This document shows, piece by piece, positions 1-64,000 of a stretch of DNA of 64,000 nt (the stretch's first letter is position 1; each line of letters opens with the position of its first letter). This DNA comes from Nothopassalora personata (taxonomy: Eukaryota > Ascomycota > Dothideomycetes > Mycosphaerellales > Mycosphaerellaceae). The DNA is taken from positions 1,736,001-1,800,000 of the forward strand of contig CM066294.1 of the NCBI GenBank assembly GCA_033816765.1, read 5' to 3'. The translations under genes and the position numbers were made by a program. Under the pieces are notes generated by a model, which worked only from the letters and a program-made list of their open reading frames with translations, did no database searches and was not told the origin of the DNA.

Positions 1-15
1 CTCCTACCAACCTAC

Positions 16-279
16 CCAGAATGTGTCTGGCTCGACTGGATCGCGGACGGTGATATGGCCGGCGAGGCCTTCGTTCAGACCGTAGTAGCCGAAGATGCGG
101 TACGCTCCAGCCAGGCGTCCTTTGATGTACTCACGCTCTTCGTACTTGTTCTTGAATTCGAGCTTGGGCGTGTCGACGAAGCCGATCTCCTGGCCTTCTT
201 TCTGCTGGAACTTGGTTTGCTGGCCCTTCTTGGGAACGGTGTCCAGGGCTGGTATGTCGGTGCTTGATATCGGAGCCAT
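16..279 (-). CDS. Class II aldolase/adducin-domain protein, first exon only (runs off the window)
   Basis: The 88 residues visible here include the motif run YIKGRLAGAYRIFGYYGLNE followed by GLAGHITVRDP, which is the N-terminal part of the class II aldolase/adducin fold; the second His-containing segment normally helps bind a metal. I chose the ATG at 277-279 because the longer frame upstream begins only with TTG. After the codons for TFW the frame meets GTAGGT at 15-10 on the minus strand, a good splice donor, and family members continue VNPFG at this point, so an intron starts at base 15 and the catalytic half lies outside the window. Members are sugar-phosphate aldolases or cytoskeletal adducin-like proteins; fungal ones of this type are mostly uncharacterised, so no substrate is claimed. 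Confidence 0.75.
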
Positions 280-491
280 TGTAGGAGGCAATTTGTTGGT
301 CTCGCCGTGAGTTTTCAAGGTTGTGATGACCGGAGGAGAATGGTGATACACGCTCACTAGTGGTGATTTCGCAGTGAGAAGTGAGGTCAACTACCGAAGC
401 GCATATGCATATGCAGGGCAGCAATCGTTACCACCCAACCACCTACCGACAGACAGCAATGTAGCCTCGTAGCCTGGTTGGCCTTGTTTCT

Positions 492-852
492 CACGAATCC
501 GGTTTTTTGCCTGTTTGCCATTCTCCTTATATGCCTAGGTGCCTATGTGCCTATATGCCTAAGTGCCTATTTGCTTTGCTTTTAGCTTTGGATTCTCCAT
601 ATTGGAAGATGTTCGGCTATTCTTTTGCATATACCTAGTAATAAATAGTCCCTTAACTAAATCTTACTAAGATCGCCTAAATCTTACTTAAAATTTATCA
701 CACGAAATAGGCAAACAGACGTATAAGCAAATAAGTAAACAGGCATTAAAGGCCTAGAATCACGATCTGTGCCGCCGGCACATATGTATATAGGGAGAAA
801 GGCACATAGGCACATAGGCAAACAGGCAAACAGGCAAAAAACCGGATTCGTG
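492..852. repeat. Inverted-repeat (MITE-like) element, ~360 bp
   Basis: Bases 492-519 and 825-852 are perfect 28-bp inverted copies (outer end CACGAATCCGG). Inside them both arms carry iterations of a GGCACATA/GGCAAACA-type 8-mer, so the arms can fold into a much longer imperfect hairpin around an AT-rich core (600-720). No ORF fits it. The rest of 280-1011 is promoter of the aldolase-like gene and 3' flank of the transporter; nothing else is seen there. Confidence 0.6.
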
Positions 853-1011
853 GCTGACAGACAGGGCGATGAACGTCAGCTGGCACCTCAGAACATGGAG
901 AGACAGCTGGTGACTTTGGACGAACGTTCATATTCACATTCAACGTGGTCCCGGACCATACATGATCTTAGCAGGTAAGTATCTACAGGAAGGAGGACAA
1001 GCAGCAAGCTC

Positions 1012-2945
1012 CTATATCTTCTCTTCAGCCCTGTGAGCCTCCTGTCCGTCATGCCCGTCATGCGTGCTACCAGACTCGCTATGGAGCTTGCTGTCGCTGT
1101 AGTCGCTGGCGTCCAACTCGTTCATTTCCTGCTCCTGCTTATCGTAGTGGTTGAACGTGAACCAGAAAATGATGGCAGTGAGGAACGCGACAATTGACAC
1201 TCCAGTGTACATCCACATAATCGCTGGATCACCCGTCGCAGGGACAAGAGCCTCCGACAGAGCAGAGCCAATAGCCGAGGTGAAGAGGTAAAGCGACTGC
1301 ACGAACGACTTCATGCTCGGTGGAGCCTTGGTATATGCGTACTCGAGACCAGTGACCGAGATGAAAATCTCAGAAAGGCCGATGAAGACGTAGGCGGGAG
1401 TCTGGACCGCGATGTGGACGCTGTTTGGAGTGACTGGGTCGGTGGCTTCGGCGGCAGGGCAGTTGAGCGGACTACCGTAGCATGGGCCGGAGCGGTAGAT
1501 GATGTGCTGGACGATTGCTGCGTAAGCGATACACAAAGAGGCCAGGATGAAACCGATCGTGATGCGAGCGATGGGCTTGAGCTCGATTTTCGCCTTGCGG
1601 AGCGCTGGATAGACGATCTTGTCGAGGATTGGGATGAAGACAATGATGGAGATGGGGTCGAAGTTCTGCATCAGGTCGTTTGGCATGCCTGATTATTTTG
1701 GTCAGCAATTGCTTTTTTGGAACGTGCGCAAAACGTCGTCTTACCATGACCTGTCATCTGCGCGGCTTGCGAGACGAAGTTGGAGCTGAATTGGCCGTAG
1801 CAGACCCAGAAGACAGGGTAGAAAGCAAAGACCTTGCAGGCTCGGAGGGCACGCTTCAGCTCGTCGACGAAGTGGTCGTTCCATGGGACAGACTTGGTCT
1901 TGCCTTTGGCTGCACGCCACGAGGGCTTTGCGGCATCGGTGTTGCGGTTTGCGATCATCATGCCAATGGCTTTGAAAGAGTCTGTGATGATTGAGCCTTG
2001 TGGTGGGCGGACAATGTATTTGCCGCGGCAAAAAATGAGAACGCCAACACCAACGTTGAACATGAGAAAGCACATGAGGTAGGCAGTCCAGAAACCCTTG
2101 TACTTCTCCATGAAGGGTGTGGCCAGGAGTGACAGGCAGCCGATGTTGATGCAGGCGTAGAACATCATGTAGATCCTCTGGTACGTGATGGCCGGGTCAA
2201 TGACCACGCGCTCACCGGTTTTTGGGAGTGTCTTGACGGCCATCTTGCGGCGTGTGTACTGGTCGGCAATCAAGGGGGCAATGTTCGATTTGATACCGCC
2301 GGTACCGAATCCAATGATAATAATAGCGGCGATGTAGCCACCAAGTGCTGCTCCATTTTCGATGCTGGCCGGGAGGGAGGTGGTCCAGAGAATGAGCAAA
2401 CCGACCCAGTATATAGCAGCGAAGATAAGGATGGTCTTGTACTTCCCGAGGTATTGATCGGAGATGATGGCACCCAGAATAGGAGTGATGTAGCAGAAGA
2501 ACTGGAAGAAGGTATTCAAACCAGTAGCACCGGCATGACCGAGACCGAGACCTCGCTGGCCGTCGCTTCCGTCGGGGTGGTTGTTGATGTAGTTCTGGAA
2601 GAGACCTTGGCAACCATAGTCTGCAAAGCATCAGCTATCAAGCTTCCCGTGTGGCATTGATAGATGCTCACAGGTAAACCGCTCGCACAGCTCGACTACT
2701 GCGATCAAGTATGCGCTCTTTGGAAAGGCGTCTCCAACATGGCGGAGCGTCTTCTTCTCATGCTCGTTGGGCTCCATGCCGTCCTCAGTGGTGCCAAACT
2801 CAGTATCGGCAACATTAGGGCCCTTCTCTTGGATTGGCAGCTTAGCCCCCGTCATATCAACGGAGTGCCTGTTTCCAAAGGAGCCAGTGGACTGCTCAAA
2901 GGTCGCGTGCAGCTCAGCAGCTGCGTCCTCGTGGTTCTGAGCCAT
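1012..2945 (-). CDS. PTR2-type (POT family) proton-coupled oligopeptide transporter
   Basis: Exons are 2945-2672, 2620-1745 and 1688-1012, giving 608 residues; introns of 51 and 56 bp have GT..AG ends, and splicing restores the codons of the POT signature ERFTYYG across intron 1 and TGHGMPNDL across intron 2. A further family motif is the GTGGIKSNIAPLIADQ segment. Roughly twelve hydrophobic segments are expected and many are evident (for example IIVFIPILDKIVYP). The N-terminal ~70 residues and the acidic, His-rich tail are cytosolic and low in complexity. The ATG at 2945 is used because the extension upstream starts with GTG. Family members import di- and tripeptides across the plasma membrane using the proton gradient. 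It stands alone, with no co-oriented partner that suggests a cluster. Confidence 0.92.
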
Positions 2946-4229
2946 CCTGTCGTGGTGAAGTGAGGTCGCCACGGAAAGAGCGAACGAGATGGAACAGACA
3001 AGGAGAGTACTCGAGCGAAGGATCCTGCAGTTACTTTAACATACTTTGTGTCTCCCACCAGAGCGGTAAGTGGAGTTGTGGTTGGCTGCACTGGTGATGA
3101 TCAAAGGACGGCGGCGAGATGCGCCTGTACGAATGCGTTGCTAGGTCCGTCTGCAGCACGGCGTTTCCGCCTATAGTATGATATTCGCCTCTATCGCTGC
3201 GATACAAGCATCCTCCGTGAAAACTTCGACATGGCAGCACAAGGACCGCGGCCGAAAGTGCAAGATATGATTTCGCCTTTTCAGCTCGGACGGGCCACTG
3301 CTATGCGGCAGGTCAGATGTCACTATGTGGCAGCCTGCAGTTCTCCCCAACAGGCAATTTTGGGGACTAGCTCGAACTGGTGTGACGGCAACGACCTTTA
3401 TTGCTGTCCCTGACCTACCCAAGGGGAAGAAGGGGCGGGGGCAAACATCCACAGCATAGAGTACGAGGTCTTTCAATTTAGTCTTTTCCCTCGGACTCTG
3501 GACCCATTTTGAGTACTGCTTCGCTGGTGGGATGGGAGCAAAATCAAGTCTGCCACATAGTGACAGTAGCCTGCCGTATAGTACGAAGCCTCGGACGGCC
3601 AAAGTGCGCTGTGGTTGGTCAAGTGGCCGATAGTGCCATCGGAAATCCCAGACGCTAGGTGGCACTTGGATGCAACAAGGCAGTCGAAGCATGGCCGATG
3701 CAACGTCGTTCATGCCGATCATGCCGAGAATGCCGAGAATGCCGGTAGCCAAGCGCGAGAAATGCTATTGCTTGAGCAGCCAGGGCGATAGCTTATTTCG
3801 GTCAAGACCTTGCCACGCGAAGATTCACGGCTGTTATCAAGATGTGCGGATTGTAGATCATTGTGGACGATTTCATGATATGAGCAGAGCGGGCGCGAAT
3901 ACTTGATCACATCTCAACGCTCTCCAGGCCCTGAGGAGCCGCAGATGCTGTTCGTAGGCTCGACCTTTTGGCGACTCGATTGGGTCACCGAAGAAATCCT
4001 CATTCCCATCCGCCACGTTCACAGAGTCTGCCGGACCGGACCTTGAAGTATTCACTTCACGGCATCCATCAGCAGAGAAGAGATTTATCCCCTCAAGCGA
4101 TGCAGCATAGTGGGACTGATCTTATTTCCCACCACTCCGATCTAAAGGTCGGTTGGTGAAACTGCAGCTGCATGCTAGGCTATCACTTGCGCCTGAAACC
4201 ATGAACTCGCTGAACAACACGCAGTCTAC
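2946..4229. other. Intergenic region without a recognisable gene
   Basis: Open frames here are short and have no recognisable domain. It holds the promoter of the transporter gene, a terminal-inverted-repeat element (3302-3580), and at 3713-3745 a short run of iterated ATGCCGA(T/G)A units. Confidence 0.6.
3302..3580. repeat. Small element with ~30-bp imperfect terminal inverted repeats
   Basis: Bases 3302-3332 and 3551-3580 are inverted copies, with a perfect 15-bp inner core (TGTCACTATGTGGCA and its complement) and an outer TATRCGGCAGG. Internal length is ~220 bp with no ORF. This looks like a non-autonomous DNA transposon remnant; no clear TSD is seen. Confidence 0.5.
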
Positions 4230-5036
4230 TCACCCCTCCGGATAGATCATCTTCTTCGTAACGCCTCCGTCAACCACCAGTTCTTCTCCCGTCACGAAAT
4301 CACTCTCCACGAGATATTCCACAGCTCGCAGGACATCTTCGACCTTGCCGACGCGGCCTGTTAGATGCCACTGATGATCATTCTTGTTCAGTCCTTCCTC
4401 CCAGGATTGCCCTTCTTCGTCCGCTTCTTGCGACTCGTTCGACACATTGATCCAACCGGGCAATATCGCATTGACCCTAATACTGAGTGATCCGAGACTG
4501 ACCGCCATAGACTGCGTCAAGCCGAGCAGTCCTGCCTTTGTGGCCGAGTATGGCTCATTGTTCGGCTCACTCATCCGCGCGCGCGTGCTGGACATGTTGA
4601 TGATGGATCCGCCAGCCGATCTGGAGCCTTGGCTTTGCAGCATCGAGAGACAGGCTTGGCTCATGAGCATTGGCGCCGTGAGATTGGTCTCGATCGAAGC
4701 ATTCCAGTCTTCCAACGAGAGCTCTGAAAGATGCGATCCACCGACTCCAAACGTGTTTGCTGCATTATTGATGAGACAGTCGAGGTTGCCTGAGAACAAT
4801 TGTCGTGCTGCCTCGGCCGCGCCTCTGATGTGTTGAGGGTTTCGAAGGTCACATTCTATCGCCGCAAAGTCTTGTCCGTCTCGAAATGTCTTGCCAAGGG
4901 TATTGGCGGTATGAGAGAGTTCTTTCTGGTTGTAGTCGACGAGGAGTACTCGGTGACCCTTTTGCAGCAACAGCCGGCTCAAACCTCGTCCGATTCCTCG
5001 ACCAGCTCCTGTTATGAGGAAGGTCTTCGATGCCAT
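4230..5036 (-). CDS. Short-chain dehydrogenase/reductase (classical SDR)
   Basis: A 268-residue protein with the complete SDR layout: nucleotide-binding TGAGRGIG at residues 9-16, an acidic residue in VDYN at about 34 (which favours NAD over NADP), NNAA at 90-93, catalytic Ser in NMSST near 149-150, and YSATK with Tyr163 and Lys167. The C-terminal LPGWIN and VDGG segments are also typical. The start is the ATG just before the Rossmann strand; the frame stays open upstream to 5441 with another possible ATG near 5217, which would add a basic leader of about 60 residues, but that stretch looks non-conserved. Substrate cannot be told from sequence. The gene is intronless and has no pathway neighbours. 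Confidence 0.9.
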   Translation of the reverse strand: MASKTFLITGAGRGIGRGLSRLLLQKGHRVLLVDYNQKELSHTANTLGKTFRDGQDFAAIECDLRNPQHIRGAAEAARQLFSGNLDCLINNAANTFGVGGSHLSELSLEDWNASIETNLTAPMLMSQACLSMLQSQGSRSAGGSIINMSSTRARMSEPNNEPYSATKAGLLGLTQSMAVSLGSLSIRVNAILPGWINVSNESQEADEEGQSWEEGLNKNDHQWHLTGRVGKVEDVLRAVEYLVESDFVTGEELVVDGGVTKKMIYPEG

Positions 5037-5668
5037 GGCCGGCTTTGGTAGCTGGAATCCCTTGTGTACCAGCGATTGTGGTATAGGTCGCGGCCATGAA
5101 CGTCTCTCCCCCGATCCAAGTTGGCTGCTGCTGCTACTGCCGCTACGTTGATGACGTAATCTGGGCGATAAATTAAGCGCCTTCTGGAACCAGTTCTCGC
5201 CCCCTCCTGTAGCCATCGTTACGGATGCTTTTCCATCGACTACATTGCGCTGCCAGAGAAGGCAGCAGGGAGAAGGCATCAACATCGCGATTGTGCCTCG
5301 CTGTCGAGTGTCGAACTCACATTGCTTTAGCTTGCCCAAGACCCTGCATGCATGACTTGCTACAGGTATATGGTGCACTCGCTGATTCGTGGATGGTGCC
5401 CGTAGTGGCGTTGATGGCCAAAGTTGTCTGATGCCCCGCAATGCAGCGAGAGCTCTCTTGTTTCGCTGATTTTGGCATCAAAGACATCTTCCACGAATGC
5501 ACGATACACCCTGTATCGCCGATGGACGACCGTCAAGGACTTCTCTGCAACAACTCCGGAGCGCAATGGCGGCGCCGGCTACCTCGAGAGGTAGGGTGCA
5601 ACGTCTCAGGCCAACAGAGATTATTCTACTTGAAAGATCCAATGCCTAGATGATTCGCATCCAAGTCG

Positions 5669-5951
5669 CTACGGTGGCTTCTGTCCTGTTCTCCTCTCTA
5701 TTGTGAAGCATTCTTCATTGCCATCACGAGTCGCCCTCTGTTTAGGAGCACAGTGACCTGGATTTCGTTAGCTTCTTCTACCATTGGCAAGAAATCCAAC
5801 GAGCACCAAGGTACCAACCTAGTGAAACGAAGATCGACTTTGGATCGTTGATGCACTTGCCACCACCGTTCAGGATGCAGTCGCCATCATCATAGCACGT
5901 GGAGCCAGTGGCGGACGGCATAGGACCGGGGGAGACAACAGAAGTGGTCAT
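5669..5951 (-). CDS. Tentative small Cys-containing protein, two exons (5' end uncertain)
   Basis: Exon 5951-5819 joins exon 5757-5669 to give 73 residues with cysteines in STCYDDGDC, GGGKC, GHC and EEC contexts. The 61-bp intron has an excellent branch site, GCTAAC, 9 nt before the CAG acceptor, but a weak GTTGGT donor. This spacing recalls fungal small secreted Cys-rich proteins, yet no signal peptide is encoded. A possible acceptor (TTGACAAACCCGTAG) lies about 30 nt upstream of the ATG, so a leader exon may be missing. I do not recognise the family; it may be a decayed gene. No function is proposed. Confidence 0.35.
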
Positions 5952-6546
5952 GGTCGAGGTGCCAGAAGAAGGCTTACTACGGGTTTGTCAATGGTCGTGA
6001 AAGCAAGTCTTGTTCATCGTTGAAATCAACTTCGTGTCCGGTGATCTGGCCATCAACTCTTCGCTCATTTCACTTCAAAGACAATTGTGTCCTTCATGGA
6101 GCACTCGCAGAGCTGTACAGCGTGTCAACTGCATAGAGAAAACTACGTCGCGCCTTTCTTCGAGATCCAACCAATAGAAAATTGCAAAAGTGCCGATACT
6201 TGCTCGACAAAGGCAAGTCGACGTTGGCCAGCTTCCTTGTATGCAGATGACACCCTCTAGAGTATCAAGTGCGCTACCGAAAGGGATTGACGTGATCTAA
6301 ACCGTGGATGTAGATGTCTCCATGAAGTTCGGCAGACTCCGCTTGTTTGTGTCTCGCGAAAAACGATTCGAACAGCCACATGCCCACAGCCAGCCACCTG
6401 AGGCTTGAGACAACTTTCAGAATAGTATCGAAGCTATTGGGTAGATCTTTGAATCGCTGAAAGTGCCTCTTGTAGCCTTGATGGACTTGTTGAGACTCGG
6501 GTAGGACTCCATATGTTACACCTTCATGAGGCAGAGGCCTGGTAAT
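5952..6546. other. Intergenic, nothing recognised
   Basis: No domain-bearing ORF, RNA gene or repeat stands out. If the small protein at 5669-5951 has a leader exon it should lie here; I could not find a convincing hydrophobic start exon. Confidence 0.5.
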
Positions 6547-7653
6547 TCATGTCGGCTCATCTTCCTCACGCTGTATCGCAGCCTCAATTCGGTCCGTCAT
6601 ATCCGTGCCCGTCCTTTCAACCCTCTTCTCAGCGCCACTATGCTCATCCTGCGCACTCATCTGCGCGCCCAGATCTTTCAAAAACTCATCCGCTTTCCTC
6701 TTCGCACTCTTCTTGCGAATCTCCTCGCGCCGTCTTTCAATCTCCGCCCTTCTCTCACTCATCTTCCCGTCCCGCTCTTTCCTTCTCTTCTCCGTCTCCT
6801 CCCTCTCCTTTTCCAGATTCTCCATCTGCCTCTTCCTTTCTTCTGCATCACCACTGAATTGGAAGAAGCCGGTCCCCTTCGTCCTGATCTCCTTGTTGCT
6901 GTCGAAGTGCTCCTCTGGTGGAGGTGTAAGAGATTTATCCCTCTTCTTCGCGAGCTCGGACATGGCATCCCAGGTCTGCGTGTCGGGGTTGAAAGCTTCG
7001 TGTTGGATCGTGTCGCCGTAGATGACGTTCGACGGCGCAGAAGGTCGTGCTGCATCGGCTCCTTGGGTGCCTTCGTTTCTTCGTCGTGATGTTTCTGCGC
7101 GCATGGCGTCTAGTTTCGTGCCTTTGCGTGTGCGGCCAAACTCGTCTAGGTACTCCACTTCTTCACCAGCACCATCATCACTGTCCAAGTCATCATCGGA
7201 ATCCTCGTCTTTGCCCTCTGCTCTGGCATCGGCCCACTTCGCATCAAAGTCCACGGCGTACTTCCCATCTTCGTCCTCGACATCACCCCTTTTCATGGCA
7301 GCATACAGCCTCACCTTCTCCTCCATCTTGCGCTTACTCCGCTCCCAGGCGCTGGCATCGAGAGGGTCGCTCTTGGTGCTGTGCTTCTGCTGGAAAGTGC
7401 CGGCATGGTCGGCGTCGAGGTCGTGTTTCGCCCGCTTGGCGCTGTTCTTGTTGTGTGTCGCGAAGATGTCGTCCTTCTTCTGCCGCGATCGTGCTGGTGC
7501 TGGTTTGGCGCTGGAGGTGGAGGAGGCGTTGATGAGCGAGCTGAGTTGCGAGGTGAAGGAGAGCGTGCTGGAGGATGAGATCTCGCGGCCGTTGGAGAGA
7601 TTGCGCTGTTTGCGGTCGAGGTTAGTGAGGTGCGTGTCTTTGTGGGAGGCCAT
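6547..7653 (-). CDS. CCDC174-like coiled-coil nuclear protein
   Basis: A 368-residue, highly charged protein. Features in order: Ser-rich N terminus; RLYAAMKRGD near residue 115; an acidic stretch (DEDSDDDLDSDDG) leading into EVEYLDEFGRTRKGTK near 165-180, the most diagnostic segment of the CCDC174 family; a GTGFFQFS motif near 265; then a long Arg/Glu-rich helix (about 275-335) predicted to be coiled coil. The ATG at 7651-7653 starts the frame. The human relative is a nuclear protein linked to RNA processing and the exon-junction complex; a fungal role is inferred only from homology. It diverges from HOM6 across a 121-bp gap. Confidence 0.75.
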   Translation of the reverse strand: MASHKDTHLTNLDRKQRNLSNGREISSSSTLSFTSQLSSLINASSTSSAKPAPARSRQKKDDIFATHNKNSAKRAKHDLDADHAGTFQQKHSTKSDPLDASAWERSKRKMEEKVRLYAAMKRGDVEDEDGKYAVDFDAKWADARAEGKDEDSDDDLDSDDGAGEEVEYLDEFGRTRKGTKLDAMRAETSRRRNEGTQGADAARPSAPSNVIYGDTIQHEAFNPDTQTWDAMSELAKKRDKSLTPPPEEHFDSNKEIRTKGTGFFQFSGDAEERKRQMENLEKEREETEKRRKERDGKMSERRAEIERRREEIRKKSAKRKADEFLKDLGAQMSAQDEHSGAEKRVERTGTDMTDRIEAAIQREEDEPT

Positions 7654-7774
7654 GTTGTGTTTGGTGGTGGTAGAAAAAGTTGATGGTCGCGGTGGTGGGA
7701 TGCTGGGTGCCCCTCTTAGTTCTCGGGAACAGCTTGTGCATCAGAACAACGATCATTCACACCATCCACTCACA
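7654..7774. promoter_or_regulatory. Short divergent promoter shared by CCDC174-like gene and HOM6
   Basis: Only 121 bp separate the two start codons, so both transcripts must start within or very near this segment. No TATA box is obvious in either direction. Confidence 0.6.
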
Positions 7775-8896
7775 ATGTCAGCCAAACAAGTCTATGTCGC
7801 CGTCGTCGGTGTGGGCGGAGTCGGCAAAGCATTCCTCAGCCAACTATCCTTCCTCCAGCTGCGTCTCTCCAAGCAAAACCCGCCCATCGACCTCCGCCTG
7901 GTCCTGGCCCGCCGCAGCACGAAACAGCTCTTCAGCAGCGACTTCGAGCCATTGAACATCCCGACCGTCGCACAAGATCTCGACAGGAATGGATCGCCTC
8001 CTCCCCCTTTCAACGAGACCTTCGGCCAGCTCGCGCGAGCACCCGGAAAGGTCGTGCTCGTAGACAACACATCTGACCAAGGCCTCGCATGGCTCTATCC
8101 AATGGTCCTGCAGCGCGGCATTAGCATCGTGACACCAAACAAGAAGGCTTTCTCCGACAAGTACGACCTCTGGCAATCCATCTTCAGCTCCGCCGCCAAT
8201 GGCACAGGCTCACCGAGCAATGGCTACGTCTTCCACGAATCGACTGTCGGAGCTGGTCTGCCCGTCATCTCCTCCCTGAAAGAGCTGGTGGAGACGGGTG
8301 ATGAGGTCACAAAGATCGAGGGTGTCTTCTCAGGCACCATGTCGTTCCTCTTCAACTCCTTTCAGCCAGTTGGCGGAGGCGGCGGCAAGTTCGCGGCAGA
8401 GGTGAAGAAGGCGAAAGAGCTGGGATACACCGAGCCGGATGCGAGAGATGATCTGAACGGTCTGGATGTTGCACGAAAGCTCACCATCCTCGCGCGTATT
8501 GCCGGTCTACCAGTGGAGTCGTCCACTTCATTCCCAGTCCAGAGCTTGATCCCCAAGGACCTAGAGTCGGCACAGTCTGGCGATGAGTTCTTGGAGAAGC
8601 TACCTCAATTCGACAGCGAGATGGAGAAGATCAAGGATGAAGCAAGTAAGGAGGGCAAGGTGGTGAGGTTCGTTGGCAGCATCGACGTGCCCTCGAAGCA
8701 GGTCAAGGTTGGCCTTGAGAAGTTCGACGTCAGCCATCCTATTGCGGCACTGAAGGGCAGCGACAACATCATCAGCTTTTACACCAAGCGATACGGCAGC
8801 AACCCACTCATTATCCAGGGTGCTGGAGCTGGTGGCGATGTGACCGCGATGGGTGTTACAGGCGATCTATTGAAGGTTGTGCGCATGCTGCAATAA
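7775..8896 (+). CDS. HOM6: Homoserine dehydrogenase
   Basis: A 373-residue intronless gene, close to the length of yeast Hom6 (359). The N-terminal Rossmann fold shows VGVGGVGKAF; VDNTSDQG and TPNKKAFS follow in the nucleotide domain. The substrate domain contains HESTVGAGLPVI, the EGVFSGTMSFLFN segment and the LGYTEPDARDDLNGLDVARK signature with the catalytic-region Asp and Lys residues. The enzyme reduces aspartate semialdehyde to homoserine with NAD(P)H in the shared threonine/methionine branch of aspartate metabolism, in the cytosol. It lacks an aspartokinase fusion, as usual in fungi. The ATG at 7775 begins at MSAKQVYV; the frame is open much farther upstream, but that is the antisense of the neighbouring gene. 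Confidence 0.96.
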   Translation: MSAKQVYVAVVGVGGVGKAFLSQLSFLQLRLSKQNPPIDLRLVLARRSTKQLFSSDFEPLNIPTVAQDLDRNGSPPPPFNETFGQLARAPGKVVLVDNTSDQGLAWLYPMVLQRGISIVTPNKKAFSDKYDLWQSIFSSAANGTGSPSNGYVFHESTVGAGLPVISSLKELVETGDEVTKIEGVFSGTMSFLFNSFQPVGGGGGKFAAEVKKAKELGYTEPDARDDLNGLDVARKLTILARIAGLPVESSTSFPVQSLIPKDLESAQSGDEFLEKLPQFDSEMEKIKDEASKEGKVVRFVGSIDVPSKQVKVGLEKFDVSHPIAALKGSDNIISFYTKRYGSNPLIIQGAGAGGDVTAMGVTGDLLKVVRMLQ

Positions 8897-9164
8897 GCAG
8901 TGCATAACGTGTGGACTCCAGGTAGCAGGAAATATACCCACCAAAAGCGATGCAGCGTTCACGAGCAGCCAGCAGGACATCATTTCACTTCCGCCACAGA
9001 CGACGTCCAGGCAAGTAAGTACTCGCAACAGCACGATTCAAGGCAACCCTTTCAGCAGCGCAAGAGACACGTAACTGACACATCCCATACCTACCACTTC
9101 CCCTAACTCATAGTTCAACATCTACAACAGTGCCCACCATGTCCTCCCATCAACGTCCAGTACC

Positions 9165-9473
9165 ATGGCAAAACACCCCTACTACGCTCTCCCCAGTATC
9201 CTCAAGTACGAAAGCAACACACCATCCCACCTCCGGTACATACGTCTCGGCGTGCCTCGCTATGCCCCCAAGTCCGTTATCGACCAAGTATACCGAGAGT
9301 GGGTCAGGCTCTATCGTCCCATCTTCTTTCCGAGAAGCTTTGCCGAGGAGACTGAGGCACGTGATCCCTGGTTGGCAGAACTTTGGTACGATGACGAGGA
9401 TAAGTGTTTTGAGATTTACCAGCCGAGTGATATCAGGAGTGGGCGTGAGGGCGTGGAGTGGGTGGGGATGTGA
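9165..9473 (+). CDS. Small hypothetical protein (102 aa)
   Basis: Begins MAKHPYYALPSILKYES and is rich in Tyr, Arg and Trp, with a central segment VYREWVRLYRPIFFPRSF. I do not recognise the family. Just upstream, GTAAGT near 9015 and a CCTAAC branch with CATAG ending at 9113 outline a plausible ~100-bp intron, so there is probably a spliced 5' leader; the frame is open back to 9114, and an upstream coding exon is possible. It lies ~270 bp downstream of HOM6 on the same strand. Confidence 0.5.
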   Translation: MAKHPYYALPSILKYESNTPSHLRYIRLGVPRYAPKSVIDQVYREWVRLYRPIFFPRSFAEETEARDPWLAELWYDDEDKCFEIYQPSDIRSGREGVEWVGM

Positions 9474-9818
9474 TGATGAGTGGTGGAAGGGGAGGGAGCG
9501 GGAGGCGAAAAGGGAAATGTCATCTGGCCGAGCAGAAGAGCATACAGCTCAATCAATGACGACTGAATTTCTTCGTCACTATCGACGAAGTGAACTCAAC
9601 CGTCATCATCAGCGACCGTCCTGGGCTGGCTGAATGGTCAAGTGGAAGTGCCTCTAGCTTCGGGGCACGTCCCAGTATCTATCTGCGTGATTGGTATAAA
9701 GGTCGTCGGCGACCTTTTGTTCCAGGGCAGTTGTTCCTTTTTGCTTGCAGCATGACAGTGTAGTCACGCTAACTTCGGTCTTATATATGTTCCATTACAA
9801 TCCTCTCACAGTTCACAT
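9474..9818. other. Intergenic edge of the repeat block
   Basis: No gene seen. An 8-bp perfect stem with a TCGG tetraloop followed by TTTT lies at 9698-9718. A tRNA-like look near 9625 fails for want of a T arm. Confidence 0.5.
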
Positions 9819-10013
9819 ACTATGAAACTAGTGGAGATGGAAGTTTAGAACTAGGGTATTAAGTCTAGAAATCAGGGTATAAAAAACCATGTTTATTACA
9901 AGTAGTGGCACCCTTAAGGTGCTTATATAAGTCTTCTTTTAATAAGAAGCCCTTAATCCCTATAATTTAGGTACCTAATCTTATTTCCTAAAGACAAGTA
10001 ATTACTATACTTA
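9819..10013. repeat. Left copy of the 195-bp direct repeat bracketing the transposon block
   Basis: It matches 47690-47884 in the same orientation over its full length, with mostly G-to-A/C-to-T differences (RIP type). It may be an LTR of the oldest insertion or a solo-LTR pair; the ends are not clean TG..CA and no TSD was found. Confidence 0.65.
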
Positions 10014-10428
10014 TGTTATGTCTCGTTCTAGGGCTAGTCTCAAAGGAGAGATAAGTCAAGTCACGTAGCGGTATTCTTTAGAGAGACTGAAGGAAGCTAA
10101 GCGAAGATGAATGATTAGAGTAAGAGTTGTATTCTAATTAGTGAGATAGTAACATAAGTTGAACGCGTCGAAACCATAAGGGTTCTTAGCGTTCCTAAAT
10201 ACAAAGGAGACATTGCTAGTCTTAGTCTTAATCACTCAATCGCTAGTAAGCGAGTGATCTCGAATTACTAAGTCGCTAGTGAGCGAGTAATCTCGAATTA
10301 CTAAGTCGCTAGTAAGCGAGTAATCTCAAATTACTAAGTCGCTAGTAAGCGAGTAATCTTATACGGCGCACGTGATTTCTATAGCTAATAGTTAGGCGTG
10401 TCGTCGTAGCTCAATCCGGACCGTAACA
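10014..10428 (-). repeat. 3' LTR of fossil element E (415 bp)
   Basis: Begins TGTTATGTCTCG and ends CCGTAACA on the plus strand, i.e. a TGTTACGG...ACATAACA LTR read on the minus strand, related to the LTR of intact element A. It carries four copies of a ~33-bp unit (10235-10362) built around TCGCTAGTAAGCGAGTAAT, itself nearly palindromic. The element-side flank (10429-10446) is the complement of a purine tract, AAGGGGGATTG. Confidence 0.85.
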
Positions 10429-10505
10429 CAATCCCCCTTCTAGCCTAGCTTCGTCCCGAAGCTTATATAAGATAACATAATGTCCCCTCTTCGCGGCCTA
10501 TAACG

Positions 10506-11360
10506 ATGTCTTCTTCTTCTTCTAAAAACCGTCTCCGGCTCGCTAAGGAAATTAACGAACACGGTCGTCTAGTAAATCTCGCGTATAATGTTGCGGTTGG
10601 GCCTTGTCCCTCGTCACGTGGGTGGCCTAGGAAGTGTCGATCCTCGATATGTCTCTAAAGTAGTGTGAACGAGAGTTCACTACAAGGTTGCAACTTAACA
10701 CAAGAGTGTTGATTTGAGTTGAGCACGAGGCTCCTATCTACTCGTAAAGAAGCGTCGTCTATATAGTGCCATGTCTTGGCGTAACTGATCAGACTGAGCA
10801 GACTGATCACTGAGCAGACTGATCACTGAGCAGACTGAGCGAACTGATCACTGAGCTGATCAGTCTGAGCGAAGTCGACCTGCTCAGTTTCGGTCCTTCC
10901 CGAAGAATGAGTGGCTGTGGGTTCTTCCTGAACCGAACCGTAACATATAACTATTGCTTCTTTAACGGTTTATCCTATATCGCTATAGAAGGCAACTTTC
11001 GGCTTCGGTGTTTGGAGTATGTTCGTTGCGGGCGCAAGTGTATAAACCTGTCCTAGGAGTCTCTTAACAAGACCCGGGAGGAGTACCGGAAAAAGGTCGA
11101 AAAGGATAAGGAAGAGCTTACGGAGATCTTAGTACAGTTAATGCGGGATAAGGCAATACTTTACTAAGCGGAGGAGCGCGCGCGTAAGAAGGCGTAGTGT
11201 CTAGAGGCCGAAATAGAGGCCTCTAGAGAGATTAAGGACGTCGATTGTCCTACTACCGATACGACTATTAGTCTCTCTCCTACTATATAGTCCTCGATCG
11301 ACTTCGTTAATAACGCAATCGACTTCTCCGTCCCTTCTAGTTCTACTAGGTAGCCCGTTG
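10506..11360 (+). pseudogene. Fossil antisense Zn2Cys6/coiled-coil gene of element E (left copy)
   Basis: Starts ATG TCT TCT (MSSSSS), the same start as the antisense gene in element A. It is split by the solo LTR at 10589-10945 and carries TAG/TAA stops. Read across the insertion, it keeps Cys and Cys-to-Tyr (TGY-to-TAY) positions in the order C-X2-C-X6-C-X10-C-X2-C-X6-C, then a charged helical region. The right-hand copy (17100-17580, minus) confirms the positions. It runs opposite to E's gag/pol. Confidence 0.65.
10589..10945 (-). mobile_element. Solo LTR, family-B related (357 bp, TSD TATAA)
   Basis: TGTTGCGG...CCGTAACA flanked by TATAA at 10584-10588 and 10946-10950. It shares with family B the core around TATATAG (CGCCAAGACATGGCAC...GTGCTCAACTC, read on the minus strand) but has a different U5, and a 16-bp minisatellite built on ACTGATCACTGAGCAG at about 10785-10870. 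It sits inside the fossil antisense gene. Confidence 0.85.
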
Positions 11361-11405
11361 TAGTAGGGGATATAAGTTATAAGTCTCCCCTTACTCTTAT
11401 TAATT

Positions 11406-11481
11406 AGTTAGGTAGCTTAAGGGTAGAGCGTCATTCCGCTATTCGGAAGGGAGGTTGTAGGTTCGATTCCTACCTTAGCTA
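11406..11481 (+). tRNA. tRNA-like sequence (decayed or tRNA-derived), 76 nt
   Basis: Acceptor arms AGTTAGG/CTTAGCT pair throughout, with wobbles; the A box is TAGCTTAAGGG; D stem GCTT/GAGC; T arm GTAGG-TTCGATT-CCTAC holds a perfect B box, GGTTCGATTCC. The anticodon arm (TTCC-GCTATTC-GGAA) is imperfect and has C instead of U before the putative anticodon, so the identity is unclear and it is probably not functional. A run of seven T follows at 11527. It lies in a segment present in the left but not the right arm of the E inverted duplication, so it arrived as an insertion. Confidence 0.4.
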
Positions 11482-11539
11482 TTCCCGGCCAACTAGTCGC
11501 TAATCGGTAGCTTAGTCGGCTAGCCGTTTTTTTAGTTTT

Positions 11540-14230
11540 GTAGTATTCCTAGATTTTTTACTAACAGTTGTGCAGATTTTCTTTTAGTTCCTAGGTATTT
11601 TCTAAATTATCGTATCCTCTCTATTTAACAAGGTATCGCTAACCTCTCTTATCTAGGATCTTTTCGACTTCGAATTCGTTTTCTACTTCTAGTTCGAAAT
11701 GGAAGTTCTCCTAGTAGGGTGTTTCGGCGTCTACGGGTTCTAACTTAGAAATGTAGAAGACTAGGTAGATTTTTGCGTTAGGTAGTAGTCGTAGGCGGTA
11801 GTTAACTAGTCCTATAACTTTGTCGATGAAAAATAGTCCGACCTTAACGTAATCTAGTTTCTTAGTCTATCTTCTTATTCTTAAGTTTTTTGTAAGGAGA
11901 TAGACCTTATCCCCCTCTTTTAGTAGAGGTGCTATTTTTCTCGTGTCCTGCCGTTGTCGAGACAGTTTTTGTTATACATCTTCGATCGCCTTACGTGTTT
12001 CTTTATGCACTTCCTTAAGAGTATCCGTCGTTACGATTACTCTTTCGGCTTGTAGGTAAGATCTAGGTATTCTAAATAGGTTAGGATCTTTGCTAAAGTT
12101 CGTATAGAATAGTGTCGTTAAAGTTGTCTCCGATTTGTAGTTGTTTAGTACAATCTACGCTATTAGCAGTAATAAAACCCAGTTATCTTATGCATAATTA
12201 ATATAGTGTCGTAGGTATTGTTCTAGCGTTTAATTTATCCTTTTGGTTTATCCGTCTATTTCCGGATAATATGCTATTAATAGCTTATGTTTAATTCCGA
12301 TCGTTCCTATAAGCGTCTTCTAGTAATTTAATGTAAATAGCTTATCTCTATCCGTTATAAACGCTTAGGGGAATCCGTAGTATTAGATAAGTCTATCTAG
12401 TACGAGGTATCCGAGCTACTCTATATTATATATCTCTAATGTAGTAATGAAGTGTACGTATTTCGTAAGTCTATTAACTATAACTAGTATTATGTCGTAT
12501 AGTTGTTTCGTAACTTAATCTCTTAACGGTAGGAGTTTCGTAATAAAGTCTATTATAACTTCGTCCTATGGTTTCGTCGGTAGTATCCTAAACTGTAGGT
12601 AACCGTATTTTACATGTCTCGTAGCCTTATTTCGTTAATAGTGCGCGCATTGCTTAATGTAGCGTAGCACCTTTTACCTTATCTATAGGAATGAGAAACT
12701 GCGCTATATTAGGTCTATTGTTTTCGAAGTTCTAGGGTACCTATATGTTAGTCTATTATAATGTTATTGTATGTATTCTTCTTCTCGATCCTTTAGTACC
12801 TAGTATTTTCCTTACGATATAGGGAATTGTTCGTCCCTATCGCCTAATATCCGTACGATGTTATTAAATTCTCTTATATTAGTACTAAGACTTCCGTCGG
12901 GGTTCGTTTTTAGTACTTTATGTTACACTAGTTCTTTTCCTTCTATATAGTTGCTTCTTCGGCTTAGCGCGTCGGCGCGGCCGTTCTCTCGTCCTAGAGT
13001 ATATTTAATTTCGAACTTATATTGTCCTAGTAGCTCCGACTAGCGGGCTTACCTTCGGGTAAGTTCTTTCGTCGTCGTGAAGTACGTAAGATTCTTATAG
13101 TTAGAAAGAATCGTTAACTTCGGTAGGCCCTCGACATATACTCTCTAATGTTACATAGCGGCAATAATGGCTAGAAGCTCTTTATTATAGATGTCGTAGT
13201 TCTGTTCCGCTATAGTTATTTTCCGGGAGTAATAGGCTACTAGGTGTCTCTACCTATCGTGTGTCTATGTTAGACACGCGCCTATTACTATATTAGACGC
13301 ATCGGTCTCGATATAGACTTCCTTACTACTATTGAATAGTCGAAGCATAGGGGCTAAAGCGCATTGTTCCTTAAGTTTCTCGAACGCTTTAATCTATTCC
13401 TTTCCCTATTTCTAGGTAACGTCTTTTCTCGTAAGCATCGTTATTAGTGCTGCTATTTTTACGTAGTCCTTAATGAATTTCCGGTTGTAGTTCGCTAGTC
13501 TAAGGAATAATTATACGTCCTTAACTGTTTTCGGTTCTAGCTATTCTCTAATTAACTATGTCTTCGTAGGGTCGATCGTTATCCCTATAGTGCTAATAAT
13601 GAAGCCTAAGAATTTAACTTCTTTCTTATGGAATTCGCATTTCTCGGGTGCTGTCTTAAATCCTAAACGCGTAAGTCGTTCGAATACGTCCTAGACTTGT
13701 TTTATGTAATTCTAAAGGGATCCTTTCGTATAGACTAATATGTCGTCTATGTAAGCGATGACGTATACGTCGAGTAGGTCTCTAAGTGTTTCGTTAACAA
13801 GGTCCTAATAGGATGCGGGTACGTTAGTTAATCCTATTAGCATAACTAAGAATTCGTAAAGTCCGTATCTTATTCTAAAAGCGGTTTTCCATTCTTCTCC
13901 TTCTACTATCCGTATAGCGTAGAAGGCATCTCGTAGGTTAATCTTCGTGTACTAGTCTAATCCGGTTAATCTATCTTATGCTTCTTCGATGTTAGGTAGC
14001 GGGTATCGGTTCTTAATCGTAATCTCGTTTAACTTCCTATAGTCTTGTACGAGTCGTAACTTCCCGTTTGCTTTTAGAACGAACATGTATAGAGTTCCTA
14101 CACTTAAGGTAGATCTTCTTATCTATCCTTTAGCTAGCTTCTCCTTTAGCTATTCTCGTAGGGTCTATAGCTCTTTCTTAGACATTTAATATAGGGGTCC
14201 CTATAGAGGCTCTTTCCCTAGCTAAATGTT
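11540..14230 (-). pseudogene. RIP-decayed pol of element E (RT to chromodomain), left arm
   Basis: Read on the minus strand, the frame matches the pol of element A from the reverse transcriptase (near 14200) through RNase H and integrase to the chromodomain (near 11600), but has many TAG codons where A has Trp or Gln, and TpA enrichment. No ORF of useful length survives. Protease and gag of the same element lie at 17900-20036. Confidence 0.85.
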
Positions 14231-14246
14231 AATCTTATAATCCTAT

Positions 14247-14443
14247 TGTAAGGGGCAGCCCAGTGGCTAACCCCTACATGTGGCCTTGCATGTGACATGC
14301 GGTCGCGACCGGCTGCCAAGCCGCACGTGACACGCATGAGTACACCTTGCGACGCGCGATGCGTCTTGAACAAAAGGCAAGAATTAGTTCATCTACGACT
14401 GGCAGGTCGTGGGCGTGCTATACATTGCGACATCCCCTTAACA
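14247..14443. mobile_element. Non-RIP insertion at the axis of the inverted duplication (solo-LTR-like)
   Basis: A GC-balanced 197-bp island in AT-rich surroundings, beginning TGTAAGGGG and ending CCCCTTAACA (TG..CA ends with near-inverted 9-mers). No matching TSD is seen (CCTAT versus TATAG), possibly because it lies at the duplication junction. The start resembles the LTR start of element C, but the rest does not align by eye. Confidence 0.5.
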
Positions 14444-14446
14444 TAT

Positions 14447-17080
14447 AGACCCTACGAGAATAGCTAAAGGAGAAGCTAGCTAAAGATTAGATAAGAAGAT
14501 ATATCTTAAGTGTAGGAACTCTATATATGTTCGTTCTAAAAGTAAACGGGAAGTTACGACTCGTATAAGACTATAGGAAGTTAAACGAGATTACGATTAA
14601 GAACCGATACCCGCTACCTAACATCGAAGAAGCATAAGATAGATTAACCGGATTAGACTAGTATACGAAGATTAACCTACGAGATGCCTTCTACGCTATA
14701 TAAATAGTAGAAGGAGAAGAATAGAAAACCGCTTTTAGGATAAGATACGGACTTTGCGATTTCTTAGTTATACTAATAGGATTAACTAACGTACCCGCAT
14801 CCTACTAGGACCTTATTAATAAAACACTTAGAGACCTACTCGACGTGTATGTTATCGTATATATAGACGACATACTAGTCTACATAAAAGGATCCCTCTA
14901 GGAACATACTAAGTGAGTCTAGAACGTATTTAAACGACTTACGCGAGTAGGCTTTAAAATAGCACCCGAGAAATGTAAATTCTATAAGAAAGAAGTTAAG
15001 TTCTTAGGCTTTATTATTAGCACTATAGAAATATTTATCGACCCTATAAAGACACAATTAATTAAAGAATAGCTAGAACCGAAAACAGTTAAGGACGTAT
15101 AATTATTCCTTAGACTAGCGAACTACAACCGGAAATTCATTAAGGACTACGTAAAAATAGCAGCACTAATAACGATGCTTACGAGAAAAGACGTTACCTA
15201 GAAATAGGGAAAGGAATAGATTAAAGCGTTCGAGAAACTTAAGGAACAATGCGCTTTAGCCCCTATGCTTCGACTATTCAATAGTAGTAAGGAAGTCTAT
15301 ATCGAGACCGATGCGTCTAATATAGTAATAGGCGCGTGTCTAACATAGACACACGATAGGTAGAGACACCTAGTAGCCTATTACTCCCGGAAAATAACTA
15401 TAGCGGAACAGAACTACGACATCTATAATAAAGAGCTTCTAGCCATTATTGCCGCTATGTAACATTAGAGAGTATATGTCGAGGGCCTACCGAAGTTAAC
15501 GATTCTTTCTAACTATAAGAATCTTACGTACTTCACGACGACGAAAGAACTTACCCGAAGGTAAGCCCGCTAGTCGGAGCTACTAGGACAATATAAGTTC
15601 GAAATTAAATATACTCTAGGACGAGAGAACGGCCGCGCCGACGCGCTAAGCCGAAGAAGCAACTATATAGAAGGAAAAGAACTAGTGTAACATAAAGTAC
15701 TAAAAACGAACCCCGACGGAAGTCTTAGTACTAACACTAGAGAATTTAATAACATCGTACGGATATTAGGCGATAAGGACGAACAATTCCCTATATCGTA
15801 AGGAAAATACTAAGTACTAAAGGATCGAGAAGAAGAATATATACGATAACATTACGACAGACTAACTTATAGACACCCTAGAACTTTAAAGACAATAGAC
15901 CTAATATAGCGTAGCTTCTTATTCCTATAGATAAGACTTAAGGTATTACGTTACATTAAACAATACGTACACTACTAACAAAATAAGGCTACGAGACATA
16001 CGAAATATAGTTACCTACAGTTTAGGATACTACCGACGAAACTATAGGACGAAGTTATAATAGACTTTATTATAAAACTCCTACCGTTAAGGATTAAGTT
16101 ACGAAACAACTATACGACATAATACTAGTTATAGTTAATAGACTTATAAAATACGCACACTTTATTCCTATATTAGAAACATACAATGTAGAGTAGCTCG
16201 GATACCTCGTACTAGATAGACTTATCCGATACTACGGATTCCCTTAAGCGTTTATAACGGATAGAGATAAACTATTTATATCGAACTACTAGAAGACGCT
16301 TATAGGAACGATCGGAATTAAACATAAGCTATTAATAGCATATTATCCGGAGATAGACGGATAAACCGAAAGGATAAACTAAACGCTAGAACAATATCTA
16401 CGACACTACATTAACTACGTATAAGATAACTAGGTTTTATTACTACTAATAGTACAGATTGCACTAAATAACTATAAATTAGAGACAACTTTAACGACAC
16501 TATTTTATACGAACTTTAGGAAAGATCCTAACCTATTCGGAATACCTAGATCTTACCTATAAGCCGAAAGAGCGATCGTAACGACGGATACTCTTAAGGA
16601 AGTGTATAAAGAAACACGTAAGGCGATCGAAGATGCATAATATAAACTGTCTTAGTAACGGTAAGATACGAGAAAAATAGCACCTCTACTAAAAGAGGGG
16701 GATAAGGTCTATCTCCTTATAAAAAACTTAAGAATAAGAAGATAGACTAAGAAACTAGATTACGTTAAGGTCGGACTATTTTCTATCGATAAAGTTATAG
16801 GACTAGTTAACTACCGCCTGCGACTACTACTAGACGCTAAAATCTACCTAGTCTTACACATCTCTAAGTTAGAACCCGTAGACGCTAAAATACCTTACTA
16901 AGAAAGCTTCTATTTCGAGCTAGAAGTAGAAAACAAATTCGAAGTTAAAAAAATCCTAGATAAAAAGGGTTAGCGATACCTCGTTAAGTAGAAAGGATAC
17001 GACAAATTAGAAAATACCTAGGAACTAAAATAACACCTACAAAATTATTAATAAAAAATCCAAGAATTTAAAAAGAGATA
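14447..17080 (+). pseudogene. RIP-decayed pol of element E, inverted right arm
   Basis: Plus-strand remnant matching element A pol from RT (near 14450) through the YxDD region, RNase H and integrase to the chromodomain near 16960-17040. Many in-frame TAG stops. Confidence 0.85.
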
Positions 17081-17099
17081 ACACCTATAACGGGCTACC

Positions 17100-17580
17100 T
17101 AGTAGAACTAGAAGGGACGGAAAAGTCGATCGCGTTATTAATAAAGTTGATCGAGGACTATATAGTAGGAGAAAGGCTAATAGTCGTATCTATAGTAGGA
17201 TAATCGACGTCCTTAATCTCTCTAGAAGCCTCTATTTCGGCCTCTAGACACTACGCCTTCTTACGCGCGCGCTTCTCCGCTTAGTGAAGTATTGCCTTGT
17301 CCCGCATTAACCGTGCTAAGATCTCCGTAAGCTCCTCCTTATCCTTTTCGACCTTTTTCCGGTATTCCTCCCGGGTCTTATTAAGAGACTCCTAGGATAG
17401 GTTTATATACTTACGCCCGCGACGAACATACTCTAAATACCGAAGCCGAAAGTTACCTTCTATAGCGATATAGGATAACCCGTTAAAGAAATAATAGTTA
17501 CACGCGAGATCTACTAGACGACCGTGTTCGTTAATTTCCTTAGTAAGCCGGAGACGGTTTTTAGAAGAAGAAGAAGACAT
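17100..17580 (-). pseudogene. Fossil antisense Zn2Cys6/coiled-coil gene, right copy
   Basis: An open stretch of 62 codons starting MSSSSSKNRLRL remains; the cluster cysteines are mostly converted to Tyr or Arg (TAY/CGY codons), as RIP predicts. It is uninterrupted by the solo LTR found in the left copy, so that LTR inserted after, or independently of, the duplication. Confidence 0.65.
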
Positions 17581-17658
17581 CGTTTATAGCCTACGAAGAG
17601 GGGACATTATATTATCTTATATAAGCTTCGGGACGAAGCTAGGCTAGAAGGGGGATAG

Positions 17659-17899
17659 TATTACGGTTCGGTTTAAGCTACGACGGCACGCCTAACTATT
17701 AGCTATAGAAATCACGTGCGCCGTATAGGATTACTCGCTTACTAGCGACTTAGTAATTTGAGATTACTCGCTTACTAGCGACTTAGTAATTCGAGGTCGC
17801 TCGCTTACTAGCAATTAAGCGATTAAGGCTAAGACTAGTAATGTCCCCTTTATATTTAGGAACGCTAAAAACCCTTATAGTTTCGATACGTTTAACTTA
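17659..17899 (+). repeat. Truncated LTR of element E (right arm)
   Basis: Starts TATTACGG (RIP form of TGTTACGG) directly after a purine tract AAGGGGGATAG, carries two to three of the 33-bp repeats, and stops matching the left LTR at about 17899, where gag-side sequence begins. Confidence 0.75.
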
Positions 17900-20036
17900 C
17901 TGTTTAATATTACTATTTAGAATATACTATAACCTAACCTCTACCTTACTACTACTTAGTCTTTATAAGACAAGACCGCTACTATTTTATTACTCTCCCT
18001 CGACTTCCTATCGGCCCGAGAATAAACCCGATTAAGCTTATCTTCTTAACTTGTAATATTATTAGGTTATACTAAACCTAACACTAGAGGCTTCGGCTAG
18101 AACCTATAGCCCGTTGCCCTATGTCTATACTTATAGTCTATTACGTTCCTAGATCTTCTACAATTCTAAGTAGAGAGCCCGTACGTACTATACTACTATT
18201 CGTAGTTCGTTTAAGACGAAAGTTCCTACCGGTATTAGGTATCCGGTATCCGTTATTTAGCTTCCTATAGGTAGTCGTTCGATAACCGCTTTAGCTAAGT
18301 TCTTAGTATTGTTTATAGTTAGGTAGCCCTATACTATACCCCTTATCGTATCGAGTGTCTTATCGAATTCGTTAGGGTTTAGGTATTGTTTCCCTAAGAA
18401 CTTTAGTAGCAATTCTTCGTGCCTTCGTTAGAGGTAGATAATTAACTTATAGAGTTTCCTTAGCGCGTCTACCGTAAACGTATATACTTCGTTTTTGTCG
18501 TCCGTGTCGCTCTCTTCTTCCTCGGATAAGTCCTCGCTTAACTCTTCTAGTACGTAATCTTCTTTAATAGTATCTAGTTCGTTTATTTATTGTTCTAGTA
18601 CTAGTAACTAGCGTCCGTCCTATTCTAGATCCTAGTTTTCTTTATTATCGTTATCGAAGTAAGATTCGTCTATATCTACTTCCTAGAGCTTATTTTATCT
18701 ATATTAAGCTCCTAGGGTTCCTACTAGCTATTGTAGCTAGTACCCTACGCCTAACTTAGCGTTATAGTAGGTTTAACACGAGTCCTAGTAATAGAATTGC
18801 TAATAAAGGCTTCCGTAACTATATTAAGATTCTTTCTCGATTTTATAGTTAACTTCTCGTACTATTATACTAAATAATTTAGTAGTCTTTAATTATTAGG
18901 TATTTGGTAGTAGTGTATATTATCGAATATAGTATCCTCCTCGTCCTTATAAGGGGTCTAGGAGAGGTATCGTAACCTAGTTACTATCCTTCTCCTCTAC
19001 TCTCTAGGTATAGTTAAATTGTCGGGGTCTAATACTACTCCTAGATTTGTCTACCTTTAGTTATATTATATTAAATTGCTCGCGGCGTACTATATTCTTA
19101 CCGCGGCAATCCCGCGCTATATAGCCTTCTTTACTATAGGCGTAGTATATAAGTTTTTCTTTTCCTTTAAAGGGCTTTCCGTAGCCCCTACTCTTATCGA
19201 TCCTCCGTCCTCGTTAGGTAACGTCTAGTTCTATTAGCTATAGTCTATAGTAGGGCTAGCTTTATCGTAAGAATTCTCCCTTCGTAACGTACCCTCCTAA
19301 GGGTCTACGATCCGGAGCGTATTCTACTATAACTCCTACTTTAGAGTCGTATTTCTTTTCCTAGTATCGTTCCTAGAGCTAGTTATCGATGTCGATCGAC
19401 GCCTTTATTAGCTCTTCGAGGTTAGTAATCTGTCCCCCGGATCTTATTAACTCGTCCTTAACGGAATCCTTAAGCCTACGTCGGAATATAGTTATTAACG
19501 CCGTCTAGTCCTATCCGGTAATATGTCCGTATTCTTCGAATTTAGCGGTATACTCTAAAGTAGACGTCTTCTACTTTAGGTGTGAAATGATTCGTATAGC
19601 CTATTAAACTTCGTTCGAGGTCCTAAAGATTAATTTTATCTTTTCTTTAAAGAGGGTATAGCTCCTAAATTCCGGTAGAGTCTTATCGTCCTATACCTTT
19701 AAGGTATTCCTTAAGGTAAGGTTAAATCTAGTTCTACGCGCTTCCGCGAAGGAATATAATAGCGAAGATAGTTCTTTTATTAGTATTAACTAGGTTAAAC
19801 ATAAGATATATATCTATCTAATTAACCTAGTCGTTAAACTTAGCCCTGTCTCTATAGAAGAGGTCTAGCTTAGTAGCCTTAACGTCGTTCTTCCTTAGAG
19901 TAGGCTCGTTATCGTTATTAGACTTATCGTCCTTCGTAGTAGTCTATTATAGTAGCGTACGGCGGATGCTTCCTACTTTGCTAGGAGCGGGTGTTCCCCT
20001 ACTAGCTACTTAAGTAGCGCTTATCCTAAGGGCGTT
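17900..20036 (-). pseudogene. RIP-decayed gag (and pol start) of element E
   Basis: Minus-strand reading matches gag of element A: the zinc-knuckle region (near 19110, Cys partly lost) followed by KNIVRREQFN, and the long acidic C-terminal region (DESYFDND, SEEEESDTDD) near 18490-18690. The gag start region abuts the D insertion at 20036 and continues at 42314 as GCGTTTAAAG, the RIP form of A's primer-binding segment. Confidence 0.8.
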
Positions 20037-20198
20037 TATAAGGGGCGGGCCCCTGTTTCTTAGTATAGGCTACGCCTATGCGTTCGGATTGCTTTCCGAC
20101 ACCTTTTCTTCGGATAGCGTGTAACTTCCCCTTTCTTCTATATCGAACTTATTATAAACTTTATAGAACTTTAGTATATACGTCATTCACCCGTAACA
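20037..20198 (+). repeat. 5' LTR of element D
   Basis: 162 bp, TATAAGG...CCCGTAACA. Contains ATCGAACTTA at 20142-20151, complementary to the segment TAAGTTCGAT at 20200-20209 one base past the LTR (putative self-primer and its binding site). Confidence 0.85.
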
Positions 20199-20250
20199 TT
20201 AAGTTCGATCTATTCGAATTAGCTAGGCACCTACTATTAAAGAGACGGGA

Positions 20251-20434
20251 TGTAAGGGCGCGCGTACCATAGGGTCCGAATGAGATAGTTGTTGTTCTAC
20301 GAAGCTACGAAAGAGGAGCGCGAGGCGCGGCGGATAGATAAAGCATCGCCAAGCCGCGCTAACCCGATGCGGAAGGTCCGAGGTTCCGCCGGGACGACGC
20401 ATCGTCAGTGAAGGGTCGCGGGCTGCCCGTGACA
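20251..20434 (-). repeat. 3' LTR of element C
   Basis: 184 bp, directly preceded (minus sense) by the polypurine tract. The last 25 codons of pol lie inside it. Confidence 0.92.
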
Positions 20435-23400
20435 GTACCCCCCCTCTCAAAACTCGTCTCAGTCCTCTGAGCGTTCAGTCCATTAACTCGCCTATCCATC
20501 GTCTTGTGCGGCCACTTATCACCCTTGCCTGTCGAACTCCATAATCGTGCAAACGTCCAATCGTCTTCAAGGTCGTCCTCCATCTCTGTCACTACTGCTG
20601 CGGCTTGCGCATCAGACTCTGTTTGCTCATACTGCTGGCACGCCCAGGGCCTAAGCCCCTCTTCGGCGAACGCTCGCGTCTGATCCTTTTGACCAAGGTT
20701 GGGTATCAATGCAGGCTCTGCAGGGTTCGCTAGAACATCGGTACAACTGTCTGTTCTGTCGTAGAGCTGAGGGCGGCGGCTTGCACCGTGATCCTCAGTT
20801 GGGACGACGGACTTTCCTGTAACCTGATCATCGTAGCGGTGCGTAGTGAACATGCGCTGACCAGATTCTATCAGAGGCAAGGCTCGGCTAGGCTTATTTG
20901 TGGCGGTGTCTCTGTCGACCCTGATCGTGTTAAGTCCGAGCACCTCATTGACTGGAGACCAGTCAGATGGCGTTGCGAAGCCCTGAGGCGTGGGCAAATC
21001 CGGCCGGCTGTGGTGAAAGTCCGCAAGAGCGGCGGCTGCCCTCACAAACAGGTCCTCTGCAGGTTGCCAAGTCTCTCCGGCCTCCATATCCTGATAGCCA
21101 GTCCATCGCACCTTGTACCAAGTGTCCACCTTGCGCTTCTTTCCCTTCTTCACTTTGCCTGCGCGCTTCCGCGTGTACATGTCCAAGATCTTGTCCACCT
21201 CATATTCTGGTGCCGGGGCTGTGACTGTGACATCGGCGACTGCGTCAGCTGCAGTTGTGTCGGGTTCGATGGCCACTGGCGGCGGCGGTGCCAGGTGCTG
21301 TCCCTCGAGCGGTGGGAGATCGGGGTTGTCGGCTCGCTGTAACAGGGAGGTGTGGAAGCAATTATCGAGTCCGCTCAATGCATCCGACAGGTTCAGCTTG
21401 TATGACAGCCTAGCGGGCATCACCTCCGTGATCTGGTACGGTCCTGCATATCTGCGGTCCAGCTTCTTGGATGGTCGAGTGGTGCGAATGTTCTTCGTGC
21501 TTAGATACACCCAGTCGCCAACCTTGTAGTCTGGTGGGATGCTTCGGTGCCTGTTTGCTGCTTCGGCTTGCAGCGCCTGTGACATCCTCATGTTCTCTTG
21601 AAGATTGCGATGTAGCTCACAGATGCGTTTGGCGAAGGCTTCGGCTGACTTGCTGTCGAGTCGCTGAAGGGTTGTCATGTGTCGGTCCTTGCCTGCTTGC
21701 AAATCGATACGCTCGGTGAACTCTGGGTTATATCCAACATTGGCGTAGAACGGTGACACTCCAGTGGTCTCCGACACTCGGTTGTTAATAGCGAACTGCG
21801 CTAAGCACAGCCAGTCGGCCCAGTCGCTCTGTGCCTCATTCGTGAAGGTGCGTAAGTACTGTTCCATCTCTTGGTTAGTGCGTTCTGATTGCCCATCCGT
21901 TTCAGGGTGGTAGGAGGAACTCAGCTTCCTGCTGATGCGCAGCATCTTGCATAGGCGCTTCCAGAAAGTGGCGATGAACTGCTTTCCGCGATCAGACGTG
22001 ATGGTTTCTGGGAGGCCATGCCGGGTGAACACGTGCTTTAAGAAAAGTCGCGCCGCGTTCTGCGCTGTCATCGCGCCGATGGGTATCAGTTCCACTTCCT
22101 TAGTGAGTCTGTCGGTGACTGTCATAACATTGGTGTAAGTCATGCCGTCGAGTTCGCTTGGTGGCAGGTCAACCACAAAGTCAACTGCGATGTGTTGCCA
22201 AGGTCGTTCTGGCACCGAAAGTGGGTGCAGTAATCCAGGTGGCTGGGTATGCACAGATTTCGTCGTGCGGCACCTGCGGCAATTCGCGTTGTATCTGCGC
22301 ACAGATCTAGCCAAACCAGGCCAGTAGAATTCACGTGCAACGAGCTCGTAGGTGCGGGCTCTGCCTGGGTGACCGGCCGCTGGGGTGTCATGGTTCATCT
22401 TGACTATCCGAGTGCGGAGCTTCTGGTCCTCTGGCACCCATAGACTCCAGTCATTATACTGGTTACGGACGTACAGCAGGTCCCCTTCGACCTTGCAGTG
22501 TACTGGATGCACCTTCGCTTTCTGAAGGAGTGCTGGGGTCTCGCCCTTCTGCAGGGCTCTGATAGCTGACTTCAGGTCTGCATCCGCGGCATAAGCCATT
22601 GTCATTCTGTACTCGAGTTCGGCTTCCTGTTCCGTCTCGGATGCTGTCTGCGTCTGCGTGGACGGTATGAATTCGGTGGCCTCCGGGTTCAGGGCTTCCT
22701 CAATTGGTGCGGTAGGTGTGTTCTCAACAGGTGCAACATCCTCAGCCGCATCTTCGACAGTTGCGCGCATCGAGTCGATCTTAAGAAATCGCTCAGGCGG
22801 CAGCAACGTCTGATGCTGATGCTGATTTCGCGGATCGTCCACCCCCTGCGGAAGGTCCTGGCTGCGTCTCGTGAGGCTGTCAGGCTTTGTGCCTTGGACA
22901 CCTGGTCGATAGACAATACGGAAGTTGAACTGGGACAGGAATTCGGCCCAACGTGCCTGGCGCCGATTCAGCTGCTTAGTGGTCATAAAGTACTCCAAGT
23001 TCTTGTGATCCGTGAACACCTTCACGGGTTCGATGGTGTCATCATCCGCCTCGCAGGCCAACTCCGGGCGCCATTCCTCGAAGGCCTTAATAATCGCTAG
23101 AAGCTCCTTGTCATAAATCTCATAGTTGCATTCCTGCGGGCTCAGCTTCTTTGAATAGAATGCTACAGGGTGAAGCACGCCTTCCTCGTCGTACTGAGAA
23201 AGCACTCCGGCGTTCACGAAATCTGATGAGTCCGTTTCGACTACTGTTTGCCTACCGGGCACATAGTGTGCGAGCATACCGGCTTTGCTGAATGCTGCCT
23301 TCAGAGCGTCAAATGCTGCTTGGCATGCTGGTGTCCAGTCAACCCTGCGATTCTTGTGATTACTAGGTCCATTTGACTTGGTCAATTCGGTCAGCGGCGC

Positions 23401-25161
23401 TGCGAGGCGTGAGAAGGCCTCGATGAACCGTCTGTAAAAGTTGGCGAATCCGAGGAACGCCTGCACATCCTTGAGGTTGGAAGGTGCTTCCCATGACTGG
23501 ATACATTCAAGCTTCTCTGGGTCCATTTCGATGCCATCTGGGGTGATAATAAGTCCCAGGTACTTAACTCGCTGCTGGTGGAACTCGCACTTGTCGATGT
23601 CGACCGTCAGTCCGGCATCCCTCAATTTTGCTAGTACCTTGCGCACATGTTCGATGTGCTCCTCCAGTGTGTCGCTAAAAATTAAAACGTCGTCCAGGTA
23701 CGCGGAGACGAAGTCATCCAGGTGTTCTTGTAACACGCTGTTAATGTATGACTGAAACGACGCAGGGCCATTGCATAGGCCGAATGGTAACACAAGACAT
23801 TCGTACACCCCATATCGTGTAGCGAATGCTGTAAGCCATTCGTGCCCTTCTGCAATGCGAAGCTTGTTGAAGGCTGCGACGATGTCCAGCTTCGTGAAGT
23901 ACCTCTTGCCGTGCATGCGGTTCAGTGTCTCTTGGATTAGCGGTATAGGGTACCTGTTCTTGATAGTGATCGCATTGAGTCCTCGGTAGTCGATGCACAC
24001 GCGCAGTCCACCGCCTGGCTTTCTGACTACCAGTACTGGTGCCGGCGATTGGCTCGTCTTCTGTCCTGCTGGCCGGACTTTGCCTTGTTGCTCCTGTTCG
24101 GTGACCCACTTCTTGACTGCTTCATTCTCCTGAGGCGCCAGTCCGTAGGGCTTACGGTATGGCGGTTCTTGGGGCCCATCAGGCTTGATGTGAATTTCGT
24201 GGTCGATTCCAGGTCTGTGAGGAGGAAGTCCTTCATGGTCTTTCGCTGAGAATGCATCTACGAGATCATGGTATTCTGGTGGGAGCTTCTCCTTCGGGTT
24301 ATGGTTGAACTCCTTGTTCAGGAACTGATCCAAGTCATCAGCTGCCATTGCGCTCAGCTTGATCTCACCATCGCCTTCTTCGTCCTCTTTGCCGGTAGAT
24401 AGTATGTAGAAACATTCAGCGCCAGGTCGGTGCGCGTACATCTCGAAGGCGCGCTGCGTGACGCCTATACACTCGACTTCCTCATCATCGTCGTACAGGC
24501 CCATCGAGGATAGGTTCAGTTCTGCTTCTGCCCCTCCTGCCGTGAAGCTGCGATCATCGGTGAAGGGCTCTGGTCCATATTTCATTGCTTCCTTACGTTG
24601 TCGGTGTCGATGGTTCAGGGACTGGACTGTTGTCGATGTCTTGTTCTTAAGACAGTGACCAAAGCAGTAGTCTGATCTGAGTGCCACTTCACCGGTCTCC
24701 CAGAAGATGTTTGGGTTGTGCGTGCTCAGCCACGGCAGGCCCAGGACGATGTCGTATTCGAGGTCGGTTATGTAGCATAGCATTTGCTCGTGATGACCGT
24801 CGATATCAACATCGACGAGGGCTACGTGCGTGATGCGACGTGCAGCAGCCTTACCATCCCCAAGGGTCAGGTTCTTGTTGCGCACAAGGGGTATCAAGGG
24901 TATTCTGTGTTTGCGTGTGAACTTCCAGTCGAGAAAGAGAGAGGTGGAAGCAGAGTCTACAAGGCCTCGTGCCTTCCCATGCTGTATCATTACTGGGAGT
25001 ACTATGTGAGGGTGTACATCTGGTTGCTGCGGCTCCAATGCGCAGGCCGATATCTTCAGCTCCTCACCATAGTCTGTATCCGTGTCTTGCTCTTGCACTC
25101 TGTGTCTCTCAATCTCATGCTCTTTCTGTCCTTGGTTGTTCGGTTGACCACTGTCTGCCAC
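20359..25161 (-). CDS. pol: Element C pol polyprotein (PR-RT-RNaseH-IN-chromodomain)
   Basis: About 1,600 residues from the frame's first potential start, which is GTG; there is no ATG, so it is expected to be made by -1 frameshifting from gag. In order: aspartic protease with VDSAS near residue 69; reverse transcriptase with YLDD near 487; RNase H with ETDSSD; integrase with an HHCC finger (HPGR..., NCRRCR), catalytic D in AVDFVVDL (~1000), TSDRG (~1057) and E in TDGQSERTN (~1090); a chromodomain with YKVRWTGYQ (~1340). A further ~210 residues of unknown role follow and the frame ends inside the 3' LTR. All catalytic residues appear present, so the element could be active. Confidence 0.93.
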   Translation of the reverse strand: MADSGQPNNQGQKEHEIERHRVQEQDTDTDYGEELKISACALEPQQPDVHPHIVLPVMIQHGKARGLVDSASTSLFLDWKFTRKHRIPLIPLVRNKNLTLGDGKAAARRITHVALVDVDIDGHHEQMLCYITDLEYDIVLGLPWLSTHNPNIFWETGEVALRSDYCFGHCLKNKTSTTVQSLNHRHRQRKEAMKYGPEPFTDDRSFTAGGAEAELNLSSMGLYDDDEEVECIGVTQRAFEMYAHRPGAECFYILSTGKEDEEGDGEIKLSAMAADDLDQFLNKEFNHNPKEKLPPEYHDLVDAFSAKDHEGLPPHRPGIDHEIHIKPDGPQEPPYRKPYGLAPQENEAVKKWVTEQEQQGKVRPAGQKTSQSPAPVLVVRKPGGGLRVCIDYRGLNAITIKNRYPIPLIQETLNRMHGKRYFTKLDIVAAFNKLRIAEGHEWLTAFATRYGVYECLVLPFGLCNGPASFQSYINSVLQEHLDDFVSAYLDDVLIFSDTLEEHIEHVRKVLAKLRDAGLTVDIDKCEFHQQRVKYLGLIITPDGIEMDPEKLECIQSWEAPSNLKDVQAFLGFANFYRRFIEAFSRLAAPLTELTKSNGPSNHKNRRVDWTPACQAAFDALKAAFSKAGMLAHYVPGRQTVVETDSSDFVNAGVLSQYDEEGVLHPVAFYSKKLSPQECNYEIYDKELLAIIKAFEEWRPELACEADDDTIEPVKVFTDHKNLEYFMTTKQLNRRQARWAEFLSQFNFRIVYRPGVQGTKPDSLTRRSQDLPQGVDDPRNQHQHQTLLPPERFLKIDSMRATVEDAAEDVAPVENTPTAPIEEALNPEATEFIPSTQTQTASETEQEAELEYRMTMAYAADADLKSAIRALQKGETPALLQKAKVHPVHCKVEGDLLYVRNQYNDWSLWVPEDQKLRTRIVKMNHDTPAAGHPGRARTYELVAREFYWPGLARSVRRYNANCRRCRTTKSVHTQPPGLLHPLSVPERPWQHIAVDFVVDLPPSELDGMTYTNVMTVTDRLTKEVELIPIGAMTAQNAARLFLKHVFTRHGLPETITSDRGKQFIATFWKRLCKMLRISRKLSSSYHPETDGQSERTNQEMEQYLRTFTNEAQSDWADWLCLAQFAINNRVSETTGVSPFYANVGYNPEFTERIDLQAGKDRHMTTLQRLDSKSAEAFAKRICELHRNLQENMRMSQALQAEAANRHRSIPPDYKVGDWVYLSTKNIRTTRPSKKLDRRYAGPYQITEVMPARLSYKLNLSDALSGLDNCFHTSLLQRADNPDLPPLEGQHLAPPPPVAIEPDTTAADAVADVTVTAPAPEYEVDKILDMYTRKRAGKVKKGKKRKVDTWYKVRWTGYQDMEAGETWQPAEDLFVRAAAALADFHHSRPDLPTPQGFATPSDWSPVNEVLGLNTIRVDRDTATNKPSRALPLIESGQRMFTTHRYDDQVTGKSVVPTEDHGASRRPQLYDRTDSCTDVLANPAEPALIPNLGQKDQTRAFAEEGLRPWACQQYEQTESDAQAAAVVTEMEDDLEDDWTFARLWSSTGKGDKWPHKTMDRRVNGLNAQRTETSFERGGTVTGSPRPFTDDASSRRNLGPSASG

Positions 25162-25188
25162 GCTTAGGCAGTGGCCTCGCCATTTCCC
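25153..25188 (-). promoter_or_regulatory. Predicted -1 ribosomal frameshift signal at the gag-pol junction of element C
   Basis: Minus strand: slippery heptamer G GGA AAT (25188-25182) in gag phase, a 7-nt spacer, then a hairpin CCAC-TGCC ... GGCA-(bulge)-GTGG that encloses the gag stop. Slipping back one base reads through into pol without a stop. This matches the X XXY YYZ plus structure rule for -1 frameshifting. Confidence 0.7.
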
Positions 25189-27197
25189 TGCCCGGCGGCC
25201 AGGGAACTGAGGTTGGTGTTGCCTCCGTTGTTGTTACGCGGGCGCGGTGGGCGATAGTCGCCGTCGTAGCCATACATCGGGCACTCGGTATTGCTGGATA
25301 AGTGGGGTCCGGTGCGGCATCGGTAGCACTTGCCCTGCTTCTTCAATTCCTCGCGACCCTCATAGTTGAGCGGTGGGAGGTCCCGAAGGTGAGCTGGCAA
25401 GTCTTCCTTCTTCTTGGTGCCTACGTACTGTGGTGGGCGCTGAACGACGGCGCCGGCAGCACCAGCGGCTGCAGCTGCAGCTGTGTTGCCCTGGTTCTGG
25501 TTGCCGTTGCCGTTGCCGTTCTGGTTGCCTCCTCCATTGCCGCGTGGGCGGTTGTTGTTCTCTTGAGGGTACAGCTGCTCGGTCTCGTAGAACTGCTCGT
25601 CCAGTGCAGTGCACTCTTCGATCACGTCCTGCATGCTGTTCAGACGTCGGTCCACCTCGCGGTCTCCGAAGGTCTTGATGTAGTAGCGCTTGTTGAGGCG
25701 TGTGCGGAACAGCATCAACTCGGTCTCGTCACTCCAGTCAACCCATGCCCTCAGCTTGGAATAGCGTGCGAAGAATGGGACGAAGTTCTCCTTCTGAGCC
25801 TGTTTGCAGGTAGTGATGTCCACTGCAGCCTTGGTGGCCTCGTTGCGGACGCCGTACTGTCGAGTCATCCAGTCCAACAGTTCTTCGCCAGTCATGAACT
25901 CGTTGAAAGCCTGGTGCCCGGGGATGGGGATGCGAGGCTTCACAGTCTTCTGCACCTCACCGTCCGTCCATCCATACAGGAAGCGTAGGGCGTCCTGTTC
26001 AGTGCGGAACGTCGCGACTGTCAACTTCAGCAGGATGCTTGTGTACCAGCTGTCATAAGTCGGGTCGTCATCGTTCTTGAACTTCTTTGGGTCAGGCACA
26101 CCCTTGCCGATCTTCATGCTGCGGTCGAGGGTGGGGTCGATGTTGATGAGACGCTCCGGCAGGTCCACGAGAGGTGTCTGCTGCGTGCGGTTGCTGCGAC
26201 CACCGCCTGACCGCTGCGTGCCTTGTGTGCCTTGGCGCTCATCACGACGTGGTCGGTCATGGTCACGACCACGGCGATCCCTGTCCTTGTCTCCATTGCC
26301 ATCGTCATCATCGTCTCCTCCGCCACCTCCTCCTGCTGCCGCCTCACGGTACCGACGCTGGAGCACCTCGAGTGAGGTCTCGCGGGGTGGTGGTGATCGT
26401 GGGCGTGAGCGTGGGCGCGAGCGCGAACGACGTCCTCGTGCCTGGTCCTCTGCTGCTTGCAGACGGACCTTCAGGTCATCAACCTCAGCTTGTAATGCCT
26501 GGCTCTTCTTCTTCTCCGAGTCGGTGATATCGGCGAACTGCTGACATAGCTCGTTCGCATCCTTGTACTTCTTCTCGACAGCCTTGAGTTTGAGGGTGTC
26601 GGCGTTCTTATTCTTAAGGTCCTGGGCCATCTTCGCGAGGGCGGTCTGTTCGGTCTTGAGCATCCCGTGGATGCGATCGTACTCGGCATACAGCGTACGG
26701 TACTGCTTGTTCTGAAGTGCATTGGCGCGTTGCATCACATCGAGTTGTTGGCTAGATATGATGGCAGTGTTGAATCCTCGTAGCACGAAATCGTGGACGG
26801 TCTTCGGGTGTTCCTTGGTCATTGTGGCCAGGTCTTCGGCGGTGATGTTCTGGAAGTCGGCGGCAGCGATGTGTTCGGCTTCGTCGTGTGAAATGAAGAC
26901 TGGTGTGTCCTCCTCTTCTCCCACCCTGGGCTCGAAGAGTTCTGTGAAATCAAGCTCACCGTTCTGCTCCCTGTCTTGTGCTTTGTTCCATGCCTTGTCC
27001 AGCTCTTGCTGAAGCGCGACACCGGTGTCAACTGTGACTCGCCGAGTGTCGTCTCCTTGTGTCTGACTGTCGAAACTGGAGAGGTCGGGGAAAAGAGAGG
27101 TGCGCTTGCCTTGTGTCTGTGACTGCTGGGAAGTCATGTTGTTTCCTTCAACGCGGCCTGTTGCTGAGGCCTTTGGTGCGTTGGTTTCCTTGGGCAT
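25164..27197 (-). CDS. gag: Element C gag
   Basis: 677 residues from the ATG at 27195-27197. The N-terminal half is acidic with a coiled-coil region (~150-245), followed by an SR-like basic stretch (SRSRPRSRPRSPPP, ~255-272), a Gly/Asp-rich linker, the capsid-like retrotransposon gag domain (~340-520), an Asn/Gly-rich linker and a zinc knuckle near 622 with spacing C-X2-C-X4-H-X6-C, one or two residues longer than the usual CCHC. TAA at 25164-25166 ends the frame 2 nt before pol's first potential start. Confidence 0.9.
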   Translation of the reverse strand: MPKETNAPKASATGRVEGNNMTSQQSQTQGKRTSLFPDLSSFDSQTQGDDTRRVTVDTGVALQQELDKAWNKAQDREQNGELDFTELFEPRVGEEEDTPVFISHDEAEHIAAADFQNITAEDLATMTKEHPKTVHDFVLRGFNTAIISSQQLDVMQRANALQNKQYRTLYAEYDRIHGMLKTEQTALAKMAQDLKNKNADTLKLKAVEKKYKDANELCQQFADITDSEKKKSQALQAEVDDLKVRLQAAEDQARGRRSRSRPRSRPRSPPPRETSLEVLQRRYREAAAGGGGGGDDDDDGNGDKDRDRRGRDHDRPRRDERQGTQGTQRSGGGRSNRTQQTPLVDLPERLINIDPTLDRSMKIGKGVPDPKKFKNDDDPTYDSWYTSILLKLTVATFRTEQDALRFLYGWTDGEVQKTVKPRIPIPGHQAFNEFMTGEELLDWMTRQYGVRNEATKAAVDITTCKQAQKENFVPFFARYSKLRAWVDWSDETELMLFRTRLNKRYYIKTFGDREVDRRLNSMQDVIEECTALDEQFYETEQLYPQENNNRPRGNGGGNQNGNGNGNQNQGNTAAAAAAGAAGAVVQRPPQYVGTKKKEDLPAHLRDLPPLNYEGREELKKQGKCYRCRTGPHLSSNTECPMYGYDGDYRPPRPRNNNGGNTNLSSLAAGQGNGEATA

Positions 27198-27355
27198 CTG
27201 TTGCTTAGTGCCTTACCGTGTTCCGTGTTCTGAATCCGTTTGCCTCTGTTGCGATGTTGCGAGTCGCGAGTTCTGTATCTACGCCGTGCGCGGTTCTGTG
27301 AGTCTGTTCCTGTTGTTACGCGTCCCTTACCTGGATCCGCGATCTGGGTAGGGAG

Positions 27356-27364
27356 GTAGAACAA
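27356..27364 (-). promoter_or_regulatory. Element C primer-binding site (self-priming type)
   Basis: TTGTTCTAC (minus) begins 2 nt after the 5' LTR and is complementary to GTAGAACAA inside the LTR (27408-27416). It does not start TGG as tRNA-primed sites do. Confidence 0.6.
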
Positions 27365-27366
27365 AC

Positions 27367-27550
27367 TGTAAGGACGCGCGTACCATAGGGTCCGAATGAG
27401 ATAGTTGTTGTTCTACGAAGCTACGAAAGAGGAGCGCGAGGCGCGGCGGATAGATAAAGCATCGCCAAGCCGCGCTAACCCGATGCGGAAGGTCCGAGGT
27501 TCCGCCGGGACGACGCATCGTCAGTGAAGGGTCGCGGGCTGCCCGTGACA
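27367..27550 (-). repeat. 5' LTR of element C
   Basis: 184 bp; minus-strand sense TGTCACGGG...CCTTACA. The partner LTR is 20251-20434. Confidence 0.92.
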
Positions 27551-27555
27551 CGGGA

Positions 27556-28018
27556 TACGTAATAACGTCGCCGGGTAGCGAGAACCCCGGGACTAGTACC
27601 CCGAATGAAAACTTCTAACTTATACTTTAGTAACTATACTAGCGATAGGAAGAGATGTAAGCCGAGTTAATTACAACGCGCGCCGCTTTAAAAGAATCGG
27701 AAGACGCTCAACGTTAGTTAATACCTATAGTCTCGCTACTAGTTTATAAGGAGACGACTACTAGTAACCTAATAAGATAGCTACTATAGACGCTAAACGC
27801 CGCCGCGCCCTCGTCGCGTACTAGAGAAGAACCGTCGGATCCTAGAGGTTAGAACCCCCCTTCCTAGGACGGTAAGGTAGAGACATTCCGCGATTACTTC
27901 TTAAGGTTAAAGAGCTCTTTTAGGGTACGATCCGCCCTAAAACCGACGCTCTCTAAGGAGTATTACTAGGATACGATTAACGACACCTTACTAGCGAGAG
28001 AGCGTACTAGGATACGGC
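27556..28018 (+). pseudogene. Element D gag remnant, part 1
   Basis: TpA-rich sequence between the C and A insertions with short broken frames and no recognisable motif. By position and direction it is the gag region of D, continuing at 35068-35462. Confidence 0.6.
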
Positions 28019-28023
28019 ACTTC

Positions 28024-28094
28024 TGTTACGGTATGACAACACCGCAAAGGAAAACATCCTGGCACGGGTCACGTGCAAAAGATGTATGCGCGAC
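28024..28094 (+). repeat. Tandem 71-bp duplication of the 5' LTR start of element A
   Basis: Bases 28024-28094 repeat the first 71 bp of the LTR starting at 28095. The TSD flanks the extra copy, so the duplication was inside the element when or after it inserted. The 3' LTR lacks it. Confidence 0.9.
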
Positions 28095-28507
28095 TGTTAC
28101 GGTATGACAACACCGCAAAGGAAAACATCCTGGCACGGGTCACGTGCAAAAGATGTATGCGCGACGTCCGCGACGCCTGACTGGGGACGACTCGTCGCGC
28201 ATAGCGCGAAAGACGTACCCGCGACATGAGCGACGTCCGCGACGGTAGCGACGAGCGCACTTGTCGCAGAAGGCGCACATGGCGCGAAAGGACAGCCAAG
28301 ACTGGCAAATCTCCTTTGTATTTAGGAACGCTGAGAATCCCTTATGGCTTCGACTGCGTTCAACTCATGTTACGATCTCACTGATTGGAATACACTCTTA
28401 CTCCAATTATTCATCTTCGCTCAGTTTGCTTTAGCCTCTCCAAAGAATACCGCCACGTGACTTGACTTATCTCTCTTTTGAGATTAGCCCTGGAACGAGA
28501 CATAACA
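28095..28507 (+). repeat. 5' LTR of element A (413 bp)
   Basis: TGTTACGG...ACATAACA. U3 holds many CGCGAC/GTCGCG motifs (about 28160-28275). A TATA-like TGTATTTAG (28316-28325) lies ~35 nt before GCGTTCAA (28356-28363), which pairs with TTGAACGC at 28510-28517 just past the LTR, the putative self-primer. Confidence 0.93.
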
Positions 28508-28524
28508 CTTTGAACGCCCTCAGG

Positions 28525-30531
28525 ATGAGCGCTACTCAAGCAGCTGGTAGGGGAACACCCGCCCCCAGCGAAGCAGGAAGCATCCGCCGTGCGCCACCAC
28601 GACAGACCACCGCGAAGGACGATGAGTCTGATGACGATGACGAGCCTACTCCAAGGAAGAACGACGTTAAGGCTGCTAAGCCGGACCTCTTCCATGGAGA
28701 TAGGACCAAGTTCGACGACTGGGTCAACCAGATGGACATGTACCTCATGTTCAACCCAGTCGACACCGACAAAAGAACTATCTTCGCCATCACGTTCCTT
28801 CGCGGAAGTGCGCAGAACTGGATCAAACCTTACCTCAAGGAATACCTCGACGGTATGGGACGATTAGACCCCACCGGAATGTTCAGGAACTACACCCTTT
28901 TCAAAGACAAGATGAAGTCAATCTTTGGAACCTCGAACGAAGTCCAACAGGCCATACGAATCATTCAACACCTGAAGCAGAAGACGTCTACTTCAGAGTA
29001 CGCCGCCAAATTCGAAGAATACGGACAGATCACCGGATGGGACCAGACGGCGTTGATGACTATGTTCCGACGTGGACTCAAGGACTCCGTCAAGGACGAG
29101 TTGATGAGACACGGAGGAGCGATCACCAACCTCGAAGGACTGATGAAGGCGTCGATCGACATCGACGATCAGCTCTGGGAACGGTACCAGGAAAAGAAAT
29201 ACGACTCCAAGGTAGGAGGCATGGCAGGATACGCTCCAGATCGCAAACCCTCAGGGGGGTACGTTGCGAGGGGAGGATTCTCACGACAAAGCCAGCCCTA
29301 CTATGGACCACAGCCAATGGAACTGGACGCTACCCAACGAGGACGGAAGATCGATAAGAGTAGGGGCCACGGAAAGCCCTTCAAAGGAAAAGGAAAACTC
29401 ACATGCTACGCCTGTGGCAAAGAAGGCCACATGGCGCGGGATTGCCGCGGTAAAAATATGGTGCGCCGCGAGCAGTTCAATATGATGCAACCAAAGGTGG
29501 ACAAATCTGGGAGCAGTGTTGGACCCCGACAATTCAACTATACCCAGAGAGTGGAGGAGAAGGATAGCAACCGGGTTGCGACGCCTCTCCTGGACCCCTC
29601 ACAAGGACGAGGAGGACACCATGTTCAACAACATACACCACCACCGAATGACCAACAATCAGAGATCGACATCAAGATCAGATTGTTTGGCATGATGGCA
29701 CGAGGAGTCAACCATGAAGTCGAGAAAGAGTCTCGACATGGTCACGGAAGCCTTCATTGGCGTTTCTGTTACCAGGACTCGTGTCAAACCCACTACGACG
29801 CCAAAGCAGGCGCAGGGTACTGGCCACAACAGCCAGCAGGAACCCTGGGAGCACAACATGGACGAAACAAGCTCCAGGAAGTGGATGTAGACGAATCTTA
29901 CTTCGACGACGACAAAGAAAACCAGGATCCAGAATGGAACGGACGCTGGTCACCAGCTCCCGAACAACAAACGAACAAGCTGGACACTATTGAAGAAGAT
30001 TACGTACCGGAAGAGTCAAGCGAGGACTCATCCGAAGAAGAAGAGAGCGACACCGACGACGAAAACGAAGTATGCACGTTCACGGTGGACGCGCCAAGAA
30101 AGCTCTATGAGTTAATCATCTACCTCCAACGAAGGCATGAAGAATTCCTACCAAAGTTCTCAGGGAAACGATACCTAAACCCCAGCGAGTTCGACAAGAC
30201 ACTCGACACGATGAGGGGCATGGTGTGGGGCTACCCAACCATGAACGACACTGAGAACTTGGCTAAAGCGGTTGTCGAACGACCACCCATAGGAAGCCGG
30301 ATGACAGGTACCGGATACCTAACACCAGCAGGAACTTTCGTCTCAAACGAACTACGAACAGCAGTACAGCATGTACAGGCTCTCTACTCAGAATCGCAGA
30401 AGATCCAGGAACGCAACAGACTACAAGTGTGGACACAGGGCAACGGGCTACAGGTTCTAGCCGAAGCCTCTAGGCACGAAGCACAGCGAACCACATACCA
30501 TTCGGGAAAAGGATCAGCTCCCCAGGAATGA
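28525..30531 (+). CDS. gag: Element A gag with a long acidic C-terminal extension
   Basis: 668 residues from the ATG at 28525, the first ATG after the LTR. A retrotransposon-gag capsid domain spans ~50-230 (for example LFHGDRTKFDDWVNQMDMYL) and a canonical CCHC knuckle, CYACGKEGHMARDC, lies at 294-307. Some 360 more residues follow, which is unusual: the tail is acidic (DESYFDDDKEN, SSEEEESDTDDE) and shows a YELIIYLQRRHEEFLP segment. The same tail can be recognised in fossil E, so it is an old feature. The TGA stop overlaps the pol ATG (ATGA, 30528-30531). Confidence 0.92.
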   Translation: MSATQAAGRGTPAPSEAGSIRRAPPRQTTAKDDESDDDDEPTPRKNDVKAAKPDLFHGDRTKFDDWVNQMDMYLMFNPVDTDKRTIFAITFLRGSAQNWIKPYLKEYLDGMGRLDPTGMFRNYTLFKDKMKSIFGTSNEVQQAIRIIQHLKQKTSTSEYAAKFEEYGQITGWDQTALMTMFRRGLKDSVKDELMRHGGAITNLEGLMKASIDIDDQLWERYQEKKYDSKVGGMAGYAPDRKPSGGYVARGGFSRQSQPYYGPQPMELDATQRGRKIDKSRGHGKPFKGKGKLTCYACGKEGHMARDCRGKNMVRREQFNMMQPKVDKSGSSVGPRQFNYTQRVEEKDSNRVATPLLDPSQGRGGHHVQQHTPPPNDQQSEIDIKIRLFGMMARGVNHEVEKESRHGHGSLHWRFCYQDSCQTHYDAKAGAGYWPQQPAGTLGAQHGRNKLQEVDVDESYFDDDKENQDPEWNGRWSPAPEQQTNKLDTIEEDYVPEESSEDSSEEEESDTDDENEVCTFTVDAPRKLYELIIYLQRRHEEFLPKFSGKRYLNPSEFDKTLDTMRGMVWGYPTMNDTENLAKAVVERPPIGSRMTGTGYLTPAGTFVSNELRTAVQHVQALYSESQKIQERNRLQVWTQGNGLQVLAEASRHEAQRTTYHSGKGSAPQE

Positions 30532-33500
30532 GCGACCAAAGGGAGTTATGCAACACTCAGGCTCACGCATCGACACCAAACACAGTTTTCCAGATACAAG
30601 CAATCGTCAACGGACACAGGACCAGTGTCATGATCGACTCCGGAGCAGCGGGGAACTTTATTTCCGAGTCTTTCACAACAAGAAACGGGCTAGCTACCCT
30701 GAAGAAGAAATGGGGTTACGAATTGATCGCGGTAGACGGATCATCGTTACCTAGCGTGGAATGGGAGACGACACCATTGCCACTGGCTATCCAACAGCAC
30801 CACGAGAACATTACCTTGGATGTCACTGATATGGCCAGTCATGACATAGTATTAGGTATGCCTTGGTTGAGAAAGCACAATCCAGTTATCGACTGGAGGA
30901 GAAGAGTACTCACATTTAGGCAATGCAACTGCGTTATAGGCATTGAACCTACGCATCGACAGCGGACGATGGTAGATGAGGCAAGGAAACAGCTCAACGC
31001 ATTCGAGCTTGCGCCGAACAGAAGGAATCAAGAACCACCTTCGACCGGGATAGATACTGGCGTGGGGCCGCCGGATCACGAAATCACTGGAACGGATGGA
31101 AGTAACGCACCATCGAAGGATGCTGGTATATCGGAACCAAGCATTCCCAAGGAGTACCTTAAGTGGAAAAGGCTCTTTGAAGAGGAAAAGGGTAGAGACG
31201 CCTTACCTAGACACCAACCATGGGACCACAAGATAAACATTCAGCCAGGGAAGGAGCCTCCATGGGGACCCCTATATCAAATGTCCGAGAAAGAGCTCAA
31301 AACCCTACGAGAATGGCTGAAGGAGAAACTCGACAAAGGATGGATAAGAAGATCCACCTCAAGTGCGGGAACTCCATGTATGTTTGTTCCAAAACAAAAC
31401 GGGAAACTACGACTCGTACAAGACTACCGAAAATTGAACGAGATCACGATAAAGAACCGATATCCATTACCGAACATCGAAGAAGCACAGGACCGACTCA
31501 CCGGATCCGACTGGTACACAAAGATCGATCTACGAGACGCCTTCTACGCCATCCGGATGGCGGAAGGAGAGGAATGGAAAACCGCATTCAGAACACGATA
31601 CGGACTCTACGAATTCTTGGTCATGCCAATGGGACTGACCAACGCACCCGCATCCTGTCAAGACCTAGTCAATGAGACGCTGAGAGAACTTCTTGACGTG
31701 TGCGTCATTGCCTATATGGACGACATCCTCGTCTACACCAAAGGATCACTGCAGAACCACATTAGACAAGTCCAGGACGTCTTCGAGCGCCTCACAAGGG
31801 TAGGGTTCAAGACGGCACCAGAAAAATGCGAGTTCCACAAGAAACAAGTTAAATTCCTCGGATTCATCATAAGCACAACAGGAATCCAGATCGACCCGAC
31901 AAAGACACAGTCTATCGAAGAATGGCCGACGCCAGCCAACGTTAAGGACGTACAATCGTTCCTTGGACTCGCAAACTATAACCGCAAGTTCATCAAGGAC
32001 TACTCCAAAACGGCTGCAGCCATGACTGCACTCACTAGGAAAGACACCAAGTGGACCTGGGGCAACAAAGAACGACAAGCTTTCGAAACACTCAAAAGAC
32101 AGTGCGCCTCAGCACCAACACTTCGACTATTCGACGGAACAAAGGAAGTCCAAATCGAAACGGACGCATCGGACATGGCCATAGGCGCATGCCTTACACA
32201 AGAACACGATGGGAAAAGACACCCAGTGGCCTATTACTCAAGAAAAATGACACCCGCGGAACAAAACTACGACATCCATGATAAGGAACTTCTCGCTATT
32301 GTCGCTGCAATGCAGCACTGGAGAGTATATGCGGAAGGAGCACCTAAGCTGACGATTCTTTCTGATCACAAGAATCTCACTTACTTCACTACAACGAAAG
32401 TACTGACCCGAAGACAGGCCCGCTGGTCGGAATTGCTCGGACAGTACAAGTTTGAAATCCGCTATACCGCAGGAAAAGACAACGGCAGGGCCGACGCACT
32501 GAGCCGAAGAAGCGACTACATGGAAGGAAAGGAACCAGTGCGACAACAAGTACTTAAGACTAATCCAGATGGAAGTCTAAGCGCCAACACAAAGGAGTTC
32601 AACAACATAGTGCGCGTTCTTCAGGACACAGAAGAACAGTTCCCACTAGCACAAGGAAGATACCAAGTACCGAAAGGACGAGAAGAGGAATGCATACGAC
32701 AACATCACGACAACCCGATGTACGGACATCCTGGAACCACAAAGACTCTCGAGATCATACAACGCAGCTTCTCATTCCCACAAATGAGACAAAAGGTATT
32801 GAACTACATTAAGCAATGTGTTCACTGTCAACAAAATAAGGCTGCACGACACGAGAAGTATGGACAAATACAGTTCAGGACACCACCGACACAACCATGG
32901 GACGAGGTCACGATGGACTTCATTACGAAACTTCCCATATCCACGGACAAGGCGACAGGCACGGAATACGACATGATACTGGTCATGGTCGATCGCCTAA
33001 CGAAATATGCACACTTTATACCTGCCTGCGAGACATACACGGCAGAGCAACTCGGTTATCTCGTTCTCGACAAGCTAGTACGATACCACGGATTCCCAAA
33101 GGTCTTTATCACAGACCGAGACAAGCTGTTTACATCCAACTACTGGAAGACTCTTGTAGCGGAAATTGGTATACAACACAAACTGTCTACGGCATATCAC
33201 CCACAAACGGACGGACAAACTGAGAGAGCAAATCAAACCTTGGAACAATACCTACGACACTACGTCAACTACGCACAAGACAACTGGGTATCACTCCTAC
33301 CCATGGCACAACTTGCACTGAACAATCACAAATCAGAAACAACAGGCGAAACACCTTTCTTCGCAAATTTCGGAAGACACCCTACGCTGTTCGGTGACAA
33401 GAGAGATCACCCACAAGCGGAAAGGGCTATCGCCACAACGGAAGACCTAAGAGAGGTACACAAATCCGTCAATAAACGAATTCGGGACTCGCAGCAACGA

Positions 33501-33947
33501 CTCACTGAATCTCGTCGAAAACAACAAATGGCACCTCAGCTAAAGAGGGGGGATAAAGTCTACCTTCTTACAAAAAACCTCAAGACACGAAGGAAGACCA
33601 AGAAACTGGATCATGTGAAAGTCGGGCCATTTCTCGTTGAAGAATCACGAGGACCAGTCAACTACCGACTACGACTACCAAAAGATGCCAAAATCCATCC
33701 AGTGTTCCACATCTCCGTGCTGGAACCAGCAGACCCCAAAACGCCATGCCAGGAAACATTCCACTACCAACCAGAAGAGGAAACTGAATTCGAAGTCGAA
33801 AAAATCCTGGACAAGAGAGGTCAGCGATACCTTGTCAAGTGGAAAGGATACGACAACTCAGAAAATACCTGGGAACCGAAAAAACACCTACGAAACTGTC
33901 AACAGAAAATCAAGGATTACGAGAGAAGGAAGAGACCTACCACCTAA
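30528..33947 (+). CDS. pol: Element A pol polyprotein (PR-RT-RNaseH-IN-chromodomain)
   Basis: 1,139 residues with its own ATG overlapping the gag stop. Protease D37-S-G; RT with YMDD at ~396; RNase H with ETDASD (~546) and HDKELLAI; integrase with an HH-CC finger (HHDN.., CVHCQQNK, ~725-770), DDE residues in TMDFITKL (~796), TDRDKLF (~862) and TDGQTERAN (~899); a C-terminal chromodomain, FEVEKILDKRGQRYLVKWKG, from ~1088. Chromodomains steer integration to marked heterochromatin, which fits its place inside older repeats. All key residues are intact. Its TAA overlaps the stop of the antisense gene. Confidence 0.95.
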   Translation: MSDQRELCNTQAHASTPNTVFQIQAIVNGHRTSVMIDSGAAGNFISESFTTRNGLATLKKKWGYELIAVDGSSLPSVEWETTPLPLAIQQHHENITLDVTDMASHDIVLGMPWLRKHNPVIDWRRRVLTFRQCNCVIGIEPTHRQRTMVDEARKQLNAFELAPNRRNQEPPSTGIDTGVGPPDHEITGTDGSNAPSKDAGISEPSIPKEYLKWKRLFEEEKGRDALPRHQPWDHKINIQPGKEPPWGPLYQMSEKELKTLREWLKEKLDKGWIRRSTSSAGTPCMFVPKQNGKLRLVQDYRKLNEITIKNRYPLPNIEEAQDRLTGSDWYTKIDLRDAFYAIRMAEGEEWKTAFRTRYGLYEFLVMPMGLTNAPASCQDLVNETLRELLDVCVIAYMDDILVYTKGSLQNHIRQVQDVFERLTRVGFKTAPEKCEFHKKQVKFLGFIISTTGIQIDPTKTQSIEEWPTPANVKDVQSFLGLANYNRKFIKDYSKTAAAMTALTRKDTKWTWGNKERQAFETLKRQCASAPTLRLFDGTKEVQIETDASDMAIGACLTQEHDGKRHPVAYYSRKMTPAEQNYDIHDKELLAIVAAMQHWRVYAEGAPKLTILSDHKNLTYFTTTKVLTRRQARWSELLGQYKFEIRYTAGKDNGRADALSRRSDYMEGKEPVRQQVLKTNPDGSLSANTKEFNNIVRVLQDTEEQFPLAQGRYQVPKGREEECIRQHHDNPMYGHPGTTKTLEIIQRSFSFPQMRQKVLNYIKQCVHCQQNKAARHEKYGQIQFRTPPTQPWDEVTMDFITKLPISTDKATGTEYDMILVMVDRLTKYAHFIPACETYTAEQLGYLVLDKLVRYHGFPKVFITDRDKLFTSNYWKTLVAEIGIQHKLSTAYHPQTDGQTERANQTLEQYLRHYVNYAQDNWVSLLPMAQLALNNHKSETTGETPFFANFGRHPTLFGDKRDHPQAERAIATTEDLREVHKSVNKRIRDSQQRLTESRRKQQMAPQLKRGDKVYLLTKNLKTRRKTKKLDHVKVGPFLVEESRGPVNYRLRLPKDAKIHPVFHISVLEPADPKTPCQETFHYQPEEETEFEVEKILDKRGQRYLVKWKGYDNSENTWEPKKHLRNCQQKIKDYERRKRPTT

Positions 33948-34585
33948 CCAACATTCGGAGGCTCAACGGGGCCAGCACTCCACTCGGGGAACTGGACACC
34001 AGTTATAAGACCCCAAGTGGAGGGGGAAACCTGTTCCCCAAAAACGCTGCCAAACTCGGAGAAGTCTACGAGCACCTCGCTACCGGCCGAGGCCGCGGGG
34101 GCCTCAGACTCTCCTTCCAGACGCTCCATCTCCTCCGCGGTGGACAAAGCCCTCTTGAAGGAATTGTCCTCCGTTGATTCCGCGGCACGAAGCTGTTTTC
34201 GCAGCCGGCGGGCCTTCGCACGGGCAGCTGCCACCTTCTGCTGAGCCGCTGCTATCACCCTCTCGGCCTCTTCTTCTGCTTCGGACAGAGCGTCCTCCGC
34301 CTCTTCCGCACTCCTGGACAGCGACTCCCGGATCTTGGCCATCTTCTCGAACTCCTGAAGAGTGACCCGGAGATCACACTTCTTGTGAGCGTCGTTGCAC
34401 GCCTTGCAACGACCGGACCGAGCGTCGACACGACACTCCTGGCCCTGGCGACGACACCGACTGCACGAGACGGGCATAATGGATTGGAACCGGCGAGAAC
34501 GAGAAAGGGCGTTAATGGTTTCCGCGTAGATACCAGAAGAAGACGAAGGGCGAAGAGGCATCGTGAGCCATGATGACGAAGACAT
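33944..34585 (-). CDS. Antisense accessory gene of element A: Zn2Cys6-like cluster plus coiled coil
   Basis: 213 residues, ATG at 34583-34585 (the longer frame starts with GTG). After a Ser/Arg-rich leader the cysteines C41, C44, C51, C60, C63, C70 have spacing X2-X6-X8-X2-X6, exactly that of the fungal binuclear zinc cluster, though the usual Lys/Arg residues before the third Cys are QE. A Glu/Ala/Arg-rich coiled coil follows (~75-150), then an acidic, aromatic tail. It reads against gag and pol, starts ~65 bp inside the 3' LTR boundary, and its stop overlaps pol's stop by 3 bp. Relatives occur in family B and fossil E. A DNA- or RNA-binding regulatory role is inference; antisense accessory ORFs are known in some plant LTR elements, but I know of no such zinc-cluster gene. 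Confidence 0.75.
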   Translation of the reverse strand: MSSSSWLTMPLRPSSSSGIYAETINALSRSRRFQSIMPVSCSRCRRQGQECRVDARSGRCKACNDAHKKCDLRVTLQEFEKMAKIRESLSRSAEEAEDALSEAEEEAERVIAAAQQKVAAARAKARRLRKQLRAAESTEDNSFKRALSTAEEMERLEGESEAPAASAGSEVLVDFSEFGSVFGEQVSPSTWGLITGVQFPEWSAGPVEPPNVG

Positions 34586-34636
34586 GGTGGGGAAAGCGAT
34601 CACAACTATAAAAGGTAGCTCGGGACGAGCTAGGCT

Positions 34637-34649
34637 AAGAGGGGGATGG
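34637..34649 (+). promoter_or_regulatory. Polypurine tract of element A
   Basis: AAGAGGGGGATGG abuts the 3' LTR and would prime plus-strand DNA synthesis. The corresponding tract in family B ends identically (GGGGGATGG). Confidence 0.85.
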
Positions 34650-35062
34650 TGTTACGGTATGACAACACCGCAAAGGAAAACATCCTGGCACGGGTCACGT
34701 GCAAAAGATGTATGCGCGACGTCCGCGACGCCTGACTGGGGACGACTCGTCGCGCATAGCGCGAAAGACGTACCCGCGACATGAGCGACGTCCGCGACGG
34801 TAGCGACGAGCGCACTTGTCGCAGAAGGCGCACATGGCGCGAAAGGACAGCCAAGACTGGCAAATCTCCTTTGTATTTAGGAACGCTGAGAATCCCTTAT
34901 GGCTTCGACTGCGTTCAACTCATGTTACGATCTCACTGATTGGAATACACTCTTACTCCAATTATTCATCTTCGCTCAGTTTGCTTTAGCCTCTCCAAAG
35001 AATACCGCCACGTGACTTGACTTATCTCTCTTTTGAGATTAGCCCTGGAACGAGACATAACA
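34650..35062 (+). repeat. 3' LTR of element A
   Basis: 413 bp, identical by eye to 28095-28507. Confidence 0.93.
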
Positions 35063-35067
35063 ACTTC

Positions 35068-35462
35068 TAGGACAAGGGAGACGGCGAACTTAGGAAGGAC
35101 CCTGTTACCTTCTTTACGTAACTCGAGAAAGTCTTCGGTAATAGTAACGAGCGCGCTAAGGCCCTAGAGTAGCTTACTAAGATTAAACATACGAACGGTT
35201 AACCTTAGCATAATTACTAGATAAAATTCGACGGACTCCTACTAAGCGCCGGCGGAGAGAACTAGAGCGACGACGCGAAGATTAGTTACTTACGTAATAC
35301 CTTCTCGAACCCCGTTCGGATGTACACGGCGGCTATGCTAAAAAAGGAGGACTACTACGAGTTTACGGGTAAGGTCGAACGGATTATAACTAACCTCGAG
35401 GACACGGACTAGTTTAAAATAGCCTATAAGAGGTAGAAGGACTATAATAAGGAATCTAGTGC
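35068..35462 (+). pseudogene. Element D gag remnant, part 2
   Basis: AT-rich, stop-ridden continuation of D after the A insertion; frames such as QSNENAFRMYTAAMLKKEDYYE-like fragments suggest a capsid-type gag helix region, but no domain is certain. Confidence 0.5.
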
Positions 35463-35467
35463 AACCG

Positions 35468-35830
35468 TGTTACGGTTTGATTCGTGGAGAACTCACAGCC
35501 ACTCACTAAGCGAGGAGAGCAAAGAAACTTGCGGGACGGAGAGCAAGAGATCAAGAGATCGAGAGAGCAAGAGATCAAGAGATCAAGAGATCAAGAGATC
35601 AAGAGAGCAAGAGAACAAGAGATCAAGAGAGCAAGAGAGAGCAGGACAGATCACGCCAAGACATGGCACTATATAGACGACGCTTCTTTTGCAAGTAGAT
35701 AGGAGCCTCGTGCTCAACTCATTTTAAGTATACACCATATACTGTTTGGAACCACTACCTTCATAACTGATTGAGACATCCCTGCAAAGATCCAAGCCCG
35801 AGTTGTGATAACGTACAGCGGTTCCTAACA
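35468..35830 (+). mobile_element. Solo LTR of family B (363 bp, TSD AACCG)
   Basis: TGTTACGG...GGTTCCTAACA with AACCG at 35463-35467 and 35831-35835. It has the same TATATAG core and GTGCTCAACTC motif as family B, but a (GAGATCAA)n-type microsatellite (about 35541-35640) in the upstream slot. Not RIP-mutated. Confidence 0.9.
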
Positions 35831-35835
35831 AACCG

Positions 35836-38800
35836 CTATAGTTACTACCCGTTCTCTTACGAGAGCGGCTAGTAGCTAGGTTAATGCCGATAGTAATACT
35901 ATTATAGTACTAACCCGGATAAGCGGAGGCCGCTCTAGGAGTCGTAGAGATCGGAAGGAGGATAAAGGGAGGTAGAGAGTAAAATAGGTAGATACCGCTA
36001 AGAGAGATCGTAGGCGCTAAGAATAGCTCTACTTCCGCTATAGAGCGAGCGGACATCGAGTAAAGGAATGACCGTACGCCGTAGTAGTTAATCCTACTAG
36101 GATTAACGCGGCCTCGGTCGCGCCGATCCTAGAGGACGACGGGTTTAAGTCGGATCCCAAAGAGATAGGAAAAGACTAGCTCCTAGTCGAAAGCTAGAAC
36201 TAGGAGATAAAGAAGCACTAGTAAAGGGGTAGAACGTAGTTAAGAGCTCTATAAATAGGAATCTTATATATACCGACGTACTCCTAAACGAAAGTTACGG
36301 AACGTTTACCCTTATCGATAAAGGATACATATACTACGCTATAATTAACGGAGACCTAGCAAAAGGCCTCGGTCTTACGTATGTTAGTAACGAGAGCCGT
36401 AAGGCTATAGGCTTTACGAAGGCAATGCGGAACTCGATCGAAGGAGTAGTCGCCTTCCGTATAGAAACTACCGGGATCTACTAGGTAGTTTATGCTTACG
36501 TCGTGCCTAATCTAGACTTCCCTATAATCCTAGGGAATCCGTAGAAGGCGCATAACTAGATCTGGACTGCGCCTAAAAAGCGCCGGTACTACTATAGCTT
36601 AGTAAAGAAATAGGTACCCGAAGGACGTAACTACGAAGAACACGAGTCGGGTAAGCGTTTCGCTACGATTGCCGCGGTAACCGTAGAAGATATTAAGAAA
36701 GCCCTTAGTAAGAAGGAGCCGCCTACGTAAGAGGAACTTAAGAAGGGCTTGCCTCTAGAACTTTAGGATATATTACCGCTATTTTCTACTAGGGAAGCTA
36801 ATAAACTAGCTCCGTATAGCGGCGACCTTAACTATAAGATCGAGATACGGACGAAAGCCGACGGAAGCCCGGAACTATTGCCCTAGGGACCGCTCTATAG
36901 CATGTCTAAAGACGAGCTACTTGTCCTCCGGAAGTTACTAACGGAACTATAGCGTAAGGGTTATATTCGCCCTTCTACCTTAGAAGCGGCGGCTCCCGTC
37001 TTATTCGTAAGGAAGCCCGGGGGAGGACTTAGGTTCTACTATAATTATAGAGCATTAAACTCGATTACTAAGTAGGACCGTTATCCGTTACTATTAATCC
37101 CGGAAACTATTCGGAACCTAACGGGCGCTAGATAGATTACGAAGGTTAACGTTATTACCGTATTCCACTACCTTTGGATAGCTCGAGGCGAAGAGTATAA
37201 GACGGCTTTTCGAACTAGATTCGGTCTATAGGAGTATCTAGTATGTCCGTTCGGTTTATCCGGGGCCCCTATAACATTCTAGCGGTACATTAACAGTTTA
37301 TTACGGGACTACCTAGACGACTTTACCTCGGCCTACGCTAACGACGTCGTTATTTACTCCGACGGAACAAAAGAGGACTATTTCTAGAAGGTTCGTATCG
37401 TGCTCTAGAAGCTTTAGGACGGAGGCCTTTTCCTAGATCTAGGGAAGTATAAGTTCGTATAGAAGAAGGTTAAGTACCTCGGGTTTATTATACATACCGA
37501 CGGGATAGGAGTAGGACCCGACCCCGAGAAGGTAGTAGTAGTAAAGGACTAGAAGGCACTAGTTACCTAGAAGGAAGTACGGCGTTTCTTAGGCTTCGCG
37601 AACTACTACCGGATGTTTATTCTAAACTATTCGAAGCTCGCCGAGCCCTTAACGTCGCTAACCGGTAAGAATAAGGTGTTTTCCTAGGGAGATCGTTAGG
37701 CTAATGCGTTTAAGTCCCTAAAGGATAAGTACTATAAAGCACTAGTTTTAGCCTACTAGAACCCGGAGCTCCCTACCTTTTTAGAGACGGACTATAGCGG
37801 CTTTATGCTTAGAGGCGCCCTCCTATAAGAAAAGGACGGAGTTGTGAAACTAGTAGGATTCTACTCGAAGAAGCTTAACAAGGCTAAGATTAACTACGAC
37901 ATTTACGATAAGGAGATGCTCGCGGTAGTGTCCTGTCTTAAGGAATAGGCTCCTAAGTTAAAAACATATAGGCCCTTTATAATCTAGACGGACTATAAGA
38001 ACCTAGAATACTTTATAACGAAGAGACAGCTTTCCAAACGGCAGATCCGGTAGGTTAAGGAAGTTATAAAATTCCAGTTTTTACTAGTGTATAGGCCGGG
38101 CACCGAGGCGATTATACCGGACGCCCTTTCTCGAAGAGAGTAGGACACACTTAGGCAGGACGATAAGTTATTACGGTATCGTAGGTTTCTTAAACCGGAC
38201 ATCGTAAAGAATTAGCCGGGCTCGAAGGTAGACGCTAGCTCTACTATAAAGGTTTCGTTAGTACGAATCTTAGCTACGCAGTTCTAAGGACTATCCGCCG
38301 TAGAAGAGGCGGATTCACCGGGCGCACTACTAGGACCCTTCTAAGACTAAGAGCTAAACGACCTCTAGGAAAGAACTATCGAGAAGGATAGTACGTTCTA
38401 AGCGGTACACCGCGCGATTAAGATAGGAGCGCGTTTACTTCCTAGCGAGGTAAAACTTAAGGTATAAGTAGGTAACTATAACATCGACTATAACGGGTAT
38501 CTTCGCTACCGCGGTAGGATTTAGGTGCCTAGAGCTCCTAGTTCTACGGAGTCCGACTATAAGGAGGCGGACATAGCGATTCTATAGAACGACACCCTTC
38601 GAACTAAGCTAATCTAATCCGTACACGATTCACCGGTATACGGCCACCCTAGCCGGGACTCTATAGCATCGATACTAAGTCGTAACTTCTACTAGCCCCT
38701 ATAGTTTAAGCACGTAAGGCAGTTCTTAAGGAACTGTAACTACTACGGTAGGAATAAGGTGTAGAGAGAATAAAAACACGGCCTCCTACAACCCTTACCG

Positions 38801-39900
38801 GTCCCCGACCGATTCTTCTAGGAGATCTCGATAGATTTTATAACGGATATGCCCGAGTCGTAAGGGAACACTTGCCTCTAGGTAATTAAGGATCGACTAA
38901 GTAAGACCGTCGTTTTAGAAGCGATGCCTACTATAAAAGCCGAGGACTGCGCTAAAAGGTTCTTAGACTACTAGGTAAGATACTATAGCCTCCCTTAAGC
39001 TATTACGAGTAACCGGGGTACTAACTAGACGAGTACCTTCTAGAGGACCTTCTATCGTTTAACTAGTGTAAAATAGAGGCTTAGCTCCGCCTACTACCTA
39101 TAAACCGACGGAGGCCCGGAACGGTTAAACTAGGAAGTCTAGGCTTACCTTCGTAACTATATTAACTATAAGCAGTCCGACTAGAAACGCTAGCTCCCTA
39201 CGGCATAACTTGCTCTAAACGCGCGGTATTACGCTAGGCTAGGAATAAGCCCCTTCTTCGCGGTATACGGATACGAGGCACTATTACCTATTTAGTTATA
39301 ACCGGATCTAGAGACCTCTTAGTTAGACGCCGCGTAACGGGTAACGCTATTCGTAGAAAGGATATAAAAGATTACGAACCTATGTTAGGCGAGTATAGCG
39401 GAAGCCGCCTAAAAACAGGAGTACTACGCTAACCGGGATAGGAAGCCCGCACTAATCTATCGTGTAGGCGATAAAGTTTAGCTAGGTCTACGTAACTATA
39501 TTACTATATGACTAAAGAAGAGCCTCGACTATAGACACGCGAAGTATACGGTAGTAGAAGTAATCTTACCGTTATCTATACGCTTATCTAGGATCCCCGA
39601 CGGGATCTACCCGGTCTTCTATCCTAACTTACTACGACCTATAAGCTAAGACCCCTTACCTAGATAGGAGATCGATAATAAATAGCCGGACCCTATTATA
39701 ATTTAGTCTTACGAAGAGTAGTAGGTAGAAGAGATCCTTTACGCTAGAACTAAGCTTAGAGGTAGAGGCCGAGTACGCGAAGTCCTAGTAAAATAGACCG
39801 GATACTACAAGCCTACATAGGAACCATTAGGGTAACTCGCGGATACAGCGGCCGCGGATAACTTCGAGAGGAAATATAGTAACCTAATAACACATAACGG
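35836..39900 (+). pseudogene. RIP-decayed pol of element D
   Basis: Plus-strand remnants in order: a protease-like segment (LIDKG near 36318), RT with KPGGGLR (37015) and AYANDVVIYSD (37335, the YxDD motif with one D lost), RNase H (near 37780-37920), integrase with HHCC remains (38628-38760) and a DDE core, and a chromodomain segment VLVK*TGYYKPT*EPL near 39785, where both stops stand for Trp. TAG codons replace Trp/Gln throughout, the signature of RIP. Confidence 0.88.
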
Positions 39901-42151
39901 ACCGAAGGAGGCATAGGATACGAATAGAAGGGGAAAAGGCGAAAAGGTAAGGATTACTAGGAATTTAGCGTAGATATAGGCGTTTAGGAAAAGGTAGGCG
40001 TTCTTTTAGGTTCGGGAGTCTTTTTAGGAGATAGAGAGAAGTAAGAAGGCATAGGTAAGTTTAAGAGCGTTTTATTTTAGCGGCGTCCGCCGTAAAAGTA
40101 GCGGAGCCCGATCTCTTTCGAGATAGCTACATACTATAATAGCCCGGTCGCGGCCCGCGCGAAAGACGAGGGTACCCGAAGGCTAGTTAGTAGAGGCCGA
40201 GGCCTAACGCACGCGGCGCTAGCCTAGCTAGAGGTCGCGTAGGGCGCCCCCGGGACTAAGAAGTCGGTTAGCGATAGTTTTATAACGGGGCCCGTAGTAT
40301 ATACGTCTACCTAAAGGTAAGCTAAGCATTAGCTATAGTGCCTATAACCTTAGCGGCGACCGTACTAAAAGAATCAGTAAGCGCGTATAAAGAGGCGGGG
40401 GCCGTAGAAACTTACCGGGAATATGCTAGTACGCTAGAGAGGCTTTAAAGCCTTCTAGGCTTTAAGGACGGCGCGGAGCTTAGTACGAGCGTCGTCGCTA
40501 AAAGACCGTAAGCCGGTAGAAAAGTTGCGGAGGACGCTAGGGAGGATGCTTACGCGCGGTTCTAGTTAGTAGCGCGGGTCCACTTAGTATAGGCGGCGTA
40601 GGCAAGCTCCGGCCTAAAACACGCGGTTAGCGATAATTTTCCTTCGGGGTCCGCGCGGTACATACATGTCCTCGTAATGCTTACGATTAGTGTTGTAGGC
40701 CTAGTAGGCGCGCGCGGTTACGCCCTAACGATAATTAGCGGACCCCGATAAGAATAGGACGAGGACCGGTACTTATATACTAGGAGACGTAGTCTACGCT
40801 AGTAGAGGCGTAGGGGACGTAGTAGATGCGGCGTTAGGCTATTTTGTACTAGGCTCCGGTTAGAATGTTTCGGTCTCCGTAGGAATTTATTCGGACTTAC
40901 TTAATAGTATTAATAGGAGATATAGTAGTAGTAGTTTCTATTCACGGTATACTATTAGTATCTGTCGGAACCCGTAGGAAAAATGTCGTCTCCCTAAGCG
41001 ATAGGTATAAGATGCGCGAATATGCCCCTAAGGCTAGAGACGCTTAGCTAAGGGGATTGATTTGATTGATTATTCCATTAACGTGCTATTTGAGTCAAAG
41101 ACTATGCAACACGGGTCTCGATAACGAGACCAAAATTTGAGATTTGAGAGAAGGAGAAAAGCCCCGTCGTACCCCGGACGTAAAAACTCCTTAAAAGATG
41201 CGAGCAACGCTCGCTATTCGAACCGTAAATCGAATATATTGCGGCGTAGTACGCGCGTACCCGGTAGTCGTGTCTTGTCGAGAATTGCGGTTTGTCGCCT
41301 TGCCCCGGGCGAGACAAGTTTTGCGCCCGTGTCTCGTTTTTGTTTTAAAAGCCAAGCCGGCCGTACCCGTACGCACCGAGCAAAATCCCAAGAAACACCC
41401 GTTGCCTCTGTTTCAATCCAGTCGCGTTCTCCGGTCTCGAGTGTAGCTCCTCGGTCGCAGTGGCCTCGCTGTCGTCCCCCCCTCGGCCTCTCTTGGTTCC
41501 AGCCGTGCAGTATACGTGGTTTGCGCCCCTAAACGCCTCTCTTGGTTCCAGCCGGCAGTTTACGTGGTTTGCCGGGACGACAGGTAGACAGCGCCTTCGT
41601 TGTTCGAGCGACGTGTACGCTATGTACGTCGCTTTCCCTTCTCGCAGTTCCGGAGTTCTTGTTTGTAGATTTTGAGCGTATCTCGTTCGTTCGGTTCGTC
41701 CGACCTGTCTTTTCTTGTTTCGAGTCGAGTAGGCTTGTATTTTTCGAGAGAGAGAGTCTTAGTTTCTCTTCGTCGTAACGAAGATACTTACGTCGTCCGC
41801 CGCGTGAAGGCGCTCTCTATAGGACGACTTAGCTAAGGGGAGGGGGAGGGGCGACTTACGCGTACGGTAGGTAATAAGAAAAAGAAAGAAAAGAAAAAAG
41901 AGAACGAGAACCTAAAGATATGTTCTAGGCTCCTATTATTTACATGTAATAATAGCTATTGTCACTTAGTAGATAATAGCAAACCTTATACTTACCTAGG
42001 TAACAATACTTCGTCTCGGCGTCGGCGGGGCTAGACAATAAGGAAGAGAAGCTCGGGCACTTCCTATTGCGAGCCTAACAAAAACACCTAGGACAATAGG
42101 CTCTAGGACGGAGCTATAACTAGGGGCGGCGGAGGAGGAAGGGGGGGGTAG
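39901..42151. other. Long non-coding 3' region of element D
   Basis: 2.2 kb between pol and the 3' LTR. 39900-41050 is AT-rich and RIP-like. 41100-41800 is much less mutated and contains two ~48-bp tandem copies starting CCTCTCTTGGTTCCAGCCG (41487 and 41536). A purine tract GGAGGAGGAAGGGGGGGG precedes the LTR. No ORF with a recognisable domain. Confidence 0.6.
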
Positions 42152-42313
42152 TATAAGGGGCGGGCCCCTGTTTCTTAGCATAGGCTGCGCCTATACGTTC
42201 GGATTGCTTTCCGACACCTTTTCTTCGGACAGCGTATAACTTCCCCTTTCTTCTATATCGAACTTATTATAAACTTCATAGAACTTTAGTGTATATGTCG
42301 TTCACCCGTAACA
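42152..42313 (+). repeat. 3' LTR of element D
   Basis: 162 bp, partner of 20037-20198. Confidence 0.88.
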
Positions 42314-42323
42314 GCGTTTAAAG

Positions 42324-42620
42324 TATTATATCTCGTTCTAGGGCTAGTCTTAAAAGAGAGATAAGTTAAGTTACGTAGCGGTATTCTTTAGAGAGGCTAA
42401 AGTAAGCTAAGCGAAGATAAATAATTAGGGTAAGAGTGTATTCCAATTAGTAAGATAGTAACATAAGTTAAACGTATTAGAACTATAAGGGTTCTTAGCG
42501 TTCCTAAATATAAAGGAGATTCGTAGATCTCCCTAATTAGTCTAAGCATTCTAAGCATAAGTAGCCTAATTAATCTAAGCATAAGCATTCTAATTATCCT
42601 AAGTCTAAGCGCTTAGGTAG
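42324..42620 (-). repeat. 5' LTR remnant of element E
   Basis: Starts TATTATATCTCGTTC, the RIP form of TGTTATGTCTCGTTC, and follows E's primer-binding remnant (42314-42323). It matches the E and A LTRs to about 42512, then holds divergent CTAAGCAT-type repeats. The outer end is unclear. Confidence 0.7.
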
Positions 42621-43048
42621 GATCTAGTTACGTATATGTCTTATCCTATAATTCTAGGGTCTAATAGGAATTATTCCGTAATATCTTTCTTCTAATCCCT
42701 ATATATTGTATACCGGAGGTTATATAATGTGCTAATTCTACTAAATAGGGTCTATATAGCTACATTATCGTCTTTAGTAGGAGAGTTAGATAGAGGGCCT
42801 ATAATCGGTTCCTAAGGTTTAGGTAATAGATCGAGATCTATTTCCTAGGTTATCGTACCGTCCTATAACTTTCCTTCTATATACTTCTATAAGTCTATTC
42901 TAACTACTTTAGCCTAAGTGTAAAGGTAGAAGTTATTAAATATAGAGGGATCGTAGTAGTTTAGTTCCTTCGTTGTCGTAGCGGACGGATAGTCCTAAAG
43001 GTATTGCCTAAGATCTATTATATACCTCGATTAGGTCTAATAGATATA
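42621..43048. other. AT-rich repeat remnant, unidentified
   Basis: RIP-like sequence that probably continues at 47640-47689 after the B array. The minus strand shows weak protein-like frames, but no domain was recognised. Confidence 0.4.
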
Positions 43049-43365
43049 TGTTAGGAACCGCTGTACGTTATCCCAACTGGGCTTGGATCTTTGCAGTGAT
43101 GTCTCTGACTCGTTGAGAAGGTAGTGGTCCCAAACAGTATATGGTGTATACTTGAAATGAGTTGAGCACGAAGCTCCTATCTACTTGCAAAAGAGCGTCG
43201 TCTATATAGTGCCATGTCTTGGCGTGGTCTCGCGAGATCTGTCCTGCTCTGCGGATCTGTTCGACAGATCCCACAGATCCCTCAGATCCCTTGGTCACGT
43301 GTTCTGATCCTTGCCTTGCTGCCTGGATGATTGGTTGTCCCCTCTCTGCGAACTAAACCGTAACA
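43049..43365 (-). repeat. Family B LTR, copy 1 (3' LTR)
   Basis: 317 bp. Minus-sense TGTTACGGTTTAG...GGTTCCTAACA, preceded by purine tract CTAAAAGGGGGATGG (43366-43380). Confidence 0.92.
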
Positions 43366-43441
43366 CCATCCCCCTTTTAGCCTTAGCTTCGCCCCGAAGC
43401 TTACAAAGGAAAGTCCTCCCCACCTCTCTTTCAGACCAGAG

Positions 43442-44164
43442 ATGTCGTCTCTTTTCCCCGTCAACATTCCAGCGTCTGACGCCGTCCCCACCAAGAAACG
43501 AAAACGACGTGCAAATCGAATCCACCGTCTCGGCGAAGAAACCATGTGTCCCTGTTCTCGCTGCAAGGAGAAGGGTCTCTTGTGTCGCGTACACATCTCG
43601 TCGGGCAAGTGCTCCCACTGCCACCTAAGTAACTGTCGCAGCTGCGACGCCAAAGTGACTGAGGTTGAGTGGAAGAAGCTTGGTGACCAACGAAGGAAGC
43701 TGCTCTCGGACCTTGACCGAGCGAAGGAAGCGCTCGCGGAAGCCGGCCGCCTGCGTGCTGCCGCTTTCGAGAAGGAGATGGAGGCGCATGCGAAAGAGAT
43801 GCGTCTTCGCAAGCAACTGGATGCCGTGGACCGAAAGGTCGAGGAAGGTCGCTCTCTCGAGGAGCGTGAAATGGAGGAGGAGGAGGAAGAAGAGCGCGCC
43901 CTCGAGCGAGCCGGCCTTCTCCTCGCTCCAGACCCTTCCGACGGTCCCATGCTCAGTCCCTTTACCTGGAGTAACTGGGAGGGAAACGCAAACTCCGAGT
44001 TCTGGAACTTCCTGGATGTTCCGGTGTCTAATCCAGTGGGAAACTCGTCGTTCGTCCCCTGTCTATCCCGTTTTGCCGTTCGTAGTGTTGACTTCTGTGT
44101 CCTAGGCCATCAAATCAAGAAGCCGCTGTTTGATGCCTTGCTGTCCTCAGGTTGTTTCTGCTAG
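43442..44164 (+). CDS. Antisense Zn2Cys6-like/coiled-coil gene of family B, unit 1
   Basis: 240 residues. Basic NLS-like KKRKRR at 18-23; cysteines C38, C41, C48, C57, C60, C68 give X2-X6-X8-X2-X7 spacing, with extra Cys at 36 and 65. A long charged coiled coil (~74-165) ends in a poly-Glu run (EEEEEEE), followed by an acidic-aromatic tail with FTWSNWEG and EFWNFLD. The layout matches the element A protein although sequence identity is modest. It runs opposite to gag and the two stops overlap. It is kept intact while pol is lost, which suggests it matters to the element. Confidence 0.75.
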   Translation: MSSLFPVNIPASDAVPTKKRKRRANRIHRLGEETMCPCSRCKEKGLLCRVHISSGKCSHCHLSNCRSCDAKVTEVEWKKLGDQRRKLLSDLDRAKEALAEAGRLRAAAFEKEMEAHAKEMRLRKQLDAVDRKVEEGRSLEEREMEEEEEEERALERAGLLLAPDPSDGPMLSPFTWSNWEGNANSEFWNFLDVPVSNPVGNSSFVPCLSRFAVRSVDFCVLGHQIKKPLFDALLSSGCFC

Positions 44165-45153
44165 GCAGATTTCGAGAAGAAGTTCTCGCATTCCTGGCAT
44201 GTATTCTCTTCGCGAATCATTGCGTTGAACTCGCGGCTAACCATGTTCTTTTTCTTGCAGTTCTTTGCAAAATGGCCTTGCTCGCCACATACGTAGCAGG
44301 TGGAACCTTTGCTCTTCAGCCCCCTTCCTGTCCTACGTTCCGTTACGTCCAATTCCATTGGGTCTCCGTAACCATTAGGGTCCTGACTTCTGGCCTTGAA
44401 GCCCCCTCTTCCGCCCGCGGCGGGTCTCTGGTATCCAGGCTGTACGTGTCGGTCGTACCTCAACTCCTGGAGCCTTTCGTCGATCTCCTTTGCTGCCTTG
44501 ATCATCGCCCCTAGCGTAACGACGCTGGCGTTTCGGGATAGTTCGGCTTTGACGTTGTCTTTCAGCCCGAGGTAGAACTGCGATCGCAAAGCTGCGTCGT
44601 TCCATTCCAGGTCGGCGGCATATCCTTGGAATTCTGAGGCGTACAGCGCTACAGAAGTAGTCTGTCGAAGTTGTCGGATATGTCGGTCGGCGTATACCTC
44701 CTCATTTGGTATCCCGTATAGATCATCGAGTTTCGTCTCAAACTCGTCGTAGTCGTGGAAAATTTTTCGAGTTTCCGTTTTCGGTGTTTCTCCCTCGCCC
44801 TGGTTGTGTAGCCAGTCCTTGAGGTATGGTCGGAATCCTCTAGCTGCTTTTCCTCGTAGGAAGGATGCGGCGTACAAGACCTTGCTGGCCTCGCCTTGAA
44901 ACTGGTGTGCGTTGAAGTGAAGGTACAACTGAACCTGCAGTTGAAAAGCCTCCAGTTTGTCCTTGGTCCCGTCGAACGTCTCCGGCGTAGACACCTTAGG
45001 TGCACGGTGGTGGTCCAATGGGTTCAGCATACCCATAGGAGTGTTGTTGTTCTTGCTGCTTCCTGTAATCGACATTTCGCTCATTCGTTCCGTGATGCCA
45101 GTTGACTGTGGCTGTTGTCGTGACGGACTCCGGGTAGCGTCTCTCCCAGACAT
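44161..45153 (-). CDS. gag: Family B gag, unit 1
   Basis: 330 residues from the ATG at 45151-45153 (the longer frame starts TTG). Contains a capsid-type retrotransposon gag domain (~65-230) and a CCHC zinc knuckle, CYVCGEQGHFAKNC, near 283-296. It is much shorter than gag of A and lacks its acidic tail. No protease, RT or integrase follows, so reverse transcription must be supplied by another element. Confidence 0.9.
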   Translation of the reverse strand: MSGRDATRSPSRQQPQSTGITERMSEMSITGSSKNNNTPMGMLNPLDHHRAPKVSTPETFDGTKDKLEAFQLQVQLYLHFNAHQFQGEASKVLYAASFLRGKAARGFRPYLKDWLHNQGEGETPKTETRKIFHDYDEFETKLDDLYGIPNEEVYADRHIRQLRQTTSVALYASEFQGYAADLEWNDAALRSQFYLGLKDNVKAELSRNASVVTLGAMIKAAKEIDERLQELRYDRHVQPGYQRPAAGGRGGFKARSQDPNGYGDPMELDVTERRTGRGLKSKGSTCYVCGEQGHFAKNCKKKNMVSREFNAMIREENTCQECENFFSKSA

Positions 45154-45185
45154 ATGCAAAGGGCCCTGGTGGTGGTGCTCAAAGT

Positions 45186-45502
45186 TGTTAGGAACCGCTG
45201 TACGTTATCCCAACTGGGCTTGGATCTTTGCAGTGATGTCTCTGACTCGTTGAGAAGGTAGTGGTCCCAAACAGTATATGGTGTATACTTGAAATGAGTT
45301 GAGCACGAAGCTCCTATCTACTTGCAAAAGAGCGTCGTCTATATAGTGCCATGTCTTGGCGTGGTCTCGCGAGATCTGTCCTGCTCTGCGGATCTGTTCG
45401 ACAGATCCCACAGATCCCTCAGATCCCTTGGTCACGTGTTCTGATCCTTGCCTTGCTGCCTGGATGATTGGTTGTCCCCTCTCTGCGAACTAAACCGTAA
45501 CA
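45186..45502 (-). repeat. Family B LTR, copy 2 (shared by both units)
   Basis: 317 bp, identical by eye to copies 1 and 3. Confidence 0.92.
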
Positions 45503-45578
45503 CCATCCCCCTTTTAGCCTTAGCTTCGCCCCGAAGCTTACAAAGGAAAGTCCTCCCCACCTCTCTTTCAGACCAGAG

Positions 45579-46301
45579 ATGTCGTCTCTTTTCCCCGTCA
45601 ACATTCCAGCGTCTGACGCCGTCCCCACCAAGAAACGAAAACGACGTGCAAATCGAATCCACCGTCTCGGCGAAGAAACCATGTGTCCCTGTTCTCGCTG
45701 CAAGGAGAAGGGTCTCTTGTGTCGCGTACACATCTCGTCGGGCAAGTGCTCCCACTGCCACCTAAGTAACTGTCGCAGCTGCGACGCCAAAGTGACTGAG
45801 GTTGAGTGGAAGAAGCTTGGTGACCAACGAAGGAAGCTGCTCTCGGACCTTGACCGAGCGAAGGAAGCGCTCGCGGAAGCCGGCCGCCTGCGTGCTGCCG
45901 CTTTCGAGAAGGAGATGGAGGCGCATGCGAAAGAGATGCGTCTTCGCAAGCAACTGGATGCCGTGGACCGAAAGGTCGAGGAAGGTCGCTCTCTCGAGGA
46001 GCGTGAAATGGAGGAGGAGGAGGAAGAAGAGCGCGCCCTCGAGCGAGCCGGCCTTCTCCTCGCTCCAGACCCTTCCGACGGTCCCATGCTCAGTCCCTTT
46101 ACCTGGAGTAACTGGGAGGGAAACGCAAACTCCGAGTTCTGGAACTTCCTGGATGTTCCGGTGTCTAATCCAGTGGGAAACTCGTCGTTCGTCCCCTGTC
46201 TATCCCGTTTTGCCGTTCGTAGTGTTGACTTCTGTGTCCTAGGCCATCAAATCAAGAAGCCGCTGTTTGATGCCTTGCTGTCCTCAGGTTGTTTCTGCTA
46301 G
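45579..46301 (+). CDS. Antisense Zn2Cys6-like/coiled-coil gene of family B, unit 2
   Basis: Exact protein copy of the gene at 43442-44164. Confidence 0.75.
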   Translation: MSSLFPVNIPASDAVPTKKRKRRANRIHRLGEETMCPCSRCKEKGLLCRVHISSGKCSHCHLSNCRSCDAKVTEVEWKKLGDQRRKLLSDLDRAKEALAEAGRLRAAAFEKEMEAHAKEMRLRKQLDAVDRKVEEGRSLEEREMEEEEEEERALERAGLLLAPDPSDGPMLSPFTWSNWEGNANSEFWNFLDVPVSNPVGNSSFVPCLSRFAVRSVDFCVLGHQIKKPLFDALLSSGCFC

Positions 46302-47290
46302 GCAGATTTCGAGAAGAAGTTCTCGCATTCCTGGCATGTATTCTCTTCGCGAATCATTGCGTTGAACTCGCGGCTAACCATGTTCTTTTTCTTGCAGTTC
46401 TTTGCAAAATGGCCTTGCTCGCCACATACGTAGCAGGTGGAACCTTTGCTCTTCAGCCCCCTTCCTGTCCTACGTTCCGTTACGTCCAATTCCATTGGGT
46501 CTCCGTAACCATTAGGGTCCTGACTTCTGGCCTTGAAGCCCCCTCTTCCGCCCGCGGCGGGTCTCTGGTATCCAGGCTGTACGTGTCGGTCGTACCTCAA
46601 CTCCTGGAGCCTTTCGTCGATCTCCTTTGCTGCCTTGATCATCGCCCCTAGCGTAACGACGCTGGCGTTTCGGGATAGTTCGGCTTTGACGTTGTCTTTC
46701 AGCCCGAGGTAGAACTGCGATCGCAAAGCTGCGTCGTTCCATTCCAGGTCGGCGGCATATCCTTGGAATTCTGAGGCGTACAGCGCTACAGAAGTAGTCT
46801 GTCGAAGTTGTCGGATATGTCGGTCGGCGTATACCTCCTCATTTGGTATCCCGTATAGATCATCGAGTTTCGTCTCAAACTCGTCGTAGTCGTGGAAAAT
46901 TTTTCGAGTTTCCGTTTTCGGTGTTTCTCCCTCGCCCTGGTTGTGTAGCCAGTCCTTGAGGTATGGTCGGAATCCTCTAGCTGCTTTTCCTCGTAGGAAG
47001 GATGCGGCGTACAAGACCTTGCTGGCCTCGCCTTGAAACTGGTGTGCGTTGAAGTGAAGGTACAACTGAACCTGCAGTTGAAAAGCCTCCAGTTTGTCCT
47101 TGGTCCCGTCGAACGTCTCCGGCGTAGACACCTTAGGTGCACGGTGGTGGTCCAATGGGTTCAGCATACCCATAGGAGTGTTGTTGTTCTTGCTGCTTCC
47201 TGTAATCGACATTTCGCTCATTCGTTCCGTGATGCCAGTTGACTGTGGCTGTTGTCGTGACGGACTCCGGGTAGCGTCTCTCCCAGACAT
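46298..47290 (-). CDS. gag: Family B gag, unit 2
   Basis: Exact protein copy of the gag at 44161-45153. Confidence 0.9.
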   Translation of the reverse strand: MSGRDATRSPSRQQPQSTGITERMSEMSITGSSKNNNTPMGMLNPLDHHRAPKVSTPETFDGTKDKLEAFQLQVQLYLHFNAHQFQGEASKVLYAASFLRGKAARGFRPYLKDWLHNQGEGETPKTETRKIFHDYDEFETKLDDLYGIPNEEVYADRHIRQLRQTTSVALYASEFQGYAADLEWNDAALRSQFYLGLKDNVKAELSRNASVVTLGAMIKAAKEIDERLQELRYDRHVQPGYQRPAAGGRGGFKARSQDPNGYGDPMELDVTERRTGRGLKSKGSTCYVCGEQGHFAKNCKKKNMVSREFNAMIREENTCQECENFFSKSA

Positions 47291-47322
47291 ATGCAAAGGG
47301 CCCTGGTGGTGGTGCTCAAAGT

Positions 47323-47639
47323 TGTTAGGAACCGCTGTACGTTATCCCAACTGGGCTTGGATCTTTGCAGTGATGTCTCTGACTCGTTGAGAAGGTAGTG
47401 GTCCCAAACAGTATATGGTGTATACTTGAAATGAGTTGAGCACGAAGCTCCTATCTACTTGCAAAAGAGCGTCGTCTATATAGTGCCATGTCTTGGCGTG
47501 GTCTCGCGAGATCTGTCCTGCTCTGCGGATCTGTTCGACAGATCCCACAGATCCCTCAGATCCCTTGGTCACGTGTTCTGATCCTTGCCTTGCTGCCTGG
47601 ATGATTGGTTGTCCCCTCTCTGCGAACTAAACCGTAACA
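47323..47639 (-). repeat. Family B LTR, copy 3 (5' LTR)
   Basis: 317 bp with TATATAG and GTGCTCAA (47436-47443 on the complement). The latter pairs with TTGAGCAC (47312-47319, minus) 3 nt past the LTR. Confidence 0.92.
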
Positions 47640-47689
47640 ATATATACAATTCCGAATAGAGACCCTAAGTTGCTTAACTCGGGCTTATA

Positions 47690-47884
47690 ACTATAAAACT
47701 AGTAGAGATAGAAGTTTAGAACTAGGGTATTAAGTCTAGAAATTAGGGTATAAAAAACTATATTTATTATAAGTAGTAGCACCCTTAAGGTGCTTATATA
47801 AGTCTTCTTTTAATAAGAAGCCCTTAATCCCTGTAATTTAGGTGCCTAATCTCATTTCCTAAAGAAAAGTAATTACTATACTTA
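47690..47884. repeat. Right copy of the 195-bp direct repeat bracketing the block
   Basis: Partner of 9819-10013; marks the right edge of the transposon block. Confidence 0.65.
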
Positions 47885-48601
47885 ATTAGGTTATGTCACC
47901 CTCAAAACCTGCTATCCATGCATCATCCTGGCGCTTTACACATACTCTCCCAAACTTCCGGGCCATATCGGAAGCACTCAACGGCACGGCCGGCACGCCT
48001 CGGACCTATTGTTTGCCGTTGGTGGCCGTCAACAAAGAACCAATCGTCAAGCGAGAGATTGTATTACCTTATTGATGTCAGTGATTGGAGAAGCGCAGAA
48101 CGAGAAATATAGTCATGACTACGGTAGACGGCATGCTGAATGCTCTGTGGTTTAGCTAATATCGACAAAGTTTCCCATCTATCTAGATAGGATGAAAGCG
48201 AACTGTCCTGATTCCAGTCTTAGGTGTATCCTCATGTAAATGGTCGTGTCCTGTGAGGCGTGTCCAGTATGTTGTCCTCTTTGTACATGCTCAAGTCCGT
48301 GACAAGTAGTGTTTCGAGTGCCGCCCGGCTCTCTTGGGGAACTTGGCCTGCTGTACGAGAAGTATTGATTAATACTTGCGTGGAAGCTGTGATACCTGCG
48401 CAGAGAGCGCTTCGTGATAGCTGTGATAGCTATGCTGGGTCATGCCAGCTGATCGTGGTCTACGTGGGCCGTTGTGGCACGTCGTAAGCCTTTACTGATG
48501 CGGAGCCGGCGGGCGTCACTATGCTTGCTGAGTTTGGCGGACATTATGTTAAGCTCATGGAGCTGCTGGGTTTTGATCCGGTCTGCCTTGGTATGGTGTC
48601 T
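47885..48601. other. Intergenic, nothing recognised
   Basis: GC content returns to normal. Short frames only; no domain, RNA gene or clear repeat. Confidence 0.5.
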
Positions 48602-50521
48602 TCATCCAGGCCTGGAAATGGCCGCTCTCCATCTAAGCTGAGCCCACTCGTACAAACTTGGCCGAGAGTTGAAGTTTGCACGCTTCCAAGTCGCTGAAGG
48701 TGCCATGTCCATCCACGCCGGAACGGCAGTGTAGCCTCTCTGCGAATTTGTATAGCTGCAAATGGACTGTCCTGATCGGTACCACTTAAAGGCGATCCTA
48801 ACGCCAAACAGGATCCCGATCACCAGGCAAAGTTTGAACAAAAGCCAGATATATGACGATTCTGAGACGACATCGGCGTATGACACGATGTCGGAGTATC
48901 GCAGAATCTGGTGATCCTTGTCGAGCGCCGCAACGCGGTGTCGAGCAGATCGCTTCTCTGTTGACGACAGACTAGGCAGATCGAAGGTACCCTCGAAGCC
49001 GACCTTGGGGATGATGTCGATGATCTCAAAGCTCTCCTCACTGGCCTCGATGGGAGTGTCATCGGTTCGACGCGAGTCTTCGCTGTCCACTGCGAGCTCC
49101 TCCAGAGATAATTCCAGCGACCAATAAGCCACCTCTGTGGCACCATTCCAGCTTACGTAAAGGGCATCGTCGGTAATTTTGAGCTGAGGTGGCGTATTCG
49201 GTCCTCCATGCCAGTTCAATGCTTTCGTTGTGCGGTAAGACTTCATCCGCTCAAACCAGTAGAACCATGATGCGCCCAAATGCGTCTCGCACATCAACTC
49301 GCCCTTTGCCGTGTACTCTGAATACGCCGCTGCGGATCCCCATCCGACGAAGATCTGTTGATCATTTTCAGCCAAGGTTTGGACGGAGCCTTGCGAGGAG
49401 GCAAGTATGCCTTGCAGCGATGATAGCTCACGGACAAGCTTCGCGGTCTTGTTCGGTATGTCGAGCTGTATAAATAGTGCGCGCGATTGCGAGGCATCCT
49501 TGTGCAAAGGTCCGGCTTTCTGGTTGTCGAGAAGCGTTATGATGCCATCCTCTTCTGAGAACCACCGAGCATCATGTTGCCATCTGAAATCTGTAGCTCT
49601 GCCGTCCGAAAGATCCTTGAACTGGTTGTCCCGTCCGCCCAGAATCCACAGCGTCTCGCCCACAGGACTGACACACACCACGTGGTGAAAGTGCCTCGAG
49701 GAGATGATATAGTTACCCTGCGAATCTTTGTCCACGCTGTTCAGGTGGTAGAAGTCAAATGGTATACTCTCCCAGTATCCTCCAAATGGATTTGTCATGT
49801 ACGTCTCGACAGGATCAAAATGATCGGACGCCCGCCACTGAAACAACAGCTCGCCGGACTCAATGTTGATCTCCTGAAACAGGTTGTCCACAATCCAACC
49901 TCCCGCACCCCGTCCATGCCCCATCCCTCGTAAGTCCGCACTAGTAGTGGTATACACTGTCAAAAGTCCAGTACCCTGTGGCGTAATTTTGAATTCATGC
50001 AAATCTCCGAACAAGTCCTCACCAACAGCGGTGACCATCCGTACCACCTGATACGTTGAATCAAGCATAAAGTAGAGCCCCTTCCCAGACGTCGCGGCTT
50101 TCTCGCCAGACCATAAGGTCAAGTAGTCTTCACCATTGTAATGCTGCACCTTGAGGTTTGCCGTAGATCCAAAGTCGTCTGATGTCCAAACTAGGTCGCC
50201 TTTGCTGTCCAGAATCATGGGTCCTGGCCGCGCGACTGAAGGTCCATTAGGTGTGAGGAGAACGTGACCTTGATCGCACCTGTCGTCCCATCGTATTTGC
50301 TTGGCCTGGGGTCCAGAGAGATTAAACGAACTGAATTGTTGAATAGGATACAAGCCGTATACGCCCCAATCGAAGAAGGTCGTATCCAGGCTCGGAATGA
50401 TGAAGGCCACGACTGGCAGTACGCGTTGGTGGAAAAGAAGTAGGGAAGTCACCACGGCAGCTGTGATCAGGATTGCCCGCAAGGCCGTCCGTAGGTGCTG
50501 GAGCCCACTGGCCAAAGCCAT
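48602..50521 (-). CDS. Arylsulfotransferase (ASST)-domain membrane protein
   Basis: 639 residues from the ATG at 50519-50521 (the frame upstream starts GTG). An N-terminal hydrophobic segment (ILITAAVVTSLLLF, ~18-45) and a C-terminal one (WLLFKLCLVIGILFGV, ~570-590) flank a large beta-propeller-like domain with RPGPMILDSKGDLVW, HEFKITPQGTGLLTVY, FYHLNSVDKDSQGNYIISSR, LGGRDNQF and HDARW, typical of the fungal ASST/Arylsulfotran_2 group. Bacterial ASST enzymes move sulfate between phenols using His and Arg residues; in fungi the group is widespread but its reaction is untested, so the name describes the fold only. Confidence 0.88.
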   Translation of the reverse strand: MALASGLQHLRTALRAILITAAVVTSLLLFHQRVLPVVAFIIPSLDTTFFDWGVYGLYPIQQFSSFNLSGPQAKQIRWDDRCDQGHVLLTPNGPSVARPGPMILDSKGDLVWTSDDFGSTANLKVQHYNGEDYLTLWSGEKAATSGKGLYFMLDSTYQVVRMVTAVGEDLFGDLHEFKITPQGTGLLTVYTTTSADLRGMGHGRGAGGWIVDNLFQEINIESGELLFQWRASDHFDPVETYMTNPFGGYWESIPFDFYHLNSVDKDSQGNYIISSRHFHHVVCVSPVGETLWILGGRDNQFKDLSDGRATDFRWQHDARWFSEEDGIITLLDNQKAGPLHKDASQSRALFIQLDIPNKTAKLVRELSSLQGILASSQGSVQTLAENDQQIFVGWGSAAAYSEYTAKGELMCETHLGASWFYWFERMKSYRTTKALNWHGGPNTPPQLKITDDALYVSWNGATEVAYWSLELSLEELAVDSEDSRRTDDTPIEASEESFEIIDIIPKVGFEGTFDLPSLSSTEKRSARHRVAALDKDHQILRYSDIVSYADVVSESSYIWLLFKLCLVIGILFGVRIAFKWYRSGQSICSYTNSQRGYTAVPAWMDMAPSATWKRANFNSRPSLYEWAQLRWRAAISRPG

Positions 50522-52434
50522 AGTTTGCGAAGGAGAGACTGTGGTATATCCAACATCCACGGCTGATCACAACAAGAAAGAAAAAGAAACTCGATCAAAA
50601 GAAATTCGGACGGCAGAGGGCATCGTGAGACGCAAGACTGCACGTCAAAGGCAAGTGTACGTAGGTGCAAGAACCAACGCAGTCCCATGCGAGATGCTGG
50701 TAAGGGCGCTCTTGGCAGAAGAGTCCAAGCCACGGTGCTCGGCGAGGAAGGATGTGCAGCCGGGTGTGCGATACTGTAGCAGCGACAGGCTTGGAAGAGG
50801 CGCAGCACATGGCGAGTCGTCGGTCGCAAGCACTACTGAACGTCATCCAGTCCACAAACGTGCTGCACTCCATATACATATTGCGCGGCCGAGAACCATC
50901 GCCCTTCTCATTCGCTTCTGCCGCCGCTCGCCTATAGATTGCCGCTTAAAGCTCGTAATAAGGACTGCGAAATTTCTGTTGGGGCATCGGCCCTGTTTCC
51001 ATCGATATGTCCATGTCAACACGTTGTGAACGTGACCCGGATAACTTTGACTTCCCGACCAGATCCGCGAGCCCCAAAGATCTGGCAATGGCATGATGAA
51101 GATGGCGCTACTGGCGCGCTGCAGACACCGAGCATTTGCAACATGCAGTACCATCGTGCTTGCAAAGCGGTCGTTTGTTCCTTGGTAGCACCGGCAACGG
51201 CGAGGGTCCCTATTTTCGTTAGACGCCGCCAAGACGGGACCAAGACGCTGCCAAGACGCTGCCAAGACACGCCAGTGTCGAAGCCATGCCGACTTGCGGA
51301 CCCTGGCGGCGTGGCATGACCCGCAGCGGTTCTGTGGCAGCTGTCGCCAGGTGCGTCGGCGCAGTTCTCCTCTAGCCGTGTCGATCCCCATTCGCCGGTG
51401 TATGGGGACCGACACGGCTAATACGATCAGTACGAATGCGACTCCGGCAACAGGTGTGCTGGGTCCTCTCACGTGGTGCGTCGAAGACGAGTTGTCTTTG
51501 CGGAGGCGGGTTGCCTCTCCGTCTTGTACTTCATACTGCAGGTCCAGAGTCCTCGGCATGATCCAAGATTTCCAACGTCAGTAGCTGCGTCGTGACGAGG
51601 CACGACGGTAGTGTATAGTAGCCACGGGGCAATGGCTGTTTGCGCGAATCCTCGTCAGCTGAGAGTACGTATATGATATATCCAGATCCTGAGCGACGAG
51701 CTCTGGCTGCCAAGCATCGCCGTCTGCACAGCTTGGCCGCTGCACCGGCCTTTCCGGATGCCAATGTTGAGGCTGGGAGCGGGGTGAAGTTCAAATAAGA
51801 ATATTCTCGGGCCTCTTGCGAGATATGTACGCCTGAAAGGCTGAGATGTGGTGTCCGCGGGCTGCGAGAGGCGCAGTTGCACCGCCGATCCCATCGCGCT
51901 GGACTGCAGCCTGTCCATTGGCTGGTTATACGACGATGCTCATGTTTAGGCTTCCAAACAGTACCAATCTCAATGTACGACGTCAAAACAACAATATGGC
52001 AAGAACATGCGTATGGTCAAGCGTGGACATGATCAGCATTGCCAGCCGACTCGTAGGACGACGAAAACAAGCGTGAAGTTTTAATAAAGATCCAGGTCTC
52101 GAAACACATGCATCCTGTCGCGGGTTCGGATTCGCGTTCAGCCCGAGTGATCCCAGCTAGGCACTGTGCAGGAACTGTCATCCCAAGACTGGGCTGCCAC
52201 ATGGGTCCAACGACGATGACTTACCTAAGAAAGGCGTTTGGCCAGGATATGAATCGCTTAAGAAGGAAAGACACCTCATGACCCCTTGGGAAATCTGTGT
52301 TTTCGGCGCCACTATATGAGGACCACGCCCAAAGACAATCAAGTCACGATCTGAACCATGTTGTATCAACAAGATGACGCGATGAACAGTGAAGAGGCTG
52401 CTGCCAGCTGTCTCAAGGTTCACCTGTTCACACA
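50522..52434. other. Intergenic, no convincing gene
   Basis: Several frames of 80-240 codons exist on both strands, but none has a domain or a sensible composition. A strong hairpin lies at 51373-51420 and a short GCCAAGACGCT iteration at 51240-51275. Confidence 0.5.
51373..51420. repeat. 48-nt near-perfect hairpin
   Basis: Two 19-nt arms (TAGCCGTGTCGATCCCCAT and its inverse, one G:U-type mismatch) around a 10-nt loop. Function unknown. Confidence 0.7.
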
Positions 52435-54544
52435 CTATCCATCGGTATACCTCGCCGTCAAAAAGTCGAAATCACCTCCCTCCTCTGCTTGATTGACCGA
52501 TGATTCATACAAGCCACGATAACCACGCTTTCTCCCTGCGATGCGTTCCCCGCCGATTTGATGCCCTTTAGCTTGGAGTATTGCCGACCTTTCAGCTACT
52601 CTCCTCGCTATCTCCTCGTCGGAGAGGTCGACTTCGAGCAATCTCTTCTCCAGGCTACATCTCACCAGATCTCCATTCTTCAAGATTCCGAACGGGGAGT
52701 CAACGATGGCAGCTTCTGGTGAGATATGAAGAACAATCGTACCGCCAGCTGTTCCTGACATCCTGCCATCTGAAAGTCGAAGCATATCTTTGACACCTTT
52801 CAATTTCCTCGGTATGGGGATCACCCCAGCCTCTGGCATGCCGGGTGCACCGATTAGACCAATGCCTTTCAGCACAAGTACGGAATCTTTGGTCACGTCG
52901 AGCTCTTCGCTGTCTATCCTTTCGGCAAGATCTGCAGTGTTCTCGAAAACTACTGCAGGACCCTCAAACTCGACGAGGCGTCGATCTTTCGATGCTGACG
53001 CCTTTAATATCGCACCTCCGGGTGCCAAATTGCCATATAACGCGACCAAAGCCGAAGCAGGATATAGTGGATTTGACAGGGGCCTGATGAGGTCTGTGGA
53101 GTACTGAAATGTCTTGAATGGTGTGGCGTTGAGCATTTCACCTAGTGTTTTGCCGTATATCGTTCGAGCTTGAAGATACAGAAGAGGTCGTAGAGTGTGA
53201 AGAAGCGCCAGCATACCACCGGCATTGTGGAAGTCGTTCATATAATTGTCGCCGCTGGGCTTCAGGTCGACCAGGAGTGGCGTCTTTCTCCCGACTTCAT
53301 CGAACGTCTTGAGGCTGACCGATCCAGCAACGTCGGGATGCCGGTTGATGATGGCCATGAGATGGACTACTGCGTTTGTCGAACCACCGATGGCCTGTAG
53401 GACAATGATGGCATTGAGGAACGACTCTTTAGACAATATCGTTTGTGGACGTCGCTCATTCAAGTCTGCCGCGATTTTCAACGCAATTGCGCCTGTCTCT
53501 TCTGCGACTCGCAATCGTGCTGACGATACAGCAGGTGCGGTAGCACCGCTTATTGGCATTAGACCGAGTGCTACTGTCACACAAGCCATCGTGGAGGCAG
53601 TGCCCATGACACCGCACGTTCCGATGGTCGGCGCTAGTTCGTTATTGATCCCATTGATGTCTTCAATATCAAGCTCACCAGCTCTATATGCGGCCCAGTT
53701 ATTCCGGCAATCAGTACCTGGTGGTCAGATGTCAGCAACCCTATTATGCCAGTCCACAGACGCACCGACATACAAGCACCAAGTCTCTGCCCTCGGAAGG
53801 AGCCCGGCATCATGGGTCCAGTAGCTAAGCTGATGATAGGTTTATTCGCGCTGATACTCCCCATTAACTGCGCAGGTATAGTCTTGTCACAACCTCCTAT
53901 CATGACACACGCGTCCATCGGCTATGCTATAAATCAGCACGCATCCAGCTATCGCTCATTACACAGAATTAAGAAGAAAAAAAAGGAGAATCGTAATTCA
54001 TACCTGCGCTTTGATCATCTCCTCCGTATCCATACTCATCAAATTCCTCAGAAACTGGGCCTCGTCAACGCCAAATCGTCCACAGCCCCAGCCAGCATAC
54101 GACACTCACCATACTCGTCGGACTACTAAAACTCTCATGCAAACTAATCGTCGGGAACTCCACCGCAAGCCCTCCATTAAGCTGCACACCCCGCTTGACA
54201 GCCTCAATCAACTGGGGGACGTTCGCATGGCAAGGATTGAAACCCGAGCCAGTGTTGATGATCCCGATGATGGGTCGGGAGAGAGCATCGTCGCTGTAAC
54301 CGGCGGCTTTGATGAAGACTTTGCGTAGGAAGAGGGAGAAATGGGGGTCTCCATAGTTGGCGAGGCCAGAGCGTAGGCCGCTTGTTGATGTGATGGGTGC
54401 GGTGAGGTTGTAGTCTTGGAGAGGGTCTGGGATTGTGGTGGAGGAGGAGGAGGAGTCAGAGCGCTGGTCTTCTTTGCTGGGATCGGACATTGTTGTGTCT
54501 GGGACTTTTTGTTGTTGTTGGTTTGGTAGGATATCTTCGACCAT
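52435..54544 (-). CDS. IlvD/Edd-family dehydratase, sugar-acid branch
   Basis: Exons 54544-54110, 54054-54004, 53921-53774 and 53717-52435 give 638 residues. Introns of 55, 82 and 56 bp have GT..AG ends and splicing restores PTSM-FLRNLMSMD, KAQ-PMDACVMIGG and GACTDC. Cysteines in FNPCHANV, IGGCDKT and IGTCGVMG are the expected Fe-S ligands. The EFPTISLHE and PTSM...MDTEEMI segments resemble bacterial L-arabonate/aldonate dehydratases more than true dihydroxy-acid dehydratase of valine synthesis, so dehydration of an aldonic acid to a 2-keto-3-deoxy acid is the better guess. No mitochondrial leader is obvious. A second in-frame ATG (MSDPSK) is 18 codons in. Confidence 0.88.
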
Positions 54545-54870
54545 TGAGAGGAGAGGTGTTAGTAAGGTGACGTCGTGCTCCGCATGTCGTGTGCTGCCAT
54601 GCCGAAGGTGGAGATGTTTCCGCCTCGCTTACCAGGACGGGGACCAGGATTGGAATCAGGCAGGAAATAAGCCCAGAGCGCTCGGAAAGAGAGTGACAGA
54701 AGGGAAAGGGGACTGTGACAGTTATGGTTCGTAGTGCTACTTGTGTACAATCGCTGAGGCCTTTCGTAGTGGAACGCCATTGTAGGCCGGAATGCCATGC
54801 TTGGATGAAGACAGAAGCGCGAGAGGTTCCTCAGACTCACGTTCAGTATTTACAGCACTCTCTCAACTGT

Positions 54871-56775
54871 TTATGTCATAACGTACTTAGGTCCTTCACC
54901 ACCCTGTGGCGTCTGCCAATTGATGTCCTGGTCTGGCACCTTGATATCACAGGTCTTGCAGTGGACGCAGTTCTGCGCATTGATCTGGAATCGCACGCCA
55001 AGGTCTTTAGTCTCGTCCTCAACGTATTCGTACACACCAGCAGGGCAGAATCGGTTCTCGACACCCTTGTACACCGGCCACTCCTTTGCGGCGTGGGCAT
55101 CCCAGTCTTTGACTTGAAGATGGCATGGCTGGTCTTCCTCGTGGTTTGTGCCAGTCCGCGAGACGGAGGTCAAGATATCGAACGTGATCTTGTTGTCGGG
55201 CTTGGGGTATTCGATCTTCCGGTGCTTGTCGGCTGGCTCCGTCGAAGCGTGGTCCGGCTTGGGGTGCTTCAAGGTCCATGGACTCTTGCCACGGAAGATG
55301 TATGCTTCAAGACCTGAATACAGAATACCACCGTACAGACCTAGAGGAGTATGGAAACTGGGTCGCATGTTTCGCACTTGTTTCAATTCCGTCCATACCG
55401 AGCTCTTTCGTAGCTTGTCTTCGTAGTCGAACAAGAAAACAGCACCCTCCGTGTCCTTGCTGTTGGCTAGAGCGTCGTACGTCGCTTCTGCTGCGAGCAT
55501 ACCAGAGCGCATGGCTGTATGTGTACCCTTGATCTTTGGCACGTTGAGGAAGCCAGCAGTGTCGCCAATCAGAGCGCCGCCAGGGAAAGCACACTTGGGT
55601 ATGCTCTGGAATCCACCCTCGTTTAGCGTTCGCGCGCCATACGATATGCATTTGCCGCCTTCCAAGTAGTTCCGATAGAATTGATGCTGCTTCATCTTCT
55701 GAAATTCACCATAGGGTGCTAACCAAGGATTGGCATAATCCAGACCGACCACCAGACCGATTGACACCATGTTGTCGCCAAAGTGGTACATCCAACCGCC
55801 ACCATACACGCTTTTAGGCAGTGGGTAGCCCATAGAGTGTGCAACCAGACCCTTGTCGAACTTCTCCGGATCGATCTCCCACACTTCCTTGATACCAAGA
55901 CCGTATGTTTGCGGCTGGCTGTGTTTCCGTAGATCGTACTTCTTGATGACCTTCTTCGTCAAGCTGCCGTGACAACCTTCAGCAAGAAGGGTAGTCCGCG
56001 CGTGGAACTCCATGCCGCGCTCGAAGGAGTCTTTGGGTATACCATCGCGAGCAATACCAAGATCATTGGTGGCAACACCCTTGACCGCGCCTTCGTTGGT
56101 GAAGAGCACTTCTGACGCTGCAAAGCCTGGGTATATCTCCACGCCCACTTCTTCTGCTCTTTCTCCTAGCCATTTGCTGAGCTCATTCAAGCTCACAATC
56201 ACATTGCCATGGTTGTTCATCTGCGGTGGCTTGGGCATTGGGATGGAGCTACTTTTCGTTAGGAAGCGCATGCGGTCGCTGGTGGCGGGCGTGTAGTTCT
56301 GGAAGCGGTTGGGGTTATCCTCAGACCTCCAGTCTGGCAGGAGTTCATCAAGTGCAGACGGTTCCAAGACATTGCCAGATACTATGTGGTCTCCTATCTC
56401 ACCAGCCTTCTCTAGTAGCAGTACTCTGAAGTCCTCGTTTCCTGCTTCGTTGGCCAACTGCTTTAGCTTGATCGCAGCACTGAGCCCGGCTGGACCGCCA
56501 CCCACGATGCAGACGTCGACCTCATCCGCCTCTCTTTCCGCCTTCAGAGGATTAGAGTAGTCGTCGTCCTCGTTGACTGTAGCGAACCTCCTCCGCGTGC
56601 TCTGTGAGATCGGCCTCCTTTGTCCTGCCGTGACAGCGACTGGCCTGTAGGGTCTGACCAGACATCTCGACGCTACGCTGGTGGCAGCGGCTGGTCTGGC
56701 GGCGAATCTGGTGGCCTCTGCCAGCTGTGTGAAGCGCCTTGTGGCAGCACGGGTCAGAAGGGACGGAACAGCCAT
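54871..56775 (-). CDS. CIR2: Electron-transfer flavoprotein:ubiquinone oxidoreductase, mitochondrial
   Basis: 634 residues from the ATG at 56773-56775. The first ~65 residues are Arg/Ala/Ser-rich without acidic residues, a clear mitochondrial presequence. The FAD site VCIVGGGPAGLSAA is near 88-100; GALIGDTAGFLN is the second FAD motif; the quinone-binding region is the middle domain; the C-terminal 4Fe-4S ligands lie in RFCPAGVYEY and QNCVHCKTCDIK. The inner-membrane enzyme passes electrons from ETF (fatty-acid and amino-acid oxidation) to ubiquinone. Intronless, complete and close to the family's usual length. Confidence 0.95.
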   Translation of the reverse strand: MAVPSLLTRAATRRFTQLAEATRFAARPAAATSVASRCLVRPYRPVAVTAGQRRPISQSTRRRFATVNEDDDYSNPLKAEREADEVDVCIVGGGPAGLSAAIKLKQLANEAGNEDFRVLLLEKAGEIGDHIVSGNVLEPSALDELLPDWRSEDNPNRFQNYTPATSDRMRFLTKSSSIPMPKPPQMNNHGNVIVSLNELSKWLGERAEEVGVEIYPGFAASEVLFTNEGAVKGVATNDLGIARDGIPKDSFERGMEFHARTTLLAEGCHGSLTKKVIKKYDLRKHSQPQTYGLGIKEVWEIDPEKFDKGLVAHSMGYPLPKSVYGGGWMYHFGDNMVSIGLVVGLDYANPWLAPYGEFQKMKQHQFYRNYLEGGKCISYGARTLNEGGFQSIPKCAFPGGALIGDTAGFLNVPKIKGTHTAMRSGMLAAEATYDALANSKDTEGAVFLFDYEDKLRKSSVWTELKQVRNMRPSFHTPLGLYGGILYSGLEAYIFRGKSPWTLKHPKPDHASTEPADKHRKIEYPKPDNKITFDILTSVSRTGTNHEEDQPCHLQVKDWDAHAAKEWPVYKGVENRFCPAGVYEYVEDETKDLGVRFQINAQNCVHCKTCDIKVPDQDINWQTPQGGEGPKYVMT

Positions 56776-57339
56776 GATCAGCAGCGTCGACGACCACACG
56801 AATGGTGAGGCTTCAGCAGCCAGCGACAATGAACGTGAAGCCTGCCTGCTACACGACACTTCACATGCCGCCCATTCACTCTTCGGTCCAGTGCACACTG
56901 GCGCCCACCTCGGCTAGAGAGGAAGGTGACGCACAAAATCTGACTGCACAGGCCGTGGAAGGCGCCGTGCACGGGAAAGCAGCAACGACCAGCGCGTGAT
57001 TCGCCGCGCTAAGCGAGCGGTCGCCCTGGCTTTTCCACCGTGAAGTTGTCTTGCTGGCGTGCGTCCTCGACGACCATTGACCACCGCGGCGGCCATCATC
57101 GTGCATCTTCCACCCCCCCCCCCATCGACACATCTTATTCCCCGCGCACACAACCACGTCGCGCGCCTCACTCCGATCGAGGCTCATCCCTTCGCAGCAG
57201 GTCTCGTTACCAGGCGCCGGGCCGGACACATCTCCCAGATCCCAGATCCCAGATCGCAAGAGCGTCGTCGCATACCCGCAGCGCGCACCCGCAACTGCAT
57301 CATCCCTCACCCAGCACCACCACCACCACCACCGACACA
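56776..57339. promoter_or_regulatory. Divergent intergenic region between ETF-QO and the splicing factor gene
   Basis: 564 bp between divergent starts. It includes a C-run at 57112-57123, three tandem CCCAGATC units (57232-57254) and a CCACCA repeat just before the + strand start. No other gene is seen. Confidence 0.55.
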
Positions 57340-59017
57340 ATGGCGGACGCAGGCGTGAGCAACACTCGACTCTATCTTGGCAACCTGCCGAGGAATGGTA
57401 CGCACACTCTCCCGTGGCTGGTCAATGGATAATACGCAGGGTGCCCCGTTCTTGCTTGGCCGCGCATGACGCCCGGCGCGACAGACACATATCTCTCTCG
57501 CACGAGCATGGAGGACTGGCCGAGTCATGGCTACTGCCCGCTGTCGCTGCTTCACACTCCATGATGTACCTCCTCCAGTTGAGACGCTTGTCTGGGCTCG
57601 GGACCAGGAGCTGGCGCGCGCCTTTGGCCTTCCCGTCGCATCGCACCGCTACGCTACTATCCTGCTGTTGACTGCTGTCCTGACCTGGAAATCGCTGACT
57701 GGACCTGATCACAGCTACCAAGGCCGATGTCGAGAACCACTTCAACACCCATGGCACGGGTGAGATCATGGAGATCAAACTGATGAACGGCTTCGGATTC
57801 ATCGAGTACAAGGACGCCATGGATGCGCGTGATGTCGTACCAGGTAAGCTCCACATCGTTTCGCCTTGCGATTCTGCCGGGTGCGCTGGCCGTCACAGGC
57901 CATATCGTCGGACCTGCTAACCATGTCTCTAGCCTTCCGTATGTCCAACCCAACCCTGCCATTCATCTCATGGTCGCCGCTTTGCCTAAAAGATATCGCC
58001 TTCGGGCACCCACCCTCTTCACCTCCCCCTGTGTTATGTACTCGACTACTGACATCTATCGATGGCTAGATGGATCCGAGTTCATGGGCGAACGCCTGGT
58101 GGTTCAGTTTGCCCGAGGTAGCAATCGCCCACGCGAAGGCTTCGAACATCAACCACGCATGGCACCTCGACCACGACGTACTGTCCACAGGATGACCATC
58201 ACTGGTCTCCCGTTCGAGACTAGCTGGCAGGTTAGTACCTCCTTTATCATATATTAAAGATCGACCTCTGCAGGTCCTAGCCGTAGACCCCCTTGGCGCA
58301 CGACACGATTGGCTCACACTCTGTTCACAGGATCTCAAGGACTTCGCACGCCAGTCCGGCTTGGACGTCGTCTACAGTGAAGTCAACCGAGAGCGTGACC
58401 CATCCGGCACAGGCAAAGGTTACGTCGAGTACGAGACTGCCGCCGACTTGGCCACTGCTGTCGAGAAGCTCGACAACTCGGAGTTTAAGGGATCCAATGT
58501 TCGCTGCATCTCTGACGTTGGTCCTCCCACATCTCGCCAGAAAGCATCATTTACTTACCACTACCAGCCCCAAACCGAGATCCCACGACCACGCGAACGT
58601 TACCGATCTCGCTCACCAGGCGGCTACCGCGGTCGCGGTGGTTACGGCAGTGGTCCACCTCCAGGCGGTGATGACTACTACGACCGCCGCGGTCCACCAC
58701 GTGGCTACAGTCCTCGCCGCGATGATTACCGCCGCCGCACTCCACCACCACGCGGTTACTACGACGACCCACGCGACGACCGATACGGCCCACCACGCGG
58801 TGGACGTCCGCCAGTCGACGACTACCCACCACCACGCGGCGGAGGCTACCCAGATGACCGCTACGGACCACCTCCCCCACGTCGTGGTGCATACGAGCCA
58901 GAGCCATATGCAAACGGCCACGGCCGCGAACCATACGTTGGTCGTCCAGCGAGCCCGAGGAGGGACGGCGGAGGATACGATCGACGGGGCGGTTACGAGG
59001 CACGACCTTACTGGTGA
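57340..59017 (+). CDS. SR-type splicing factor with two RRMs (Srp2-like), five exons
   Basis: Exons 57340-57397, 57715-57843, 57933-57938 (6 nt), 58070-58230 and 58331-59017 give 346 residues. RRM1 shows RLYLGNLP and GFGFIEY; RRM2 shows MTITGLP, KGYVEY and the RQSGLDVVYSEV segment typical of fungal Srp2/SRSF1-like proteins. The tail (~255-346) is rich in RGG, DDRYGPP and RSRSP, an SR/RGG domain. The micro-exon CCTTCC restores the conserved VVPAFHGSEFMGERL reading; skipping it keeps the frame but loses AFH. Introns have good branch sites (GCTAAC, CTGAC). Nuclear pre-mRNA splicing and export role by homology. Confidence 0.9.
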
Positions 59018-59764
59018 ACATTATCCAGTCTGTCAGTGCAATAACTGCTAAACCCTGTCTAGAAACCCAATACCCAGCATTGACACGAGCATCACGGATG
59101 TTGACCGGCATTACAACGAGACGCTCCGGGATGAACACATTTCTCGACTGTAATAGATTGTAGTTCCATGGCGGCAGGCAAGCAGAGTCTCGAAGGATGG
59201 TGTACGTGGAGGAACCTGTAAAAGATTGATCCATTTTGTGTGGCGGGAAAAGCGTCAAGTATAAGTTTCTTCCATCACATCATGGCATTGAGTTTCAACA
59301 TTGCCATGATTACTACATACGCTCGTCGGCTGTCGCGTGCATGATACCCATCAATTCTGTCCCAATAGAAGGGAGCTAGAGGTGTGGACGTTGAGCGCAA
59401 GCGGCCGGCGTCTGTGAGCGAGGGTGTACTATCGGCGTTAGAAAGGAATGTAACGGTTTTTCAACGTTGCATCTTGGTCCAGGTCTCCAATTCTTTCATG
59501 AGTTCTATGACTGTCTGATCTCCGCCGCCGCCGGTTTGATCTGCTTAGGTCGCTTCGACTGAAGGAAGACTGGTCGTGGTGGAGCGGCTGCAGTCCTGTT
59601 CCACTTATGCTTGGTTCTCCGTCGTAGGTGAAGGGAGGGAATTTGGAGGCTGAACCCAGTGAAAGAGGAAGGCGCGTGTCAGCAGCTTAAGGATCAAGAC
59701 ACAATTGATCTACGGCGAATTCCAGCCAACGTTTTGCGACGTGTCGATAGCATTAAACATCGGC
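59018..59764. other. Intergenic (3' flanks of convergent genes)
   Basis: Between convergent genes; no ORF, RNA or repeat of note. Confidence 0.5.
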
Positions 59765-60664
59765 TCAGCTCCTATACATCGAACCATACCACCTCCTCAT
59801 CCCCGGTCTGTCATCCTGCGCCTCCTCACTCCTCCCAAACCGCAGTGGCATCTGCTCAATCTCCGCCATCCTCTCCTCGGCTCTCCTCGCAGCATCCCTC
59901 ACCTCCACGTCCAACCCCACATCCGACCCCCTCGCCACCTCCCCAAACCTCCTCCGCCACAAATCCCATCTCTCCCTATCAAAATTATGCTTCTCCGGAC
60001 ACAGCGGTCCTCCCCTTCCAGGTCTCGCCCCAGCCGTGGGTCCATGCTCGAACTCCTCATCCCAAGTGAAAATCTCCTCCCCGAGAATTTCTATCCAGGC
60101 TGCTGCAGCGGGAATGAAAGCTTCGGGCGGGGAGTGGGTGGGGTCGCTTTGGGACAGGGGAGTTTCGAGGGCAGAGCGGAAAGTTCAGAGGTTGAAAGTG
60201 GAGTAGTTGAAGTGCGGGAGGTGGGTGGTCATGAGTTTGGCGCAGAGGATGTTGGTGTTTAGGAAGCGTTGGAGGGCTTTTTGGCGGGTTGAGGGGGTTG
60301 AGAGTGGGATTGTTAGGCTGTTCCAGGTTGTGTTTAGGTCCATGCCGAGGGTTGGGAGGGCATTTCGTAGGCGTGTGTCCATGGTGTTGGTGGTTTGGTC
60401 ATTGATACCTGTTGGGTGCGGGTGCTGTACTACGTGGAGCAGGACGTTTACTAGCTTCTCGTGTTGTTCTGGTTGTGCGATGGCGGCTTTGAGGAGGAGG
60501 TTTGATGTTAGGCCTAGGTTATCGTCTGCTATTGAGATTGACATGAGCTGGTCGCCGGCTTCAGGTGTTGTTATGGAGCCGTTGTAGAGCTCTTGGAGAA
60601 TTGTGAGCCTTCGGTCTCTGCTGGGTCCACATATCTCTTCCAATGTTTGCGATTCAGATGCCAT
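59765..60664 (-). pseudogene. DUF3632-like gene interrupted by one in-frame TGA
   Basis: From the ATG at 60662-60664 the frame encodes 159 residues to TGA at 60187-60185, then continues in the same frame for 139 more codons to a second TGA at 59765-59767 without other stops. The joint product (~299 codons) has coding character throughout: LYNGSITTPEAG and WNSLTIPLST before the TGA, then SALETP, AAAWIEILGEEIF and DRERWDLWRRRFGE after it. The TGA stands after STFNL, where relatives of this fungal family of unknown function, as I recall them, have Trp (TGG). No GT..AG pair removes it. Options are a point-mutation pseudogene, a truncated protein, stop readthrough or a sequencing error. Confidence 0.65.
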
Positions 60665-61300
60665 ATTGACACTTGGAATGAGAACAAGAGAGTGAGTGAT
60701 CTTCATTGAAAGAGGCCTAAGGTAGACCCCAATGCTGTTGCCTACCTTTGCCCCTGCTATCCTCAATACAAGACACCGCCCCGACAGGATCAACAATCGA
60801 CCGACTCGTCTGCAGATCTGGTGCAGGAAGACAAGTTGTCTCTTGTGTTCCCCACTAGCGAGAAACTGTCCTGCTCTTTCAGCCAAGGTCCCGCCCATCA
60901 CTATCACGTACGACAAGATATCAAGAGGTCTCCCTCCCTACAGCCCAGCATCCTCCTCTCGCAGACAGTCTTCCCGAAGCGATGTGCTCCACAAAACCGC
61001 ATGGTTCTCCTCCCTCGGTTGCACTGGTTGTGCTTGTTACTCCTTCAGGGCATCATCGAGCCTTGAATGATGGGAGAGACTATGCATTTCATACGCTGCT
61101 GACATCCCATGTTGTCCTTGAATGCAAACGCTTGGCCGTTCTTCGCCGAGCAAAACGTTCCCCTCGCCCTCGGCATGACGTCCGAGGACTCGAGCTGAAC
61201 GGGAGCGTGTACCGTAGTATACATATCTTTCCATGTGCTCTGTATCTGCGCGAAAGTGCAGGTTCCAGATCCTCACACGAAACAGGTCTACAGCTTCGCA
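60665..61300. other. Divergent intergenic region
   Basis: Promoters of the DUF3632-like gene (-) and the GlcG-like gene (+). No other feature found. Confidence 0.5.
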
Positions 61301-61832
61301 ATGGCAACACGATCAGTCCCAAACCTCACCAACGAGGCAGCTCTCGTAGCTTCACAAGCAGCTCAAGAGAAAGCGAAGTCGTTAGGCATCGGTACATCTC
61401 CCCACCATTATTCTTACCACTCTCACATTACAACTGACATGTCACTGCTTCCCAGACTTCAACATCGCCCTCGTCGATGCATCCCTCTACCTCCTCCACT
61501 TTACCCGCATGCCCAACGCCAAGCTCACTTCCATCGACATCGCGATCAACAAGGCATTCACAGCCGCTGGTCACCGCGTACCGACCTCTACCTACACGGC
61601 ATCGCAAGCGGCCAAAAACTTCCTTCCAGGTGGACCCGGATACTCGATTCATAATAGCAATGGTGGAAAGTTCACGCTGATTGGTGGCGGTCTGCCCATT
61701 GAGCTGGACGGCCGCGTGGTGGGTGCTATCGGAGTGAGCACGGGCACACCGGCGCAAGATGCGGAGGTTGCGCAGGCGGGTGTTGATGCGCTGCACGCGT
61801 GGGTGAAGAGGAAGCAGGGATCGAAGCTTTAG
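61301..61832 (+). CDS. GlcG/HbpS family protein (DUF336)
   Basis: Exons 61301-61391 and 61456-61832 (64-bp intron; CTGAC branch) give 155 residues. Family landmarks: the alternating N-terminal helix (ALVASQAAQEKAKSLG), FNIALVDASLYLLHF, MPNAKLTSIDIAINKA and the Gly-rich end GGGLPIELDGRVVGAIGVST. The fold is a small alpha/beta (profilin-like) domain; bacterial HbpS binds haem and GlcG sits in the glycolate operon, but the fungal role is unknown. An ATG 22 codons upstream is in frame, but the extension is not family-like. Confidence 0.85.
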
Positions 61833-61933
61833 GTTGTTTAATGTAGGGATGTGATGATATGAGGTTTGCTACATGAGCTATCGGACTAAGGATATGCTGC
61901 GTAGCAATCGCAGCTGGAGAGGCGAGTGCTCTT

Positions 61934-63094
61934 CTACGCCTTCTTCCTCTGTCGCGCTTTGCTGCGTGTCGAGCCGGCTGGTGGTGTGTCCTCTGCTGCT
62001 GAGGTTGGCTCGTCTTGGTCGTCACTCTGTTCTTCTTCTTCTTCGTCGTCGTCTTCTCCTTCATGATCATTATTGGCTCCGCTCTCGTTGCGCTCAGAAG
62101 CTGCACTTCGAGGTTCGGGCGATGTTAGCGCACTTTCGAGGCCAGCTGCTCGAAGCACTTGCCTATGCTCGCTCTCCAAGCCGTTCATGGCGTGACATGC
62201 GCTGCATCTCCATTTGCCGATGTCCTCCAGTGTTCGCGCTCCTGGTGGTGCTTGTCCGTTCACCAGGCGACAGCTCTGGCAAATCAGCGCTATGCGATTC
62301 TTTGCTTGGGTCTCATCCTCTCCTAGCACCACGTCCATTATACGATCATACCATTTTGGACCCTCCGAGTATTGCACTAACGGCTGTCGTAGGGTTGGCG
62401 GTCTGCTCGACGCGGAGAACGCATTCGGTGCAAACTCTTCATTCGGGGCGCTCTGACCGTTTGCGATCGGTGGTCGTGGAAGGGCAGCAGGCGCACCTTC
62501 TGGACGTGGACGTGGAATGTTCGCAGTGGGCGGTGGCTGTCTGCCTGGGATGTTCGCCGTGGGCGGTGGAGCGAATCCAGTTCTGTTCTGAGGCGACGCC
62601 TGGCTTCCTGGCCCAATATCTGACTTCATCTTGCCTTTCGGCTGTGGTGAGGGTTGTCGTTTCGGTGATGCCCCATATTTCTCGAGTAGCTGTTGTGTGC
62701 TATCATACTTTGTTGCGGTCTTGAGCCGCGAAATTGCCTGATCTCGTTGCTTGTTGAGATCGTTCAAATGGTTCTGCGTACTTGAGACGCGGTAGTTGTA
62801 GTATGCATCGAGGCCAGTCCGCACGCCAAAGATCAGGACAGGGCTTCCAGCAATAGCGGTGTACTCGGCATAGCCCCATTTGTCCCAGCCGGTCACAAGC
62901 GTAAGCACTGCGGCCACAACGAGGTACAAAAAGGTTGTGTAGAGGGTCCACAAGGCTTTGAAGCGGCGTTGATTTGAGCGGAATGAATCATGTCGCGCTT
63001 GTGCTTTGGTGATTTTGGTTGACAGCTGCTTGAGCTCTTTCTCGAAGGACGCCGCACTGTTGTCGTCGCCTTTGAACGGCCAGAAAGACACCAT
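61934..63094 (-). CDS. LNP1: Lunapark-type ER junction protein
   Basis: 386 residues. A short N terminus with MVSFWPFKG, a coiled coil (~15-45), two closely spaced membrane segments (~47-70 WTLYTTFLYLVVAAVL and ~76-97 AIAGSPVLIFGVRTGL), a second coiled coil, a Pro-rich linker (~140-225), then the lunapark zinc finger ICQSCRLVNGQAPPG...WRCSACHAMNG (~265-305) and an acidic/basic tail ending RSKARQRKKA. The hairpin places both ends in the cytosol, where lunapark stabilises three-way junctions of the ER network. Intronless; it converges on the GlcG-like gene 101 bp away. Confidence 0.93.
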   Translation of the reverse strand: MVSFWPFKGDDNSAASFEKELKQLSTKITKAQARHDSFRSNQRRFKALWTLYTTFLYLVVAAVLTLVTGWDKWGYAEYTAIAGSPVLIFGVRTGLDAYYNYRVSSTQNHLNDLNKQRDQAISRLKTATKYDSTQQLLEKYGASPKRQPSPQPKGKMKSDIGPGSQASPQNRTGFAPPPTANIPGRQPPPTANIPRPRPEGAPAALPRPPIANGQSAPNEEFAPNAFSASSRPPTLRQPLVQYSEGPKWYDRIMDVVLGEDETQAKNRIALICQSCRLVNGQAPPGARTLEDIGKWRCSACHAMNGLESEHRQVLRAAGLESALTSPEPRSAASERNESGANNDHEGEDDDEEEEEQSDDQDEPTSAAEDTPPAGSTRSKARQRKKA

Positions 63095-64000
63095 TGTGTC
63101 TAGTATGATGTTGCTACCGGTTCATGTTGTTGTGAAGTCCTTCATCAACAGCTATCTCTGTACACGTGGTGTTGTCGAAATGAAGAGGTGTTCACGATTG
63201 ATGTCATGCTGGTTGCGTGGGCGCCTCGTGGCCTGTGCCACAATCCATCTCCCTTCATCTCACTTCACTTCTCATTGCAATCGCATGTAATGCACTGCGC
63301 CGGTCATCGAGCATACTGTAGACGCAGAGCACCTCATACTGGTCCTATTACCGACATACGTCAGTCCCGCATCGCTCGCAATGGTCACATTGATGGACTG
63401 CCCAAGCACGTGGGAATATGTGCACATGCATTCACACCCCGTCCTGATCGAGCAGAATCATATCCACACAGCGCACTGGCCTCAATCGAAGACGGCTGAT
63501 TACCTCGGATCGTGGAGCTTCCAAGGATCGCTATCGTCAGCTCAGCCAATGGCCATGATGATTTCTAGATATCACAGCTCGCTGGGCGGCTAAAACTGCT
63601 GGCGCTTAGCATCCCTCACGCGACTCTTCGAGAAATGCTTCTTGGCCAAACACCTCACTCCGGCGGCACAGAAGGCCATTCGCCATACTCATGACCTGGG
63701 CGTCCGCATGGCCTTCACCGCACCACTTCCCAGCACTATCACGGCGCGATGCAAGTCGTGACTCCCCAAAGCGCTATCGATTTTATGCAGGCGATTAATG
63801 TGCTCCACTCGAGGTCTTCTGACGCCAGTACGAGGGTATGATATATGAGAACAGGTACCTTCTCGTGCTACGTGCATTTTTCACGTAGTCAGTCACTCCT
63901 TCGTACGTTAATCTTCCCTCGACCTGGTGTTGGGGTTCTCTTTATCTTCTCTCTTAGTCCAACCATTCACTGCATCTCCATCCGGTCTGGTACCATGGCT
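63095..64000. other. Window edge, no gene recognised
   Basis: Promoter side of the lunapark gene. Only short frames without domains. Confidence 0.5.

Follow-up and report, generated by a model that had tools for sequence, protein, structure and literature searches.

Retroelement-encoded activators of their own LTR are known from foamy viruses (Tas/Bel1) and lentiviruses (Tat); both are in the sense orientation, and the proteins are unrelated to the antisense protein considered here. Antisense genes located between pol and the 3′ LTR are also known; one of them is brtn, which is carried by Boty-like elements in Botrytis (PMC7264820, PMC8365987, PMC4227169). In the accessible parts of these sources, brtn is presented as an extra gene antisense to gag-pol in a fungal gypsy element of Botrytis/Sclerotinia (PMC7264820, citing Zhao et al. 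2011). Plants have antisense ORFs in the stretch from pol to the 3′ LTR as well, namely Grande gene23, RIRE2, and Retand (TRP28), and the same plant review calls it unknown what antisense genes do in LTR elements (PMC7264820). In Arabidopsis, the VANDAL DNA transposons encode VANC proteins, regulators specific to their family that target short motifs within rapidly changing tandem repeats (PMC5735166).

The gene that we describe here resembles brtn, compared by description only, in being antisense to gag-pol in a fungal gypsy element, whereas the available descriptions of brtn include no six-Cys cluster, U3 co-movement, or pol-less persistence. No match in our homologue listings was named brtn, and most matches were unnamed. 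The plant ORFs share the slot and the orientation, some of their elements are non-autonomous, and DNA binding is predicted for Retand TRP28 (PMC7264820). They differ in protein domain and in the location of repeats, which are internal there and in U3 here, and the accessible text on plant elements does not describe cassettes being exchanged while the gag backbone stays constant (PMC7264820). The literature consulted, with few subscription papers and including the accessible parts of PMC5987419 and PMC11963269, did not describe a Zn2Cys6-like antisense protein, joint U3 change, or pol-less retention. The original prediction, made from this DNA alone, had proposed an undescribed system; given the known antisense genes, that proposal has to be narrowed. 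The slot is known, and what appears to be new is the pattern, in which a regulator-like gene and its putative U3 target would form an exchangeable cassette.

The window analyzed is a stretch of 64,000 nucleotides (G000:C8:1736001-1800000) from a genome of 54.5 Mb. The element carrying the gene is organized as follows.

28024-35062, gag/pol on + strand: gypsy element F1, target-site duplication ACTTC
28024..28094, + strand: partial LTR-start copy, 71 bp, preceding the full 5′ LTR
28095..28507, + strand: 5′ LTR, 413 of 413 bases equal to the 3′ LTR
28525..30531, + strand: gag, with Retrotrans_gag and a zinc knuckle
30528..33947, + strand: pol, with protease, RT, RNase H, integrase, and chromodomain
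33944..34585, − strand: antisense gene, type A, family F1, 213 aa (P0001), supported by translation, dN/dS of related families, alignments, and a model
34637..34649, + strand: polypurine tract (PPT) AAGAGGGGGATGG
34650..34868, + strand: U3 of the 3′ LTR, with a repeated CGCGACG/CGTCGCG motif; proposed shared regulatory region and putative target
34869..35062, + strand: R-U5 of the 3′ LTR, its start placed at the TATA-like CTTTGTATTTAGGA

As predicted, the complement of 33944-34585 translates into 213 aa without a stop, opposite gag and pol and ahead of the PPT and of the 3′ LTR at 34650. Its TAG (complement of 33944-33946) overlaps the TAA of pol (33945-33947), and the U3, said to be rich in CGCGAC/GTCGCG, contains CGCGACG/CGTCGCG four times. 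Because the duplication ACTTC flanks the element at 28019-28023 and 35063-35067, the insertion edge was set before the 71-bp partial LTR copy. Positions 28024-28094 match the LTR start exactly over 71 bp, a comparable partial copy occurs at the 3′ LTR in 7 of the 13 fetched F1 loci, and short duplications also open the LTRs of families F2 and F12; priming at the PPT may account for such copies. Purine tracts closely similar to that of F1 lie ahead of the 3′ LTR in the other families. A hairpin, TAGCTCGTCCCGAGCTA, lies at 34616-34632, between the start of the antisense gene and the PPT, and F3 has AGCTTCGCCCCGAAGCT at the equivalent place. Just downstream of F1, an F5-type LTR start with a U3 array and a TATA begins at 35468 and is probably a solo LTR. 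The bacterial promoter/terminator scan run on the window is ill-suited to a fungus.

The length of the antisense ORF is no evidence for a gene, since 43 ORFs in the window reach 150 aa or more. Its relatives are more telling. A genome search (150 scored of 375 candidates) returned at least 14 stop-free rows at 100% identity, counting the window copy, and two at 99%. In 20 of 20 fetched loci, a homologous antisense ORF lies opposite gag or the gag-pol unit, and 19 of these loci have a pair of 3′ and 5′ LTRs (F8 is the exception under the filter used), with pair identities of 100% in 17, 99.7% in F10, and 95.7% in F15. The ORF of F15 is truncated, with most of the cluster missing. In the autonomous family F17 (L028:7091-7690), the fetched copy has C-X5-C for C-X2-C and an unusual N-terminus, perhaps through decay or alteration of this copy. 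Alignments show the same six Cys in diverged families; in an alignment of 47 proteins, taken from the window and from public databases (P0001, P0002, and 45 of 49 database homologues; another alignment comprised 36 sequences), conservation reaches at least 90% at all six Cys and at a C-terminal Trp. The 49 homologues are mostly unnamed, those named by organism being from Paraphaeosphaeria minitans and Cladosporium inversicolor, the latter record matched over 10% of the query only.

Substitutions between related families are concentrated at codon position 3, with dN/dS of 0.04 for F5/F7 (50 of 59 differences at that position) and 0.08 for F6/F10 (72 of 100), compared with 0.05-0.24 for reference gag pairs; in more distant antisense-gene pairs, synonymous sites are near or at saturation. 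Because of these ratios, which are not near 1, and of the conservation among families, we reject a chance ORF, in agreement with the original prediction. Neither a ratio near 1 nor a lack of homologous antisense ORFs in related elements, two outcomes named beforehand as refuting the prediction, was seen. The antisense ORF is a real coding gene under purifying selection, and one that is conserved and probably important. The same figures weigh against the idea that what counts is chiefly the antisense transcript, through dsRNA or antisense control of the sense RNA, and less the protein. The gene does overlap the genomic RNA in antisense, and such roles are discussed for plant elements in the accessible part of PMC7264820, yet dN/dS of 0.04-0.08 and a nearly invariant Cys pattern require a protein, which makes this explanation very improbable. 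Among 150 scored of 768 candidates, 14 places of equal score hold a decayed F16-like antisense gene (4 TAG, 3 TAA), on contigs C20, C21, C30, C31, C33, C34, C39, and C40 and at the start of C9; they are probably one relic within a repeated unit, which is perhaps subtelomeric.

P0001 has a six-Cys cluster at residues 41-70, a predicted helix at 76-160, and an acidic C-terminus. The Zn2Cys6 consensus spacing is C-X2-C-X6-C-X5-12-C-X2-C-X6-8-C, and the cluster of P0001, with Cys at 41, 44, 51, 60, 63, and 70, fits it with the spacing originally reported, X2-X6-X8-X2-X6. In the Zn2Cys6 fold, two Cys-helix motifs are related by a pseudo-twofold symmetry, and the six Cys bind two zinc ions. The C2-C3 loop has 13 residues in F5, F6, F7, F10, F13, and F16, which is outside the consensus, as is the C-X5-C of F17. 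An AlphaFold model (pLDDT 82) predicts a Zn2Cys6-like fold, an 85-residue helix, and an acidic tail, and its long helix at 76-160 agrees with the coiled coil said to follow the cluster. In a Foldseek search of this model against the PDB at E ≤ 10, 9 of 9 matches were Zn2Cys6 (Gal4-class) domains, but weak ones (best E 0.3), and a second model gave worse matches. A viral structure library yielded two uninformative matches (E 5.2 and 7.4).

Searches by sequence gave a different picture. The Zn2Cys6 profile search suggested with the original prediction reached Zn_clus only under the Pfam cut-off, in 4 of 23 proteins scanned (E 0.089 to 1), with a best E of 0.72 in 2 of 21 members and no listed match for P0001 itself. 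Two proteins of a second type of antisense gene, type B, matched at E 0.089 and 0.74 (13.4 and 10.4 bits against 21). None of the 27 PDB sequence matches at E ≤ 10 (best E 0.037) was named as a Zn2Cys6 protein, and many were long-helix/coiled-coil proteins. The term Gal4-type is therefore unsupported by sequence, Zn_clus being matched only under its cut-off, and what stands is a Zn2Cys6-like layout. The antisense protein has in common with Gal4-class factors the six-Cys spacing, a long predicted helix after the cluster, an acidic tail, and possibly the fold; it differs in falling below Zn_clus cut-offs and in being encoded by a retrotransposon. CGG-binding Zn2Cys6 factors have a basic C2-C3 loop, which the antisense protein lacks. 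Assignment to a known Pfam family was rejected as well: DUF5651 matched 9 of 21 members, with a best E of 5.7e-5 and, for P0001, a match under the cut-off of that family, and there were coiled-coil matches to CENP-H (6 of 21 members) and others. Among IMG/VR contigs, 15 pattern matches were found and 0 relatives confirmed.

The gene is not confined to complete elements. Open frames for both gag and pol occur in four fetched families (F1, F4, F12, and F17); the remaining fetched loci are pol-less, with gag and the antisense gene only, in about 2.3-2.6 kb from LTR to LTR, and here the antisense slot lies between gag and the 3′ LTR rather than between pol and the PPT as in F1. A search with the 330-aa gag scored 121 of 1042 candidates, all 98-100% identical. 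A listed antisense gene lies on the expected side in 119 of these 121 copies (63 type A, 56 type B), in a join made by position, with strands not used, on part of the rows (150 scored of 375, of 768, of 723, and of 207 candidates, with 125 listed from the last) and with pol-bearing families and most stop-containing copies left out. The two scored gag copies with no listed neighbour are at C7:937812 and C4:100182. The antisense gene is retained in pol-less elements.

Type B was discovered through two gag copies that had no type-A neighbour. Its two proteins have six Cys spaced X2-X6-X10-X2-X6 and an acidic tail, coiled-coil models match a segment with much Glu, Arg, and Leu, and one relative occurs outside the genome. 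At G000:C12:1356314-1367583, six gag copies with an exact spacing of 2056 bp accompany six type-B antisense genes, perhaps a tandem array with shared LTRs as in the F3 array of the window. The window has the following further carriers.

43049..47639, − strand: pol-less family F3, tandem array (LTR-gag-antisense gene-LTR-gag-antisense gene-LTR), period 2137, target-site duplication ATATA
43442..44164, + strand: antisense gene of F3, copy 1, 240 aa, same class as the F1 gene
44161..45153, − strand: gag of F3, copy 1, 330 aa
45579..46301, + strand: antisense gene of F3, copy 2
46298-47290, − strand: gag of F3, copy 2
10949..11326, + strand: type-B antisense gene relic (G000:C8:1746949-1747326), E 5.1e-5, 22% identity

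The gene class had been predicted in two other families of the window. One further family is intact, in the two tandem copies of F3; to this is added the relic of the second type, B, interrupted by 3 TAG and 1 TAA. This relic sits within one arm of a nested large inverted repeat (10263-17824, arms up to 1648 nt, 94% complementary). A second chromodomain gypsy element, at 20251-27550 on the − strand, has LTRs of about 190 bp and a pol frame that extends some 200 codons beyond the chromodomain; a search for an antisense relative within it found none at E below 0.4.

Across ten pol-less families, amino acid identity is 95-100% for gag and 27-100% for the antisense proteins, most pairs of which are at 27-46%; the autonomous pair F4/F17 has 98% identity in gag, 38% in the antisense protein, and 73% in the LTR. 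Compared with F3 in 60-base bins, eight other families (not counting a ninth, F2, which is almost a copy of F3) are 85-100% identical in gag bins to base 1320, 8-60% in antisense-gene bins (1441-2100), 65-88% in the PPT bin, 28-62% in U3 bins, and 92-100% and 83-100% in two R-U5 bins at the 3′ end, F10 being the exception with 60% in the last. The antisense gene and the adjacent U3 thus differ together, while gag is near-constant and R-U5 mostly so. In 40 of 40 fetched copies (103 of 150 scored rows were listed and 40 obtained; 6 of the 40 are sources of reference sequences), each antisense type is paired with its own U3 type. The U3 is also exchangeable in part, since F7 and F5 have antisense genes 97% identical and different U3 starts.

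Joint exchange and complete pairing can follow from linkage in young copies, because the gene adjoins the U3. Protein and U3 divergence are correlated (r 0.43, p 0.001); the value falls to 0.14 (p 0.17) once F7 and F10 are removed and to -0.07 (p 0.61) when F16 is removed too, with the same loss for the cluster alone (Mantel test, 12 families, F17 left out). The correlation depends on the close pairs F5/F7/F16 and F6/F10, and a clean protein-to-motif correlation is not robust. These results would suit an accessory protein of the particle or of integration (a Gag partner or a factor in nuclear import or target choice), with U3 co-variation reflecting physical linkage only. Such a protein could also be kept in elements that otherwise encode gag only, and the basic stretches at the N-terminus of the antisense proteins, together with the coiled coil, are in line with it. 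However, a near-constant gag beside an antisense protein that diverges, or is of type B, is odd for a Gag partner, and the U3 repeat arrays would be left unexplained; we regard this explanation as unlikely.

The U3s carry short repeated motifs, often in arrays of 8-9 bp. In 13 type-A families (F2 was left out as a near-copy of F3), repeated 7-mers in U3 score above all 300 shuffles in 11, and the score is reached by 2 of 300 shuffles in F14 and 15 of 300 in F16. R-U5 has no such excess, with at least 33 of 300 shuffles reaching the score in 13 of 13 families (33 of 300, in F12, being the best). In a same-length gag control, 8 of 13 families stand at 7-23 of 300 shuffles, and these families are not independent, because their gags are nearly one sequence. 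A lag of 8-9 bp is reached by at most 5 of 500 shuffles in 9 of 13 families; F14 and F16 have no clear period, and the best lags are 18 in F3 and 5 in F12. Among type-B loci, L069 contains GACGAGCA 21 times, and L070 is without a comparable array. Sites of the form TG[AC]TC number 101 in 2240 bases of U3, 9 in 2301 of R-U5, 77 in 16185 of gag, and 34 in 7950 of antisense gene, which gives a density of 45.1 per kb for U3 and of 3.9-4.8 per kb for the other three regions; they are absent from F1 and F13. In eight F5 copies, the U3 sites vary from 10 to 18, and the antisense gene is 99.8-100% identical over 490 bases compared. A dyad (inverted-repeat) signal was discarded because it is not specific to U3, with 19 in U3 against 5.5 expected but also 12 in R-U5 against 3.6. 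As a post hoc lead only, VD follows the third Cys in families with GTCG-type U3s (F1, F13) and other residues in those with TG[AC]TC-type U3s.

Motif and antisense protein are not one-to-one. ACTGATC is common to F4 and F10, although the identity of their proteins is 26%, and F5, F7, F8, and F17 all have TGCTCTC frequently. The recurrence of these two motifs in families with unlike antisense proteins would be expected if host factors bound the U3 arrays and the antisense protein acted elsewhere, on host genes or chromatin. That arrangement seems quite unlikely, as the U3 changes along with the antisense gene while gag hardly varies.

The reading that we favor, with moderate confidence, is that the elements encode a regulator of their own U3 and that regulator and target are exchanged together, as a cassette. 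Under this model, the antisense gene would encode a small DNA-binding regulator, in which we infer a Zn2Cys6-like cluster that binds zinc and DNA, a long coiled coil for dimerization, and an acidic tail. The gene would be expressed leftwards from the U3 of the 3′ LTR as its promoter, and the protein would act back on its own element family by binding the short sites that recur in the U3. The original prediction had the element carry its own regulator acting on the LTR: the link to the U3 is supported, and an action on the U3 is likely, judging from sequence features. Gene and target would move as one unit, set by recombination on a common gag/R-U5 backbone. Pol-less elements would keep the cassette because their own LTR must be switched on while pol is presumably borrowed elsewhere.

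The most likely effect of the regulator would be to raise or protect LTR transcription, as a transactivator or anti-silencer. The structural and U3 evidence would serve equally for a repressor of its own family acting through the same sites, for copy-number control or superinfection immunity, and an immunity system would need family-specific targets. The C-terminus, however, resembles an activation domain: by composition, scored with no control, the last 50 aa have 0-2 basic residues in 12 of 13 families and 8-13 W/F/Y/L/M in 13 of 13, with F3 (3 acidic and 4 basic residues) as the exception. Activation may thus be preferred on C-terminal composition only. Moreover, it is hard to see why pol-less elements that gain from transcription would retain a repressor in as many as 119 of 121 scored copies, and we think a repressor improbable.

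A self-regulating cassette would have a counterpart in VANC, which is likewise element-encoded and family-specific and acts on short motifs in fast-changing repeats; the varying site number in the F5 U3 resembles VANC target repeats (PMC5735166). VANDALs differ in being DNA transposons, with the domains DUF1985 and DUF287, and in that VANC binding and methylation loss are experimental, whereas here the U3 repeat structure is what is seen (PMC5735166). More tentatively, fungal LTR retrotransposons may possess an exchangeable specificity cassette, consisting of an antisense Zn2Cys6-like regulator and a cognate array-forming U3 shuffled onto shared gag backbones, in which types A and B have a like layout and pol-less parasites gain private transcription control.

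This genome offers a natural experiment, with one gag backbone and many antisense gene-U3 pairs of differing sequence; therefore, cognate recognition is directly testable by crossing proteins with U3 reporters in yeast. If the model is true, LTR retrotransposons would be evolving private transcription factors whose targets change fast, a parallel to VANC among the DNA transposons of plants, and the antisense genes would represent a family of new DNA-binding specificities.
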